Shown in pieces: positions 1 through 64,000 of a stretch of DNA of 64,000 nt. The notes under the pieces are model-generated. The model worked only from the letters and a program-made list of their open reading frames with translations. It searched no databases and was not told where the DNA came from. The position numbers were made by a program, and so were the translations under genes. The stretch is taken from contig OZ025257.1 in NCBI GenBank assembly GCA_964019135.1, positions 19,309,971 through 19,373,970 of the forward strand, in the 5' to 3' direction. The DNA is from Arenicola marina (taxonomy: Eukaryota > Annelida > Polychaeta > Arenicolidae). Numbering within the stretch: the first letter of the stretch is position 1; the number at the start of each line of letters is the position of its first letter.

Positions 1-236
1 ATGGATACATAGAGATGCGATTTTAGATCACATGTGTGGGCAGACATCCCGGTTGCTTACATCCAAGTGACATCATAGAGACGTACGAGCACATAAAATG
101 CATTATTGTACATATGATTTATTATTGGTTACAGCCTGCTTTCATCCATGACATTAAACGTGGTACTTTTAATAAGTCCAGCAGAATTAATCCTAAATGT
201 CTCGTATAGATTTTTTGCTATTTGTTGACGTGTTAG

Positions 237-533
237 TGGCGGATCCAAGAGGGTGGGGGGGGGGGAGGGTAGGTTTAAAACCCCCTCAAACAAGGGATGT
301 TATGGATTGTTACAGTCGATTTTTATTTCTATTACCCTTTTGAAGGAAGAACCTGTTTTCCATGCAAAATCGTTGACCCCCACCCGTCGTAAAACATTGG
401 TGAACTGGGTCATCCCCCCCCCTCCTCCCGGCCGCATATTCTCAGGGAGTAGGGAGATCCCCCCCGCCACCCTTGGCGAGTTTTCAGCGACTCCCTCCTC
501 CGCCCTCCTTTCAAATTCCTAGAACCGCCTCCG
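237..533. mobile_element. hAT-like non-autonomous element (candidate)
   Basis: The left end reads TGGCGGATCCAAG followed by a long G run. The right end is pyrimidine-rich and closes with CTAGAACCGCCTCCG, whose reverse complement shares GGCGG with the left end. The 8 bases outside each end, CGTGTTAG (229-236) and CGTGTGTG (534-541), match at 6 of 8 positions, as expected of a decayed 8-bp target duplication of the hAT superfamily. The interior codes for nothing recognisable. The short, imperfect ends keep this tentative. Confidence 0.35.
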
Positions 534-679
534 CGTGTGTGGCGCCATGTTGCCCTTTAGTTTTCCCATTTAAAGGGCATAACGCCGCCACATAATCTCC
601 CTTAGGGCGCAACAACTTGCGGTTAAAGCTGCTCATACAGCATTTTCCCTAATTTCCGACTTGTACGTATTGTCATATG

Positions 680-901
680 TATATTGAGTTATATGGCGGT
701 CACCCATTGCCAACTGTACATTGAGTTATATGGCGGTCACACATTGCCAACTGTACATTGAGTTATATGGCGGTCACACATTGCCAACTGTACATTGAGT
801 TATATAGTGGTCACACATTGCCAACTGTACATTGAGTTATATGGCGGTCACACATTGCCAACTGTACATTGAGTTATATGGCGGTCACACATTGCCAACA
901 G
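680..901. repeat. 37-bp minisatellite, six copies
   Basis: Six head-to-tail copies of a 37-bp unit containing ATTGAGTTATATGGCGGTCA start at 680, 717, 754, 791, 828 and 865. Copies differ by only one or a few bases, and the last one decays at its end. The low divergence suggests recent slippage or unequal exchange. The unit is not a multiple of three and shows no coding sense. Confidence 0.97.
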
Positions 902-1031
902 TTTTATGACGCAATACACTAGAACGCCACTTTTTTCGATTACATACAAATTTCCACCTGAAGGATTTATAAGGAATCTCACGGGAATATTTGTTGATTG
1001 ACTTGAGTCCTCGGTTTGCTACAACAATCTT

Positions 1032-1242
1032 CAGGGGCGGATCCAGGAAGCTGAAAAGGGGGGGGGGGGAGCCACCATTGAAACTTGCGACCCGGGGGAG
1101 GGGGGGGCGGTCCGAACAAAATTGCGCCCGGGGGGGTTTACCAATTTTTTGACGACCGGCCGGGGGGGTCAAATGAAAACTTGCGACCGGTGGGGGCACG
1201 CCGCCTCAGATCGCGTTCTTCCTCATCTTGTATCCGCCCTTG
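1032..1242. mobile_element. hAT-like poly-G element (candidate)
   Basis: The left end is CAGGGGCGGATCCAGG and the right end is CTTGTATCCGCCCTTG, whose reverse complement, CAAGGGCGGATACAAG, matches the left end well. The interior contains three G-rich tracts each next to a short AACTTGCGACC-like phrase. This form, a short terminal inverted repeat starting CAGGGGCGGATCC plus G runs, is familiar from non-autonomous hAT elements of marine invertebrates. A clear 8-bp target duplication is not seen directly at the ends; ACAATCTT before and ACAATGTT ten bases after are similar. Confidence 0.45.
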
Positions 1243-2334
1243 GTCCTTGTACACAATGTTCTAAAAGCCCGAGTCTCCTACTTTAGCTTATTCTCTGTGG
1301 GATTTCTCTTGTGTATATACGCACATACTTGGTGAAATAAATCAATTGATGGCTTGACTTCACGCACCCATCTTGTTGAATCACAATCAAACAAAAATAT
1401 TTCAAAAGTTTCCATATATGAAACACGTGAAACAATAAAAATGTGTTTTAAGGTTTTAGCGTTGCACAACAACCGATGATACAGCTGAATCCGTCAAACT
1501 GAAACCGTCATGGCTTTATATGACGGTTGATAGGCAGTTGCCAAACTGGTGGTCGTGAACCTCAGATTGCTTATTAACCCACATCATTAGCGGCGTCCTA
1601 ACACAATAAAGGCGGATTTCTCTTCCAAAGGGGCCGAGTGACGTCCCACTAATGAGGGGGCCATTGACAAGACGCCTAGCCTTATACTATTCCAGAAACA
1701 ATTGGCGCTGAGTAGCTCAGTCTCCACTCCCTAGAGGGCGTGCGAGAGAAAAGCGTCGGAGTCTCGGAGGTGAGGGCAGTCCGGTCCGAGACTTAACTTT
1801 GGCGCGTCCCCAGTGACACGGAGCCTCTTAGCTTCCAGCTCACACAACTGGCGCCCCCTATCGATCAAACGTCAAATACCAAGCATGGGGGACATCCCTA
1901 GTGATTTGCAGATAAATAGGTTGTTAGTTAGGCGCCGATGATAAGGCCTCGCGGTTCTAAATTGGAAGCAAATTGCATGTCATGCCCGCAGAATGACATG
2001 TTTAAAACATGAGTGATGCCGTCCTAGGCTGATAGGCAACCGGTGAGGGAGAGGGGGCCGGATGCGGACTGGGGCGGGGTGGTGGGGGGGGGGGTAGAAG
2101 GGGTAGGGGTAGGTGAACATCGAGGTGGAACGTTGGAGATGCGGCGCCATCAGCGAGCTATGCGTAAGGCGTCATAGACACACACGCCAGGCACCAAAAT
2201 GGCCGCCAGCATGAGGCTTTAATGCGTGAGAAAATTCGTCCGGTTTGTAGGGACCAAACTACATTTGCATCCGACGCAAGAGTACTACTAGAGCACGGCA
2301 AGTATGTTTATTTAAGTATGTTATGTTATGTTAT

Positions 2335-2643
2335 TGTAACCGGGTAGGTTCCGAGGCGGTATATTCCGGACAGTTCCGGACAGGTATCTGCCGCGTAGTG
2401 ATACACTCGCGCAGTGGTCCGCAGGTGTGGTGGTCCGCCGGCTTAAGTAGTCCCCTTACCCACAATCCCTAGCGATCCAGATAAAACCGCGCGGTTTGAA
2501 CTGTAGCGTCAGTTTGGCTGCGGTTTCTGGATCAGCGGGATATTAACGGACGACTTACGGTGGATCACCACAGGATCGATATTTACTTAGATTGCCGGGC
2601 CAGCGTTTTCAAGCACGTAAATAAACAACGGAAGTATATTACA
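2335..2643 (+). mobile_element. Possible solo LTR (fossil)
   Basis: The segment starts TGTAAC and ends ATTACA, giving the TG...CA ends and short inverted termini usual for long terminal repeats. It contains a TATA-like GATAAAAC near 2,480 and an AATAAA about 20 bases before the end, the order expected of an LTR. No internal retroelement genes are seen on either side, so it would be a solo LTR. No convincing target duplication was found at these ends, so the call is weak. Confidence 0.3.
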
Positions 2644-3929
2644 CCGGTGGTGGTTATTGTTCAGTGACAAACTGTACTTGGCCACATTATTTTAAGAGAA
2701 AATAATGGATTTCTTTTTATGATCAGTTCATGATCGTTGTTATATTAATAGCTATATTCTGTTTCGAATCTGAACTAAATTCTTTCTGATAATATAAACT
2801 CTTGCATAATTATATATCTGGTTCAAGACTTGCGTCAAGCCACAGTGTGATCTACATGGAACATTAGTCGAAGTACTAAGAAATACGTTCAGTAAAAAGT
2901 GTTCTACCATATTGGCAATAGAACTAATGGTCGAATATTAACGAGTACAATGCGGGGCATTAATATCTAATAAAGTTGCTTTGGTGTGGCTCTAGAAGTT
3001 CTATATATGAATCAGTGTGGTAAACCCTCTTGTGATTTGTGAACAAACAGGCCACCACAAATACATCATGTTTTTTTTCTTCAGAATGAGTAGTAACAAA
3101 AAAGGCACTTAACATTGCATCTATCTTGTTAGCGTCCCAAGAACACTTTCTGCAATACGGTATTACCATGATATCAGTCAACAGTGAAACCTTCTCAAGC
3201 GTGTGATAACTATTTGTGTTGCCAACGATCCCCGTCCCCCATTGCTAGACATACGTCTGCCTGGCCCGGCATGCCCTTTCCCCCTTTGGATCATAAGTCT
3301 GTCAGACGGCCTCTGTATTGGCGGCCATGATTTGTAGTTACTTTCCCTCACCCTTCCTTATGATATGGGGCGGAAGAAATGTTCACGGTTTATGCATTCC
3401 GTTCTCCTGTGCGACCCTTATATCGGCCGGGTTTTCCTTTCCATATATCTACCGCGTGGCATATGGAGTGCGTTGAAGCGCACTGGAAGCAAGTAGTTTT
3501 ACACCCTGTCGGCGTGCCAAGAATGTCTGAGGCCACCGGATTGTCCTCACCACTCAACCCACGTAGCTTCGTTGGTATCGATCCCCTTCCGCTTGCCACG
3601 AAAGGCGGAAATATTTGAAGAAGTGGTAACCCAAACATGTGGACTGTATACACATTGAATTCCACTCTACCGTTGGGTAATGTGGACCTTTAGCCATAAA
3701 ATCGGTGAGAAGGCCTAGGATATTATATTTTATTTCTTGAATTTATTTCACGGATAGGGACAATATCTACTTCCGCCGTGATGAATCGTAAGCCACTTAA
3801 AGTCGCTCGGACATTAAATGATAGGTCTTTTGGGATGTTTTGCCTAGTGCAATAAACACATTAAATCTGTTGCAACTGCTAATATTCCTCATCCACATGC
3901 GTAAGGTATTAACTGACGTTAGCGAATTA

Positions 3930-4016
3930 TTGCAAGCAATAATAATAAAAAATATCGGATATCGATAATAATGAATAATAAAATTAATTATGATAATATT
4001 ATTAATAAAAATACGG
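3930..4016. repeat. AT-rich, AAT-type low-complexity tract
   Basis: A run of AAT and ATT triplets with short ATCGATAT-like palindromes. It could be a degenerate microsatellite; no other function is visible. Confidence 0.65.
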
Positions 4017-4285
4017 CATTAATGGAACAATGAGGTTCCATTACCACCGACCCTCTGGGGGTACACGGCCAGCCCAATTTGCAAAGGGCAAAGGTGCAGA
4101 TCCTCCAGCCATAGATAGAACCTTCGGGGAGGAAAGGAAGAGAGGAATTGGAGGAGGAAGTCAGGCTCTGCAGTCGATCGCAGCGACACTGACCACTGTT
4201 GACAGATGATCTGCGTATTTGCACACAGGAATGGGCCCAGCCAACCCCGGTTGAGTCCGTCGTGCCGTAACAGTCAACAGGGATT

Positions 4286-4640
4286 CCTGTGTGTGTATCA
4301 GGGTTGGCTTGGGAGGGTGGAGTAGTGAGGTGGTTGTGGTAGTGGTGGTGGTGGTGATGTTGGTTGGGGATGGGCATCATAGAAGTAGGGGATGGGGATG
4401 CGCGGGTGGGGAGGGGTGGGGGGGTGGGGGCTGGGGATCGGTCGGTTGTGGCTGCGGGGAAGGCAAACAGACAGCCAATCAACCCCACATAAAAAGGGGA
4501 AGATTCTTCCCGATCTGCCGGGCTTGATGTCCTAGGACTCCCACAGCGCCTGCTTCCCCCCTCCCTTCCCCTCCCTCTCCCCTCCCCATCCCCCCTCTCC
4601 CTTTTCTCGCCCCTCTCCAGCGCAATGACAGTTGGGGGTG
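4286..4640. repeat. Strand-skewed G-rich then C-rich tract
   Basis: From 4,286 to about 4,445 the plus strand is rich in GGT and GGGG. From 4,546 to 4,620 it is almost pure pyrimidine. Long reading frames across this tract are low-complexity products of the base skew and are not annotated as genes. Confidence 0.7.
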
Positions 4641-5006
4641 GGGAGTGGGGGGAGGCTGGGGTGCAGTCCTGGTCCTGGCCTTTCGCTTCTTCTTCGCTGC
4701 AGGGAGGAAGGAACTCCATGGGAGTAAACAAACTCAGATTGAGCGGCTTCAGTCGTGGTCTAGCGCAGACGTCCCCTGGGTTAATTCCGCCGCTCTGCTG
4801 GAAGCCCAACCCCGGATGTCCCTGTCCTCTGGGGGACTGGGCTGGGATTGACTGCAGGTCCCCACGGTGGGATGGCGCCGCATAGACATGGCAATGACTC
4901 TAATGATTCCTTCCCCGCCGCCCCCAGCTGGCGTGTGGGTGTTCTTCGTCAGCGATATCCGGTAGTGGTGTCATCCTCTTGGGTATGTGTTTTTTTTTAC
5001 TTAATA

Positions 5007-6678
5007 CTCAATATAAAATGTTCTTATGTTTCCATTTTCCAGGTATTCTGGAAAAGTAAATTTTAAGATTAAACAAAAAAACATAATATGCAACTTAAGC
5101 GCGGTCGCTTATAGCACGAGGTACTATCAAATAAACCGATCCGGAGGGATATTTTTCCCCGAGTAAATTGGAATGGCTTTTGTTGCCTTTTCTTCTGGGA
5201 CCTCAATGTGGGGGCAACCGGTGCGTTTAAATGCCCACCATCGCCCCCTCCTCCCCAATCCGTGTCCAAGCAGGGTTGCGGTGCCTGATAATGGCTGATC
5301 CTCTCTTAGCCCAGGAGCCATCGAATTGCAATCTGTGATCAAGTGTAAATTTTACCTACAGCTAAGAACAACGTACATATCCAGCAAAGGACTTAGAATG
5401 AGTCCACATTGTATAAATAACTCGGCTAAAATTGAGGGGCCCCCCTCAAACACCGACTTGCACTTTGTGATAAAGCGTCTAATGTTACCAACATTTAAGA
5501 ACAAAGTAAATATCCAGAAAATGCGTCAATATCTTCATTTGCGTCAATCCTTTTCTTTAATTGTAAGATGTGATTTGTTGCAAACTTTAGTTATGCAATT
5601 TGTTCAATAATGTACCATGGGTATGCGGCTACTCTTGGCAATTACACTGAACAAACAGCCAAGCAATCAGTTCACTGGCGTACGTGTGGTTCACACTGAA
5701 ATAATAATGTGCCATTGCAAATCATAAGTGTATGCCATTACTACAACGTGTTGTAGTCTGGTATACAAAACGCTTCTTGTAATAGCTCAACTGGGACCGC
5801 GACGAAAGCTGCCAGTAAATAAAGAGAGTGCGCAAACAGTACGGAATTTCCTTTACTAGTCTTCATCTTTTTACCGGTTACTTACATCTGTTGGCAGTTG
5901 CTCCTCAACCTATAAAAAATATGTTATGTTGTAAAAACACACGCAATGCTTGTTCCGTGCCAATGACAGCCCATTACGCGTTCCCCCGCAAACATTTCTT
6001 CTTGGTGGTTCGGACATAATGGGCAGTGTCTGCCAGAAACGTTCCTTTAATTAGATTTCCGCCCGATCTTGGTGAGGCGTCTCTGAAGACGGTCATGGCA
6101 GTGACAGGGCCGCGACTCATGGGTTCCAGGCAGTCTGAGAGCTTTTGCACGCGGCACTCATGGAAGTCACGTGAACTTCTCCGTTGTCATTCTCGTGCGG
6201 TGCCCATTAGTGCTTTCAGACAAGCCCTGAAAATCATCTAGCGGTCGGTCCAAAAATGGGGCACTGTACCCTGGTAACGCCGTGGGCGTTTGAGTAAACA
6301 CTTCCATGCAACAAAGCTTGTCCCGGTTATACCATATCACTTTCCCCCCCCCGTGATGCTGAGCCCGATGCTAAAGTTGTACCAACAAAATAACAAGATT
6401 GGTTGTCATTTATAAATTAGAAGCCTGGTGGATTATCAGATTAGCACGATGGGTCGAAAGTTTGTTTTAGATAGACACAAAACTCTCCGCGTGACGTCAT
6501 CGTTGCCGTGGCCGTGGCGTCCCTCGGGATTGATTTCCTTGATAGTACCTAGTGCCATAAGCGACCGTGTTTAAGTTGCATATTATGTTTTGCATTTAAT
6601 CTACAGATTAAATTTACTTTGCTGGGAACAGCATTACAAACGTGAAAATGGAAACGTAAGAACATTTGTATATTGAGA
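5007..6678. mobile_element. Element with long inverted ends, array copy 1
   Basis: The left arm (5,007-5,330) is matched in inverted orientation by the right arm of the same element in other copies. In this copy the right arm is shortened and ends TATATTGAG near 6,677. The arms share blocks such as CATAATATGCAACTTAA and GTACTATCAA. The interior (5,330-6,480) is non-coding and holds a conserved stretch with TGCCAGAAACGTTCCTTTAATTAG. No transposase is present, so it would be non-autonomous. No target duplication is visible at the ends. Confidence 0.7.
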
Positions 6679-8070
6679 AGTCAAATGCTAGATGCGCTAT
6701 GGATGTTTGTTTATTTCCTATGTATTTATATGTATGTATGTTTATATATTATGTAACGGCCCGACCACTTATATTCCATTCAAAGAAACAAACGATGGCA
6801 TCAAACGGAGGAGCAAATGTCATACCATTATCAGACTGCTTGGCAGATATAGCGTATCATGAGTCAAGCAAATAAATGGTCCGGCTAATATAAAACTTGT
6901 CTTTTCTCTGCCTTCCTATTCTTTCTGTGCACGAATGATGGCGAATTAAATGGAAATTACCCCCAAACCAAAAGGCGTCGCCTAGCTTCTAAATACCAAT
7001 TAGGGAAAAATGCGCTTCTGTTGTCAAGAAACAATCATTAATTTGACTCTGAGCAGCGCAAAAAACCCGCACGCATACACGCAGATCTAGTGCAAAAAAA
7101 GATACCCAGTGACACATTTAACCCGAAAGCTTTCTACCTGAATTTGGCTCATTCCCTCCTAGACCGAAATTGCTGCTGTTAATACATCACGTTTTATCGC
7201 GACAGATGTCATTACCGCCAGAGAGGCAGGCATTACGCCGGCCGGTCTCTTGGTCGCCCAATCATGGACGGCTGTTGATGACGACAACGGCCAGCGGACG
7301 AGATGAAGAAGGATAGATGGATCGATATGTGAATTGGTATCTGATGAAACATTTCAGCACTTTTAGATGCAATGCACCAAGCATCACTTCGGAAGAATGT
7401 GAATATGAGCTGGGTAAAAATGAAGAAGAATAGTGTAACTTAAGTTGATGGACGTTATCATTCTGCTTGCAAATATGGTTAAACAAATTTATGTGAATGT
7501 CTTACGTGTTATTTTGTGCTTGATCATACATGCTCGCACAATTTGAATGTCTTGTTTCATCTGATCTTCAATTTTTATCAGATCTAGGATGTTACATGGA
7601 GGCGAATTGGGCCCTCGATAATGATAACCCAATTAGTTGCTGATCGTCCTGGTAAATTAAACAGACCAGAACATAGCGCTGTTACTAAGCAACGGAACGC
7701 GCAAGAGGCGCATCTAATAGTGACGCATAATAACGCAATCACGCTTATCTTATAGCACGCCGTGAAACGAAGCGAGCGAGAACTCCTTTAATGTTTCCTC
7801 TCCAAATTGGACGTGATCTCATGTCATTAAAATAAATGGGCGAATGATTTCATGGGCCCACCCATGTTTTGTCTATCCGTGAAAGTATCCTCTACCAGCG
7901 ATTCAATATCATAATTCAAGAGCGAAAGGGACACATTTATGGTGTTGGATGCGCGGAGCCAGTCGCTTGCAGGCATTTGGCGGAGGACTATTAAGCATTG
8001 GGAGAAGCAAATGAAGCGGCACTCACGGAGACATTAACGTATGGGGCTGCTAACTATGACCCGCAACCGG

Positions 8071-8080
8071 TATAAAAGGA
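8071..8080 (+). promoter_or_regulatory. TATA box candidate, copy 1
   Basis: TATAAAAGGA follows CCGCAACCGG. The same motif in the same context recurs in copies 3 and 4 and lies inside a block conserved on both sides. No gene downstream is recognised, so promoter function is inferred only from the motif and its retention. Confidence 0.4.
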
Positions 8081-9113
8081 CACACGGCGTTAATGAGCCA
8101 TATTTATAATTCCGACATAACAGGTGTCGCGAACGAGGCAGATACATAATTTTCAGCCATAGTATTATAAATGATGAATGTTACTTTTTTTATCTTTTAG
8201 CTCAGTCAATGTGGTGTTATTTTCAATCTTGTCCGCGTTTGCATTTTTGCATAGCTGACCGAGTTCTTAGCACAGCTGGAAATCCTTACTGGCGCAATCT
8301 ATTGTCGTATTACGTGTCTAAAGCTAAAAATAAAGTACCATGGTCTTGAATTGAACTACGTGTCATCTTGTATGTTTTTTTTCTACCTTAGACGTTGTGG
8401 AGCTTCTTTAAATGCCATCGTTCAAAACGATGGGAGGAGACTGTAGGACATTTAACAGTACACTGAACGTCGTGGTACAATAGACATGGGCTTTAGTCCT
8501 GCTCGGAATTCAAATCGGGTACTTTCTGGACATGTCATTCAAGTCATTATCACAGAGCTTGCCTCGGCCCGGTTTGGCGCATGCGTGATCAAGCGTGGTT
8601 TGAATGCCTGTGCTCACGTGACACCAAAAGCGCCAACTACGGCGCGTTCATATCAAGGTAATCACAAGGATATTTAAAGGCCCAAAGTGGTGTTTGTCTG
8701 GGTCATTCCTCCCATTAGCATAGAAAGAACAGGTAGTCAGTGACTCAAACGTGAACGTTCACGGATTTTAATAGATTTTCTTTGTCTTTATTGTCTTGGA
8801 TCATCTAAATGGTAGTTTATTCTGCCAAAGCAATGGTCAGTCCATCAGACTTCCAAAGTCACAGCTGTATATTCCATGTCCGGTCTGGGCTTTCCTGTGC
8901 CAGCAGCATAGCATGCAATTCATTACCAGTCTTCCTCCATACATCAATTTACCCCCCTGCATAACATAGCGAGGAATTTCGAATCTCTGGCAGGAGACTC
9001 TTGCTAATGGTAAATTTATAGCCCATAAGATATCAAACTATAAATATCCTCATGTCAACATGAAGAAAAACAGGATGAAAGGCGGATGTATCACGTGATA
9101 TACTGGTGTCATC

Positions 9114-9137
9114 AGGTCATGTGACAGGTCATGTGAC
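9114..9137. promoter_or_regulatory. Tandem AGGTCATGTGAC motif, copy 1
   Basis: AGGTCATGTGAC occurs twice without a gap, preceded 22 bases upstream by TCACGTGA. AGGTCA is the classic nuclear-receptor half site, here as a direct repeat with six bases between halves. The tandem is unchanged in copies 2 and 3. Function is inferred. Confidence 0.35.
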
Positions 9138-10856
9138 ATCGCTTCTCTGCAGGGCAACAGAGAAGAATTCCCGCTGACACAAGCCGCTCACTCAAACCGC
9201 AGACGGGGAATTGACTTTTAATTGACTAATAACCAGATTTAGCTGAATGCTGTTTGAGGCTGAGACCATTGACCGTGGCTTCATACGACAAAACTTGCAT
9301 CTGTGGTAATAAAATTGTGCCTCACGAGTGTTTTTAGGAGCGACATAAAATGAATCGCGGGGTCAAGCTCCGTGTCGACTGCTCAAATTAAGTGCAACTT
9401 GCCACAAGAGATATTTTTGTTCCCTTCTTTCCCTTTTGTCCATCACATGGTTTGTGACTTCATTATATGGCACACAGCCCCGCCCTTCCTGCTAGCCCTC
9501 ACCCCCCCAGCCTACCCGCTGCCTGTCGACCGCATCAAAAGGTCGGCATATACAAAGAGTACTACCTTGCCGCCACATATTGCGCTATCTATGAAGTAAT
9601 GCACTTACGCCTCTTCTTACCATCTTCTCCGGGCACTTTTATAACTGTCAATGGAGCGGTACATTGCAACCAACAGTCCCAACTTCGATGCTCGATCATG
9701 CAAGATCTCAAAATGTTGTCATTTGACTCCAGGTGCTTAGGCCCGGCTCAGTCCGTGCAAGGGAAAAAAAGTGGCTTAAAACACCAATCTAATCATTCAT
9801 TGCCATGTGTCATCTGCACCATATATGGATCTTCAGAAGTGACCAGCATAGTCTCTGTGCGCCAGAAACCAGAAACAGGATGCGAATAGATGCACGGGGC
9901 ACTGACGTTAATTGCCTCGTAAGACATGACATATTGGAGCGTTGCTCTCCCCATGTGCCTTTTCCATATGACATGATATATGTGAAACATGCTGGAAATC
10001 TGCGTGTACGTTGCAGACAAAGCATGTCTGATACGTAAGGTTTTGTGTTTTTTACTTGCAAGGAAAACTAAATTGGGCCCACGAGATCAGACTTCAGATA
10101 CCTTAAACGCATGATATATGTAAATGGAAGGTGAAGGGATAAGGAAGGCGAGGAGGGGGGGGGGGGGGTCATGGGTTGTATATAATGGGTACTTTGGGAA
10201 CATATCCAGAACATAGATGTGACGGTGCAAGTGCTGCTTTAGCCAGGCAGGAATGAAATACGTTATGGCACATAAGGATAATTAGATTATCTCCTAAACT
10301 TGTTTTTGTCTCTGGGGCACTTTTAACGATCCATGACGTGGGGGTAACCAAATATGAAGAGGCCACCGTTCCCTCTTGAATGTGAGACATACCGGGGACA
10401 GCCTCGGTGCATTAGTGACGCCCACGAAATGTTAAAGCCAGCCTGTAAACATTTTAATGAAAAATTCGTTATCTGCTATGTTATTTTGTCCAGCGAATTT
10501 AATTATTGAGGTATGGTTCTGCTGGTGTATAATGTCAGCATTAAGCTGCCAGCCTATTTAAATTTTCACACATAAAAGCTTCATTTTGACGAATAGCTTA
10601 GAGTCCAAATGAGATTTTTTTTCGCAGCTTTATTACCCATTATTATCATATCAGTATTTTTCCTGCTCATTGGAAATAAGGTTGTCCAACGCTTACGATT
10701 AACAAGACAGAAACGGTCGACATTTTCTCGAGATATTTTCCATTTATGCTCACTTGCATCCTTCCCCAACCCTCTCGTCACACAAAATGTGCATTATTCA
10801 GTCTTGCAGGAGTCTCGTTAGGAATGGTTCGGGGTGGCTTACAGTAAGTATGTGGT

Positions 10857-10922
10857 GCTTCGCATGGTGGAGATAGTTCTCCCGTCTGTGTATTCGTGAC
10901 AACAGCGTGGTTCGAAACACGT
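10857..10922 (+). mobile_element. tRNA-derived SINE-like head, copy 1
   Basis: The segment shows a decayed tRNA promoter pattern: an A-box-like GCATGGTGG, a CTCCCGTCTGTG arm and a B-box-like GTGGTTCGAAACAC. The better preserved version in copy 3 resembles tRNA-Asp. No poly-A tail or LINE-derived 3' part was identified. Confidence 0.4.
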
Positions 10923-11261
10923 GCTCATCGTCTATTTGTGAAGTAATAAAGCCAAGGTACAGCGGCTGGGCAACAAATGTAGCCAGGCTCTCGGCTTGAA
11001 ACAGGGAAGTGGCTACCTATATGATGTCTGGTTAAAGCTCCTGATAAATAATGGGACACGGGAACGGAGGTGTGCGTTGTCATGCGCCCGACATCAGACG
11101 GAAATGGAAACTGGGGTCATTTTCGGCTTCCTCCTTGAATGGCAATGTCACCATTATTGGTGGCACATTTACACACCAGTCAAAGCACATTCAATGTCGT
11201 CGGTGCCTGGCAAGGTATTTTTAACATAATGGTGTATCCGTCTCTGTTGTGGAGGCAAGAA

Positions 11262-11400
11262 TAATCTCTCGTTCTCTCGCTGTCTCTCCATGACACGCGG
11301 TCTCTTTCCCTCTCCCTGTCTCGTTCTCTCTCTCACTCTCTCTCCCTCGACCACTTCCTCTCTGGGTCTGTGTCTGTCTCGGCCTTCCTCTGCCACTGCC
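11262..11400. repeat. TC-rich microsatellite, copy 1
   Basis: An irregular run of CTCT, TCTC and CCTCT with interruptions such as GTCTGTGTCTGTC. Each of copies 1-4 has it at the same place in the unit, with different lengths. It also creates spurious reading frames on both strands. Confidence 0.9.
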
Positions 11401-12076
11401 TTCCCAATCCGCCCATCTTGTTCGTTATCGGAAGCGTGAGGTGGGAACCTTTTTTTCCCTTTAAGTACGTTTCGTATATGTATGTATATCATCATGAATG
11501 TAAAAACAATATAATGATCATACAACACATATCAGATAAAATAAAAGTAAAACATTCATTACACATAAATACTATACGAAGCTTGTCCTAATGTTAACCG
11601 TCGTGCCTTAATATTATGGATCACATAGCTGACAGTTTGTCAGAACAAGTTTTACAGGTGGATTTGAATCAAATGGAATTAAATAACAGGGTAAGTTACT
11701 GACGCAGCAAGAGTTTGCCGAAAGAAACTGTCTATTTTTATATATCTGTGCTTTTAAATGACAAAGAGTGGATATTTCGTGTACCACGTTGGAATTCAAC
11801 CGACCACCAGTTTGTTTCGACGTCACCACATTGTGGTTGCCAATATGAACAATAATCTTTCCGCAGGTTCACTTGTCAAGACCAAATTTGATGAACTGGT
11901 GTGATTGGCCGGCTCATATTTTCATGTGTTATTTGTAATAACATAGCACAAGTAGCACAAGTACTATGGGGTAAATTCTGAATTGATTTTCAACGAAAAA
12001 GCCACGAATAGACTACATCCCCTCGACATCCTTCTGATTCATATGTTCCTGGCTCAGATGGTTACGCGATGTCGGA

Positions 12077-12150
12077 TACATCTGGCCCATCTGGCATATT
12101 TTGCATATCTGGCACGTTTGGCACAAATGGCAAGTCTAACACATCTGGTG
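12077..12150. repeat. 9-bp minisatellite (CATCTGGCA type), copy 1
   Basis: Degenerate copies of CATCTGGCA, CATTTGGCA and CATATCTGGCA. The length varies between array copies. On the minus strand it reads as proline and aspartate repeats, but the frame is not kept between copies. Confidence 0.85.
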
Positions 12151-12759
12151 CATTACAATGATTCCCCCGAAACCCACCACGAAACACAAAAAAACAAAGT
12201 AGTCCAATCAAAGAAAAAACACAGTGCCAGAAAATTTAACTAGCGTCAAGTGTAGAGTTCACGCTGCACAAATGGCAGTTCCGGAAACTGCAGGGTTTGC
12301 CCTCGGTGTGGCAATTAGGTTTGTGACCCAATGTGACCGGAATACATCGGGTCTCGAAAGCGGGAGCCGGGAACTGGAATGGTAAGTGATGTTGCCTCAT
12401 TTCATTGGCCGAAAGTGCCCTCAAGCTGCCCTGCAACACGGCAAGGAAGCAAGGTCACGGGGGTTGCTCAAGGTCAGGTTCGCGATGCGTCGTGTTTAAT
12501 TCCGCGCTACCTGGCAGAACCAATGGATGCCGAATAAATGTCAAGTTCGCGCTTTGTGTCGTATGGACGATCATTATTATTGGCGAATATAAGTAAAGGA
12601 TAAATGTTGATAATATGATTAGGGGTAGCAAATGCTGGGCAGCTGCAAACTATACAATAACAACATTACAGCGGACGATCACTACTAAATAGGGTAACGT
12701 CCGCAGCATTGCCCACAGCCGGGCCCAAGAAGCGAAGCAGATATCCATACAATATAAGA

Positions 12760-13226
12760 GTCTGATCGATTAAAGAATATGAGCGATGAATCAATCGCGT
12801 CTGACGAGTTGGAAGAGTAGTTTCAATATGGCCAACCGAAACTCACTTACAGCTCACAATTTATCGCCCACGTCCAAATATTATCGCCCAACTTCAACAG
12901 ATAGATACATGGTTAACTGCATATATGGGCCCTCATATACCTGACACATATCTATCAAATAACAAAATATAAGGTCTTACATATGTTTCACATAATTTTA
13001 TTCATTGTTTCATTCATGTATTTTCCCTAAAACCTATTTTGTCACACTGAGCGAATATTGCATACTAGCTTCCCCCATCTTGGAATAGCATCTACCTCTC
13101 CTCTCTTCCACCTACCTGGGCGGAAGAGCAGAAGAGGTCTTCTTGGAATAGAAGAGGCAAAACGATCGTACTGCATGCACTCTTCCAGAAGAGGTAGACT
13201 TTGGAAGAGGCGAATGGATCACGCCC
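12760..13226. mobile_element. 467-bp insertion private to copy 1
   Basis: Copies 2 and 4 run straight through this point, while copy 1 has 467 extra bases flanked on both sides by TAAGA (12,755-12,759 and 13,227-13,231), which fits a 5-bp target duplication. The inner ends, GTCTGATCGATT and the reverse complement GCGTGATCCATT, agree at 9 of 12 positions with a two-base offset, a weak inverted end. The interior has several GGAAGAG and CTCTTCC repeats and no clear protein. Confidence 0.55.
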
Positions 13227-14196
13227 TAAGAATGCCCCATTGTGGCCCATTTATCTGGAAGCTTTGTGCTGTCGCAATGACTATAGGCGACATTTTCTCT
13301 TGATTTTGCCCGTTCTTCACCGCGCCTATTTGGTCACATGACAGTTCAGCCCCGCCGGAAACCCTCAGCTTCACGGAGCCGACATTTCGCCTGGCCAAAA
13401 AAAGTTTGACATTGCAAAATAGCTTTTATGATTAACGCCAGAAAACCTCAATCGACCATAAATGAAGCAATTTGCGCATATCGTAAGGGGACAGATCGAG
13501 AGGCTTGATCGCGGATCGTTACCAGAACGCACGTGTCAGATCCTGCCTCCAGAGTATGAACGCTGAAAATTGGCCCTCGTGCCATGGCAATTCAACTATT
13601 ATAGCTTGAGCTAATGCTGCCATTGTAATATTAAGGCATCAATTTCTGTATTTCCGTTAATTAAATATCGTACCCTGTTAGCCGATAATGCTGCACAGAT
13701 TCACGATATTGATACCTTCCAAGACTTGTACAAGTTGTTGAGACAAAAACTAAATATGCCTTTGTTGGTACAAATGTGACGAAAATCACGAAAAAACACA
13801 TGAAGTCTATTGTTGAATAAGTTGAATATACTAAAGGCAAAACAGGTTTACGAAGACAAGCAAATGTAGTAAAACTAAATGTTGTTGTTCACCTATATTG
13901 CCCAACTAAAATTAATCGATGCGTCATTTACGACAAAGCTTAGATGGGGGAGAAGGAAGAGAAACTGTGGAGCAAAGTAATTTCTCCAGGGCGGCGCCTA
14001 GAGCGCGCTGGACAACACAGAAAGAACGGAATAAAAACATAAGGCGGCTCAAGTGACAAAACCGAGACGGTTAATTAAATCCGGAAACAGGTCGAAAGAA
14101 GAACAACGCATAAGAGGTAAAAAACCATGAGAAACATGATGATAAATGCCGACTGGAAGACATGGGGGTGAAGCGTGAGGGTAATATAAAAAAAAG

Positions 14197-14364
14197 TACA
14201 CTGCGGGATTCCACAGACCACCATCAGGAGTGAGAGGTGACGATTGCTATCATGATACTAAACAAGGGTATTGGCTGCCCCAGCTAATCCAATCGTATCA
14301 TGGCACTATCCCGGAGTACATTGCATCTGTAGACGATCGAGAGACTGCCGCTGACTTTAATTGA
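14197..14364 (+). other. Conserved short reading frame (GYWLPQ), copy 1
   Basis: Fifty-five codons are open and end in TGA at 14,362. The frame reads TAGFHRPPSGVRGDD, then CYHDTKQGYWLPQ, then LIQSYHG, and ends TAADFN. Related frames occur in copies 2, 3 and 4, and copy 2 ends TAADSN at the matching place. I recognise no protein family. It could be a last exon of an ancestral gene in the unit or chance retention in rather young copies. Confidence 0.3.
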
Positions 14365-15296
14365 ATCGGATTCGCATTCTAGAGGGGGAGGTCGGGAGTA
14401 CCTTTCCGATCTTCGCAACTAGCATCCAGGATTTTTGGGAGGTTTTGCGGTTAGCGGTTTTTCTGGCAATATTGGTGGATCGTTGTACGCACCAAACCTG
14501 GTTCAGCGCGACCCTTTACCTACTTACAACCATCCGTCATAGCAGTGAATTCCTCGATATTTGCGATATCACTTAAAACAGGCAAGGGGTAATACGGGGA
14601 TTCAGTGCAAACATCTATTTTGCAAAGCAAGTGTGCTTTCATTCATTTATGATGAGGAATAACATGACACCCTATACATAATGTCACGCGAAAATGCTGT
14701 CCGTTTGTATTATTAAGTAGGTAAAGAGGCCACATACTAACAGAACAATTTTAGAAAATATCTTTCCTGTTATATGGCTCTTCCGGCCTACAGTTATATT
14801 AAAAGTTGTGGTTATATTTGCGGATGGATAAAAGACGCAGGCTTTCGTGCGACCGACGCAGGCTATGGTGACCCAAGCAATTATCGAGAGGGGAGGAAGG
14901 GAGGTGGCGGAGGAGGGCGAACCTTGCACTGGTAGCATTAAACTGTTTTCCCGTCGACTGTAGGCACATCACCTATTCTAATAATATGTATGTCCAGGGA
15001 GCGTTAACCAGTGATATAAGATAAAATTATAGATGTATTCCTTCACCAGATAGCGCCACATCCATGAGCTTTCTACGGCATTCGGGTCAGAGATGAAATT
15101 CTCCCACTGGTTCCGGCAAGCTATACACACAAATGCACGCAGGCCAACGAATGCATATATATTGGAGGCTTGGGCTAAAATCGCGGGACGACAATGGGAG
15201 CAAGGCTATTTTTGTCCGGTATGAACGTGTACTTTTTTTCATTGAGGAAATCGTCTATAATTGATCTTGGTGGAGAAAATGTTGTGGTAATCGATG

Positions 15297-15430
15297 ACCA
15301 CCACCCCTGCCCTCGCCTCCCCTCCCCTCCCTTCCGCCCCGCCCCCGCCCCTCCCCTCCTATCCGTTCGGCCCTGCCCCCGCCCCTTTCCTCCCCTCCCT
15401 TCGGCCCTCCCGTCGCCCCTTCCTGAGCCG
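15297..15430. repeat. C-rich tract, copy 1
   Basis: The plus strand is almost all C and T with CCCCTCCC, TTCGGCC and CGCCCC phrases. It recurs in copies 2-4 as direct repeats of a TTCGGCCCTGCCCC-like phrase in different numbers. Reading frames here are skew artefacts. Confidence 0.85.
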
Positions 15431-17282
15431 CACGTGACCTTGGTCGGTCGTGCCCGCCCCCAGTTTGCCGCACACCCACCGAACCCTGAGCTCATCACGT
15501 GTCGGCTGGCGTACCGGAAGTCGCAATCAGCCGAATGTCAGCTAAGTTCGCCCGGGTTCCTTAATTCGTTCCACTCCTCGATTTCGATACGACCCGTTCT
15601 GTTTTGTTTCTGTTGTGTTTTTTTGTCGTTTTGGTTTTGTATTTATTCCTTTTGCATATAGAACGTCGCATATCCAAGCGATAAAAGATGCCCTTTTCAC
15701 TAGTCCAGGTTTCAGGGCAACGAACGTCTTATGGTTGTCTCGGTATTGCGGACGAGAGCATGGCAGTCATGCTTTTGGCAGACGCTGGTCATAAAACAAG
15801 AGGCGTGGCAGCTCAAAAACGTCTCCCCGCCAGCACGCGACGCAGCCACTTTGGGGTAGGGTCATAAACTGCCGCTCGACAAACAGTGGGTGCCCCAGAC
15901 CGCCGCTAATGTATATATTGAGGACGTAACGGGAGTAAAACACCCAGCGTGCATCAAGTATAAAAAGAATCGAAACGCGCACGGTTATAGCATAGATTCA
16001 ATTAAATGTTACTCTAAAATAACTAAGTTACGCACAACGAATCACACGCAACATAAAAATAACTTCATCAAAAATAAATTGATTACAAATGAAATTACAT
16101 ATTTTTACATCACTTACAGCGTCAACTGTTCGTCAAGTACCATTTCTGTTTCTGTTTCTTTCGTAAACATCCTAAATATTGACTCGATGTTACTTAGTGA
16201 TGGTATGTGTGTTTCAAAGCTGATTTACAACACTTACAAAAATATATTTCTGTCAATCTTACATATCAAACGTGTTAGACGTTCAGTATTTAACTCATTG
16301 TTTCACTTGAAAGTGTCGCATGCATATTTTTCTTACTAGACAACAATAAATAATACTATCCCAACATTCCAGTGTTATATTCATACGTCACCCGTTTGTT
16401 TTCTTGTCGTATCTTTATATTTGTGGTCAATGTTTACTTGTAATTCTATGTTGTCTCGTTCTGAACTGTATACATTTTTGTTGTTAAGCAGCGTGTTTAT
16501 AACTACACTAATCACAAGATGCAATAAAGCAAACACATATCTTGTTAAAAAGAATGCAAGACTTTAAATGGTATGTCCAAATGCGTCAATGCGTTTAATT
16601 CTTTACACTAAACATAGTGATTGCGATGAATGGTACTGCAATGATATAAACACGACACTGTTTCATATCAATGGGACTATATGTATTGACGTATCATAAG
16701 TTGCGATAAAATGGCTCATGATATCATTTTTTTACGAAGAAGATCTCAAATAGGTTACCAACGACTTAAACACATCAGGGCGCACTGGTGTATTTATTTC
16801 GTTCTTGCATTTTTGCGTGTGTCATGAGTTTCCTAGCCTCCACCTTCACGGTCTGTCTAAACACGTAATGGCTAGCTGCGTTTCGGTGCACGTTACTACA
16901 AAGAATCATTGGGATGAATAAATTGATATCTTGATCGTTCGTTTTGATATACTCCTAGTACAAACGTTACATGTCCGATTCATCGCGCGATATTTTATCA
17001 ACGTTTCAGGGGTGTATCGTTAATATTCTACACGTATCGAATAGTGTGCGTGGTGCAAACTATTTACATCAGAAACTCGATGATATGTGACAACAGAGTC
17101 TTATGTTGTTACATCATTTCCAATTACCTCGCACAATACTATGTTTATTCAACTGATGGATGTACAATAAGTTGGATATTCAGAATAAGTAAATGCACGG
17201 AACACAAAGCACGGAGTTGTTTTTCCTTCATTTATTACATACATGAATATTAAATACAACACACAAACACACTTAATTTTGT

Positions 17283-17358
17283 ACATAAACATACATGAAC
17301 ACTAAATTCTAGACATAGTTACATGAACACACATTTCTAGATATATTTACATAAACAC
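17283..17358. repeat. 28-bp repeat just downstream of the polymerase
   Basis: Units beginning ACATGAACAC or ACATAAACAC start at 17,293, 17,321 and 17,349, with a TTCTAGA-like phrase between them. It is AT-rich and lies in the presumed 3' region of the polymerase gene. No role is visible. Confidence 0.75.
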
Positions 17359-17366
17359 CTCATTCA

Positions 17367-20300
17367 TTATACGGACAGAGGATCATTTCTAACGGTTTGG
17401 TATGTATTCCGTCGCTTTGCACCACCCGCTTTATGCAAAAATATGAAAAGCCAACTTTTCTTGGCTATACGTACACATGCGATTGTTTCGCATTCGAAAC
17501 CCTCTATTGATAACACTCTTCGTGTTTTTGATTTTAATACCCCTTCGAATATGGTACGTGGATTCTGAATCCTGTGTTTTTGTACACCTTTGGACGTGAG
17601 CTTTGTTGTGTCGGGGGAGTCTAAAACATAACACTTGCTGCTAAGCCCCGAAAAATATGTCCCATGTCCCTCTGCTTTGAATAGGCCTGGGGTCCTAGCA
17701 TCTCTGGTTTTATGATCCGAACAACATTCCCTGGGGAAAAAATGTTCTTGTGGGTCAATATCTTCTTGATGACATGATCCCAACACCCTCTTATCATGTT
17801 CTCTCCTAGCTGCGTCTGTCATTGCTTCTCGAAGTGTTGGGGTGGCTATGGCAAAGTACATACTATCTGTATCTGTTGTCAAAGGGACAGTCTTTTGAAT
17901 TGGGATGTCTCTTCTGATACAATCGTAATAAAATTGGAGCATCCGCAGTTAGGCCAGAGATAGTATGAAAAATCCCGTGGTGATTGGTATATCAAATACT
18001 ATTCGTTTTTTCTCGCTTTCAATCTCATAATAGTCTGGTGCAACTTCTGTAGCTCTTTGGAATCTTGGATCATTGATCTTGGCACATGCCTTGGCACGGC
18101 TTTGTACGTAACAAATATCACGGAAGCGTTCTTTCGACATGAGACTGGATCCGTAAGCTGAGTTACCAATATTTTTGGCGATGAAAGCCCTGACGGAATG
18201 AGCGGCATTGCCATCAGCATTACGTCTAGTGTCTGTCACATATCGAGTGAACGGTAAAAAACATTTCTGCTTCATATTTTCCACCGTCTGATATACTCGA
18301 GTAACTACCAATCCGTGTTGAAGATACCACCGTAATATAGGAGTTGATAGCAGTACTGTCTTAGCTTGAAGGCCACTTACGAGCAGTCTTTTGGGGGCTT
18401 GAGATAACCCCCGGGATTCTACCCATTCTTGCATATGGCTTCCCCATTTATCGAAGGGTATGTCCATCGTACAAAACAGTGGGGAATAATCCTCATAATA
18501 TTCTTTCGGGGACAAACCCCCAGCCTTGGCCCTCATCTCTGCATCTTCCCACACTTCTGGGACCTCGATGTCTACTTCTATCATTCCAAATAGTGATCCA
18601 TCTCTCACTCCATCAAGGATAGTGTTTTCACTGACTTCTCCTAAACCTTGCTTCTGTGTAAACTGAGGTCTACGCATGCGGATGAATTCTTGCAATTCTG
18701 GTTGCGTTTTGATTTGTCGTTTGAACTCACATTCCCACATTTCCACCACTCTGTAGCCACACTGCTTTAAATACGAAGTACGATCGTCTGTCCGTTTACG
18801 TCTTTGTTCTAACAGAGTCTTATTTTTTTCTGTTTTAGGGGACATGCAGTCACATCCGTGGTAATAACATCCTTGAAATTCATAAACAGTCTGTGATACT
18901 GAATCAAACCCGTCAACTATGTATCGTCCTATTCTTGTTTCTACTCCTTGGTTTAACTGATGACGAATCGTTAACTGAGGGTCTTTAGTCATCAACCACT
19001 CCATCCAATCAAACAAATGTTGAGAGAGGGAGGATTTCTGAGCTTTGAACTTATCTTTTGCACGTCTTCTAATGAATGCTCCCACGGGAAATTCCTGTTG
19101 TAGACAATATAAATACAAAGCATTGGCATCCCAACCTGCGATGGCTTTACACGGGTACATGGGATCATTACGGAGGTTTGTTTTGTCTACCTCATGATGA
19201 CGGGTGAAGATAATGGAAGGACCACCCATGAGATTCGCCTTCATGGTGTGATGTAAATCTTCATCTCTCTGATCAATTAAAGGTATAGCCGCTTTCTGCT
19301 TTTGCGCGCACCTCGCTAAGAGACATCGCGCTACCCCAGCAGTGGAAAAGCATTCTTTAAAACAATCGACCCCTTGTTCTACAAACAACTCTCGCAAGTT
19401 AGTGACTGCTGTCACCATGGGTGCCACGTCAAGATTATTATACCACACGAGATAATCACGCATTGTAGACATGTTCTCTTTTTGCCATATATCTTGCAAA
19501 CGTTTATACTCCTGTTCTATTTCCTGCGATGTATTCCCAAGGGTATTCAAACCTTTCAGTGAGGAATAAAATGCTTCCGAGGGTGGTAAGTGTGTTTCAT
19601 TCAACTGTTCTATGCTTGAAAACCATTCATATGGAAATGTGCCTTTCTGCTCTTCCACTTCAAATGCTCTCAGAAAGGCTGCGTATGTCGTACCCATGGG
19701 AACATAATTCATGACATCAAGTAATTTAAACTTGCTATTGGCCACACATAAATATTGATTTGCCTTCTTGATAACGAAGGCATTCTTCTCTTCGTGCATC
19801 TCCATAGCTTTGGTAATGCTTTGTTTGATCAAATTTAGGTCATAGCTGCCTGAATTGTAACCTATGACTATCATTTGCTGCATATACATTGCAAATTTTG
19901 CTTTTATACGACATATATACTGGAACATTTTCTTCCTGCCAGACTCATTCGCTTCCTCTCCTGTGTCTTCCATCCCCAAGACTCGCGCGGTTTCTTCTTC
20001 CTCGTCCATATGTTCATGTCCCCTGAAGAATAGTCGTTGTATTCGACGTTCCACTCGTTATCTCGTTGCAGTGAGGATTGAAACCGGTAATATGAGTTTT
20101 CTTCCACTTCCATATCTTTCTGGTTGTCCTCCTCTTGTACTGTGGTGTTCCATTTTTCTTTCAGATCTTCCAGTTATTGTACCACAGAGCCCCATTTTTC
20201 AGAAGCCAAGGCGTAGGCATGAGATTTTTGATGAATGAATTTTGTGCAAATAATCAATCATCTGCCGTACCAATTGTTCTTCGCATTCGTCGATAAAACA

Positions 20301-21392
20301 GTGAGGAGTCAGAAATCCTGGCACATTGGAACAGATAGAGACCGATATGGGTTTATGAGTGTAATCCCACTGCAACTTTCCAGTGTTATCCGAAGTGTCT
20401 TTGGTGAGGAGTGCTTCCATATCATACGTGGCGAACCACGGATAGAAACGGTCCTTGGTATCGACGTGAATGTTTAGTTCCGCCAGTTCATCAAATATTG
20501 TTTTGGGAGGGGCAGCAAATCCCCCTTTCATGACATACTGGGTCTTGTTGGAACATACGCGTTGATGTCTCACCAAGTCACATGACTTCCTGAAATGACA
20601 TTCACACGTTTGGCATTGATATTTTTCCGTAAACGATTGGATGTCCTTGATATATGAGAGATGGTTTCCGTATGCATTCAGAAACAGATCTTTTCTCTCG
20701 TGCGCATCCATATATCGACCGCATGATCTGTAGAGTGATTCCGCCACACCTTCTTCGCTTAAATGATACACGTGGATATTTACATTGAAACACGCTTCCA
20801 AATGAGGGAGGTCGTGCATATCAACCCCTTGGAATCCTTGTCGCAAAGGAGGATCAGATGGAACATCGTGTTTCTTGTGATATGTACACCACTCTTGCAA
20901 AAGAGTGATGGCGCTATCTTCCAGATTATCTTTCCGACCCCTATAATAGGCGAGACATCGGAAGAAACATAATCTGTCGCGATGTATTCTATGCGATGCA
21001 TCTCTCTGAAATGTGATAAGACGTTTTTTCTCCGATAGATAAGCGGGGAGTTCCACCTCTCCCTCACCCATGGTGTAACTTGTTCTGGTAACGTCATACT
21101 GGAGGTTGGATAGGAAGGATAGTCGCCATTTGGTGTTGGGACGCTGATTGCTGACTCGCTCATTGACATCTAGTCTATTCAATCGTTTCTTGATGTGATC
21201 CATATCTGAAGGCCGACTGATGATGAGGGGTTTGTCAAACAGATAATTGTTCTGATGGGGATAAAAATATCTCACTTCTTCCCCGTTGTAGAGAAACATC
21301 CCAGGCGTCACATTCACTTTGAACGCGTTCCCTTCCTGTTCCACAATGGTCCGGAGGTGGCTCATCATGTCAATTGGTTGCTTAGGGTCCAC
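17367..21392 (-). pseudogene. Type-B DNA polymerase of the mobile element (fossil)
   Basis: The product is a family-B DNA polymerase of the organellar and viral type (DNA_pol_B_2-like), which would copy the element's own DNA. Parts in order from the N-terminus: a leader with a CFFRCLAYY phrase and, about 80 residues later, a NHLSYI phrase, resembling the Cys and His regions of OTU-like domains near such polymerases; one C2H2-type finger; exonuclease motif I (YDMEAL, near 20,425), motif II (YNSGSYDLNLI, near 19,845) and motif III (YNNLDV); a GCYYHGCDC phrase near 18,860; polymerase motif A (DANALYLY, near 19,115), motif B (KNIGNSAYG, near 18,160) and motif C (DTDSMYF, near 17,865). It is broken, with about two interruptions over roughly 1,300 codons. 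It follows the zinc-finger gene closely on the same strand. The family call is firm; the element class is less so. Confidence 0.9.
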
Positions 21393-21401
21393 GGGAAAGT
21401 T

Positions 21402-22151
21402 CTATCGACCCGTTAACTTCCCCGGACGAGTCTGATGTCCGCCCAACACGACACAGGCAGGTTTTGTGTATGACGCGTGCAGGGTTTCATCCACGCGACC
21501 GTCTTGTCCCATCCACGGTTCGTTACCCGGGAGAAACGGTTGGGAGTGGGGCACCCCTGCCCCCGTCTGGTGTTTCTCTTGTCTATGAAGATAAAACTCA
21601 CGCCAGCTATTGTAGGTGTGATTACATTCGCGGCATCGAACCTTCTTCACCTCTGGGATATGCCTCGCCCGGCATTTGTGACGTGGCAACTCACCTCCAG
21701 TACAGAATATACGTTCGCATTGCGGACATGTCTTCTGACGGGCGTGCGCCGCCATATGTCTCTGATATATCAATTTCCTTTCTATCACCTTTTCACATTG
21801 GGGACATTGATACTGTGTCTCTTCGTGCGTTTTCATGTGCTTCTTGAGACATAGCTTGTTTCTAAATTCTACGTTGCACTTGGGACACACGTAACTGCGA
21901 TGCTTTTTCTTGTGGATACGTAACGCCTGCTCGGTTGAAAAAGTGGCGCCACATTGCGGGCATACCAGTGCCGGCGGATCGTCATGTCTTCTTTCGTGAC
22001 GTCTTTTCTGCGCTGCTGTCTTGAAGGGACACTGACATATACGGCAAGCATACACCGGACCTAGTCCCACATCGTGCACCGGCATGTGGGCTGCCAGATT
22101 AGTGTCATTGCGGCATTGGAGTGAACACTGTTGACATCTGAAGCTATCCAT
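21402..22151 (-). CDS. Seven-finger C2H2 zinc-finger protein of the mobile element (fossil)
   Basis: The frame is open for 249 codons from an ATG at 22,151. It holds seven C2H2 fingers in tandem, the first CQQCSLQC with HMPVH and the last CRECNHTY with HRQEKH, each in the CxxC...HxxxH or close form. A tail of about 60 residues without fingers follows. Such fingers normally bind DNA. The gene ends a few bases before the polymerase on the same strand, and PolB elements of this kind are known to carry C2H2 fingers next to or ahead of the polymerase, so it probably served replication or end recognition of the element. The frame itself looks whole. A host zinc-finger gene is less likely because of the tight spacing and the finger within the polymerase leader. 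Confidence 0.85.
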   Translation of the reverse strand: MDSFRCQQCSLQCRNDTNLAAHMPVHDVGLGPVYACRICQCPFKTAAQKRRHERRHDDPPALVCPQCGATFSTEQALRIHKKKHRSYVCPKCNVEFRNKLCLKKHMKTHEETQYQCPQCEKVIERKLIYQRHMAAHARQKTCPQCERIFCTGGELPRHKCRARHIPEVKKVRCRECNHTYNSWREFYLHRQEKHQTGAGVPHSQPFLPGNEPWMGQDGRVDETLHASYTKPACVVLGGHQTRPGKLTGR

Positions 22152-22348
22152 TCCGTTGTCGTGGTCGATATGATTACAACGCTGGTATTAGCATCCAGAA
22201 TTTTCCCCGCCCCCCAGTTCCCCTTCTCTGATTGTCTAAAAGTATTCCCTGCCTCTGAAAACATTCTTAGTCATCCCCTCATTCCCTCGTTGGCTCTCAA
22301 ACATGTAACACCTCCTCCGTCCGAGTCATCACCACGCTGACATAATTT

Positions 22349-22600
22349 CTAAAAATAGAGCAAGCGGGCATCTCCCTCCCATATCCCCCTCAACGCTCCA
22401 TCCACCCTGCTTTAGCCAAACATTGACGCCATTGCTAAAACTAGTGCATACGCGCCCCCAACCCCCTCAGTCAACCGCCTGCTCTCGAACCATCTAGCTC
22501 TTTCCTCGCCACGTCATCACTAAAAATAGAGCATGCGTGCATAACCACTACACCCCAAGCGGCTGTGTCTCTCACCATCTGTTCCCTTGGCCAATTACAA
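22349..22600. repeat. Degenerate 86-bp tandem repeat upstream of the zinc-finger gene
   Basis: CTAAAAATAGAGCA at 22,349, CTAAAACTAGTGCA at 22,435 and CTAAAAATAGAGCATGCG at 22,520 mark three units spaced 86 and 85 bases. Later parts of the units share ACCATCT-like and GCTCT-like words. The repeat lies 200-450 bases upstream of the minus-strand zinc-finger start, so it could belong to its control region. Confidence 0.55.
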
Positions 22601-23500
22601 CACCGGCGATATGGAAAGAATGGCATTGAAACTTAATTCTCTCCAGCCAACTCAGTTTGATTTAGCGAGGGTGAAAACAAACCAGTGGTGGGGATCTGAC
22701 TCATTTTAGCTGTCTTTGGTAGAAATGTTCCGTCAGTAAATGATACTGACTGAGACTGATCACACAGCACCCTCGCTGTGTGCAAAAACTTCAGTTACCC
22801 CGTCATTCGCATTATTGTGGTCTAAGAACGGCCCGCGTGCTTTGTAAAAGGGGATCGAGGATAAACTAACGGGTACATAAATCTTCGACAAACCCCCAAA
22901 GTAGTCTGATTAAACACTCAAAACTGTCGAAACGCGACTACATCTTAATCTTTAGACTAGCTATTGGAGTAATCTCAACAGAACATCCAACGTACGTGAT
23001 GTCCGACAAAACTATTAGTTATAAGTAAAACGAGCCTATCACTTTCTATTGAAGCCATACATTTAAAAATACCAACTACACAGAGAAAAACACCAAACCT
23101 TATGTTTTCAATCGAAAACGGGGAACTGAATTCAATATTGTCTTTACATTATCGTCTGATCACTCCCATCTCGAAATCCGATGAACAGTCAGCTGGGGTG
23201 AACTGCGTACACCCCCATTACATCCACCCGCCTCCCCTCACCTTCAAGCCCCCCCCAAAAAGAGACAAGTCTGAACACGCTCACTGGTGACTAGTAGTGC
23301 AGCTGGCTTTCCCTCGCGACAAGCTTCGGCGACTCCACTGGTCTGGGTAGCCTCTCAAATTAATGTATTGGTGTCCTTGGGGTGTGGGCGTGGGGGAGGC
23401 GGGTGGGAGGGGGAGTACGTCCCTCACTCATAGGTTGTGGTAAGGAGCGGCGACATGCTAAATAGGGTGGGACGCGGTGAACGCGGTGAATGCGGAAGAG

Positions 23501-23656
23501 GTGTAGGAAAAACGGTCGGACTAGGAAGGAGGGGGAAAAAGGGGCTGAGGGAGGGCGACTAATTTACAAGATAACTGCTGTCCTTACAGTTATCTGCCAA
23601 TGACACATCTTAACGTCACTACATGATTGTGAATACCGTTCACCGTCATGGTTGGG
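23501..23656. repeat. Direct repeat A of the element's right part, first copy
   Basis: It starts GTGTAGGAAAAACGGTCGGA and ends TCATGGTTGGG, and matches 23,962-24,135 with scattered substitutions and small gaps. The two copies lie about 300 bases apart in the same orientation. Confidence 0.85.
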
Positions 23657-23961
23657 TGAGGGTAGGAGGGGATCGGCGTTCGAGCGGGAGGGGCGGGGGC
23701 AGTAATATCGGTCGCTGGATGAGGAGCAGGGGGTTGGCGCCCTCTTATTGTAAGAGAAAAGAGTAATGACAGTTGTTTGATGAGACAGTCTATTATTTCA
23801 ATACTAATAAGCGCCTGTATGCTCTCCACCTCAGGTAGTTTTTCATCTGCAAGCAATTAATACGTCGACCAGAAAGGTAAATGGGGTGACCTCTATAACA
23901 TAAGCAACCAGCTGTCAGGTATTAATTGTCTTCTCTAACCGCTCCGCCGTGGGAGCTATAG

Positions 23962-24135
23962 GTGTAGGAATAACGGTCGGACTAGGAGGGAGGGGGAGAA
24001 AGGGGTATCGGGGCTGAGCGAGGGCGACTGATTTGACAAGATAATTATGAACTACTGTCCTTGCAGTTAACCCGCGATGACACATCCATGACGTCACTCC
24101 GTGATTGTGAAATACCGTTCACTATCATGGTTGGG
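23962..24135. repeat. Direct repeat A of the element's right part, second copy
   Basis: It starts GTGTAGGAATAACGGTCGGA and ends TCATGGTTGGG. It is about 18 bases longer than the first copy through small insertions. A G-rich stretch with a GTTACCCCCAAGAAGC doublet near 24,354-24,380 follows before array copy 2 resumes. Confidence 0.85.
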
Positions 24136-24730
24136 AGGGTGTAGTAAGGGGTCTAGCTAGTTGAGTGGGAGGGGGGGGGGCGTGAACAGGGGTGGGGTTC
24201 ATGGGGGTGGGGAGTTTTGCTTGGGGAAGGGTAGTTTACGGGAGGGGTGGGGGGTATAGGATATACATGTGGGGAATAGGGGGGAGGGGGGGGTACAAAC
24301 CTTTACGCGCCAGGTGGCCATAGGAGACCGGCGCGTATGCGCGCCGACAAAAGCGTTACCCCCAAGAAGCGTTACCCCCAGCGATTTACGAATTATCCTG
24401 ACGCAGCTTCTACTACTGATTGCCCCCTGCCAATGACAGCCCATTACGCGTTCCCCCGCCAACATTTCTTCTCGGTGGTTCGGCCATAATGGGCGGTGTC
24501 TGCCAGAAACGTTCCTTTAATTAGCTTTTCGCCCGAGCCCGTCCCGGTTATCCTATGTTACTTTTCTTCTCCGTGATGCCTTCCATTTAGCTGAGCCCGA
24601 TGCTATAATATTATATCAACCAAAATAACAAGATTGGGTATCATTTACAAATTAGATGCCTGGTGGATTATCAGATTAGCACGATGGGTCCAAGGTTTGC
24701 TTTAGATAGCTAGACACAAAAAATCTCCGC

Positions 24731-24756
24731 GTGACGTCACCGTGCCTGTGACGTCA
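24731..24756. promoter_or_regulatory. Pair of CRE-like TGACGTCA sites, copy 2
   Basis: GTGACGTCAC at 24,731 and GTGACGTCAT at 24,748 lie just inside the right inverted arm. TGACGTCA is the consensus for CREB/ATF-type factors. Matching sites occur in copies 1 (6,491) and 4. Confidence 0.35.
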
Positions 24757-24806
24757 TTTGGGTCTTGATGTCAGCATAGCTCTGTGCTGGAGTTGTTGAC
24801 CCTCAA

Positions 24807-25157
24807 TGCAATTCGATGGTACCTGGGGGCGCCTGCATTTTAGCCAAGTTGAGGGAGGGTCGGCCATTATCATACAGCGCAACCCTAATGGGACACGCGT
24901 TGGTGGTGGAAGGGGCAATGGTGGGCACAGGTTTCCCCCCCACATCGAGGTCCCAGAGGAAGAGGCAACAGAAGCCATTCACATTTACGGGTGGAAAAAT
25001 ATCGCTCCGGATTGGTTTCCTTGATAGTACCTAATGCTATAGGCGTTTAAGTTGCATATTATGTTTTTCATTTAATCTACATATTAAATTTACCTTTTCG
25101 GGAACGGCATTAGAAAACGTGAAACTGGAAACATAAGAACATTGTTATATTGAGAAG
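24807..25157. mobile_element. Right inverted arm of the long-ended element, copy 2
   Basis: The reverse complement of this segment aligns with the left arm in copy 1 (5,007-5,330) over its whole length, including GACCTCRATGTGGGGG, GATAATGGC and CATAATATGCAACTTAA. The left arm of this copy is absent because copy 2 begins inside the element. Confidence 0.85.
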
Positions 25158-25555
25158 CCGAATGGCAGATGCGCTATGGATGTTTATTTATATACTCTGT
25201 ATATATATTTATGTATGTTTATATATTATGTAACTGCTTGACTACTTATATTCCATCTAAGGAAACGAACGATGGCATCAAACGGAGGTGCAAAGGTCAT
25301 ACTATTATCATGCGGCTTGGCAGAGATAGCGTCTCATGAATCAAGCAAATAAATGGGCAGGCCTTCCTATTCTTTCTATTCTTTCTGTTCACTCAGCCAT
25401 TTTTCAGATATTTATGCATCATGCTGGTGAATTAAAAGGAAATTACTCGCAAACCAAAAGACGTCGCCTAGCTTCTAAATGCCAATTAGGAAAAAACGCA
25501 CTTCTGTGGTCAAAAAACCAACATTTGCCGAACGACGTTAATTTTACTCCAAGCA

Positions 25556-25628
25556 GCGCAAAAACCAGCGCGCATACAGGCAGATCTAATACAAAAACCG
25601 ATTCCCAGTGATTCATTTAACCCGAAAT
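25556..25628. repeat. 73-bp segment, source copy
   Basis: It begins GCGCAAAAACCAGCGCGCAT and ends TTTAACCCGAAAT, sits in its normal place in the unit, and is repeated 626 bases downstream at 26,182. Confidence 0.9.
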
Positions 25629-26181
25629 CCCTACTAGACCAAAATTGCTGCTGTTATTGCATCACGTTTTATCGCGACAGATGTCATTACCGCCAGAGAG
25701 GCAGGCATTACGTCTATCAATCTCTTGGTCGCCCAATCATGGACAGCTGTTGATGACAACGACGGCCAGCGGACGAGATGAAGAAGGATAGATGGATCGA
25801 TAAGTGAATTTATCTATGATGAAACACTTCCGCCCTTTAGTTACAATGCACCAAGCATCACTCCGGGAGAATGCGAATATGAGCTAGGTATAAATGAAGA
25901 AGAATAGTCTAATTTAAGTGGATAGACCTTATCATTCTTTGTTTGCAAATATGGTTAAACAATGCTCTTTCGTCCCTAGTATTATCCACCCTTGTGTCGC
26001 AAGGATTTAGAGAAGGTGTCGATAAATTATTTAAATATCTACTATATTGAAACAAAATATTATAAAGAAATATATCTTAGACCAGCTTGTGAGCATTCCT
26101 TCACCGGTAACGTTTCGTCGATACATCATTACGACATGATGAATTACGGCCAAATTCATGCGAATGACACGTATTGTTTTT

Positions 26182-26254
26182 GCGCAAAAACCAGCGCGCA
26201 CACAGGCAGATCTAATGCAAAAACCGATTCCCAGTGATTCATTTAACCCGAAAT
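26182..26254. repeat. 73-bp segment, duplicated copy at a deletion junction
   Basis: It matches 25,556-25,628 with two substitutions, and lies exactly where about 1.6 kb of the unit is missing. Copy 3 has no such segment at this place. It looks like filler DNA templated from nearby during break repair. Confidence 0.85.
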
Positions 26255-26426
26255 GACAAATTTGCATTCCTTCATAACATAGCGAGGAAGGTCGAATCTT
26301 TGGCAGGTGACTCTTAATAATGGTAAATTTATAGCCCATCAAATGGCGAATTATAAATATCCTCATGGAAACATGTAAAAGAACAGGATGAATGGCGAAT
26401 GTACCGCGTGATATACTGGTGTCATC

Positions 26427-26450
26427 AGGTCATGTGACAGGTCATGTGAC
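26427..26450. promoter_or_regulatory. Tandem AGGTCATGTGAC motif, copy 2
   Basis: The two motifs are identical to those in copies 1 and 3. The upstream word here is CGCGTGAT rather than CACGTGAT. Confidence 0.35.
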
Positions 26451-27690
26451 ATCGTTCTCCTGCCTGGCGACAGTGATGGAGTCCTGCTGACACAAGGCAC
26501 TCACTCAAACCACAGACTAGGAATTGACTTCTTTGCTAATAGCCAGATTTAGATGAATGTTGTTTGAAGTTCAGAACATTGACCGTAGCTTCATGGGGCA
26601 AGAATTACATCAGTGGTAGTAAAATTGTGCCTTTCCAGTTTGTTTTACTCATAAAATGAGTGGTGGGATTAAGCTCCTGGCCGGCTGCTCAAATTAAGTG
26701 CAATCTGCCACAGGAGACATTTTTTCCTTTTTTTTCCTTTCGGCCATCATGCGAATTGTGACTTTATTACATGGCCCACAGCATACTCCCCATCCCCCCC
26801 CCACCTCGCTACCCTTCAACCCACCACCCTACCTGCTGCCTGTCCACAACATCAGAAGGTTGGTATATCTATAATGTACTACCTTATCGTCATATATTGC
26901 GCTATGTATGAAGTAATGCAAATACGCCTCATCTTACCAACATCTCTAGGCAGTTCTATGTTACTGTCAATGGGGCGGTACATTGCGCTTTAGACAAACG
27001 GTCCCAACTTCGATGTTCGATCGTGCAAGGTCGATCGAATGTGGAATCCAAACACATGGGTGTATGTTGCAGACAAAACATGTGTGATACTTAAGGTTTT
27101 TGTGTTTTTTACTTGCAAGGAAAACGAAATTTGGTCAAGATCAGACTTCAGATACCTTAAACTCATGAAATATGTAAGTGGAAGGGAAGGGAAGGGGACG
27201 GGGTAAGGAGGGGGCGGTGGGTCGTGGGTTATATGTCACTGGAGGGAATACTTTGGGAGCACATCCAGAACATAGATGTGACGTTGCAAGTGCTGTTTCA
27301 TCCAGGCAGGAATGAAATACGTTATGGCATAAGAGGATAAATAACAGATTATCTCCTTTTTGTTTCTCGGGCACTTTCAACGATCCATGTCATGGGAATA
27401 ACCAAATGTGAAGATTTATATGCTGGTCATACTGGGGACAATATGACAGCCTCGGTGCACTTAGTGACGCCAACGAAACGTTAAAGCCAGCCTTTTAACA
27501 CGCCAATAACAAATTCGTTATCTGCTATGTTATTTCGTCCAGCGTATTTAATTACTGGGGTATGGCTCTGCCGATGTATATTGTCAGCATTAAGCTGCCA
27601 GCTCGTTTCAATTTCCACATGAAAGCTTCATTTCGACTAAGAGCTTAGAGTCCAAATGAATTTGAGATGAGTTTTATTTTGCAGCTTTAT

Positions 27691-28370
27691 TACCCATTAT
27701 TATCATATCAGTATTATGTTCTCAGCTCATTCGAAAGAAGGTTGCCCAACACTAACGATTAACAATGCACAAACGGCCGCCATTTTATTGAGATATTTTC
27801 CAATAATGCCGCACTTGCATTCAAAATGCAATGGAAATTAAGTTTGACATGGCGCGTGTCATCACACAACCAAAGGCACAAAGATCAATTCATACAATCC
27901 AATCGAGATAACCAGATAATCCGACTAATTACTTCTACTTCTACGAGAGAAAGCCCATTATTATCATACCAGTAGTATTTGTTTCTGCTAATTGGAAAGA
28001 CAGTTGTCCAACGCTAACGATTAACAATACAAAAACGGTCGAAATGTTATAGATACTTGCATTAAAAATGCAATGCAAATTAAAAGTTTGTAAATGCAAG
28101 TTTGACATGGCGCGCTTCATTACACAACAAAACTAAATTGAACACGTGGCCCCGTAATAAGTTGCATTCATATCTAATGCGTTGGTGACCATACAAAGCA
28201 ACATACATAAGTTCATACCGTAGCAGAATAGAATATAACAGAAGAGGTAGAAGAGCGCGAGACTAATGGTTGGTGGATTAGTAACATTAGAAGATGCGGG
28301 AGGATGACGCTTGAAGATCAATGCATACAATGCAATCAAGATAACCGGATAACCCGACAATTACTCTTAG
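27691..28370. repeat. Internal tandem duplication in copy 2
   Basis: Two versions of the same stretch follow each other: 27,691-27,950 and 27,953-28,370. Both begin CCCATTATTATCAT, both hold CTAACGATTAACAAT and GACATGGCGCG, and both end ATAACC-GATAA-CCGAC. The first lacks a middle part that encodes the membrane-like frame. Copies 3 and 4 have one version only. Confidence 0.75.
28133..28360 (-). CDS. Small hydrophobic reading frame, copy 2
   Basis: The frame encodes 75 residues beginning MSGYPVILIALYALIF, with a first hydrophobic stretch, two N-glycosylation-type sites (NVT, NAT) and a long second hydrophobic stretch containing LFYLFCYILFCYGMNLC. It could form one or two membrane segments. 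The copy 3 frame has the same length with no gap. I recognise no family. Against a real gene: the copies are only about 10 percent diverged, no upstream promoter or splice signal is evident, and the copy 4 version is altered at its start-distal end. Confidence 0.3.
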   Translation of the reverse strand: MSGYPVILIALYALIFKRHPPASSNVTNPPTISLALFYLFCYILFCYGMNLCMLLCMVTNALDMNATYYGATCSI

Positions 28371-28534
28371 AGAGAAAAGCGCCAGACTGAAACAGATCCA
28401 CATGTCTGGAATTGTGTTACTGGAGTTAACCCTACTCTCGTGTGAATAAAATTAATCTGCAAAATTATTCAATCTTGCAGGAGTCAGTTCGTTGGTAATG
28501 GTTCTGGACGGTTTACAGTAGGCATGTAGCGCTT

Positions 28535-28572
28535 CGGGTGGTGAGAATAGTTTCCCATTCTGTGTATTGGGA
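28535..28572 (+). mobile_element. tRNA-derived head, partial, copy 2
   Basis: It keeps the A-box side and the CCCATTCTGTGTATT arm, but the B-box half found in copies 1, 3 and 4 is absent. Confidence 0.3.
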
Positions 28573-28828
28573 AGGAGACACGGGAACGGATGTTTTCGTT
28601 GTCATGTGACAGCGCATAATACGGAAATGGAAACTTTGGTCACATCCGGCTTCTTCCTCGAATGGTCGTCACCATTAGTGATGGCACAGACACAGCCATC
28701 TCACCGCCAGGATGTGCTGTGTGGACTGATTTACACAGCAATCAATGCACAATTAATGCCGTCGGTGCCTGGCACGGTATTATTAACGTAATGGTGTCTT
28801 CGTCTCTATTATGGAGGCAATGATAATC

Positions 28829-29010
28829 TCGCTCTCTCCTTCTCTCGCTGTCTGTGCATGAATCTCTGTCTCTTTGCCTCTCCCTGTCTCTCTCTCTCCT
28901 CCTCGCTCTCTCTTTCTATCTTTCCCTCTCTCCCTCTCGTTGTCTCTTCCCCTCTGTCTGTGAATCTCTCTCCCTCTGTTTCGGTCGCCCTCTGCCACTG
29001 TCTGTCTCTC
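28829..29010. repeat. TC-rich microsatellite, copy 2
   Basis: An interrupted CTCT and TCCCTCTC run at the same unit position as in copies 1, 3 and 4. Confidence 0.9.
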
Positions 29011-30934
29011 CTGTTCGTTTTGAGCAAAGTACCTGGTGGGACTTTGTGAGATGAGAACAGGTGGATTCCATTTGCTTGCCCCAGGATCAAAGCTTGTTGA
29101 TGCTTAGTCCTAGGGTTGAAGACCAAAAAGCTGGGGATCCGGCGTCTACTATTCCTAAAATCGGTTTTCCTCAAATCGCTAATAAGTCTCCATCATATTG
29201 TCCCACATGCTTCTATTCACAAACCAAACATTTATGTTGCTGTAAACCATCAATGTTTGGCCGCCGTGCAGGCCCTGTCTGCTTAAGTTTTTGGCTGCTA
29301 GCTTGGAACTTTCGGAAATAATATTTCGTTAAGGTTCTGAACAATTAACTGTAAATACAGGCATGTGGTATTCATTCCTTGAACAATAACTAACATCTTA
29401 ATTTAAAGTACTAATGCCTCGATAATAATATGTACGATTCTCGACAAAATTCCACGACATGATGCAATTCTTCTAGACACTGTTAATTGAAAGTCCATTA
29501 AACGACATGTATTCAAGTTTCTCCGGGCACTCGATAATGACTTATTGCGTTGAATACGGAATCGTCTAATATTGAAACAGCCGACTGGGGTGTTCACGTG
29601 TAATCACTTTTCGCAAAGAACCCGGACTTCTCGTCTATACAAGACGTTCCAACGGCCTCATGTCTTTGCACGGTCGGTAAGCTCAAGCCTCAGTGCATTG
29701 TCTCCGCTCCAAGGTCAAGGACACTTCTGGTGGATAGTCAGTGCCATGTGTGGAATACGAATTCCGATTACTCTGTAGTCTCGTTTCCAACCGAGGTGTT
29801 GCGGAGGAGGGCTTTGTCTTGTGATTGGGGCAGCCGAGCAGCATCAGTTGAGTAATTAGCCTCCTCCCCTCATCGGTGGTCTTCGGCGTTAACACGGTCT
29901 GGGCTGTTGGCATGGATACGGCCCTTAGTCATACAAAGTGCCTTCCGCCGTTTCCGAGAGTACTGATCTGCATTCCCTCCTCGCAGACGTTTCATAAATG
30001 CAGATGTTCCAGCTTCCCACACCCGTACTTGGAGCACTGAATATGGAAGCGTGTGGTGGGAAGCTTTTTTTCACTTTTAGTACGTTTCGTATATGTATGT
30101 ATATCATCGTGTATGTAAACACAATATAATGATCATAAAACCCACATGAAATAAAAGGTAAACAGTCAGTCGACATAAATACAATACAAAGCTAGTCCTA
30201 ATGTTTTCCGTCGTGCCTTAATATTATGGATTACATAGCTGACATTTTGTCAAACAAGTTTTACAGGCGGAGTTGAATCAAATGGGATTAAATAACAGGG
30301 TTAGTTACTGACACAGCAAGATTTTGTAGAGAGAAACTGTCTATATTTAAATATCTGCAATTTCAAATGGGATAGAGCGGATATTTCGTGTACCAAGTCG
30401 GAATTCAAGCGGCCACCAGCTTTGTTTCGGCGTCACCACATTGTGGTTGTCAATATGAACAATAATCTCTCGGCCGGTTACCTTGTCAGGAGCAAATTTG
30501 ACGCACAGGTGTGAGTTGCCGGAAACTATGCATTGTCAGCATGGTGACAAAACATACGAGATTCACGGAGTAGCAAATGATAAAAGCCTTAAAAGATCAA
30601 GAGAAGACGGGGATAAACATAAAAGAGGATATGGCGCCTGGCAAGACTTGAAGGAAAGAAAGAACAATGATGGGGAACACCACCACCCCTATGCAAGTGT
30701 GTTGTTGTGTCCTACTTAACTAAACAGTTGGTACCACGCCAACACGATGTTAACAGGTAATTTATTTTAAAGAGAGAGGACAATTTCGTCTGACAAATAC
30801 ATAACCATTTGATTTCCTACTGGCATTCTGAATTTATTTTCAACGAAAAACCACTTACCCACGGATACACCACATCCCCTCGACATCATTTGGATTGATA
30901 TGTTCCTGGCTTAGATGGTTACGCGATGTCGAAT

Positions 30935-31016
30935 ACATCTGGCCCATCTGGCATTTCCGCCACATTTGGCATATATGGCACGTTTGGCACAAATGGAACA
31001 TCTAACACATCCGGTG
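30935..31016. repeat. 9-bp minisatellite, copy 2
   Basis: Words CATCTGGCC, CATCTGGCA, CATTTGGCA, TATATGGCA and CGTTTGGCA repeat with changes; six to eight loose units. Confidence 0.8.
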
Positions 31017-32112
31017 CATTACAATGATTCCCCCAAAACCCACAACGAAACACAAAAAACAAAGTAGTCCAATCAAAGAAAAAACACAGCGTCAGAAAAT
31101 GTAACTAACGTGAAGTGTGGAGTTCACGCTGCACAAATGCCAGTTCCGGAAACTGCAGAGTTGCCCTCGCTGTGGCAATTAGGTTTGCCACCCAAGCTCT
31201 GGCCGGAATACATCGGGTCTTGAAAGCGGGAGCCGGGAACTGGAATGGTGAGTGCTGTTGTCTCACTTCATCGGCCGAAAGTGCCCTCAAGCTGCACTGC
31301 AACACGGCAAGGAAGCAAGGTCACGGGGGTTGCCCAAGGTCATGTTCGCGATGCGTTGTGTTTAATTCCACGCCACCTGGCAGAACCAATAGATGCCGAA
31401 TAAATGTCAAGTTCGCGCTTTGTGTCGTATGGACGATCATTATTATTGGCGAATATAAGTAAAGGATAAATGTTGATAATATGATTAGGGGTAGCAAATG
31501 CTGGGCAGCTGCCAACTATACAATAACAACATTACAGCGGATAATCACTACTAAATAGGGTAACGTCCGCAGCATTGCCCACAGCTGGGCCCAGAAATTG
31601 AAACAGATATCCATACAATAAGACTGCCCTATTGTGGCGCATTCATCTGGAAGCTTTGTTCTGTCGCGATGACTAAGCGACATTGTCTGTTGATTTTGCC
31701 GGTCCGTTACTGCGCCTAATCAGTCACAGCACAGTTCAGCCCCGCTGGGAACCCTAAGCTTCACGGAACAGCCATTTCGCCTGACCAAAACAGCTTGAAA
31801 TGCAAAGTGGCTTTCATGATTAGCGCCAGAAAACATTAATCGACCACAAATAAGGCACTGTGTGCATATCGTAAGGTGACAGATCGAGTTACTGGATCGC
31901 GGATGTGATGGCCAATGTACACGTTACCAGAACGCACGTGTCAGATCCTGCCTCCAGAGCATGAATGCTGAAAACTTGCTATGGCAAGTCAACTATTATA
32001 GCTTGAGCTAGTGCTACAATTGTAATACTAAGGCCTCAAATTATGTATCTAACTTGTTAGCCGATAAAGCTGCAGAGATTCACGATAGTGAGTCCAAGAT
32101 TAGCACAAGTCG

Positions 32113-32313
32113 ATGAGACCCAAAACTAAATATGTCTTTGTTGGTACCACTGATAGCAACAAATGTGACGAAAATCACGAAAAAACACACGAATTTGACG
32201 TTGAATATACCAAAGGGTATTGGCTGCCCCAGCTAATCCAATCGCATCATGGCACTGCCCGGGTGTGCATTGTGTCTGGAGACGATCGTGGGACTGCCGC
32301 TGATTCTAATTGA
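32113..32313 (+). other. Conserved short reading frame (GYWLPQ), copy 2
   Basis: The open frame ends GYWLPQLIQSHHG...GTAADSN at TGA 32,311. Its first 35 residues differ from copies 1, 3 and 4 because the upstream sequence has been changed by a deletion, so only the last 33 codons are comparable. Those codons keep the frame and the stop position of copy 1. Confidence 0.3.
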
Positions 32314-33334
32314 ATTGGACTCCGCATTCTAGAGGGGGAAGGGGGCACGGGACCCTTTTTTCTAATCTCCGCGATTGGTATCCACGAATTCTTGGAGATT
32401 TCGCGGTTAGCTGCTGGTAATTCCTTGGGGATCTTTATCCGTATTCGTCCTGGTTCAACGCGAAGACCCTTTTCCTATTTACCATGATCCGTCACAGCAG
32501 TGAATTTCTCGATATACGCGATATCACTGTTAAGATAGGCATGGTGTTAATACGGGTGGTTCAGTAAAAACATCTATTTAGCAAAAAAATGTTGTCAGCG
32601 CGTATTACTAAGTAGGTAAAGAGGCCATACAACAGGATATACTTTACATTTTGGAAAATATATTTCTTGTTATATGGTGCTTCTTGCTTCAGCGAGATTA
32701 AAAGTCGTGGTTGTGGTTGCGGATTGATAAAAGACGCAGGTTTTCGTGCGAACGACACAGGTTGTGGTGACCCAAGCAATTACCGATTGGAGAGGAAGGG
32801 AGGTGGTGGATGTGGGTTAAACCTTTCACTGGTAGCAGGAAACTGTGTCCCCATCGACGGGTAGGCACATCACCTATTCTAATAAGGTCCATGTTATATC
32901 CACAGATCATAAGAGGGACATTCTGACGCTTGTGAGGAAGCTATTGCTATTGCTACACCAGATAACGTGTGTTTTCTACGGCATCCGGCTCTGAGATGAA
33001 ATCCTGACCATCTCCCACTGGTTCCGGCAAGCTATTTACCCACATGTTTTGCAGGCCAACGAATCCATATGTATTGGAGGCTTGGGCTAAGATTAGAACT
33101 TGGGAATGCGAGCACGGTTATCTATGTCCTGTAGGAACGTGTACATTTCTTCAGGAGGGAAATCATCTACAATTGGTCTTGGTGGAGAAAACGGTTGTGG
33201 TAATCGTGAATTGGTACCTCGTTTAAGTCCACGACTCCAAATACTAAAGGACAAATGTACGAGGCCAAACGATACCTGCGTGCAGCATGTTTCTTTTTCA
33301 CCTTGAAAAACACGATATGACAACGATTAATGAC

Positions 33335-33420
33335 AACCAACCATCCCCTCCCCACCCCTCCATTCGGCCCTGCCCCGCCCATCTCCTCCCATCTCTTCGG
33401 CCCTACCCTCGCCCCTTCCT
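33335..33420. repeat. C-rich tract, copy 2
   Basis: CCCCTCCCCACCCCTCC followed by two CGGCCCT phrases. It is shorter than in copy 1. Confidence 0.8.
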
Positions 33421-34706
33421 GAGCCGCACGTGACCTTGGTCGGTCGTGCCGTCCCCAGCATTGGCGCAAACACACAGAACCCTGAGCTCATCACGTGTCG
33501 GCTGGCTTACCGGAAGTCGTAATCTGCCGGATGTCAGCTAAGTTCGCCCGGGTTCCTTAAATCATTCCACTCCTCGATTTCGATACGACCAGTTCTGTTT
33601 TGTTCCAGCATAATGTCGCCATTAGACATGTATGAAACATGACATCAAGCTTCGATGGACAGATCCTGACGTCTGAAGCTAATCACGTGAACTATGCGAT
33701 AACCCGAGAAAACCACGGGGGTGCAGTAGGTGCAGTGGGGTACAAAGGTCATAATACCCTGCTCGCATTCCATATACTGTATCCTACTGTGGTGTCATTA
33801 GTGTAGACCAACCTTTGCCTAACTAGTTTCATAATATTTCAAGATGAACTTCGGCTGTCGGCCCCAGAAGTATGTGCCCCCTACTCCACCTCACCCACCC
33901 ACACACTCTCCGTAGATCTAAGCATGTGCCCCCCCCCCCCCACCCCCACCCTCGCAACCGCGCATTTTATCAATTGTTTACCTTTCATTGCTAATCTCCC
34001 TTTACTCTAATAAAATTTAACTATCAGCAAAACAGATGAGATAGACAAATCCCATGTATAGAGGTCAAAATCCCTGAAATTCCCTACATCATGGCGACAA
34101 TAAAGTTACGGATATAGTTGCCGACATAACAACGCCGCAGACATGAAAACTGTGCGCCCGTTTGGCCCCAGATTGCATTGTTACAGATACCCGGATTTAG
34201 CAGATGTATTTTTTTCGTCCTCTTTGTTTTTTATTCCTCTTGCGTATTTAACGATGCTTAGCCAAGAGGAACAATATGCCCTTTTCACCATTCCAGGTTT
34301 CAGGGCGACGAACGTCTGATGGTTGTCTCGGTATGGCGGACGAGAGGCAGACACTGGTCATAAAGCAAGAGGCGTTGTAGCTCAAAGACGCCAGTCTCCC
34401 CGCCAGCATGCGACGCAGCCACGTCGGGGTAGGGTCATAAACTGCCGCTCGACAAACAGTGGGTGCCCCAGACCGCCGCTAAAGTATATATTGCGGACGT
34501 AACTGGATTAAAACACCCAGCGTGGCTGGCCGGGCGGTGCTTAGCGGCATCACGGCTTGTGTCGATTGTCTCGTTCCAGCAATCCAGGCCAATGGGGGTC
34601 AGGAAAGGTTATGTATGTATCCATGTGTTAACACCGGTTCATAGTTTCTCTCTCCCTATTATCCCTTTATTTAACCTTTCTGTTGTGTGCTTTCTCACAG
34701 GCAAAC

Positions 34707-34799
34707 ATGGGCGCGTATAAGGTTGTACAGTCACTACGGGATCTGATCGAAACCTCACGAGACAGACAGGGATACGTATGCTCCATGTCAATGCTATAG
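34707..34799 (+). other. Exon-like segment MGAY, copy 2
   Basis: A pyrimidine-rich tract ending TTTCTCACAG precedes GCAAACATGG, which has the look of a 3' splice site followed by a start codon in good context. The frame reads MGAYKVVQSLRDLIETSRDR and stops after 30 residues. The matching frames in copies 3 and 4 continue differently. Origin unknown. Confidence 0.25.
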
Positions 34800-35984
34800 C
34801 ATTCCCGGCATGTACGTACTACTTGCCTTCCTGTGGTTTGCCTTCACTCAAATTGGATGCGCAGCTAACGCAACTAACCACTGAATTAAACGCGCATATC
34901 AGAATTATAACCACCAGCGTAGGTGTATGTAATATATAATCTGTTCGACAGTTAATGAACCAAAATGTAGCTGTTTTATAAGTGACTGTCAGTGTCAGGC
35001 GAGCTATTGCGTTGCATGGGATTTACCATGTCGTATGGCGTAATAATCATCATGACTGGCATGTTTCCTCGCGGTATCTATGGTTACGTAAAACGCACCC
35101 TATATGGACTGGTCAGGTGAGGACGTTTTCGCTCCATTTGTCGCAGAAATGTAAACATCGATTATTTGCCTCAAAATGCAAGGCTTCCAACTGTCTCATC
35201 ATGACAACATGCATTATGGAGAGATCAATTTCTTAACTTTAACATTACTATAGTATGATTCTGTAGCTGCCAATGCCTAGACCAAAGCAAGAAAAAAAAA
35301 GTAGTTGAAAAATCTTTACTTCCAAACCGCGCAGTCAGGGGGTTCCCAACTAACAAACGTTGACAACTATGAGTGCACGTCACGCAGCTCTAATAAGGTA
35401 CCAGCGAGATGCATGCTCATTCTAAGAGCCGTGTTTTTGTTGGTCGCCCAAAGAACGAAACCGGAAATGGAACCCGCGAGAACTGTACAGCCTATTGTGT
35501 AAATATCCCAAGCGAACAAGAACACAAATAAAGTTTTAGCACAGGAGATTAATCATGTGGTAGATTCAATTACTTGTTGAATTAGTATAAAATCTGGCTC
35601 CCTTAATGAGTTTACTTGGCTCATCGTTAAACATCAAATACCATTGTGTCCATGAAAGCCGTCGAAGGAAAATACAAACATAAGGTCATAGTAATTTCAA
35701 GGCACGGCCTTATAGATCGGTTTTTGGATCAGATAGACAGGACTGGGGTTCAGATAAACACGTCCGTGATTCAGATGGACAGTTCTCTGGTCCAGATGGA
35801 CTGTACGCGTGTGTGAACTAGGACCGATTATGAGTCCCGTTTGACTCCGATTGCAGATGAACAAACCTTCAGGCCAGACGATGCGGGATGGGTGCAAGGG
35901 ACAGATGTCGGAAGGAACATTTTACATTGCTTCAATTAGTTTTGGGTGAAAAATATGGCCTAATAAGTCCGAAACATCTCACCC

Positions 35985-36110
35985 CGAACACGTGTCCCAG
36001 TATGGTTGCGCTGCCTGATAATGGCCGACAATCCGTTAAGTTTGCTAAAATTTAGGCGCCCCCAGGAACCAGAAAATTGCACTTTGTGATAAAGTGTCCA
36101 TTTTACTTAC
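35985..36110. mobile_element. Left inverted arm remnant, copy 3
   Basis: It contains CACGTGTCCCAGTATGG, GATAATGGCCGAC and AATTGCACTTTGTGAT, matching the inner half of the left arm in copy 5. The outer half is missing. Confidence 0.75.
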
Positions 36111-38159
36111 AGTTAAGAAAAACGTACACATCCAGGAAAAGACTTATAATGCGTCAACATTGTATAGGAGACTTTTGACATTGGGTTTTGGAGAGAAAGA
36201 AACATTTAAGATTTTATTCTTTAGTTCTAGTATTCTAGTTGTTCCTTTTTGCAACAAATCTTTATTTGCGCCAATCCTTTTCTTCAATTGTAAGATGTTG
36301 TGATTTGTTGCTAATTTTATTTATGGCATTTGTTCAGTAATGTACCATGGGTATGCGGTTACTGTTGGCAATTACACACAAGCAATTATTTCACTGGCGT
36401 ACGTGTGGTTCACGCTGCAATAATAATATGCCATTGCCATAGTCACATGTGTAAGCCATTACTACAAGCAAGACGTGTTGCAGTCTGGTACATATACACT
36501 TCTTGTAATAGCTCAACGGGGACCGCGACGAAAGCTGCCAATGAAGAAAGAGAGCGCGCAAACAGTACGGAATTTCCTTTACTACTGTCTAACATTTTAC
36601 CGGTTACCTACATTAGTTGGCAGTTGCTCCTCCACCAATAAAAATTATGTTATGCTGTAAAACCACACGCAATGCTTATTTCGTGCCAATGACCCGTTCC
36701 CCGACAACCATTTCTTCTTGGTGGTTCGGCCATAATGGGCAATGTCTGCCAGAAGTGTTGCTTTAATTAGATGTTCGCCCGAGCTTGGTGAGGCTCCTCG
36801 GAAGACGGTCCTGGCAGTGGCAGGGCCGGGATTCTTGGGTTCCATGCAGTCTGAGAGCTTTTTCACGCGGCACTCAAGGAATTCACGTGAACTTCTCCGT
36901 TGGTCATTCTCTCATGCGGTGCCCATAAATGCTTTCAGACAAGCCCTGAAAACCGTCAAGCGGTCGGTCCAAAAATGAGGCACTCTACCGCGTTAACGCC
37001 GTAGACGTTTGAGTAAACACTTCTATGCAACACAACAACACACGCATACACGCAGTTCTAGTGCAAAAACATTGATACCCAGTGACACATTTAACCCCGA
37101 AAGCGTTCTACCTAAATTTTGCTCATTCCATCCTAGACTGAAATTGCTGCTGTTATTGCGTCACGTTTGATTGCGATAGATATCATTACCGCCAGAGAGG
37201 CAGGCATTACGCCTGTCGATCTCTTGGTCGCCCAATCATGGACGGCTGTTGATGACGACAACGGCCAGCGGACGAGATGAAGAAGAATAGATGGATCGAT
37301 ATGTGAATTGGTATTTGATGAAACACTTCAGTACTTTTAGTTGTAATGCACCAAGCATCACCCCGGGAAAATGTAAATATGAGCTGGGTATAAATGAAGA
37401 AGAATAGTGTAATTTAAGGTGATTTAATATTGTTTAACAATGCTCTTTCGTCCTTATTATTATCCACCCTTGTGTCGCTAGGATATAGAGAAGGCATAGC
37501 TAAAATTTCTGAATATCTACTATATTGAGATAAAATATTAAAAAAAATATATCTTAGACCAACTTGTGAGCCAAATGCATGTGAATGGTTTACGTATTAT
37601 TTGTGCTTGATCATACATGCTTGCTAAATTTGAGTGCCGTGTTTCATCTGATTTTCAATTTTTATCAGATGTAGGATGTTACATGGAGGCGAATTGGGCC
37701 CTCGATAATGATAACCCAATTAGTTACTGATCGCCCTGGAAACTTAACCGGAGCAGAACATTGCGTCGCTACTAGGCAACGGAAAGCGCAAGCGACGCAT
37801 CTAATAGTGACGCATATAAACACTCACGCATATCTCACTATACGCACGCCGCGAAACGAAGCGAGCGGGAACGCGTTTAATGTTTTCTCTCCAAATTAGT
37901 CGTAATCCCATGTCGTTAAAATTAATTAGCGAATGGTTTTATTGGCACGCCCCTGTTTTAATGGGTTTATCCGTGATATTATCCTCTACCATCGATTCAA
38001 TATCATAATTCAAGAGCGAAAGGGACACATTTATGTCGGTGGATGCGTGGAGCCAGTCGCTTGCAAGCGGAGGACTATTAAGCATTGGGAGAAGCAAATG
38101 AAGCGGCAGTCACGGAGACATTAACGTATGGAGCTGCTAACTATGAACCACAACCGCGG

Positions 38160-38168
38160 TATAAAAAG
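38160..38168 (+). promoter_or_regulatory. TATA box candidate, copy 3
   Basis: TATAAAAAG lies after CAACCGCGG in the same conserved block as in copies 1 and 4. A frame starting at 38,248 (MVLLMMNGTFLSF) lies about 90 bases downstream, but it is not kept open in copy 1. Confidence 0.35.
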
Positions 38169-39342
38169 ACACATTGCGTTAATGGGCCATATTCATAATT
38201 CCGACATAACACCTGTCGCGAACGAGGCAGATACATATTTTTCAGTCATGGTATTGCTAATGATGAACGGTACATTTTTATCTTTTAGATCAATCCATAT
38301 GGTGTTCTTTTCAATCATGGCCGGGTTTGCATTTATGTGCAGACGTTGCCTTTATGAAACAAATCGCATGAAAAATATATCCCATTGGCATAGGTGACTC
38401 CTTGTAAGGGTTTTGTAGAATTCGACATACGTCGATCGCAGTAATCTTTCTTTTAATTTGTACAGCGCACACTTTTTGCACAGCTGCAGAATCTTGCTGG
38501 CGCAATCTATTTTTGTATTACATGCCTAAAGCTGTTCTGAATCTTATTTTCCTCGCAAAGTGTTCAGATTCCATAAAGGTACATAAAAATAAAGGACTAT
38601 CGTCTTGAATTGCATTACGTGTCATCTATTATGTGTTTTGTTTATTACCATAGACGTTGTGGAGCTTCTTTAAATGTCACATGGCTTTGTGTTTCAAAGC
38701 GATGGGAAGAGACTGTAGGACATTTAACAGTACACTGAACGTCGTGGCACAATAGACACGGGCTTTAGTCATGCTCGGAATTCAAATCGGTTATTCAAGT
38801 GATTATCACAGAGCTTGCCTCGGCCCTTTGGGGGCATGCGTGATCAAGCGTAGTTTAAAATGCAGGTGCTTACGTGACACCCAAAGCGCCACCTACGGCG
38901 CGTTCATGTCAATGTCATCACAAGGATATTTGAAGGGCATAGGGTTTGCTTAGGTCATTCCTCCCATTACCATGGGAAGAACAGGTAGTCGGTGACTCGA
39001 ACGTGAACGTTCAAGGATTCAATAGATTTTCTTTGTCTTCATTGTCTTGGTTAATGGTCAGTCTATCGACTTCCGAAGTCCCCGGTGTATTTTCCATGTC
39101 CTGTCAATGCGATCCTGTGCAACCAGCACAACATGCAATTCATTACCAGTCTTCCCCCATACAGCAATTCATCATCCTACATAACATAGCGAGGAAGGTC
39201 GAATATCTGGCAGGTGACTCTTGCTAATGGTAAATGTATAGGCCATAAAACTGGCGAACTATCCATATCATAATGTCGACCAGGCAGAAAACAAAGAAAC
39301 AGGATGAAAGGCGGCTGTACCACGTGATATACTGGTGTCATC

Positions 39343-39366
39343 AGGTCATGTGACAGGTCATGTGAC
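39343..39366. promoter_or_regulatory. Tandem AGGTCATGTGAC motif, copy 3
   Basis: The doublet is unchanged relative to copies 1 and 2, with an upstream CACGTGAT E-box-like word. Confidence 0.35.
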
Positions 39367-41011
39367 ATCGCTCCCCTGCCGGGCGACAGTGATGAAGTCC
39401 CGCTGACACAAGCCGCTTACTCAAACCCCAGACGGGGAATTGACTTTTTTTGCTAATAACCAGATTTTGATGAATGCTGTTTGAAGTGTCGACCATTGAC
39501 CGTAGCTTCAGAAATTACCTCAGTGGTAGGAAAATTGTGCCTTTCGAGTTTGTTTTTAGGAGCGACATGAAATGAATGGTGGGGTTAAGCTCCTTGTCGA
39601 CTGCTTAAATTAAGTGCAATCTGCCGCAAGAGACATTCGTTACCCCTTTTTTTCCCTTTTGGCCGTCACACGGTTTGTGACTTCATTATATGGCACGCCG
39701 CCCCCGCCCCCGCTACCCCGTCATCCCACCCACCCGTACCCTCAGACGTCTACCCCATCAAAGGGTCTTTATATCAACAAAACACTACTTACCGCCACAT
39801 ATTGCACTATGAAGTAATGTAAATACGCCTCATCTTTCCAGTATATCCAAGCACTTCTATAACTGTCAATGCGGCGGTACAAACGGACGTACGGCAACTT
39901 CGATGCCCGAAGATGCAAGACCTAGAAATGTTGCCTATGCCATTTAACTCCTGATGCTTTGGCCCGGATCAGTCCGTGTGAGGGAAAACAAATGACATAA
40001 AACGTCAATCCAATCATTCATTCCAATATATGTCATCTACACCATATATGGACTTTTAATTACTGTATCGTGCTGTCATTACCTTTTTTTCTTTATTATA
40101 TGATAAATTCATATCCATTTGCTTCATCATCGAAAACATAGAAATGTTCGACTACCTACCCATCTCCGGAGATGCCACGCAACACGCAGGAAGCCCGACA
40201 CCGCCATATCACCGCAAAGACCGCTTCACTGCAGATATTACAAGCGCAATAATATTGGCGTTGTCGAGCCACTGCTCTAGCCGCAATGAAGCCAGGATCC
40301 AGGGGGACAAGACCGTGAAGCCCGTTATGGGGATCCAGCGCCCTCCCTCTCTCTCTTCTACACTCCCGCCCTCCCTCCATTTTTCCCTGCAGGAGTGTCC
40401 AGCATGGTCTCTGTGCGCCGAGGGAAACCCGAAACTGGATGCGAATAGTTGTACTGGGCACTGACGTAGCAGGTAATTTCCTCGTAAGAAATGACATATG
40501 GGAGCATTGTTGTCCCCATGTGATTTCTTCATATGACATGACGTGTGTCATCGCTGCCATGGGAGGAATAAGGGGTTCTTCCGTATATAACCTCCTGGCA
40601 TTGAAACACATGGGTGTATGTTGCAGACGAAACATGTCTGATATGTATGTTTTTTGTATTTTTAATTTGCAAGGAAAACAAAATTGGGCCCTCAAGAGTA
40701 GACTCCAGGCACACATGAAATATGTAAGTGGAAGGAAAGAGGAAGGGGTTGGTTGGTATGAGGGCCGGGGGGGGGGGGGGGCCGAGGATGGGCGTGGGTG
40801 GTATGTCAATAGAAGGAATACGTTATTTCGTCTAGAATATTTAATTACTGAGGTAATGAGGTAATGAATTCGAGAGTTTTTTTCGCAGCTTTATTGCCCA
40901 TTATTATATGATCAGTATTATGTTGTCAACTCATTTGACAGAAGGTTGCCCAAAACTAACGATTAACACAACAAAAACGGTCGACATGGCGCGTTTCATT
41001 ACACAACAAAA

Positions 41012-41239
41012 CTAAATTGAACACGTGGCCCCGTATGAGGTTGCACTCATATTTAATGCGTTGGTGACCATACAGAGCAACATACAGAAGTTCATGCCAT
41101 AGCAGAATAGAATATAACAGAAGAGACAGAAAGACGCGAGACTAATGGTTGGTGGATTAGTAACATTAGAAGATACGGGAGGAGGACGCACAAAGATCAA
41201 TGCATACAATACAATCAAGATAACCAGATAATCCGACAA
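41012..41239 (-). CDS. Small hydrophobic reading frame, copy 3
   Basis: A 75-residue frame beginning MSDYLVILIVLYALIF with the same two hydrophobic stretches and NVT site as copy 2, and the same length. The second stretch contains FCYILFCYGMNFCMLL. Differences from copy 2 are scattered, many of them conservative (for example L to I, N to D). Family unknown; one or two membrane segments likely if translated. Confidence 0.3.
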   Translation of the reverse strand: MSDYLVILIVLYALIFVRPPPVSSNVTNPPTISLASFCLFCYILFCYGMNFCMLLCMVTNALNMSATSYGATCSI

Positions 41240-41360
41240 TTTCTTCTACAGTAATTTGCACCCCAACCCTCCCAACCCTCTCCCCACACAAAGGTGTATT
41301 ATTCAGTCTTGCAGGAGTCCGCTAGTTGGGAATGGTTCTGGATGGTTTACAGTAAGTATG

Positions 41361-41440
41361 TGGGGCTTCGTATAGTGGGGGTAGTCCTCCCGTCTGTGTA
41401 TTCATGTATTCATGACAACCGCGTGGGTTCGAATCACGTG
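41361..41440 (+). mobile_element. tRNA-Asp-like SINE head, copy 3
   Basis: The A-box region reads TCGTATAGTGGGGG and is followed by CTCCCGTCTGTG; the B box reads GGGTTCGAATCAC. The order and wording resemble tRNA-Asp (GTATAGTGG, CCCGCCTGTC, GGGTTCGATTCC), but the anticodon arm has been expanded by a TATTCATG doublet, so it is not a working tRNA. It is best read as the head of a SINE shared by all copies. Confidence 0.5.
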
Positions 41441-41698
41441 TTCATAGTCTATTTGTGAAGTCATAAGGCAAAAGTACAGCGGCGGGGCACCAGACAGAAA
41501 TGGAAACTGTGGTCGTTTCCGGCTTCCTCCTCGAATGATAATGTCATCATTATTGATAGCACAGACACTACCATCTCAGCGCCAGGACGTGCTGTGTGGA
41601 CTGATTTACACACCAATCAACGCGCATTCAATGTCGTCGGTGCCTGGCACGGTACTATTACCATAATGGTGTCTCCGTCTCTGTTGTGGAGGCAAGAA

Positions 41699-41830
41699 TA
41701 TTCTCTCCTTCTCTCGCTATCTCTCTCTCTCATTCTCTCTTCCTCTCCCCCTTTCTCTCAGTCTCTGTGTCTGTTTCGGTCTTCCTCTGTCTCGGTCTCC
41801 CTCTGTCTCGATCTCCCTCTGCCACTACCT
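41699..41830. repeat. TC-rich microsatellite, copy 3
   Basis: Interrupted CTCTCTC with CTGTCTCGGTCTCCCT phrases. Matches the same position in copies 1, 2 and 4. Confidence 0.9.
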
Positions 41831-43248
41831 TCTCAATCAGCCCATCTTGTTCGTTTTGAGCAAAGTACCCGGGGGCGCTTAGTCGTAGGGATGGGGACCA
41901 AAAGACGGTGCATCTCAGTTTAAAGTGTCAATGCCTCGATAATAAAAATCTACGTATTCTTGCCTCGTACCCGGTATTTGACTAGATTTCACGAATATTT
42001 TGCGATTCTTTTAGACACTGTCAACCAAATGTCAGTTTAAACATGTATGCAATCTTCTTGGGGCCACTCGATAATCACGGATTGCGCAGAATACAGAACA
42101 GCCTAATATTTGAAACAGCCAATTGCAGGGTTAGACGTGTAATCGCTGTTCGCATGGAACACGGACTCATCTATACAAGACGTTCCGACTGCCGCATGTC
42201 CTTGCATGGTCGGTACGCTCAAGCCTCAGTCCATCGCCTCCGTGCCAAGGTCAAGGCCACTTCTGGTGGGTAGTCAGTGCCATGTGGGGAATACGAAATC
42301 CGATTACTCTGCAGTTGCTCGTCTCGTTTCCGACCGCGGTGTCGCCGAGGAGGGCTTTGTCTTGTGACTGGGGCAGCCGAGCAGCATCAGTTGAGTAATT
42401 AGCCTCCTCCCATCCGGCGTGAACAAGGTCTAGGCTGTTGGCATGGTTATGGTGCCCAGTCAGACAAGGTGCCTTCCCCCGTTCCCGAGAGTACTGGTCT
42501 ACATTCCCTCTTCACGGATGTTTCATATATGCAGATGTTTCAGCTTCCCACTGCAATTGTCTACAATTTCAAATGGGAAAGATTGGATTTTTTGTCTACC
42601 AGCTTTGTTTCGACATCACCACATTGTGGTTGCCAATATGATTAATAATTCTTCGGCAGGTTCACTTGTCAGGAACACATTTGATGCACTGGTGTTATTG
42701 GCCGGAAACCATGCATTGTCGGCATGGTGACAAAACGGACGGGGTTCACGGAGTAGAACATAATAAAAGCCTCAACAGATCAAGAAAAGACGTAATGCAC
42801 AGATAAACATAAAAGAGGACATGGCGCCTGGCAAGAATTGAAGGAAAGAGAGAACAATGATGAGTGGCTTTGGTTATGGCTATTCCGACACTCCATACAC
42901 CACCCTCTGCACGCGAGGAACACCCACACCCCTATGCAAGTGTGTTGTTGCGTCATACTTAATTACTACTTGGTGCCACGCCAAAACGATGCTAGCTAAT
43001 ATTTCCATGTGTTATTTGTAAGGCACAAATATTGTGAGGTTAATATTCAGATCGAATCGCAGATCTTCCCAGCTGAATTTATTTTAAGGGAGAGGACAGT
43101 TTTGTTTTACAGATACATAAACCCATTTGGTTTCCTACTGGGATTCTGAATTGATTTTCCACTTAACCACGAATACACCACATCCCCTCGACATCAATCG
43201 GATTTATATGTTCCTGGCTCAGATGGTTACTCGATAACGGATAAACAG

Positions 43249-43369
43249 GCCCATCTGGCTCATCTGGTATATCCGGCACATTTGGCATATCTGGCACATC
43301 TGGCACATCTGGCACATCTGGCCCATCTGGCATATCAGGCACATTTGGCATATCTGGCAAGTTCGTCAC
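43249..43369. repeat. 9-bp minisatellite, copy 3 (longest)
   Basis: About 13 loose units of CATCTGGCA, CATTTGGCA and TATCTGGCA, with one run of three near-perfect CATCTGGCA units. Roughly half as long again as in the other copies. Confidence 0.9.
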
Positions 43370-44593
43370 AAACACATCAGGTGTATTACAATGATTCCTC
43401 CGAAACTCATAACGAAACACAAAAAACAAAGTAGTGCCAGAAAATGTAACTAACGTAAGTTCACTTTGCACAAATGCCAGTTCCGGAAACTGCAGGGTTT
43501 GCCCTCGCTGGTGGCAATTAAGTTTGCGACCCAGGCTCTGACCGGAATACATCGGGTCTTGAAAGCGTTAGCCGGGAACTGGAATGGTGAGTGCTGTTGC
43601 CTCACTTCATTGGCCGAGAGTGCCCTCAAGCTGCACTGCAACAAGACAAGGAAGCAAGGTCACGGGGGTTGCTCAAGATCAAGTTTGCGATGGGAATCCT
43701 TAGCTTCACGGAACAGCCATTTCGTCTGACCAAAAAAGCTTGACTTTGCAAAATGGCTTTCATGATTAGCGCCAGAAAACATCAATCGACCATAAATGAC
43801 GCATTTTGCGCTTATCGTAAGGTGACAGATCGAGTGGCTTGATCGCGGATGTGATGGCCAATGCGCACGTTACCAGAACGCACATGTCAGATCCTGCCTC
43901 CAGAGTTTGAACGCTGAAAACTGGCCCTCATGCTATGGCACGTCAACTATTATAGCTTGAGCTACTGCTGCAATTGTAATATTAAAGCATCAGTTTTTGT
44001 AGTTGTATCGGACCCTGTTAGCCGGTAAAGCTGCACCGATTCACGATATTGATGCCTTTCAAGGCTAGTACCAGTCGATGAGACCAAAAACAAAATATGT
44101 CACTGTTGGTATCATTGGTAGAAACAAATGTGACGAAAATCAGGAAAAGACACACGATGTATATTGAGGTTGAATATACTAAATATAAATATATAATATA
44201 CTATATATAAATAGGGTTTACGAAAACAATAGAAATTGTGGTAAAACTAAATGTCGTTTTTCACCCATATTGCCCAAATAAAATAAATCGATGTGTCATT
44301 TACCAAAAGAAACTTAAACCAACAAAGAAGAAATTGTCATAACTCAAAGACCGAAAAAGCGCATAACAAATAGCAGAGACGACAAAGCTTAGATGCAGGA
44401 GAAGAGAGAGAAATTTTCTCCAGGGCGGCGCCTAGAGCGTGCTGGACAACACAGAAAGAACAGAATAAATACATAAGACGGCTCAAGTGAAGCAACCGAG
44501 ACGGTAAAGTGAATCCGGAAACAGATCGAAAGAAAAACAACGCATAAGAGGAAAAAACATGAGAAACATGATAATCGATGCGATGACACAGGG

Positions 44594-44791
44594 GTGAAGC
44601 GTGAGGGTAATATGAATAATCACATTGATAAGTACACTGCAGGATTCCACAGACCACCACCAGGAGTGAGAGGTGACGAATGCTATCATGATACTAAACA
44701 AGGGTATTGGCTGCCCCAGCTAATCCAATCGTATCATGGCGCTGCCCGGAAGTGCATTGTGTCTGGAGAAGATCGTGGGACTGCCTTCTAG
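44594..44791 (+). other. Conserved short reading frame (GYWLPQ), copy 3
   Basis: The frame reads HIDKYTAGFHRPPPGVRGDE, then CYHDTKQGYWLPQ, LIQSYHGAARKC and IVSGEDRGTA, then stops six bases short of the stop seen in copies 1 and 2. It follows GTGAGGGTAATATG. The residues TAGFHRPP and GYWLPQ are the same in copies 1, 3 and 4. Unknown family. Confidence 0.35.
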
Positions 44792-45866
44792 TGGAATTGG
44801 ACCCCGCATTCTAGAGGGCGAAGGGGGCACGGGGTCCCTTTTTCTAATCTCCGCGATTGACATCCAGGAATTCTTGGAGATTTCGCGGTTAGCTGTTGGT
44901 AATTCTGGGGGATCGTTATCCGTACAAGTCCTGGTTCAACGCGAAGACCTTTTCCTTATTGACCACGATCGGTCATAGCAGTGCATTCCTCGATAAACGC
45001 GATATCACCGTTAAGGCAGGCATGGGTTTATAGGGTGATTCAGTGCAAACTATCTATTTTTCAAAGCAAGTGTGCTTTCATCAATCTATGAGAAATAGCA
45101 TGATAACCTATACATAGTGTCACGGGAAAATGCTGTCAGCGCGTATTACTAAGTAGGTAAAGATGCCATATCCTAACTGGACATTCTTGCAATTTAGGAA
45201 AATATATTTCTTGTTATATGGTGCTTCTGGCCTACAGCGGGATTAAAAGTTATGGTTGCTAATGGATAAAAGACCGACACAGGCTGTGGTGACCCAAGTC
45301 ATTATGGAGTGGAGAGGAAGGGAGGTGGATGCGGGCGAACATTTCACTGGTAGCAGGAAACTCTGTCCCCATCGACGAGTAGCCACATCCCCTATTCTAA
45401 TAAGGTCCATGTTATATCCAGAGATCATAAGAGGGACATTCTGACGCTCTGTGAGGAGACTATTGCTATTCCTTTACCAGATAGCGTCACTGTCCGATGC
45501 CTTCATGAGTTTTCTACGGCATGCGGCTCTGAGATGAAATTCTGACCATCTCCCACTGGGTCCGGCAAGCTATAAACACATATGTACGCAGGCCGACGAA
45601 TCCATACGTATTGAAGGCTTGGGCTAAGATTGGAACGCGGGAATGCGAGCAAGGTTATCTTTGTCCTGTAGGAACGTGTACTTTTATTCATGAGGGAAAT
45701 CATATATAATTGATCTTGGTGGAGAAAATGCTGTGGTAATCGTGAATCGGTACCTCGTTTAATTCTACGACTCCCGAATAATAGAAGGCAAATGTTGTAC
45801 GAGGCCAAACGGTACCTGCGTGCAGCCTGTTTCTTTTTCACCTCGAAAAACAGGATTAATGACCAC

Positions 45867-45985
45867 CAACCCTCCCCTCCCCGCCCCTCCCTTCGGCCCT
45901 GCCCCGTCCATCTCCTCCCCTTCCTTCGGCCCTGCCCCGTCCATGTCCTCCCCTTCCTTCGGCCCTGCCCTCGCCCCTTCCTGAG
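45867..45985. repeat. C-rich tract with direct repeats, copy 3
   Basis: The phrase CTTCGGCCCTGCCC occurs three times, the first two followed by CGTCCATCTCCTCC or a close form; the period is about 38 bases. Confidence 0.8.
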
Positions 45986-47143
45986 CCGCACGTGACCTTG
46001 GTCGGTCGTTCCGCTCCCAGCATTGAGGCAAACCCACAGTGTCGGCTGGCTTACGGGAAGTCGCAATCAACCATGCTGTCAGCTAAGTTCGCCCGGGTTC
46101 CTTAATTCATTCCATTTCTCGATTTCCACACGACCCGTTCTGTTTTGTTCCAGCCTAATGTCTCCATTAGACATGTATGAAACATGACATCAAGCTTCGA
46201 TGGACATATCCTGACGTCTCAAACTAATCAAGTGAACTGGGAGATAACGCGAGGAAACCACGGGCTGCAGTGGGGCAGTGGGGCAAAAAAGCCATAACAC
46301 GCAGCTCGAATTCCATATAATTTACCCTGTGGTAGGGTCATTTCTTTGACTAACCAGTTTCATAATAATTCAAGATAAACTTCGGCTGTCGCCCCCACAA
46401 GGACGTGCCACACCCCCCCCCCTCCCCTCCTCACCCACACAGTCTCTGTATATCTAAGCATGATGCCCCCGCCCCCTCTTTATTGCTAATCTCTTCCTGT
46501 AATAACATTTAAATATCACTAAAACCGGTGTATGTGGGTCAAAATCTCCTCAGGGGAAGAGGGATTCGACGTGGAATGAGACCACAATAAAGTTGCGGAT
46601 ATATGAAAACTGTGCGGATATATGAAAACTGTTTGTCCGTTTCGTCCCAAATAGCATTTTCCCAGATACCCGGATTGAGCCCACGTGGTTTGTTGTCGTT
46701 TTTATTTTGTTTTTATTTATCGAGACTATCATACGTCGTATGGTAGTCTCGGTATTGCAGACGGGCAGACACTCGTCATAAAGCAAGAGGCGTGGCAGCT
46801 CAAAGACGCCAGTCACCCCACCAGCACGCGACGCACTCACTTCGGGGTAGGGTCATAAACTGCCGCTCGACAAACAGTGGGTGCCCCCAGACCGCCGCTA
46901 ATGTATATATTGAGGACGTAACGGGAGTAAAACACCCAGCTTGGCTGGCCGGGCTGTGCTTAGCGGCATGACGGCTGGTGTCGATTGTCTCGTTCCAGCA
47001 ATCCAGGCCAATGCGGGTCAGAGATAGGAATGGGTACTGCGTTTTCAAGTGAGTATCCATGAGTAAACACTCGTTCATCGTCTTTTCTTTCCATATTATC
47101 CCTTTCGTTGACCTTTCTGTTGTGTGCTTTCTCACAGGCAAAC

Positions 47144-47305
47144 ATGGGCCCGTATCGAGCTGTACAGTTACTACGGGATCTGATCGAGCACTCACGGGAC
47201 AGGGATACTGTGGCTCTATATCAATGCTATAGCATCAACGGCCTGTACATGCTGCCTACCCTCCGGTTGTGTGCCTTTACTCGCTTCACACACAAGATCG
47301 GCTAA
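47144..47305 (+). CDS. Exon-like segment MGPY, copy 3
   Basis: The sequence before it is a good 3' splice-site candidate (TTTCTGTTGTGTGC, then TTTCTCACAG). The frame starts MGPYRAVQLLRDLIEHSRDR, continues DTVALYQCYSINGLYM, and stops after 53 residues. The first 29 residues differ from copy 4 by one residue, while copy 2 is more diverged. No family is recognised. If real, it would be a last or only coding exon of a gene in the unit, but no upstream exon has been identified. Confidence 0.3.
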   Translation: MGPYRAVQLLRDLIEHSRDRDTVALYQCYSINGLYMLPTLRLCAFTRFTHKIG

Positions 47306-48260
47306 AGCCGGATGCACAACTAACCACTGACTTAAATGAGCATATCATAATTTTAACCATCAGAGTAGGTTTATGTAATATATGAACGGTTAGACAGTTA
47401 ATGAACCAGAATGTGGCTGTTTTATGAGTGACTGTCAGTGTCAGGCGAACTAATGTGTTGCGTGCGATTTACCATGTCGTATGACGTAATAATCATCATG
47501 AATTGCATGTTTGCTCGCGGTTTCTATGGTTACGTAAAATGCTCCTGATATGAACTCCATTTGTCGCAGAAAGGTAAACATCGATGATTTGTCTCAAAAT
47601 GCAACGCTTGCAACTGTCTCATCATGACCACATGCATTATGGAGAGATAAATGTCTTATCTTTACCAAAGCCGTGGGCGGAAAATACAAACCGGTCATTG
47701 TACTTTCAAGGCGCGGCTTTGTGGATGGGTTCCCGGATCATATAGACAGGACTCAGATAAACACGTCCGTGATTCAGATGGACAGTAGGCGTATGTGAAC
47801 TAGGACCGGTTATGAGTCCCGTTTGATTCCGATTGCAGATGAACAAAACGTTAGGCCAGACGATGCGGGATGGGCTCTGGGGACAGATGTCGGATGAACA
47901 GACTACATGGCTTCAATTAGTTGTGGGAAAAAATATGGCATAATAAGTCCTAATCATCTCACGTCCCAGTCCTCCTCTGTCTCTAATTGCATCACGCCTT
48001 AGAGCAAGAAGAATTACTTTATGAAAAATGTTACATCGGAATCGTGCTCTGCATACAGGCGTCAAAATATAGCTTCGCTTTGCTTTTATCACTCTCGTCT
48101 CTCTCGCCCCATTCTTCCCTTCCGCTATCCCGGTATGTTTTGCTCTCGCCCATGTTAGTCCGGGCACCTAATGTTGGGCATGTTTTAGACATTCATCATG
48201 CATCGTCCCGGGAGGATTCTTTGCACAGTTCAGCCTTTGTGTGCACAAATGCGGCCTAAT

Positions 48261-48500
48261 GCACCAACTCGCCTCGTATGGACATGCCAATGACACTAAT
48301 GATTCATCTCCCCACCGCCGCTGGCGTGTCTGTGTTCTGCACCAACTCGCCTCGTATGGACATGCCAATGACACTAATGATTCATCTCCCCGCCGCCGCT
48401 GGCGTGTCTGTGTTCTGCACCAACTCGCCTCGTATGGACATGCCAACGACACTAATGATTCATCTCCCCGCCGCCCCCAGCTGGCGTGTCTGTTCTTTGT
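48261..48500. repeat. 78-bp triplication at the unit start, copy 4
   Basis: Units begin GCACCAACTCGCCTCGTATG at 48,261, 48,339 and 48,417. They are nearly identical, so the triplication is recent. Copies 1 and 5 have one unit. Because 78 is 26 codons, a frame runs through all three units (HQLASYGHANDTNDSS...), but nothing shows that it is translated. Confidence 0.95.
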
Positions 48501-48551
48501 CATTGTTATCCGGTAGTGGTGTCACCCTCTTGGGTATGTGATTTTTTTTTA

Positions 48552-49941
48552 CTTCTCAATATAAAGCTGTACTAATGTTTCCATTTCCCGGTTTTCTAAT
48601 GCTGTTCCTGGAAAGGTAAATGTATCCTGTAGATTGAACAAAAAGACATAATATGCAACTTAAGCACGGTAGCTTATAGCGCTAGGTACTATCACGGCAA
48701 CCAATCAGGAGGAATATTTTTTCACGAGCAAATTTGGCTTTTGTTGCCTCTACCTCTGGGACCTCAATTTGGGGGCAACCTGTGCGTTTAAATGCCCACC
48801 ATTGCAACCTCCACCACCAACACGTGTCCCAGCTGCCTGATAATGGCCGACCCTCCCTCAATTCTCAAGGCACGTCTTAAGCTGCGTAAGGAGACATTGA
48901 TTTTTTAACGTGTTTTAAAACAATATTTACGTTGTGTTCTATACTTCTAGTATTCTAATATTCTAGTTGTTCATTGTTTAACACATTCTTGTTTGCGCCC
49001 ACCAGATTCTTTAATTGTTAAAATGTTGTGATTTGTTTCCTATTTTAGTTATGTAATTTGTTTAATAATGTACCATGGGTATGGGGCTATTTTTGGCAAT
49101 TACACTGAACAAACACAGAAGCAGTCATTTTACTGACCTACGTGTGGTTCACGCTGTAATAATATGACAGTTGCTCATCCACCCATACAAATTATGTTAT
49201 GCTGTAAAAACACACGTGCCCATAACAGCCCATTACCCGTTCCCAGACAATCATGTCTTTTTGGTGATTCAGCCATAATGGGCAGTGCCTGGCAGAAACG
49301 TTGCTTTAATCAGATTTTCGCCGAAGCTTGGTGTGGCCCCTCGGAAGAGGGTCCCGGCGGTGACAGGGCCGGGTCTCTTGGGTTTCCTGCAGTCTGAGAG
49401 CTTTTGCACGCGGCAAAGTCACGTGAACTTTTCCGTTGTCATTCTCGTTCGGTTCCCATAAGTGCTATCAGACAAGCCCGGAAAACCATCAAGTGGTCGG
49501 TCCAAAAACGAGGTACTTTACTGCGGTAACGCTGTGGGCGTTTGAGTAAACACTTCCATGCAACAGAGCTTGTCCCGGTTATCCTATGTTACTTTATATC
49601 AACAAAATAACAAGATTGGGTGTCATTTACAAATTAGATGCCTTGGGGATTTTCAGATTAGCACGATGGATGTAAGGTTTGTTTTAGATAGACACAAAAC
49701 TCTCCGCGTGACGTCACCGTGCCTATGACGACATATGGGTCGTGACGTCAGCATAGCTCTGTGCTGGAGTTGTTGTGCCTCAATGCAATTTGATGCCTGT
49801 TTTTTATTTGATTTTTTTGATAGTACCTAGTGCTATAAGCGTCAGGGCTTACGTTGCATCTACAGATTAAATTTTCTTTGCCGAGAACAGCATTAGAAAA
49901 CGTGAAAATGGAAACCTAAGAACATTTGTATATTGAGAAGC
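48552..49941. mobile_element. Element with long inverted ends, copy 4
   Basis: It starts CTTCTCAATATAA and ends TATTGAGAAG. Both arms are shortened on their inner sides compared with copy 5. Interior non-coding sequence matches copies 1 and 5. Flanking bases (a T run on the left, CCGAATGG on the right) are the same in all copies, so the element was in the unit before the array formed. Confidence 0.75.
49708..49750. promoter_or_regulatory. CRE-like TGACGTCA cluster, copy 4
   Basis: GTGACGTCAC (49,708), ATGACGACAT and GTGACGTCAG (49,742) lie just inside the right arm. The cluster is shared with copy 2 in nearly the same spacing. Confidence 0.35.
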
Positions 49942-51354
49942 CGAATGGTAGATGCGCAATGGATGTATATTTATTTCCTATGTATATATATGTATGTATG
50001 TCTATATATTATGTAACGGCTTGACAACTTATATTCCATCCAAAGAAACGAATGAAGGCTTTAAACGGAGGAGCAAAGGTCATACCATTATCAAGCTGCT
50101 TGGCAGACATAGCGTCTCATGAATCAAGCAAATAAATGGGCAGGCTAACATCAAACTTGTCTTTTCTCTGCCTTCATGTTCTTTCTGTGCACGAATGATG
50201 GCGAATTAAATGGAAATTACCCCCAAACCAAAAGACGTCGTCTAGCTTCTAAATACCATTTCGAAACAAACGCACTTCTGTTGTCAAGAAACCAACTTAA
50301 TTTGGCTCCAAGCAGCGCAAAAACCCTCAGATATACACGCAGATCTAGTGCCAAAAAAGATATCTAGTGACACATTTAACCCGTAACCTTTCTACCTAAA
50401 TTTTGCTCAATCCCTTCTGGAGCAAAATTGCTGCTTTTATTGCATCACGTTTATCGCGACAGATGTCATTACCGCCAGAGAGGCAGGCATTACGCCTGCC
50501 GGTCTCTTGGTCGCCCAACCATGGATAGCTGTTGATGACGACAACGGCCAGCGGACGAGATGAAGAAGGATAGATGGATCGATATGTGAATTGGAATTTG
50601 ATGAAACACTTCAGTACTTTTAGTTGTAATGCACCAAGCATATAAATGTACAAAAAATATATCTTGAACCAGCTTGTGAGCATTCCTCCATAGGTTAAGT
50701 TTCGTCAAAACATCATTACGATATTGATGACTTACGGCCAAATTCATTTGAATGTCTAACGTATTATTTGTGCTTCATAATACATGCTCGCAATATCTGA
50801 ATGTTTCGCTTCATCTGATCTTCAATTTGTATCAGATGAAGGATGTTAAATGGAGGTGAATTGGGCCCTCGATAATGATAACCCAATTAGTTGCTGATCG
50901 CCCTGGTAAATTCACCCCGAATAGAAAATAGCGCCGTTACTAAGCAACGGAAAGCGCAAGAGGCACATCTAATAGAGACGCATAATAACGCACCCACGCA
51001 TATCTCATTAGACGCACGCCGTGAAACGAAGCGAGCGGGAACTCGTTTAATGTATCCTCTCCAAATTGGACGTAATCCCATGTCCTTAAAATAAATGAGC
51101 GAGTGATTTCATGGTGATGGGCCCATGTTTTAATGGGTTTATCCGTGATGTGTTTTTTAACGTAAAGCGTGCCTCTACAATCGATTCAATATCATAATTC
51201 AAGAGCGAAAGGGACACATTTATGCTGTTGGATGCGTGGAGCCAGTCGCTTGCAGGCATTTGGTGGAGGACTATTAAGGGTTGGGAGAAGCAACTGAAGC
51301 TGGCAGTCACGGAGACATTAACGTATGGGGCTGCTAACTATGAACCGCAACCGG

Positions 51355-51364
51355 TATAAAAGGA
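51355..51364 (+). promoter_or_regulatory. TATA box candidate, copy 4
   Basis: TATAAAAGGA after CCGCAACCGG, as in copy 1, with conserved sequence for about 180 bases upstream and 90 downstream. Confidence 0.4.
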
Positions 51365-53816
51365 CGCACTGGGTCAAGGGGCCATATTCACAATTCCGAC
51401 ATAACACCTGTCGCGAACGAGGCAGATACATATTTTTTAGCCATGATATTGCTAATCATGAACGGTACTTTTTGTATCTTATGTCTTCATCCATGTAGTG
51501 GTCTTTTCAATCTTGTCCGGGTTTGCATTTGTGTGCAGATGTTGCCTTTATGAAACACATCGCAAGAAAAATATATCCCATTGGCATAGCTCACCATTTG
51601 TAAGGGTTCTGTTGTAGTCGACATGTGTCAATAGAAGTTATCTTTCTTTTAATTGGTCCAGCGCACACTTTTTGCACACCTGGATATTCATACTGGCGCA
51701 ATCTATTGTTGTGTTACGTACCTAAAGTTATTCTGAATCTTAGTTTCCTCGCAAAGATGCCTTTGAGATCCATAAAAATAAAGGAACATCGTCTTGAATT
51801 GAATTACGTGTCATCTATTATGTGTTTTGTTTATTACCATAGACGTTGTGGAGCTTCTTTAAATGTCACGTGGCTTTGTATCTCAAAGCGAGGGGAGGAG
51901 ACTGTAGGACATCTAACAGTAGGCTGAACGTCGTGGCACAATAGACAAGGGTGCTTCATTCAAGTCATGCTCGGACCCCGAACCGGGTATTTTTTTGGAC
52001 ATGTCATTCAAGTCAATATCACAGAGCTTGCCTTGGGGCGGTTTGGCGCACGCGTGATCACGCGTGGCATGAAATGGCCGCTGAATAGTACTTGACACTT
52101 GACACCAAAAGAGCCACCTGCGGCGCGTTCATGGCAAGGTCGTCACATGGCTATTGAAGGGCATAGAAGTGTTTGCCTTGGTCATTCCTTCTATTATCAT
52201 AGGAAGAACAGGTAATCAGTGACTCGAACATGAACGTTTACGCATTTCAATAGTATTTCAGCTTTGTTGTCTTGGATCATATAAGTGAAAGTTTATTCTG
52301 CCAAACCATCCGCTTCCAAAGTCACCGGTGTATGTCCTGTGTCCTGCCCATGCCTTTATGTGCCACCAGCACAACATACAATTCATTACCAGTCTCAATG
52401 TGGAGAAATTCATATTCCTTCATAACATAGCGAGGAAGGTCGAATCTCGACCACATCAAAAGTCGATATATCCACAAAGTACTACCTTATCGCCACATAT
52501 GGCGCTATCGATGAAGTAATGCAAATACGCCTCATCTCACCATCTCCAGACACTTCTATGTTACTGTCAATGGGGCGGTACATTGCGCTTTAGTCCAACG
52601 GACCCAACTTCGATGCTCGATAGCGCAAGGTGTTAATATGCTGCCTAAGTCGTTTAACTCCAGGTGCTTAGGCCCGGCTCAGCCCGTGTGAGCGAAAAAA
52701 AGTGAAATAAAACACCTATCTAATCCTTCATTCTAGACAGTCAATTATTTTATCGTTCTTTTATTACTCTAGAGTGTCGCATGAAGTTTTTCTCCATTAT
52801 ATGCTAAATTTATATCCATTTGTTTCATCATCGAAAACATGGGATGGTCGACTACCTACCCAAATCCTGAGATGCCACGCAAAACGCAGGAAGCGCGGCA
52901 CCGCCATATCACCGAATAACCGCTTCACTGCCCATATTGCAAGCGCAATGATATTGGCGTTGGCGAGCCACTGCTCTAGCCGCAATGAAACCAGGATCCA
53001 GGGCGACAAATCCATGAAGCCCGTTATGGGGATCCAGCACCCTCACTTCCTCCCTCCTATCCTCCCCCCCTCTCTCCCTTTTTGCCTTCAGGAGTGTCCA
53101 ACATAGTCTCTCTGCGCCGAAGGAAACCCGAAACTGGATGCGAATAGATGCACTGGGCACTGGCGTAGCAGTTAATTGCCTCATAAGAAATGACATATGG
53201 GAGCATTGTTGTCCCCATGTGACTTCTTCATATGACATGACGGGTGTGATCGCTGCCATGGGAGGAATAAGGGGTTCTTCCGTATATAACCTCCTGACAT
53301 TGAAACACATAGGTGTATGTTGCAGACGAAACATGTCTGATACGTAAGGTTTTTGTATTTTTCATTTGCAAGGAAAACAAAATTGGGCCCTCAAGAGTAG
53401 ATTCAGGCACACATGAAATATGTAATTGGAAGGGAAGAGGAAGGGGTTGGTTGGGATAGGGGGGGGGGGGCGGAGGATGGGCGTGGGTGGTATGTCAATA
53501 GAAGGAATACGTTATTTCGTCTAGAGTATTTAATCATTGAGGTATGGTTCTGCAGATGTATAATGTCAACACTAAGCTGCCAGCCCATTTCAATTATCAC
53601 ACATAAAAGCTTCATTTCGACGAAGAGCTTAGAGTCGAATTCGAGTTGACTTTTTTCGCAGCTTTATTACCCATTATTATCCTATCGTATGATATTGTCT
53701 GCTCATTCGAAAGAAGGTTGCCCAACGATTAGCAAAAAAAAACGGTCTTTTTCGTTTTCTTGAGATCATTTCCATTAATGCTGCGCTAGCATCCAACATG
53801 CAGTGGAACTTAAGTT

Positions 53817-54041
53817 TTACATGGCGCGTTTCATTACACAACAAAACAAATTTGAACACGTGGCCACGTAAAGGGTTGAATTCATATTTAATGCGTTGGT
53901 GATCATACAAAGCAACAGACAGAAGAGGCATACACACGCGAGACTAACAGTTGGTGGATTAGTAACATTAGAAGATACGGGAGGAGGACGAACAAAGATC
54001 AATTTATACAATGCAATCAGGATAACCAGATAATCCGACAA
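53817..54041 (-). CDS. Small hydrophobic reading frame, copy 4
   Basis: A 74-residue frame beginning MSDYLVILIALYKLIF. The first two thirds match copies 2 and 3, including SSNVTNPPT. The remainder has lost 21 bases, in frame, and has a different C-terminus. The change keeps an open frame but alters the second hydrophobic stretch. Family unknown. Confidence 0.25.
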   Translation of the reverse strand: MSDYLVILIALYKLIFVRPPPVSSNVTNPPTVSLACVCLFCLLLCMITNALNMNSTLYVATCSNLFCCVMKRAM

Positions 54042-54171
54042 TCACAGTAAAATGAATCTTATTTGCATCCTTCCCCAACCCTCCCAAGCCTCTCCCCACA
54101 CAAATGTGCATTATTCAGTCTTGCAGGAGTCCGCTCGTTGGGAATGGTTCTGGATGGTTTACAGTAAGTAT

Positions 54172-54250
54172 GTGGGGCTTCGTATGGTGGGGATAGTCCT
54201 CCCGTCTGTGTATTCATGTATTCATGACAACCGCGTGGGTTCGAAACACG
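54172..54250 (+). mobile_element. tRNA-Asp-like SINE head, copy 4
   Basis: TCGTATGGTGGGGATAG, CTCCCGTCTGTG and B-box-like GGGTTCGAAACAC, with the same TATTCATG doublet as copy 3. Confidence 0.45.
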
Positions 54251-54593
54251 TGTGAATCGTCTATTTGTGAAGTCATAAAGCAAAAGGTACAGCGGCTGGA
54301 CAACAACTGTAGCCAGGCTCTCGGCTTGAAACAGGAAAGCGGCTAGTCTTATGATGTCTGGTTAAAGCCCCTGGTAAATAATGGGACACGGAAACGGATG
54401 TGTGCGTTGTCATGCACCCGCGCATCAGACGGAAATGGAAACTGTGGTCATTTCCGGCTTCCTCCTGGAATGGCAATGTCACCATTATTGGTTGCACATT
54501 TACACACCAGTCAACGCTCATTCAATGCCGTCGGTGCCTGACACGGTACTATTAACATAATAGTGTCTCCGTCTCTGTTGTGGAGGCAAGAAT

Positions 54594-54830
54594 AATCTCT
54601 CCTTCTCTCGTTGTCTCTCCATGACTCGCTGTCGTTTTCCCTGTCACTGTCTCGCTCTCTCTCTCTCCCTCTCGTTGTCCTTCTCCTGCTCTCTCTCTCT
54701 CTCTCACTCTCTCTGCTCTCCCCCTTCCTCTCTGGCTCTGTGTCTCTCTCGGTCTTCCTCTGTCTCAGTCTCCCTCTGTCTCGGTCTCCCTCTGGCTCTC
54801 TGTCTGTCTCGGTCTCCCTCTGCCACCGTC
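54594..54830. repeat. TC-rich microsatellite, copy 4
   Basis: The longest of the four TC tracts, with runs of CTCTCTCTCTCT and TCGGTCTCCCTCTG repeats. Confidence 0.9.
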
Positions 54831-56479
54831 TTCTTTTCACTCCGCCCATCTTGTTTGTTTTGAGCAAAGTATCTATTGAGAAAAGGAAGATTCCTTTTCC
54901 TTCCCCCACGATGAGAACTTGTTGATGCTTAGTTTTAGGGATGGAGATCAAAGACGGTGGATCTCAGTTTAAAGTTTCAATGCTTCGACAATAAAATGTA
55001 CGCATTCTTGCCTCGTACCAGATATTTTCACGACATTTTCACGACATTCTACGATTTTTCTAGACACTGTCAACTAAAGTCAGTTAAACGACATATATGC
55101 AATCTTCTCCGGGCACACAATATTCACGATTGCGTTGAACACAGAACCGCCGAATATTCAAACAGCCAATTGTGTAGTTAAATGGGTAATCACTCTTTGC
55201 AAGGACTTCTCTTCTATACAAGACGTTCCAACGGCCGCATGGCCTTGCATGGTCGCAAAGCTCAAGTGTCAGTCCATCGCCTCATTGCCAAGGTCAATGC
55301 CACCTCTGGTGGATAGTCAGTCCCATGTGGGGAATACGAAATCCGATTACTCTGCAGTTGCTCGTCTCGTTTCCGACCGAGGTGTCGCCGTGGAGGGCTT
55401 TGTCTTGTGCCTGTGGCCAGCCGAGCACCATCAGTTGAGTAATTAGCCTTCTCCCCTCATCGGTGGGCTCTGGCGTAAACCGAGTCTGGGCTGTTTGTAT
55501 GGCTATGGCGCCCAGTCAGACAAGGTGCTTTCTGTCGTTCGCTAGAGTAGTGGTCTGCTTTCCCTCCTCGCAGATGTTCATAAATGCAGATGTTCCAGCT
55601 TGCATGTAAATACATTATAATGATCATATAACACATATACGATGAAATAAAAGGGTAAAACAGTCTTTATGCATAAATGCAATACAAAGCCTTTCTCGTG
55701 TTAACCGTCGTGCCTTAATAGTATGGATCACATAACTGACACTTGTCAAACAAATTGTACAGGCGGAGTTGAATCAAGTGGAATTAAATAACAGCATAAG
55801 TTACTAACACAGCAAGATATTGCCGAGAGAAACTCTCTATATTTATATATCTGCAATTTCCAATCGGAAAGAGAATTCAAGTGGCCACCAGCTTTGTTTC
55901 GACGTCACCAGATGGTGGTTGTCAAGATGAACAATAATCTTTCGGCCGGTTCACTTGTCAGGAACAAATTTTATGCACTGGTATGATTTGCCGGAAACCA
56001 TGCATTGTCAGCATGGTGACAAAACGTACGGGGTTCACGGAGTAGAACGCAATAAAAGCCTCAAAGATCAATAGAAGACTTTATACACGAATACACATAA
56101 AAGAGGATATGGCGCCTGGCAAGACTTGAAGGAAAGAAAGAATAATGATGGGGAACACCACCACCCGTATGCAAGTGTGTTGTTGTCTCCTACTTAACTA
56201 ATCAGTTGGTGCCACGCAAAACGATGTTAGCTCATATTTTCATGTGTTATTTGTAAGGCACAAATAGTATGGGGTTAATAATCGGATTGAATTGCGGATC
56301 TTCCCAGCTGAATTTATTTTAGGAGAGAGGACAATTTCGTCTGATACATAGACCCGTTTGGCTTCCTGGGATTCTGAATTGATTTTCAACGAAAAACCAC
56401 TTAGCCACGAATACACCACATCCCCTCGACATCATTTGGATTGATCTGTTCCTGGCTCAGATGGTTACGCGATGTCGGA

Positions 56480-56577
56480 TACATCTGGCCCATCTGGTCT
56501 GGCCCATCTGGCATATCCGGCATATGTGGCATATATGGCACTTTTGGTACAAATGGCACATCTAACACATCCGGTGT
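56480..56577. repeat. 9-bp minisatellite, copy 4
   Basis: About nine loose units of CATCTGGCC, CATATCCGGCA, TATGTGGCA and CTTTTGGTA type. Confidence 0.8.
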
Positions 56578-57948
56578 ATTACAATGATTCCCCCGAAACA
56601 CACAGCGAAACAAGAAAAGAAAGTAGTACAATCAAAGAAAAAACAGTGTCAGAAGATGCAACTAACGTAAAGTAAACTAAAGTAAAGTAAAGAGGGTTTG
56701 CCCTCGTTGGTGGCAATTAGGTTTGCAACCCAATCTCTGACAGGAATACGTCGGATCTTGAAAACGGGAGCTGGGAACTGGAATGGTGAGTGCTGTTGCT
56801 TCACTTCATTGGCCGAAAGTGCCCTCAAGCTGCACTGCAACACGACAAGGAAGTAAGGTCACGGGGGTTGCTCAGGTTTGTCAGGTTCGCAATGCGTCGT
56901 GTTTAATTCCGCGCCACCTGGCAGAACGAATAGATGCCCAATAAATGTACAAGTTCGCGCTTTGTGTTGTATAGACGATCATTATTATTGGCGAATAGAA
57001 GTGAAGGAAAAATGTTGATAATATGACTAGGAGTAGCAAATACTGTGCAGCCCAAAACTATACAACAATAACAATACAGCGGATGATCACTACTAAATAG
57101 GGTAACATGTCCGCAGCATTGCCCCGAGCTGGGCCCAATAATGGACGCAGATATCCGAACCAAATAAGTCCCATTGCGACGCATTTATCTGGAAGCTTTG
57201 TGCTGTCGTAATGGCTAGGTGACATTGTCTGTTGATTTTTCCGGTCCTTCACTGCGCCTAATCAGTCACAGCACAGTTTTGCCCCGCTGGGAACCCTAAG
57301 CTTCACAGAACAGCCATTTCGCAGAACGCACGCGTCAGATCCTGCCTCTAGAGTCTGAACCCTGACAACTGGCCCTCATGCTATGGCAAGTCATCTAGTA
57401 TAGCTTGAGCTAATGCTGCAATTGTAATATTAAGGCATCAATTTATTTAGTTCCACTAACTATCGAACCCTGTTAGCCGATACAGCTGCACAGAGCTGGC
57501 GATTCACAATATGCATAACTTCCCAGACTAGTACAAGTAAGATGAGTCAATGAGACCATACAAAAAATATGTCTTTGGTGGTACCAGTGGTATCGAATGT
57601 GACAAGACATCAAATTACGACAAAGCACACGAAACAGATTGACGCTGACTATGCTTAAGCCAAACGGGGATTACGAAGACAAAGGAAAATGTAGTAAAAC
57701 CAAATGTCGTTTTTCACTCATATTGCCAAAATAAAATAAATCGATACGTCATTTACCAGAAGAATCTTAAACCAACCAAAAGGAAATGCTCATAACTCAC
57801 AAACCGACAAAGAGCATGAGAAATAGCAAAGACGACAAAGCTTTGATGCAGAGGAAGAAACTGAGTAGCAAAGGAATTTCCCCAGGGCGGCACCTAGACC
57901 GCGCTGGACAACACAGAAAGAACAGAATAAAAACATGAGACGGCTCAA

Positions 57949-58251
57949 GTGAAGCAACCGAGACGGTTAAGTGAATCCGGAAACAGATCGAAAGAAAAAC
58001 AACGCATAAGAGGAAAAAAACATGAGAAACATGATGATCAATGCGATAACATGGGGTTGAAGCGTGAGGGTAATATAAAAAATCACATTGATAAGTACAC
58101 TGCGGGATTCCACAGACCACCACCAGGAGTGAGAGGTGAGGAATGCTATCATGATACTAAACAAGGGTATTGGCTGCCCCAGCGGGCGAACCTTTCACTG
58201 GTAGCAGGAAACTGTGTCCCCATCAACGGGGAGCCACATCCCCTATTCTAA
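57949..58251 (+). other. Conserved short reading frame (GYWLPQ), copy 4
   Basis: A 100-residue frame containing HIDKYTAGFHRPPPGVRGEE and CYHDTKQGYWLPQ. After that it joins, by a deletion of about 0.6 kb relative to copy 3, to RANLSLVAGNCVPING and PHPLF. The next frame (58,214-58,408) holds VHVISRDYKRDILTLCEEA, also readable with changes in copies 2 and 3. Together these suggest decayed coding sequence between 57,950 and 58,650. Family unknown. Confidence 0.35.
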
Positions 58252-58684
58252 TAAGGTCCATGTTATATCCAGAGATTATAAGAGGGACATTCTGACGCTC
58301 TGTGAGGAGGCTATTGCTATTCCTGTACCAGATGCCTTCATAAGTTTTCTACGGCATGCGGCTCAGATGAAATTCGGACCATTTCCCACTGGGTCCGGCA
58401 AGCTATAAACACATATGTACGCAGGCCAACGAATCCATACGTATTGAATGCTTGGGCTAAGATTGGAACATGGGAATGCGAGCAAGGTTATCTTTGTCCT
58501 GTAGGAACGTGTACTTTTATTCAGGAGGGAAATCATCTATAATTGATCTTGGTGGAGAAAATGCTGTGGTAATCGTGAATCGGTACCTCGTTTAATTCCA
58601 CGACACCCGAATCATAGAAGGCAAATGTTGTACGAGGCCAAACGGTATCTGCCTGCACCTTGAAAAACAGGATTAATGACCACC

Positions 58685-58735
58685 AACCCTCTCCTCCCCG
58701 CCCCTCCCTTCGGCCCTGTCCTTGCCCTTTCTTGG
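58685..58735. repeat. C-rich tract, copy 4 (shortest)
   Basis: A single CTTCGGCCCTG phrase after CCCCGCCCCTCC. The repeats present in copy 3 are absent. Confidence 0.7.
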
Positions 58736-59967
58736 GCCGCACGTGACCTTGGTCGGTCGTTCCGCTTCCAGCATTGAGGCAAACCCACAGTGTCGGCTGG
58801 CTTACCGGAAGTCGCAATCAACAGGATGTCAGATAAGTTCGCCCGGGTCCCTTAATTCATTCCACTTCTCGATTTCGACACGACCCGTTCTGTTTTGTTC
58901 CAGCATAATGTGGCCATTAGACATGTATGAAACATGACATCAGGCTTCGATAGACATATCCTGACGTCTGAAACTAATCACGTGAACTGGGAGATAACGC
59001 GAGGAAACCACGGGCTGCAGTGGGGCAGTGGGGTACAAAAGCCATAATACGCAGCTCGAATTCCATATAACTTACCCTGTGGTAGTGTCATTTCTTTGCC
59101 TAACCAGTTTCATAATAATTCAAGATGAACTTCGGCAGTCGCCCCCACAAGGACGTGCCACCCCTCCCCCCCTCCCCACCCACCCAGTCTCTGTATATCT
59201 AAGCATGATGCCCCCCCCAATCCATACCTCCTTCCGCGCACCCTTTCCAAATCTTTTTTTTTATTGCTAATCTCTTCCTGTAATAAAATTTAACTATCAG
59301 CAAAACCGATGTATATAGATCAAAATCTCCTCAGAGGAAGAGGGATTCGACGTGGAATGAGGCGACAATAAAGTTGCGGATATATATGCAGACATAACAA
59401 CATCGCAGATATGAAAACTGTGTGTCGGTTTCGTCCCAGATATCCGGATTGAGCCCACGTGGTTTTTTGTCGTTTTTTTTATTTTATTTATCTTGCGTAT
59501 GGAACGTTGCATGGCCAAGCGGAACAAGATGCCATTTTTTTCACCATTCCGGGTTTCATGGCAACGAACGTCGTATGGTTGTCTCGGTATTGCGGAGGGC
59601 AGACACTCGTCATAAAGCAAGAGGCATGGCAGCTCAAAGACGCCAGTCACCCCACCAGCACGCGACGCAGCCACTTCGGGGTAGGGTCATAAACTGCCGC
59701 TCGACAAACAGTGGGTGCCCCAGACCGCCGCTAATGTATATATTGACGACATAACTGGAGTAAAACACCCAGCTTGGCTGGCCGGGCTGTGCTTAGCGGC
59801 ATGACGGCTGGTGTCGATGGTCTCATTCCAGGCCAATGGGGGTCAGAGATAGGAATGGGTACTGCGTTTTCAAGCAGTATCCATGTGTTAACACCCGTTC
59901 ATAGTCTTTTCTTTCCATATTATCCCTTTCGTTGACCTTTCTGTTGTGTGCTTTCTCACAGGCAAAC

Positions 59968-60105
59968 ATGGGCCCGTATCAAGCTGTACAGTTACTACGG
60001 GATCTGATCGAGCACTCACGGGACAGGGATACTGTGGCTCTATATCAATGCTATAACCGGTTGTTTGCCTTTACTAGTACTTTACTTTACTTTACTTTAC
60101 ACTAG
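59968..60105 (+). CDS. Exon-like segment MGPY, copy 4
   Basis: It has the same upstream splice-like TTTCTCACAG as copies 2 and 3. From 59,962 to 60,054 it differs from copy 3 by one base in 93. The frame then runs into an ACTTT pentamer repeat and stops after 45 residues. Family unknown; if it was once an exon, this copy has been altered by the repeat. Confidence 0.25.
   Translation: MGPYQAVQLLRDLIEHSRDRDTVALYQCYNRLFAFTSTLLYFTLH
60079..60100. repeat. ACTTT pentamer repeat
   Basis: Four to five units of ACTTT within copy 4; an AAAGT run, its reverse complement, lies at 56,672-56,692. Confidence 0.85.
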
Positions 60106-61170
60106 CTTTATCATGAGTGTCTTTATCACTCTCATCTCCCGCTCCCCGTTCTTCCCACAAGATCGGCTAACGCTGTCATTGGATGCACAAATACCACTGA
60201 ATTAAATGAGCATATCATACTTATAACCATCAGAATAGGTTTATGTGATATATGAACGGTTAGACAGTTAATGAACCAAAATGTGGCTGTTTTATGAGTG
60301 ACTGTCAGTGTCAGGCCAACTAATGTGTTGCGTGCTATTTACCATGTCGTATGACGTAATAATCATCAGGAATTGCATGTTAGCTCGCGGTTTCTATGGT
60401 TACGTAAAACGCTCCTGATATAGACTCCATTTGTCGCAGAAATGTAAACATCGATGATTTGTCTCAAAATGCAACGCTTCCAACTGTCTCATCATGACCA
60501 CATGCATTATGGAGAGATAAATGTCTTATCTTTAACAAATCCGTGGGCGGAAAATACAAACGGGTCATTGTACTTTCAAGGCACGGCTTTGTAGATAGGT
60601 TCCTGGATCAGATAGACAGGACTCAGATAAACACGGCCGTGATTCAGATGGACAGTTTTGTCGTTCAGATGGACAGTACGCGTATGTGAACTAGGACCGG
60701 TTATGAGTCCCGTTTGACTCCGATTGCAGATGAACAAACTTTTAGGCCAGATGATGCGGGGTGGGTTCTGGGGACAGATGTCGGATGAACAGGTTACATG
60801 GCTTCGATTAGTTGTGGGGGGGGAATATGGTCCCAGTCCTCCTCTGTCTCTAATTGCGTCACGCCTTGGAATAAGAAGAATTACATATGAAATATGCTAC
60901 ATCGGAATCGTGCTCTGCATACAGGCGTCAAAATATAGCTTCGGCTATTCCTCCCAGCGAACAAGGCCATGTGAGGCAGTTGCTCCTCAAAATGACACCA
61001 GTAGGATTCATAAAGCAAACGACACGCTAGGTACTTGGAACAGAGCGGGCGTTTTAACCAACAGATTGGCTGATAGCCATGGCCAACATTGGAGAGTCGT
61101 TATGCTGCAGGCGAATCCAGGAATCGACCCAAGTCTCCCCCTAAGTTCTCGGTTTCTGTTTCACTATCTG

Positions 61171-61201
<31 letters not shown>

Positions 61202-61700
61202 GCTGACAATTGCTTTTATCACTCTCGTCTCCCGGGCCCCACTCTTCCCTTCCGCTATCCCCGTATGTATTGCTCTCACCCATGTTAGTCCCTTCCTTTG
61301 TCTCTCTCGGCCTCCCCGCCCCATCTGCCCCACCCACTCAGCCCCCCTCTGCCGCTCGCTAAATATGTATGGATAAATTAATGTGTCGAATGTAAATAGA
61401 GCATGTATAATGTCGAGGCATTATATAAATACTTGAGTGACGTTTATAGTTTAAGATATTTTCTGTGAGGGGATCCATGGCCAAAAGAGTCTATCCGGCG
61501 ACCGATGCTTGTCATCTGGAAATCGATCACCACTTTCAGTAGCTATCAAATAGGGTGGCCGGGGACCAACCTCCGAGGTGTAGTGGTTCGAATTCGGGCC
61601 CGGGCACCTAATGTTAGGCATGTTTCAGACATTCATCATGCATCGTCCCGGCAGGCTCCTTTGCACGGTTTAGCCTTTGTGTGCACAAATGCGGCCTAAT

Positions 61701-63660
61701 GCAGCAGCTTGCCTCGCCTCGTACAATGATTAATGATTCATCTCCCCACCGCCGCTGGCGTGTCTGTGTTCTTTGTCAGGGTTATCCAGTAGTGGTGTCA
61801 TCCTCTTGGGTACGTGATTTTTTTTACTTCTCAATATAAGGCTGTTCAAATGTTTCTTTTTCCAGATTTTCTAATGCTGTTCCTAGAAAGGTAAATGTAA
61901 CCTGCAGATTAAACGAAAAGACATAATGTTATAATATGCAACTTAAGCACGGTCGCTTATAGCGCTAGGTACTATTACGGCAACCAATCTGGAGGGACAA
62001 ATTTGGCTTCTGTTGCCTCTTCGTCTGGGACCTCAATGTGGGGACAACCTTTGCGTTTAAATGCCCACCATTGCCCCCTCCACCACCAACACGTGTCCCA
62101 GTAGGGTTGCGCTGCCTGATAATGGCCGACCCTCCCTCAACGCGGCTAAAATTGAGTTGCCTCTAGGAACCACTGAATTGCACTTTGTGATCAAGTGTCT
62201 ATGTTACTTACATTCAAGAACAAAGTTAATATCCAGAAAATGCGTCAATTCTCAAGGCACGTCTTAAACTGCCGAAGGAGACATTGATTTTTTAACGTTG
62301 TGTTTAAAAAAAACATTTACCTTGTATTCTATAGTTCTAGTATTTTAACATACTAGTTGTTCACTGTTTAACACATTCTTATTTGCGCCCGCCAGATTCT
62401 TTAATTGTAAAATGTTGTGAATTGTTGCCAATTTTAGTTATGTAATTTGTTTAATAATGTACCATAGGTGTGCGGCTACTCTTGGCAATTACACTGAGCA
62501 AACACACAAGCAGTCATTTCGCTGACGCACGTGTGGTTCACGCTGCAATAATAATAATATAACAGTTGCTCATCCACCTATAAAAATTATGTTATGCTGT
62601 AAAAACACACGCGATGTTTGTTCCGTGCCATTACGCGTTCCCAGACAACCATTTCTTCTTGGTGGTCCAGCCATAATGGGCAGTGTCTGGCAGAAACGTT
62701 GCTTTAATTAGATTTTCACCCGAGACTCTTAGGTTCCATGCAGTCTGAGAGCTTTTTCACGCGGCGCTCATTGAAAGTCACGTGAACTTCTCCGTTGTCA
62801 TACTCGTGCGGTGCCCATAAGTGCTTTCAGACGAGCCCGGAAAACCATCTAGCGGTTGGTACAAAAATGAGGCACTCTACCAGGGTAACGCCGTGGGCGT
62901 TTGAGTAAACAATTCCATGCAACAGAGTTTGTCCCGGTTATACGATGTCACTTTCCGCCTCCGTGGTGCTTCCATTTAGCTGAGCTCGATGCTAATATGT
63001 GATATCAACAAAAATAACAAGATTGGGTATCACTTACAAATTAGATGCCTGGTGGATTATCAGATTAGACCGATAAATCCGAGGTTTGTTTTAGATAGAT
63101 AGACACAAAACTCTCCGTGTGACATCATCGCGGCCGTGGCGGAGTATTGGTTGTGACGTCTGTGCTGGAGTTGTGTCTCAATGGAATTCGATGGCTCCTG
63201 GGGGCGCCTAAATTTTAGCCGAGTTGAGGGAGGGTCGGCCATTATCAGACCGCGCAACCTACTGGGACACGTGGTGGTGGTGGAGGGTGCAATGGTGAGC
63301 ATTTAAACGCACGGGTTGCCCCCCACATTGAGATCCCAGGCCTGTGACGTACCTAGTGCTATAAGCGACAGCGCTTAAGTTGCATATTATGTTTTTTGTT
63401 TAATCTACAGATCAAATTTACCTTTTCGGGAACGATCAAATAGAAAACGTAAAAAATGGAAACACAAGAACATGTTCATATTGAGAAGCCGAATGGTAGG
63501 TACGCGGTGGATGGATATTTATATCCTATCAATATATATCTATGTATGTTTATATATTATCTTTGGCCATTTTTATTCTATCCAAAGAAACGAACGATGG
63601 CATCAAACGGAGGAGCAAAGGTCATACCATTATTTATCAAGCTGCTTGGCAGATACAGCC
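61701..63660 (+). repeat. Array copy 5 (first 2 kb only)
   Basis: It matches the start of copy 4, including one GC-rich unit and the whole inverted-end element, and then loses similarity at about 63,660 after GCTTGGCAGATACAGCC. Whether the unit resumes beyond the window cannot be seen. Confidence 0.9.
61827..63488. mobile_element. Element with long inverted ends, copy 5 (best preserved)
   Basis: This is the clearest example: left arm 61,827-62,182, right arm 63,180-63,488, interior about 1 kb. Shared inverted blocks include CACGTGTCCCAGTAGG, GATAATGGCCGACCCTCC and ATGCAACTTAAG. No transposase frame is present. Non-autonomous DNA transposon or foldback-type element is the likely class; the superfamily cannot be named because no target duplication or transposase is seen. 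Confidence 0.85.
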
Positions 63661-64000
63661 CGGTACGATAATATCATATAGAGGTTCTATAAAAAAAAAT
63701 CTATAGGTTTCTATCGATTTGTCTTTTAAAATTCTAAACGTTTTTTCATAGAGTTTCCATATAGTTTTCATAGAGCTTCCGGGGGGCCTCTCTGTTGTAG
63801 TGATTAGCGCACTCGACCAGTTTCGATTGAGTTTCCATAGAATTTCCATGGAGTTTCCATAGAGTTTCCATGAAGTTTCCAATATAGTTTTGTGATTAGG
63901 GCAACATCGGTCCAACATCAGCTCCATCTCGGCTGAACGGGCACGGCCGTTGGGCAGACTTTCACATCTCATGCTGCTAATGTTATTGTCCAAAGGATTG
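63661..64000. repeat. Right flank with GTTTCCATAGA repeats and a tRNA-like phrase
   Basis: Words AGTTTCCATAGA, GGAGTTTCCATAG and AAGTTTCCAATAT repeat from 63,735 to 63,890 at about 12-base spacing. They are split by a tRNA A-box-like phrase (GTAGTGATTAGCGCACTCGAC, 63,793-63,813, with one flanking base omitted or added by eye). The rest, 63,890-64,000, has no recognised feature. Confidence 0.65.

What the first reader, a model, noticed from the sequence alone, without database searches (positions are those of the whole stretch)
15952..24427. PolB block sits in an asymmetric gap of the array
A simple insertion would leave the unit continuing on the other side. Here copy 1 stops at the unit position equal to 46,945 in copy 3, and copy 2 resumes at the position equal to about 49,210, so about 2.2 kb of unit is missing and 8.5 kb of other sequence is present. 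Insertion with deletion, or capture during unequal exchange, are possible.
Basis: seen in the sequence. Interest (0 to 1): 0.72.

Follow-up and report, generated by a model that had tools for sequence, protein, structure and literature searches.

The report
Half of a palindromic Maverick element
The odd block inside this tandem array is one half of a mobile element that elsewhere in the same genome is a mirror-image palindrome of about 13-17 kb, and the copy looks as if it snapped at the mirror axis and lost its other half together with about 2.2 kb of neighbouring DNA.

Summary
The block is 15952-24417 (8,466 bp), and about 2.15-2.8 kb of array unit is absent. The block belongs to a dispersed repeat family. 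At seven loci the same sequence makes up both arms of 12.7-17.0 kb inverted palindromes. These seven, a non-coding palindrome and three more elements read only at their ends all have perfect 6-bp target duplications and ACTACT-3' ends (11 of 11), the end signature printed for Mavericks/Polintons. A full arm carries a zinc-finger PolB gene, 46-49% identical in its core to that of a canonical Polinton here. That Polinton's integrase and its ATPase- and capsid-like ORFs find nothing in the stretches read. In the window, the right junction is the intact outer terminus, and the left junction lies 1-3 bp from the palindrome's hairpin loop. In 14 of 16 configurations the second arm is absent or first interrupted within 160 nt of that axis. 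Most likely a palindrome inserted, broke at its axis, and lost one arm plus 2.2 kb of unit. Unequal exchange is not needed. Integration of a half-length hairpin molecule is not excluded.

The parts
15952..24417 (-). half (one arm) of a palindromic Maverick/Polinton-type element; PolB reads on the minus strand
   Evidence: the same stretch forms inverted arms of 12.7-17.0 kb palindromes at other loci
15950..15952 (.). left junction: array unit joined to the palindrome axis (hairpin tip), 2-bp overlap TG
15952..17366 (.). AT-rich axis-proximal region; longest stop-to-stop frame 128 aa in the window, 131 and 144 aa in two other arms
17367..17948 (-). PolB C-terminal piece (193 aa) with DTDS motif
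   Evidence: same frame as the next piece, separated by an in-frame stop; motif name recalled
17949..20057 (-). PolB core piece (702 aa): weak phage DNA polymerase match at residues 45-154, endonuclease-like insert; motifs A and B seen by eye
   Evidence: motif names recalled
20199..21401 (-). PolB N-terminal piece (400 aa), the region where polinton pPolBs carry an OTU-like domain (by eye only)
21402..22187 (-). C2H2 zinc-finger N-terminal piece (261 aa)
22188..24417 (.). outer part of the arm without a long ORF (longest 96 aa), shared with a non-coding palindromic relative; internal direct repeat 23499-23700/23960-24181
24410..24417 (.). outer terminus CTACTACT-3'
24418..24423 (.). surviving side of the presumed 6-bp target duplication (GATTGC); its left partner is missing
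4879..15951 (.). array copy 1 up to the left junction
24418..36674 (.). array copy 2 after the right junction

Best explanation
A palindromic, PolB-only relative of Mavericks/Polintons inserted into an old tandem array, with integrase-type ends at both outer termini and a 6-bp target duplication. The chromosomal palindrome then broke at its axis (hairpin or cruciform tip). The surviving right half kept its axis end to within 1-3 bp. The left half was lost together with the left target duplication and about 2.2 kb of unit, and the end was joined with 2 bp of overlap. SHOWN: the family, the palindromes, the terminal motif, the target duplications at 11 other elements, the axis position of the left breakpoint, and clustering of second-arm interruptions at the axis in sister copies. 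INFERRED: that the window copy was once a full palindrome, the order of events, the break-and-join mechanism, and that an integrase acted in trans.
For: Both arms of sister elements map to window 15952-24417 in inverted orientation. The axis core is a 14-bp stem with a 3-nt loop in 12 of 21 axes read; the others are altered there. The window's left breakpoint is at that tip. 11 of 11 elements read at both outer ends have perfect 6-bp duplications and ACTACT-3' ends (7, 4); 8 of the 11 are shown to be palindromes, 3 were read at the ends only. In 14 of 16 configurations the second arm is absent or first interrupted within 160 nt of the axis of an ~8.4-kb arm (1.9% per copy under a uniform cut, a crude null). 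A 15.4-kb palindromic transgene in mice had small deletions and more complex products at its centre in about 35% of offspring, and lost symmetry stabilises it (PMC8701086, passages). Hairpin-capped ends are opened by Artemis in human cells and Sae2 with MRX in yeast (PMC7999016, passages).
Against: No allele with the intact palindrome or the empty site was seen, so the order is inferred. The 2-bp overlap occurs in 17% of random joins, so it proves nothing. Two other half-element configurations (C458; C20 25.99 Mb with a look-alike at 27.99 Mb) keep about 31-32 nt of the second arm, so an exact tip end is a single case. One half element ends far from the axis (C3 37.46 Mb, at window 17096), and one copy lost the axis itself (C12 23.95 Mb). 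Half-length hairpin integration would give the same product.
Confidence: 0.62

Rival explanations
1. Half-molecule integration: the element replicates through a hairpin-capped 8.5-kb duplex (one open terminus, one closed axis end). The integrase joined the only open terminus and the host joined the opened hairpin tip to a site 2.2 kb away, deleting the DNA between.
For: Breakpoint at the tip; arms within an element 98.6-99.9% alike while different elements average 88.8-91.1% outside the PolB core (96.6-97.7% in the core), as expected if each arm is copied from the other; AAV produces snapback duplex genomes (PMC8235507, start of abstract in a listing).
Against: Only one of three half-element configurations that keep the axis is tip-exact; all 11 elements read at both ends are two-ended with duplications; arm identity can also come from gene conversion.
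Confidence: 0.2
2. Ordinary deletion: a full or already shortened element inserted, and a later unrelated deletion removed its left part and 2.2 kb of unit, landing on the axis by accident.
For: Large indels are common between array copies; another half element (C3 37.46 Mb) ends at an internal position, window 17096.
Against: A uniformly placed breakpoint falls within 3 bp of the axis with probability about 4e-4, and sister copies are also interrupted near the axis.
Confidence: 0.1
3. Capture during unequal exchange between array units.
For: Tandem units that could misalign.
Against: Left junction lies at an element-specific site with no unit homology beyond 2 bp; element copies are dispersed over many contigs. 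A reciprocal unit product was not looked for.
Confidence: 0.03
4. Assembly artefact (foldback chimera or collapsed palindrome).
For: Perfect palindromes are hard to assemble; reads were not available; one sister axis runs into N (assembly gap or withheld, not known which).
Against: No N in the window; sister palindromes have matching duplications at both distant ends; their arms differ by 0.1-1.4%.
Confidence: 0.05

Closest known systems
Maverick/Polinton (vertebrate Mavericks, PMC8097293, passages)
   Same: 6-bp target duplications, (AGT)2//(ACT)2 termini, inverted repeats, PolB
   Different: whole element is a palindrome with convergent PolB arms; no integrase, ATPase, capsid or protease found in the palindromes read
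Canonical Polinton of the same genome, C12:5084550-5100201 (L038/L039)
   Same: zinc-finger PolB with endonuclease-like insert (by eye); 49% and 46% identical in two core parts, 35% over a longer N-terminal stretch
   Different: 1,017-bp TIRs, rve integrase, weak ATPase and C5-protease matches, further ORFs; no AGTAGTAG in the 20 kb read, and no matching 6-bp duplication at its TIR ends as mapped
Non-coding palindromic relative, C6:8793674-8811110 (L029/L030)
   Same: 17.4-kb palindrome, arms 99.2% alike, same outer 2.1 kb at 87%, same termini and 6-bp duplication
   Different: no PolB; interior of degenerate repeats, longest open frame listed 121 aa
Center-break rearrangement of a palindromic transgene in mice (PMC8701086, passages, citing Akgun 1997, Zhou 2001, Cunningham 2003, none of which I read)
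   Same: ~15-kb palindrome, deletions at the axis, asymmetry
   Different: experimental transgene; here a natural mobile element, and in the window the loss runs 2.2 kb into the flank
Snapback genomes of AAV (PMC8235507, start of abstract only)
   Same: mirror-image duplex genomes
   Different: a parvovirus; only an analogy for how palindromes could be copied

Membership tests
Maverick/Polinton | 6-bp target-site duplication | tested here: met
   11 of 11 elements read at both ends (7 palindromes; the non-coding palindrome and three elements read at the ends only); the window copy itself keeps only one side
Maverick/Polinton | terminal motif (AGT)2//(ACT)2 | tested here: met
   window 24410-24417 CTACTACT; ACTACT-3' at all 11 elements; motif printed in PMC8097293 (passages)
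[quoted passage not shown]
   46-49% identity in the core to the C12 PolB, which matches PF03175 above cut-off in the genome search (27.7 bits) but below it as an ORF piece (19.7 bits); direct Pfam match of the window pieces failed; weak phage DNA polymerase match E 7e-5. Protein priming itself was not tested
Maverick/Polinton | OTU-like domain in pPolB | tested here: inconclusive
   Cys and His motifs seen by eye in 20199-21401 only; no fold made; feature from PMC11071308 (passages)
Maverick/Polinton | retroviral-type (rve) integrase | tested here: not met
   C12 integrase finds nothing in the window or 22 stretches L009-L030 at E<=1e-3; by my eye on coordinates none of 130 integrase matches lies inside a listed palindrome (all capped lists)
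Maverick/Polinton | ATPase, protease, capsid genes | tested here: not met
   no hits in the palindromes read; the one protease hit (L018, C3:60474327-60474659) lies outside the element. The capsid label of the C12 query is mine: Pfam has no match
Maverick/Polinton | terminal inverted repeats | tested here: met
   arms of sister elements are inverted repeats; not testable on the one-armed window copy
Center-break product of a palindrome | breakpoint at the axis | tested here: met
   window breakpoint 1-3 bp from the loop
Center-break product of a palindrome | sister palindromes show central asymmetric deletions | tested here: met
   14 of 16 configurations, window included; one unknown (runs into N), one with a duplicated axis and full arms
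Center-break product of a palindrome | parental intact palindrome at the same locus | not testable with these tools
   needs reads or other individuals

The most novel reading that the evidence does not exclude
The palindrome is the element's working form. Strand-displacement replication by its own PolB releases a single strand that folds into a full-length hairpin with one terminus, and copying round the tip regenerates two identical arms. The element thus needs only one gene and one origin, borrows an integrase, and occasionally inserts as the hairpin half itself, as in the window.
Probability: 0.25. Interest if true: 0.82.

Novelty: new variant of a known kind. Interest (0 to 1): 0.57.

Why it matters
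Long near-perfect palindromes are unstable in experiments, yet here a dispersed mobile family of ~13-17 kb palindromes carries a polymerase gene with a low dN/dS in most comparisons and shows a natural series of axis interruptions. It would give a natural record of palindrome breakage in a genome and suggests a reduced, integrase-borrowing Maverick life style. It also explains why a gap in a tandem array can be asymmetric without unequal exchange.

Tried and rejected
Simple insertion into an intact unit: rejected, the unit is not continuous. Missing 2.2 kb hidden in the block: rejected. Unequal exchange: disfavoured. Block as a complete 8.5-kb element with two different ends: rejected because sister copies continue past 15952 into an inverted second arm, however short. 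Canonical Polinton with all genes: rejected for the window block and the palindromes read. Relatives of the 702-aa piece in IMG/VR: no match (one scan). RNA or tRNA genes in the window: none. Pfam on ten of the 17 ORFs of at least 95 aa listed around array copy 3: none, so the unit's content stays unknown. Pfam on PolB pieces gave only zinc fingers and a sub-threshold DUF559. Structure prediction was not run. Locus L054 was fetched and not analysed.

Rows dropped before the axis count: of 46 matches at 29 places, five places with diverged or partial axis pieces (C4, C19, C1 51.0 Mb, C3 8.78 Mb, C3 49.6 Mb) and C12 23.95 Mb, where the axis itself is deleted, were left out. The remaining 23 places were collapsed by eye into 16 configurations because several look like duplicates (two on C17; C20 25.99/27.99 Mb; three on C5; C371, C613 and two on C450). 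Letters were read at 21 of the 23, window included; two of the three C5 places were taken from coordinates only. The longer cut distances (73-152 nt) are alignment coordinates. The numbers 14 and 16, and the cut list, were typed by hand into. The half element at C3 37.46 Mb has no axis and is not among the 16.
Full report
The window lies in a eukaryote-size genome of 867 Mb. A tandem array of ~12.3-13.4 kb units, mostly 70-90% identical, runs from about 4,879 to the window's end. Copy 1 stops at 15951, equivalent to 34524, 46943 and 59776 in copies 2-4, and copy 2 resumes at 24418. The missing unit is about 2.15 kb measured in copy 2, 2.26 kb in copy 3 and 2.8 kb in copy 4. None of it is inside the block: best matches are 14-22 bp at E of 0.2 or worse.

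WHAT THE BLOCK IS. A 2.1-kb PolB piece of the block has 44 matches in the genome, itself included; the other 43 are 91-99% identical (40 of 76 candidates scored, so a lower bound). The axis-side piece has 76 matches, the next piece 41 and the outer piece 50, each with 40 candidates scored of 144, 359 and 592; many form inverted pairs. Mapping of fetched stretches shows that at seven loci (C7, C13, C6, C3 60.46 Mb, C17 17.47 Mb, C17 18.14 Mb, C20) all or part of the same 8.4-kb sequence lies in two inverted arms around an axis at window 15952, total 12.7-17.0 kb. All seven have perfect 6-bp duplications outside an ACTACT-3' terminus. Four more elements have them too: a non-coding palindrome at C6 8.79 Mb and three (C11, C3 7.71 Mb, C10 32.57 Mb) that I read only at their ends. 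Published vertebrate Mavericks most commonly carry 5'-(AGT)2//(ACT)2-3' ends and have 6-bp duplications (PMC8097293, passages read).

GENE CONTENT. The block carries one gene on the minus strand, in four open pieces of one frame (17367-17948, 17949-20057, 20199-21401, 21402-22187), so this copy is broken by in-frame stops. The N-terminal piece has C2H2 fingers. The core is 49% and 46% identical, in two parts, to the PolB of a Polinton at C12 5.09 Mb. That element has 1,017-bp TIRs and an rve integrase (E 2.5e-14); its ATPase and C5-protease matches are below Pfam's cut-offs, and its capsid-like ORF has no Pfam match, the label being mine. PF03175 scores above its cut-off in that family in the genome search, though not in the ORF piece tested, and the window pieces themselves do not match it. 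None of the C12 integrase, ATPase-like, capsid-like or protease-like ORFs is found in the palindromes read (22 stretches plus window; the one protease hit lies outside an element). By eye on coordinates, none of 130 integrase matches sits inside a listed palindrome; all these lists are capped, and a more diverged integrase would be missed.

SELECTION ON POLB. One search printed at most 14 rows per piece (of 17, 27, 25 and 16), and some loci appear twice because L002-L008 overlap later stretches. dN/dS against sister copies is 0.15-0.57 for the two C-terminal pieces. For the two N-terminal pieces it is 0.17-0.61 except in five rows of 0.84-1.43, all from the very close C7 copy with few changes. 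The polymerase therefore seems to have been selected while the family spread.

THE TWO JUNCTIONS. Right: the element ends at 24417 with CTACTACT, and unit sequence starts at 24418 with GATTGC, which I align to GCTTGT of copy 1. Left: unit ...CCAGCGTG runs into CATCAAGTATAAAAAG. In sister copies that sequence begins at the tip of the axis, a 14-bp stem with a 3-nt loop in 12 of 21 axes read. The overlap is 2 bp, which 17% of random joins would show. So the window holds one arm, from outer terminus to axis.

SISTER COPIES ARE INTERRUPTED AT THE AXIS TOO. One search (30 of 30 candidates scored) gave 46 matches at 29 places. After dropping six and collapsing likely duplicates by eye (see Tried and rejected), 16 configurations remain. 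In 14 the second arm is absent or first interrupted within 160 nt of the axis: window 1-3 nt, then about 6, 17, 22, 24, 31, 32, 43, 45, 73-83, 75, 87, 127 and 152 nt. One is unknown (runs into N) and one (C13) has full arms and a duplicated axis. Some cuts are small internal gaps (C7, about 106 bp), not loss of the arm. A uniform cut would fall within 160 nt in 1.9% of cases; this null ignores shared descent, so it is only a yardstick. Three configurations show no second-arm sequence past the axis region: window, C458, and C20 25.99 Mb with its look-alike; for C458 and C20 25.99 Mb this rests on the ~2.7 kb of flank read. Against the pattern, a half element at C3 37.46 Mb ends at window 17096, 1.1 kb from the axis, and C12 23.95 Mb lost the axis itself.

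MECHANISM. Arms of one element are 98.6-99.9% alike in the five segments of 0.8-1.1 kb compared. Different elements average 88.8-91.1% in the three outer segments but 96.6-97.7% in the two PolB-core segments, and single pairs reach 99.6%. Arms are thus copied from each other, either in replication or by conversion. A 15.4-kb palindromic transgene in mice suffered small deletions and more complex rearrangements at its centre in about 35% of offspring, and lost symmetry stabilised it (PMC8701086, passages). Hairpin-capped ends are opened by Artemis or Sae2-MRX (PMC7999016, passages). The simplest account of the asymmetric gap is insertion of the palindrome, breakage at its axis, loss of the left arm and 2.2 kb of unit, and end joining. 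Insertion of a half-length hairpin molecule gives the same product and cannot be excluded here.

LIMITS. No reads, no other individual, no species name. The trans integrase is an inference. I did not see the palindromic PolB-only form in the listings of four searches (34, 3, 0 and 43 papers held the terms, of which 20, 3, 0 and 12 were listed); these cover only open-licence texts. Of papers I saw passages of seven (PMC6431247, PMC12721341, PMC11071308, PMC2836005, PMC8097293, PMC8701086, PMC7999016) and the outline and abstract of PMC10766183; the rest only as listings.

Noticed in passing
window 17952-20057 (residues ~390-453 of the minus-strand piece): An endonuclease-like insert between polymerase motifs A and B (motifs by eye): phrog_13076 endonuclease E 5e-7, Vsr endonuclease structures E 0.04. 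The C12 Polinton shows a similar insert by eye.
   Followed up: partly
window 17952-20057 versus 20202-22187: Synonymous divergence from sister copies is about 0.03-0.06 in the PolB core but 0.10-0.37 in the N-terminal pieces, the C7 copy excepted (rows printed), which suggests mosaic elements sharing a recently spread inner core.
   Followed up: partly
L029/L030 (C6:8793674-8811110): Non-coding 17.4-kb palindrome with the same ends; a 1.8-kb interior piece has over 30 full-length copies at 96-99% identity (40 of 207 candidates scored).
   Followed up: partly
axes of sister copies, e.g. L023 near C17:18142692: The two arms usually start differently just outside the stem (ATAAAAAGAATCG versus ATATTTATACAAAAAGGAGTCG), and either type can be on the PolB-bearing side, reminiscent of flip/flop hairpin ends.
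   Followed up: partly
L013, C13:35505629-35506436: One element has its axis duplicated: two axes in a row between full arms.
   Followed up: no
window 24418-64000: Array units show no Pfam domain in ten ORFs tested and differ by many indels of 0.25-1.7 kb; function of the unit unknown.
   Followed up: partly
L038 4715-5464 minus (C12:5085715-5086464): The canonical Polinton carries an ORF with a PC4 coactivator domain match (E 2.1e-15).
   Followed up: no
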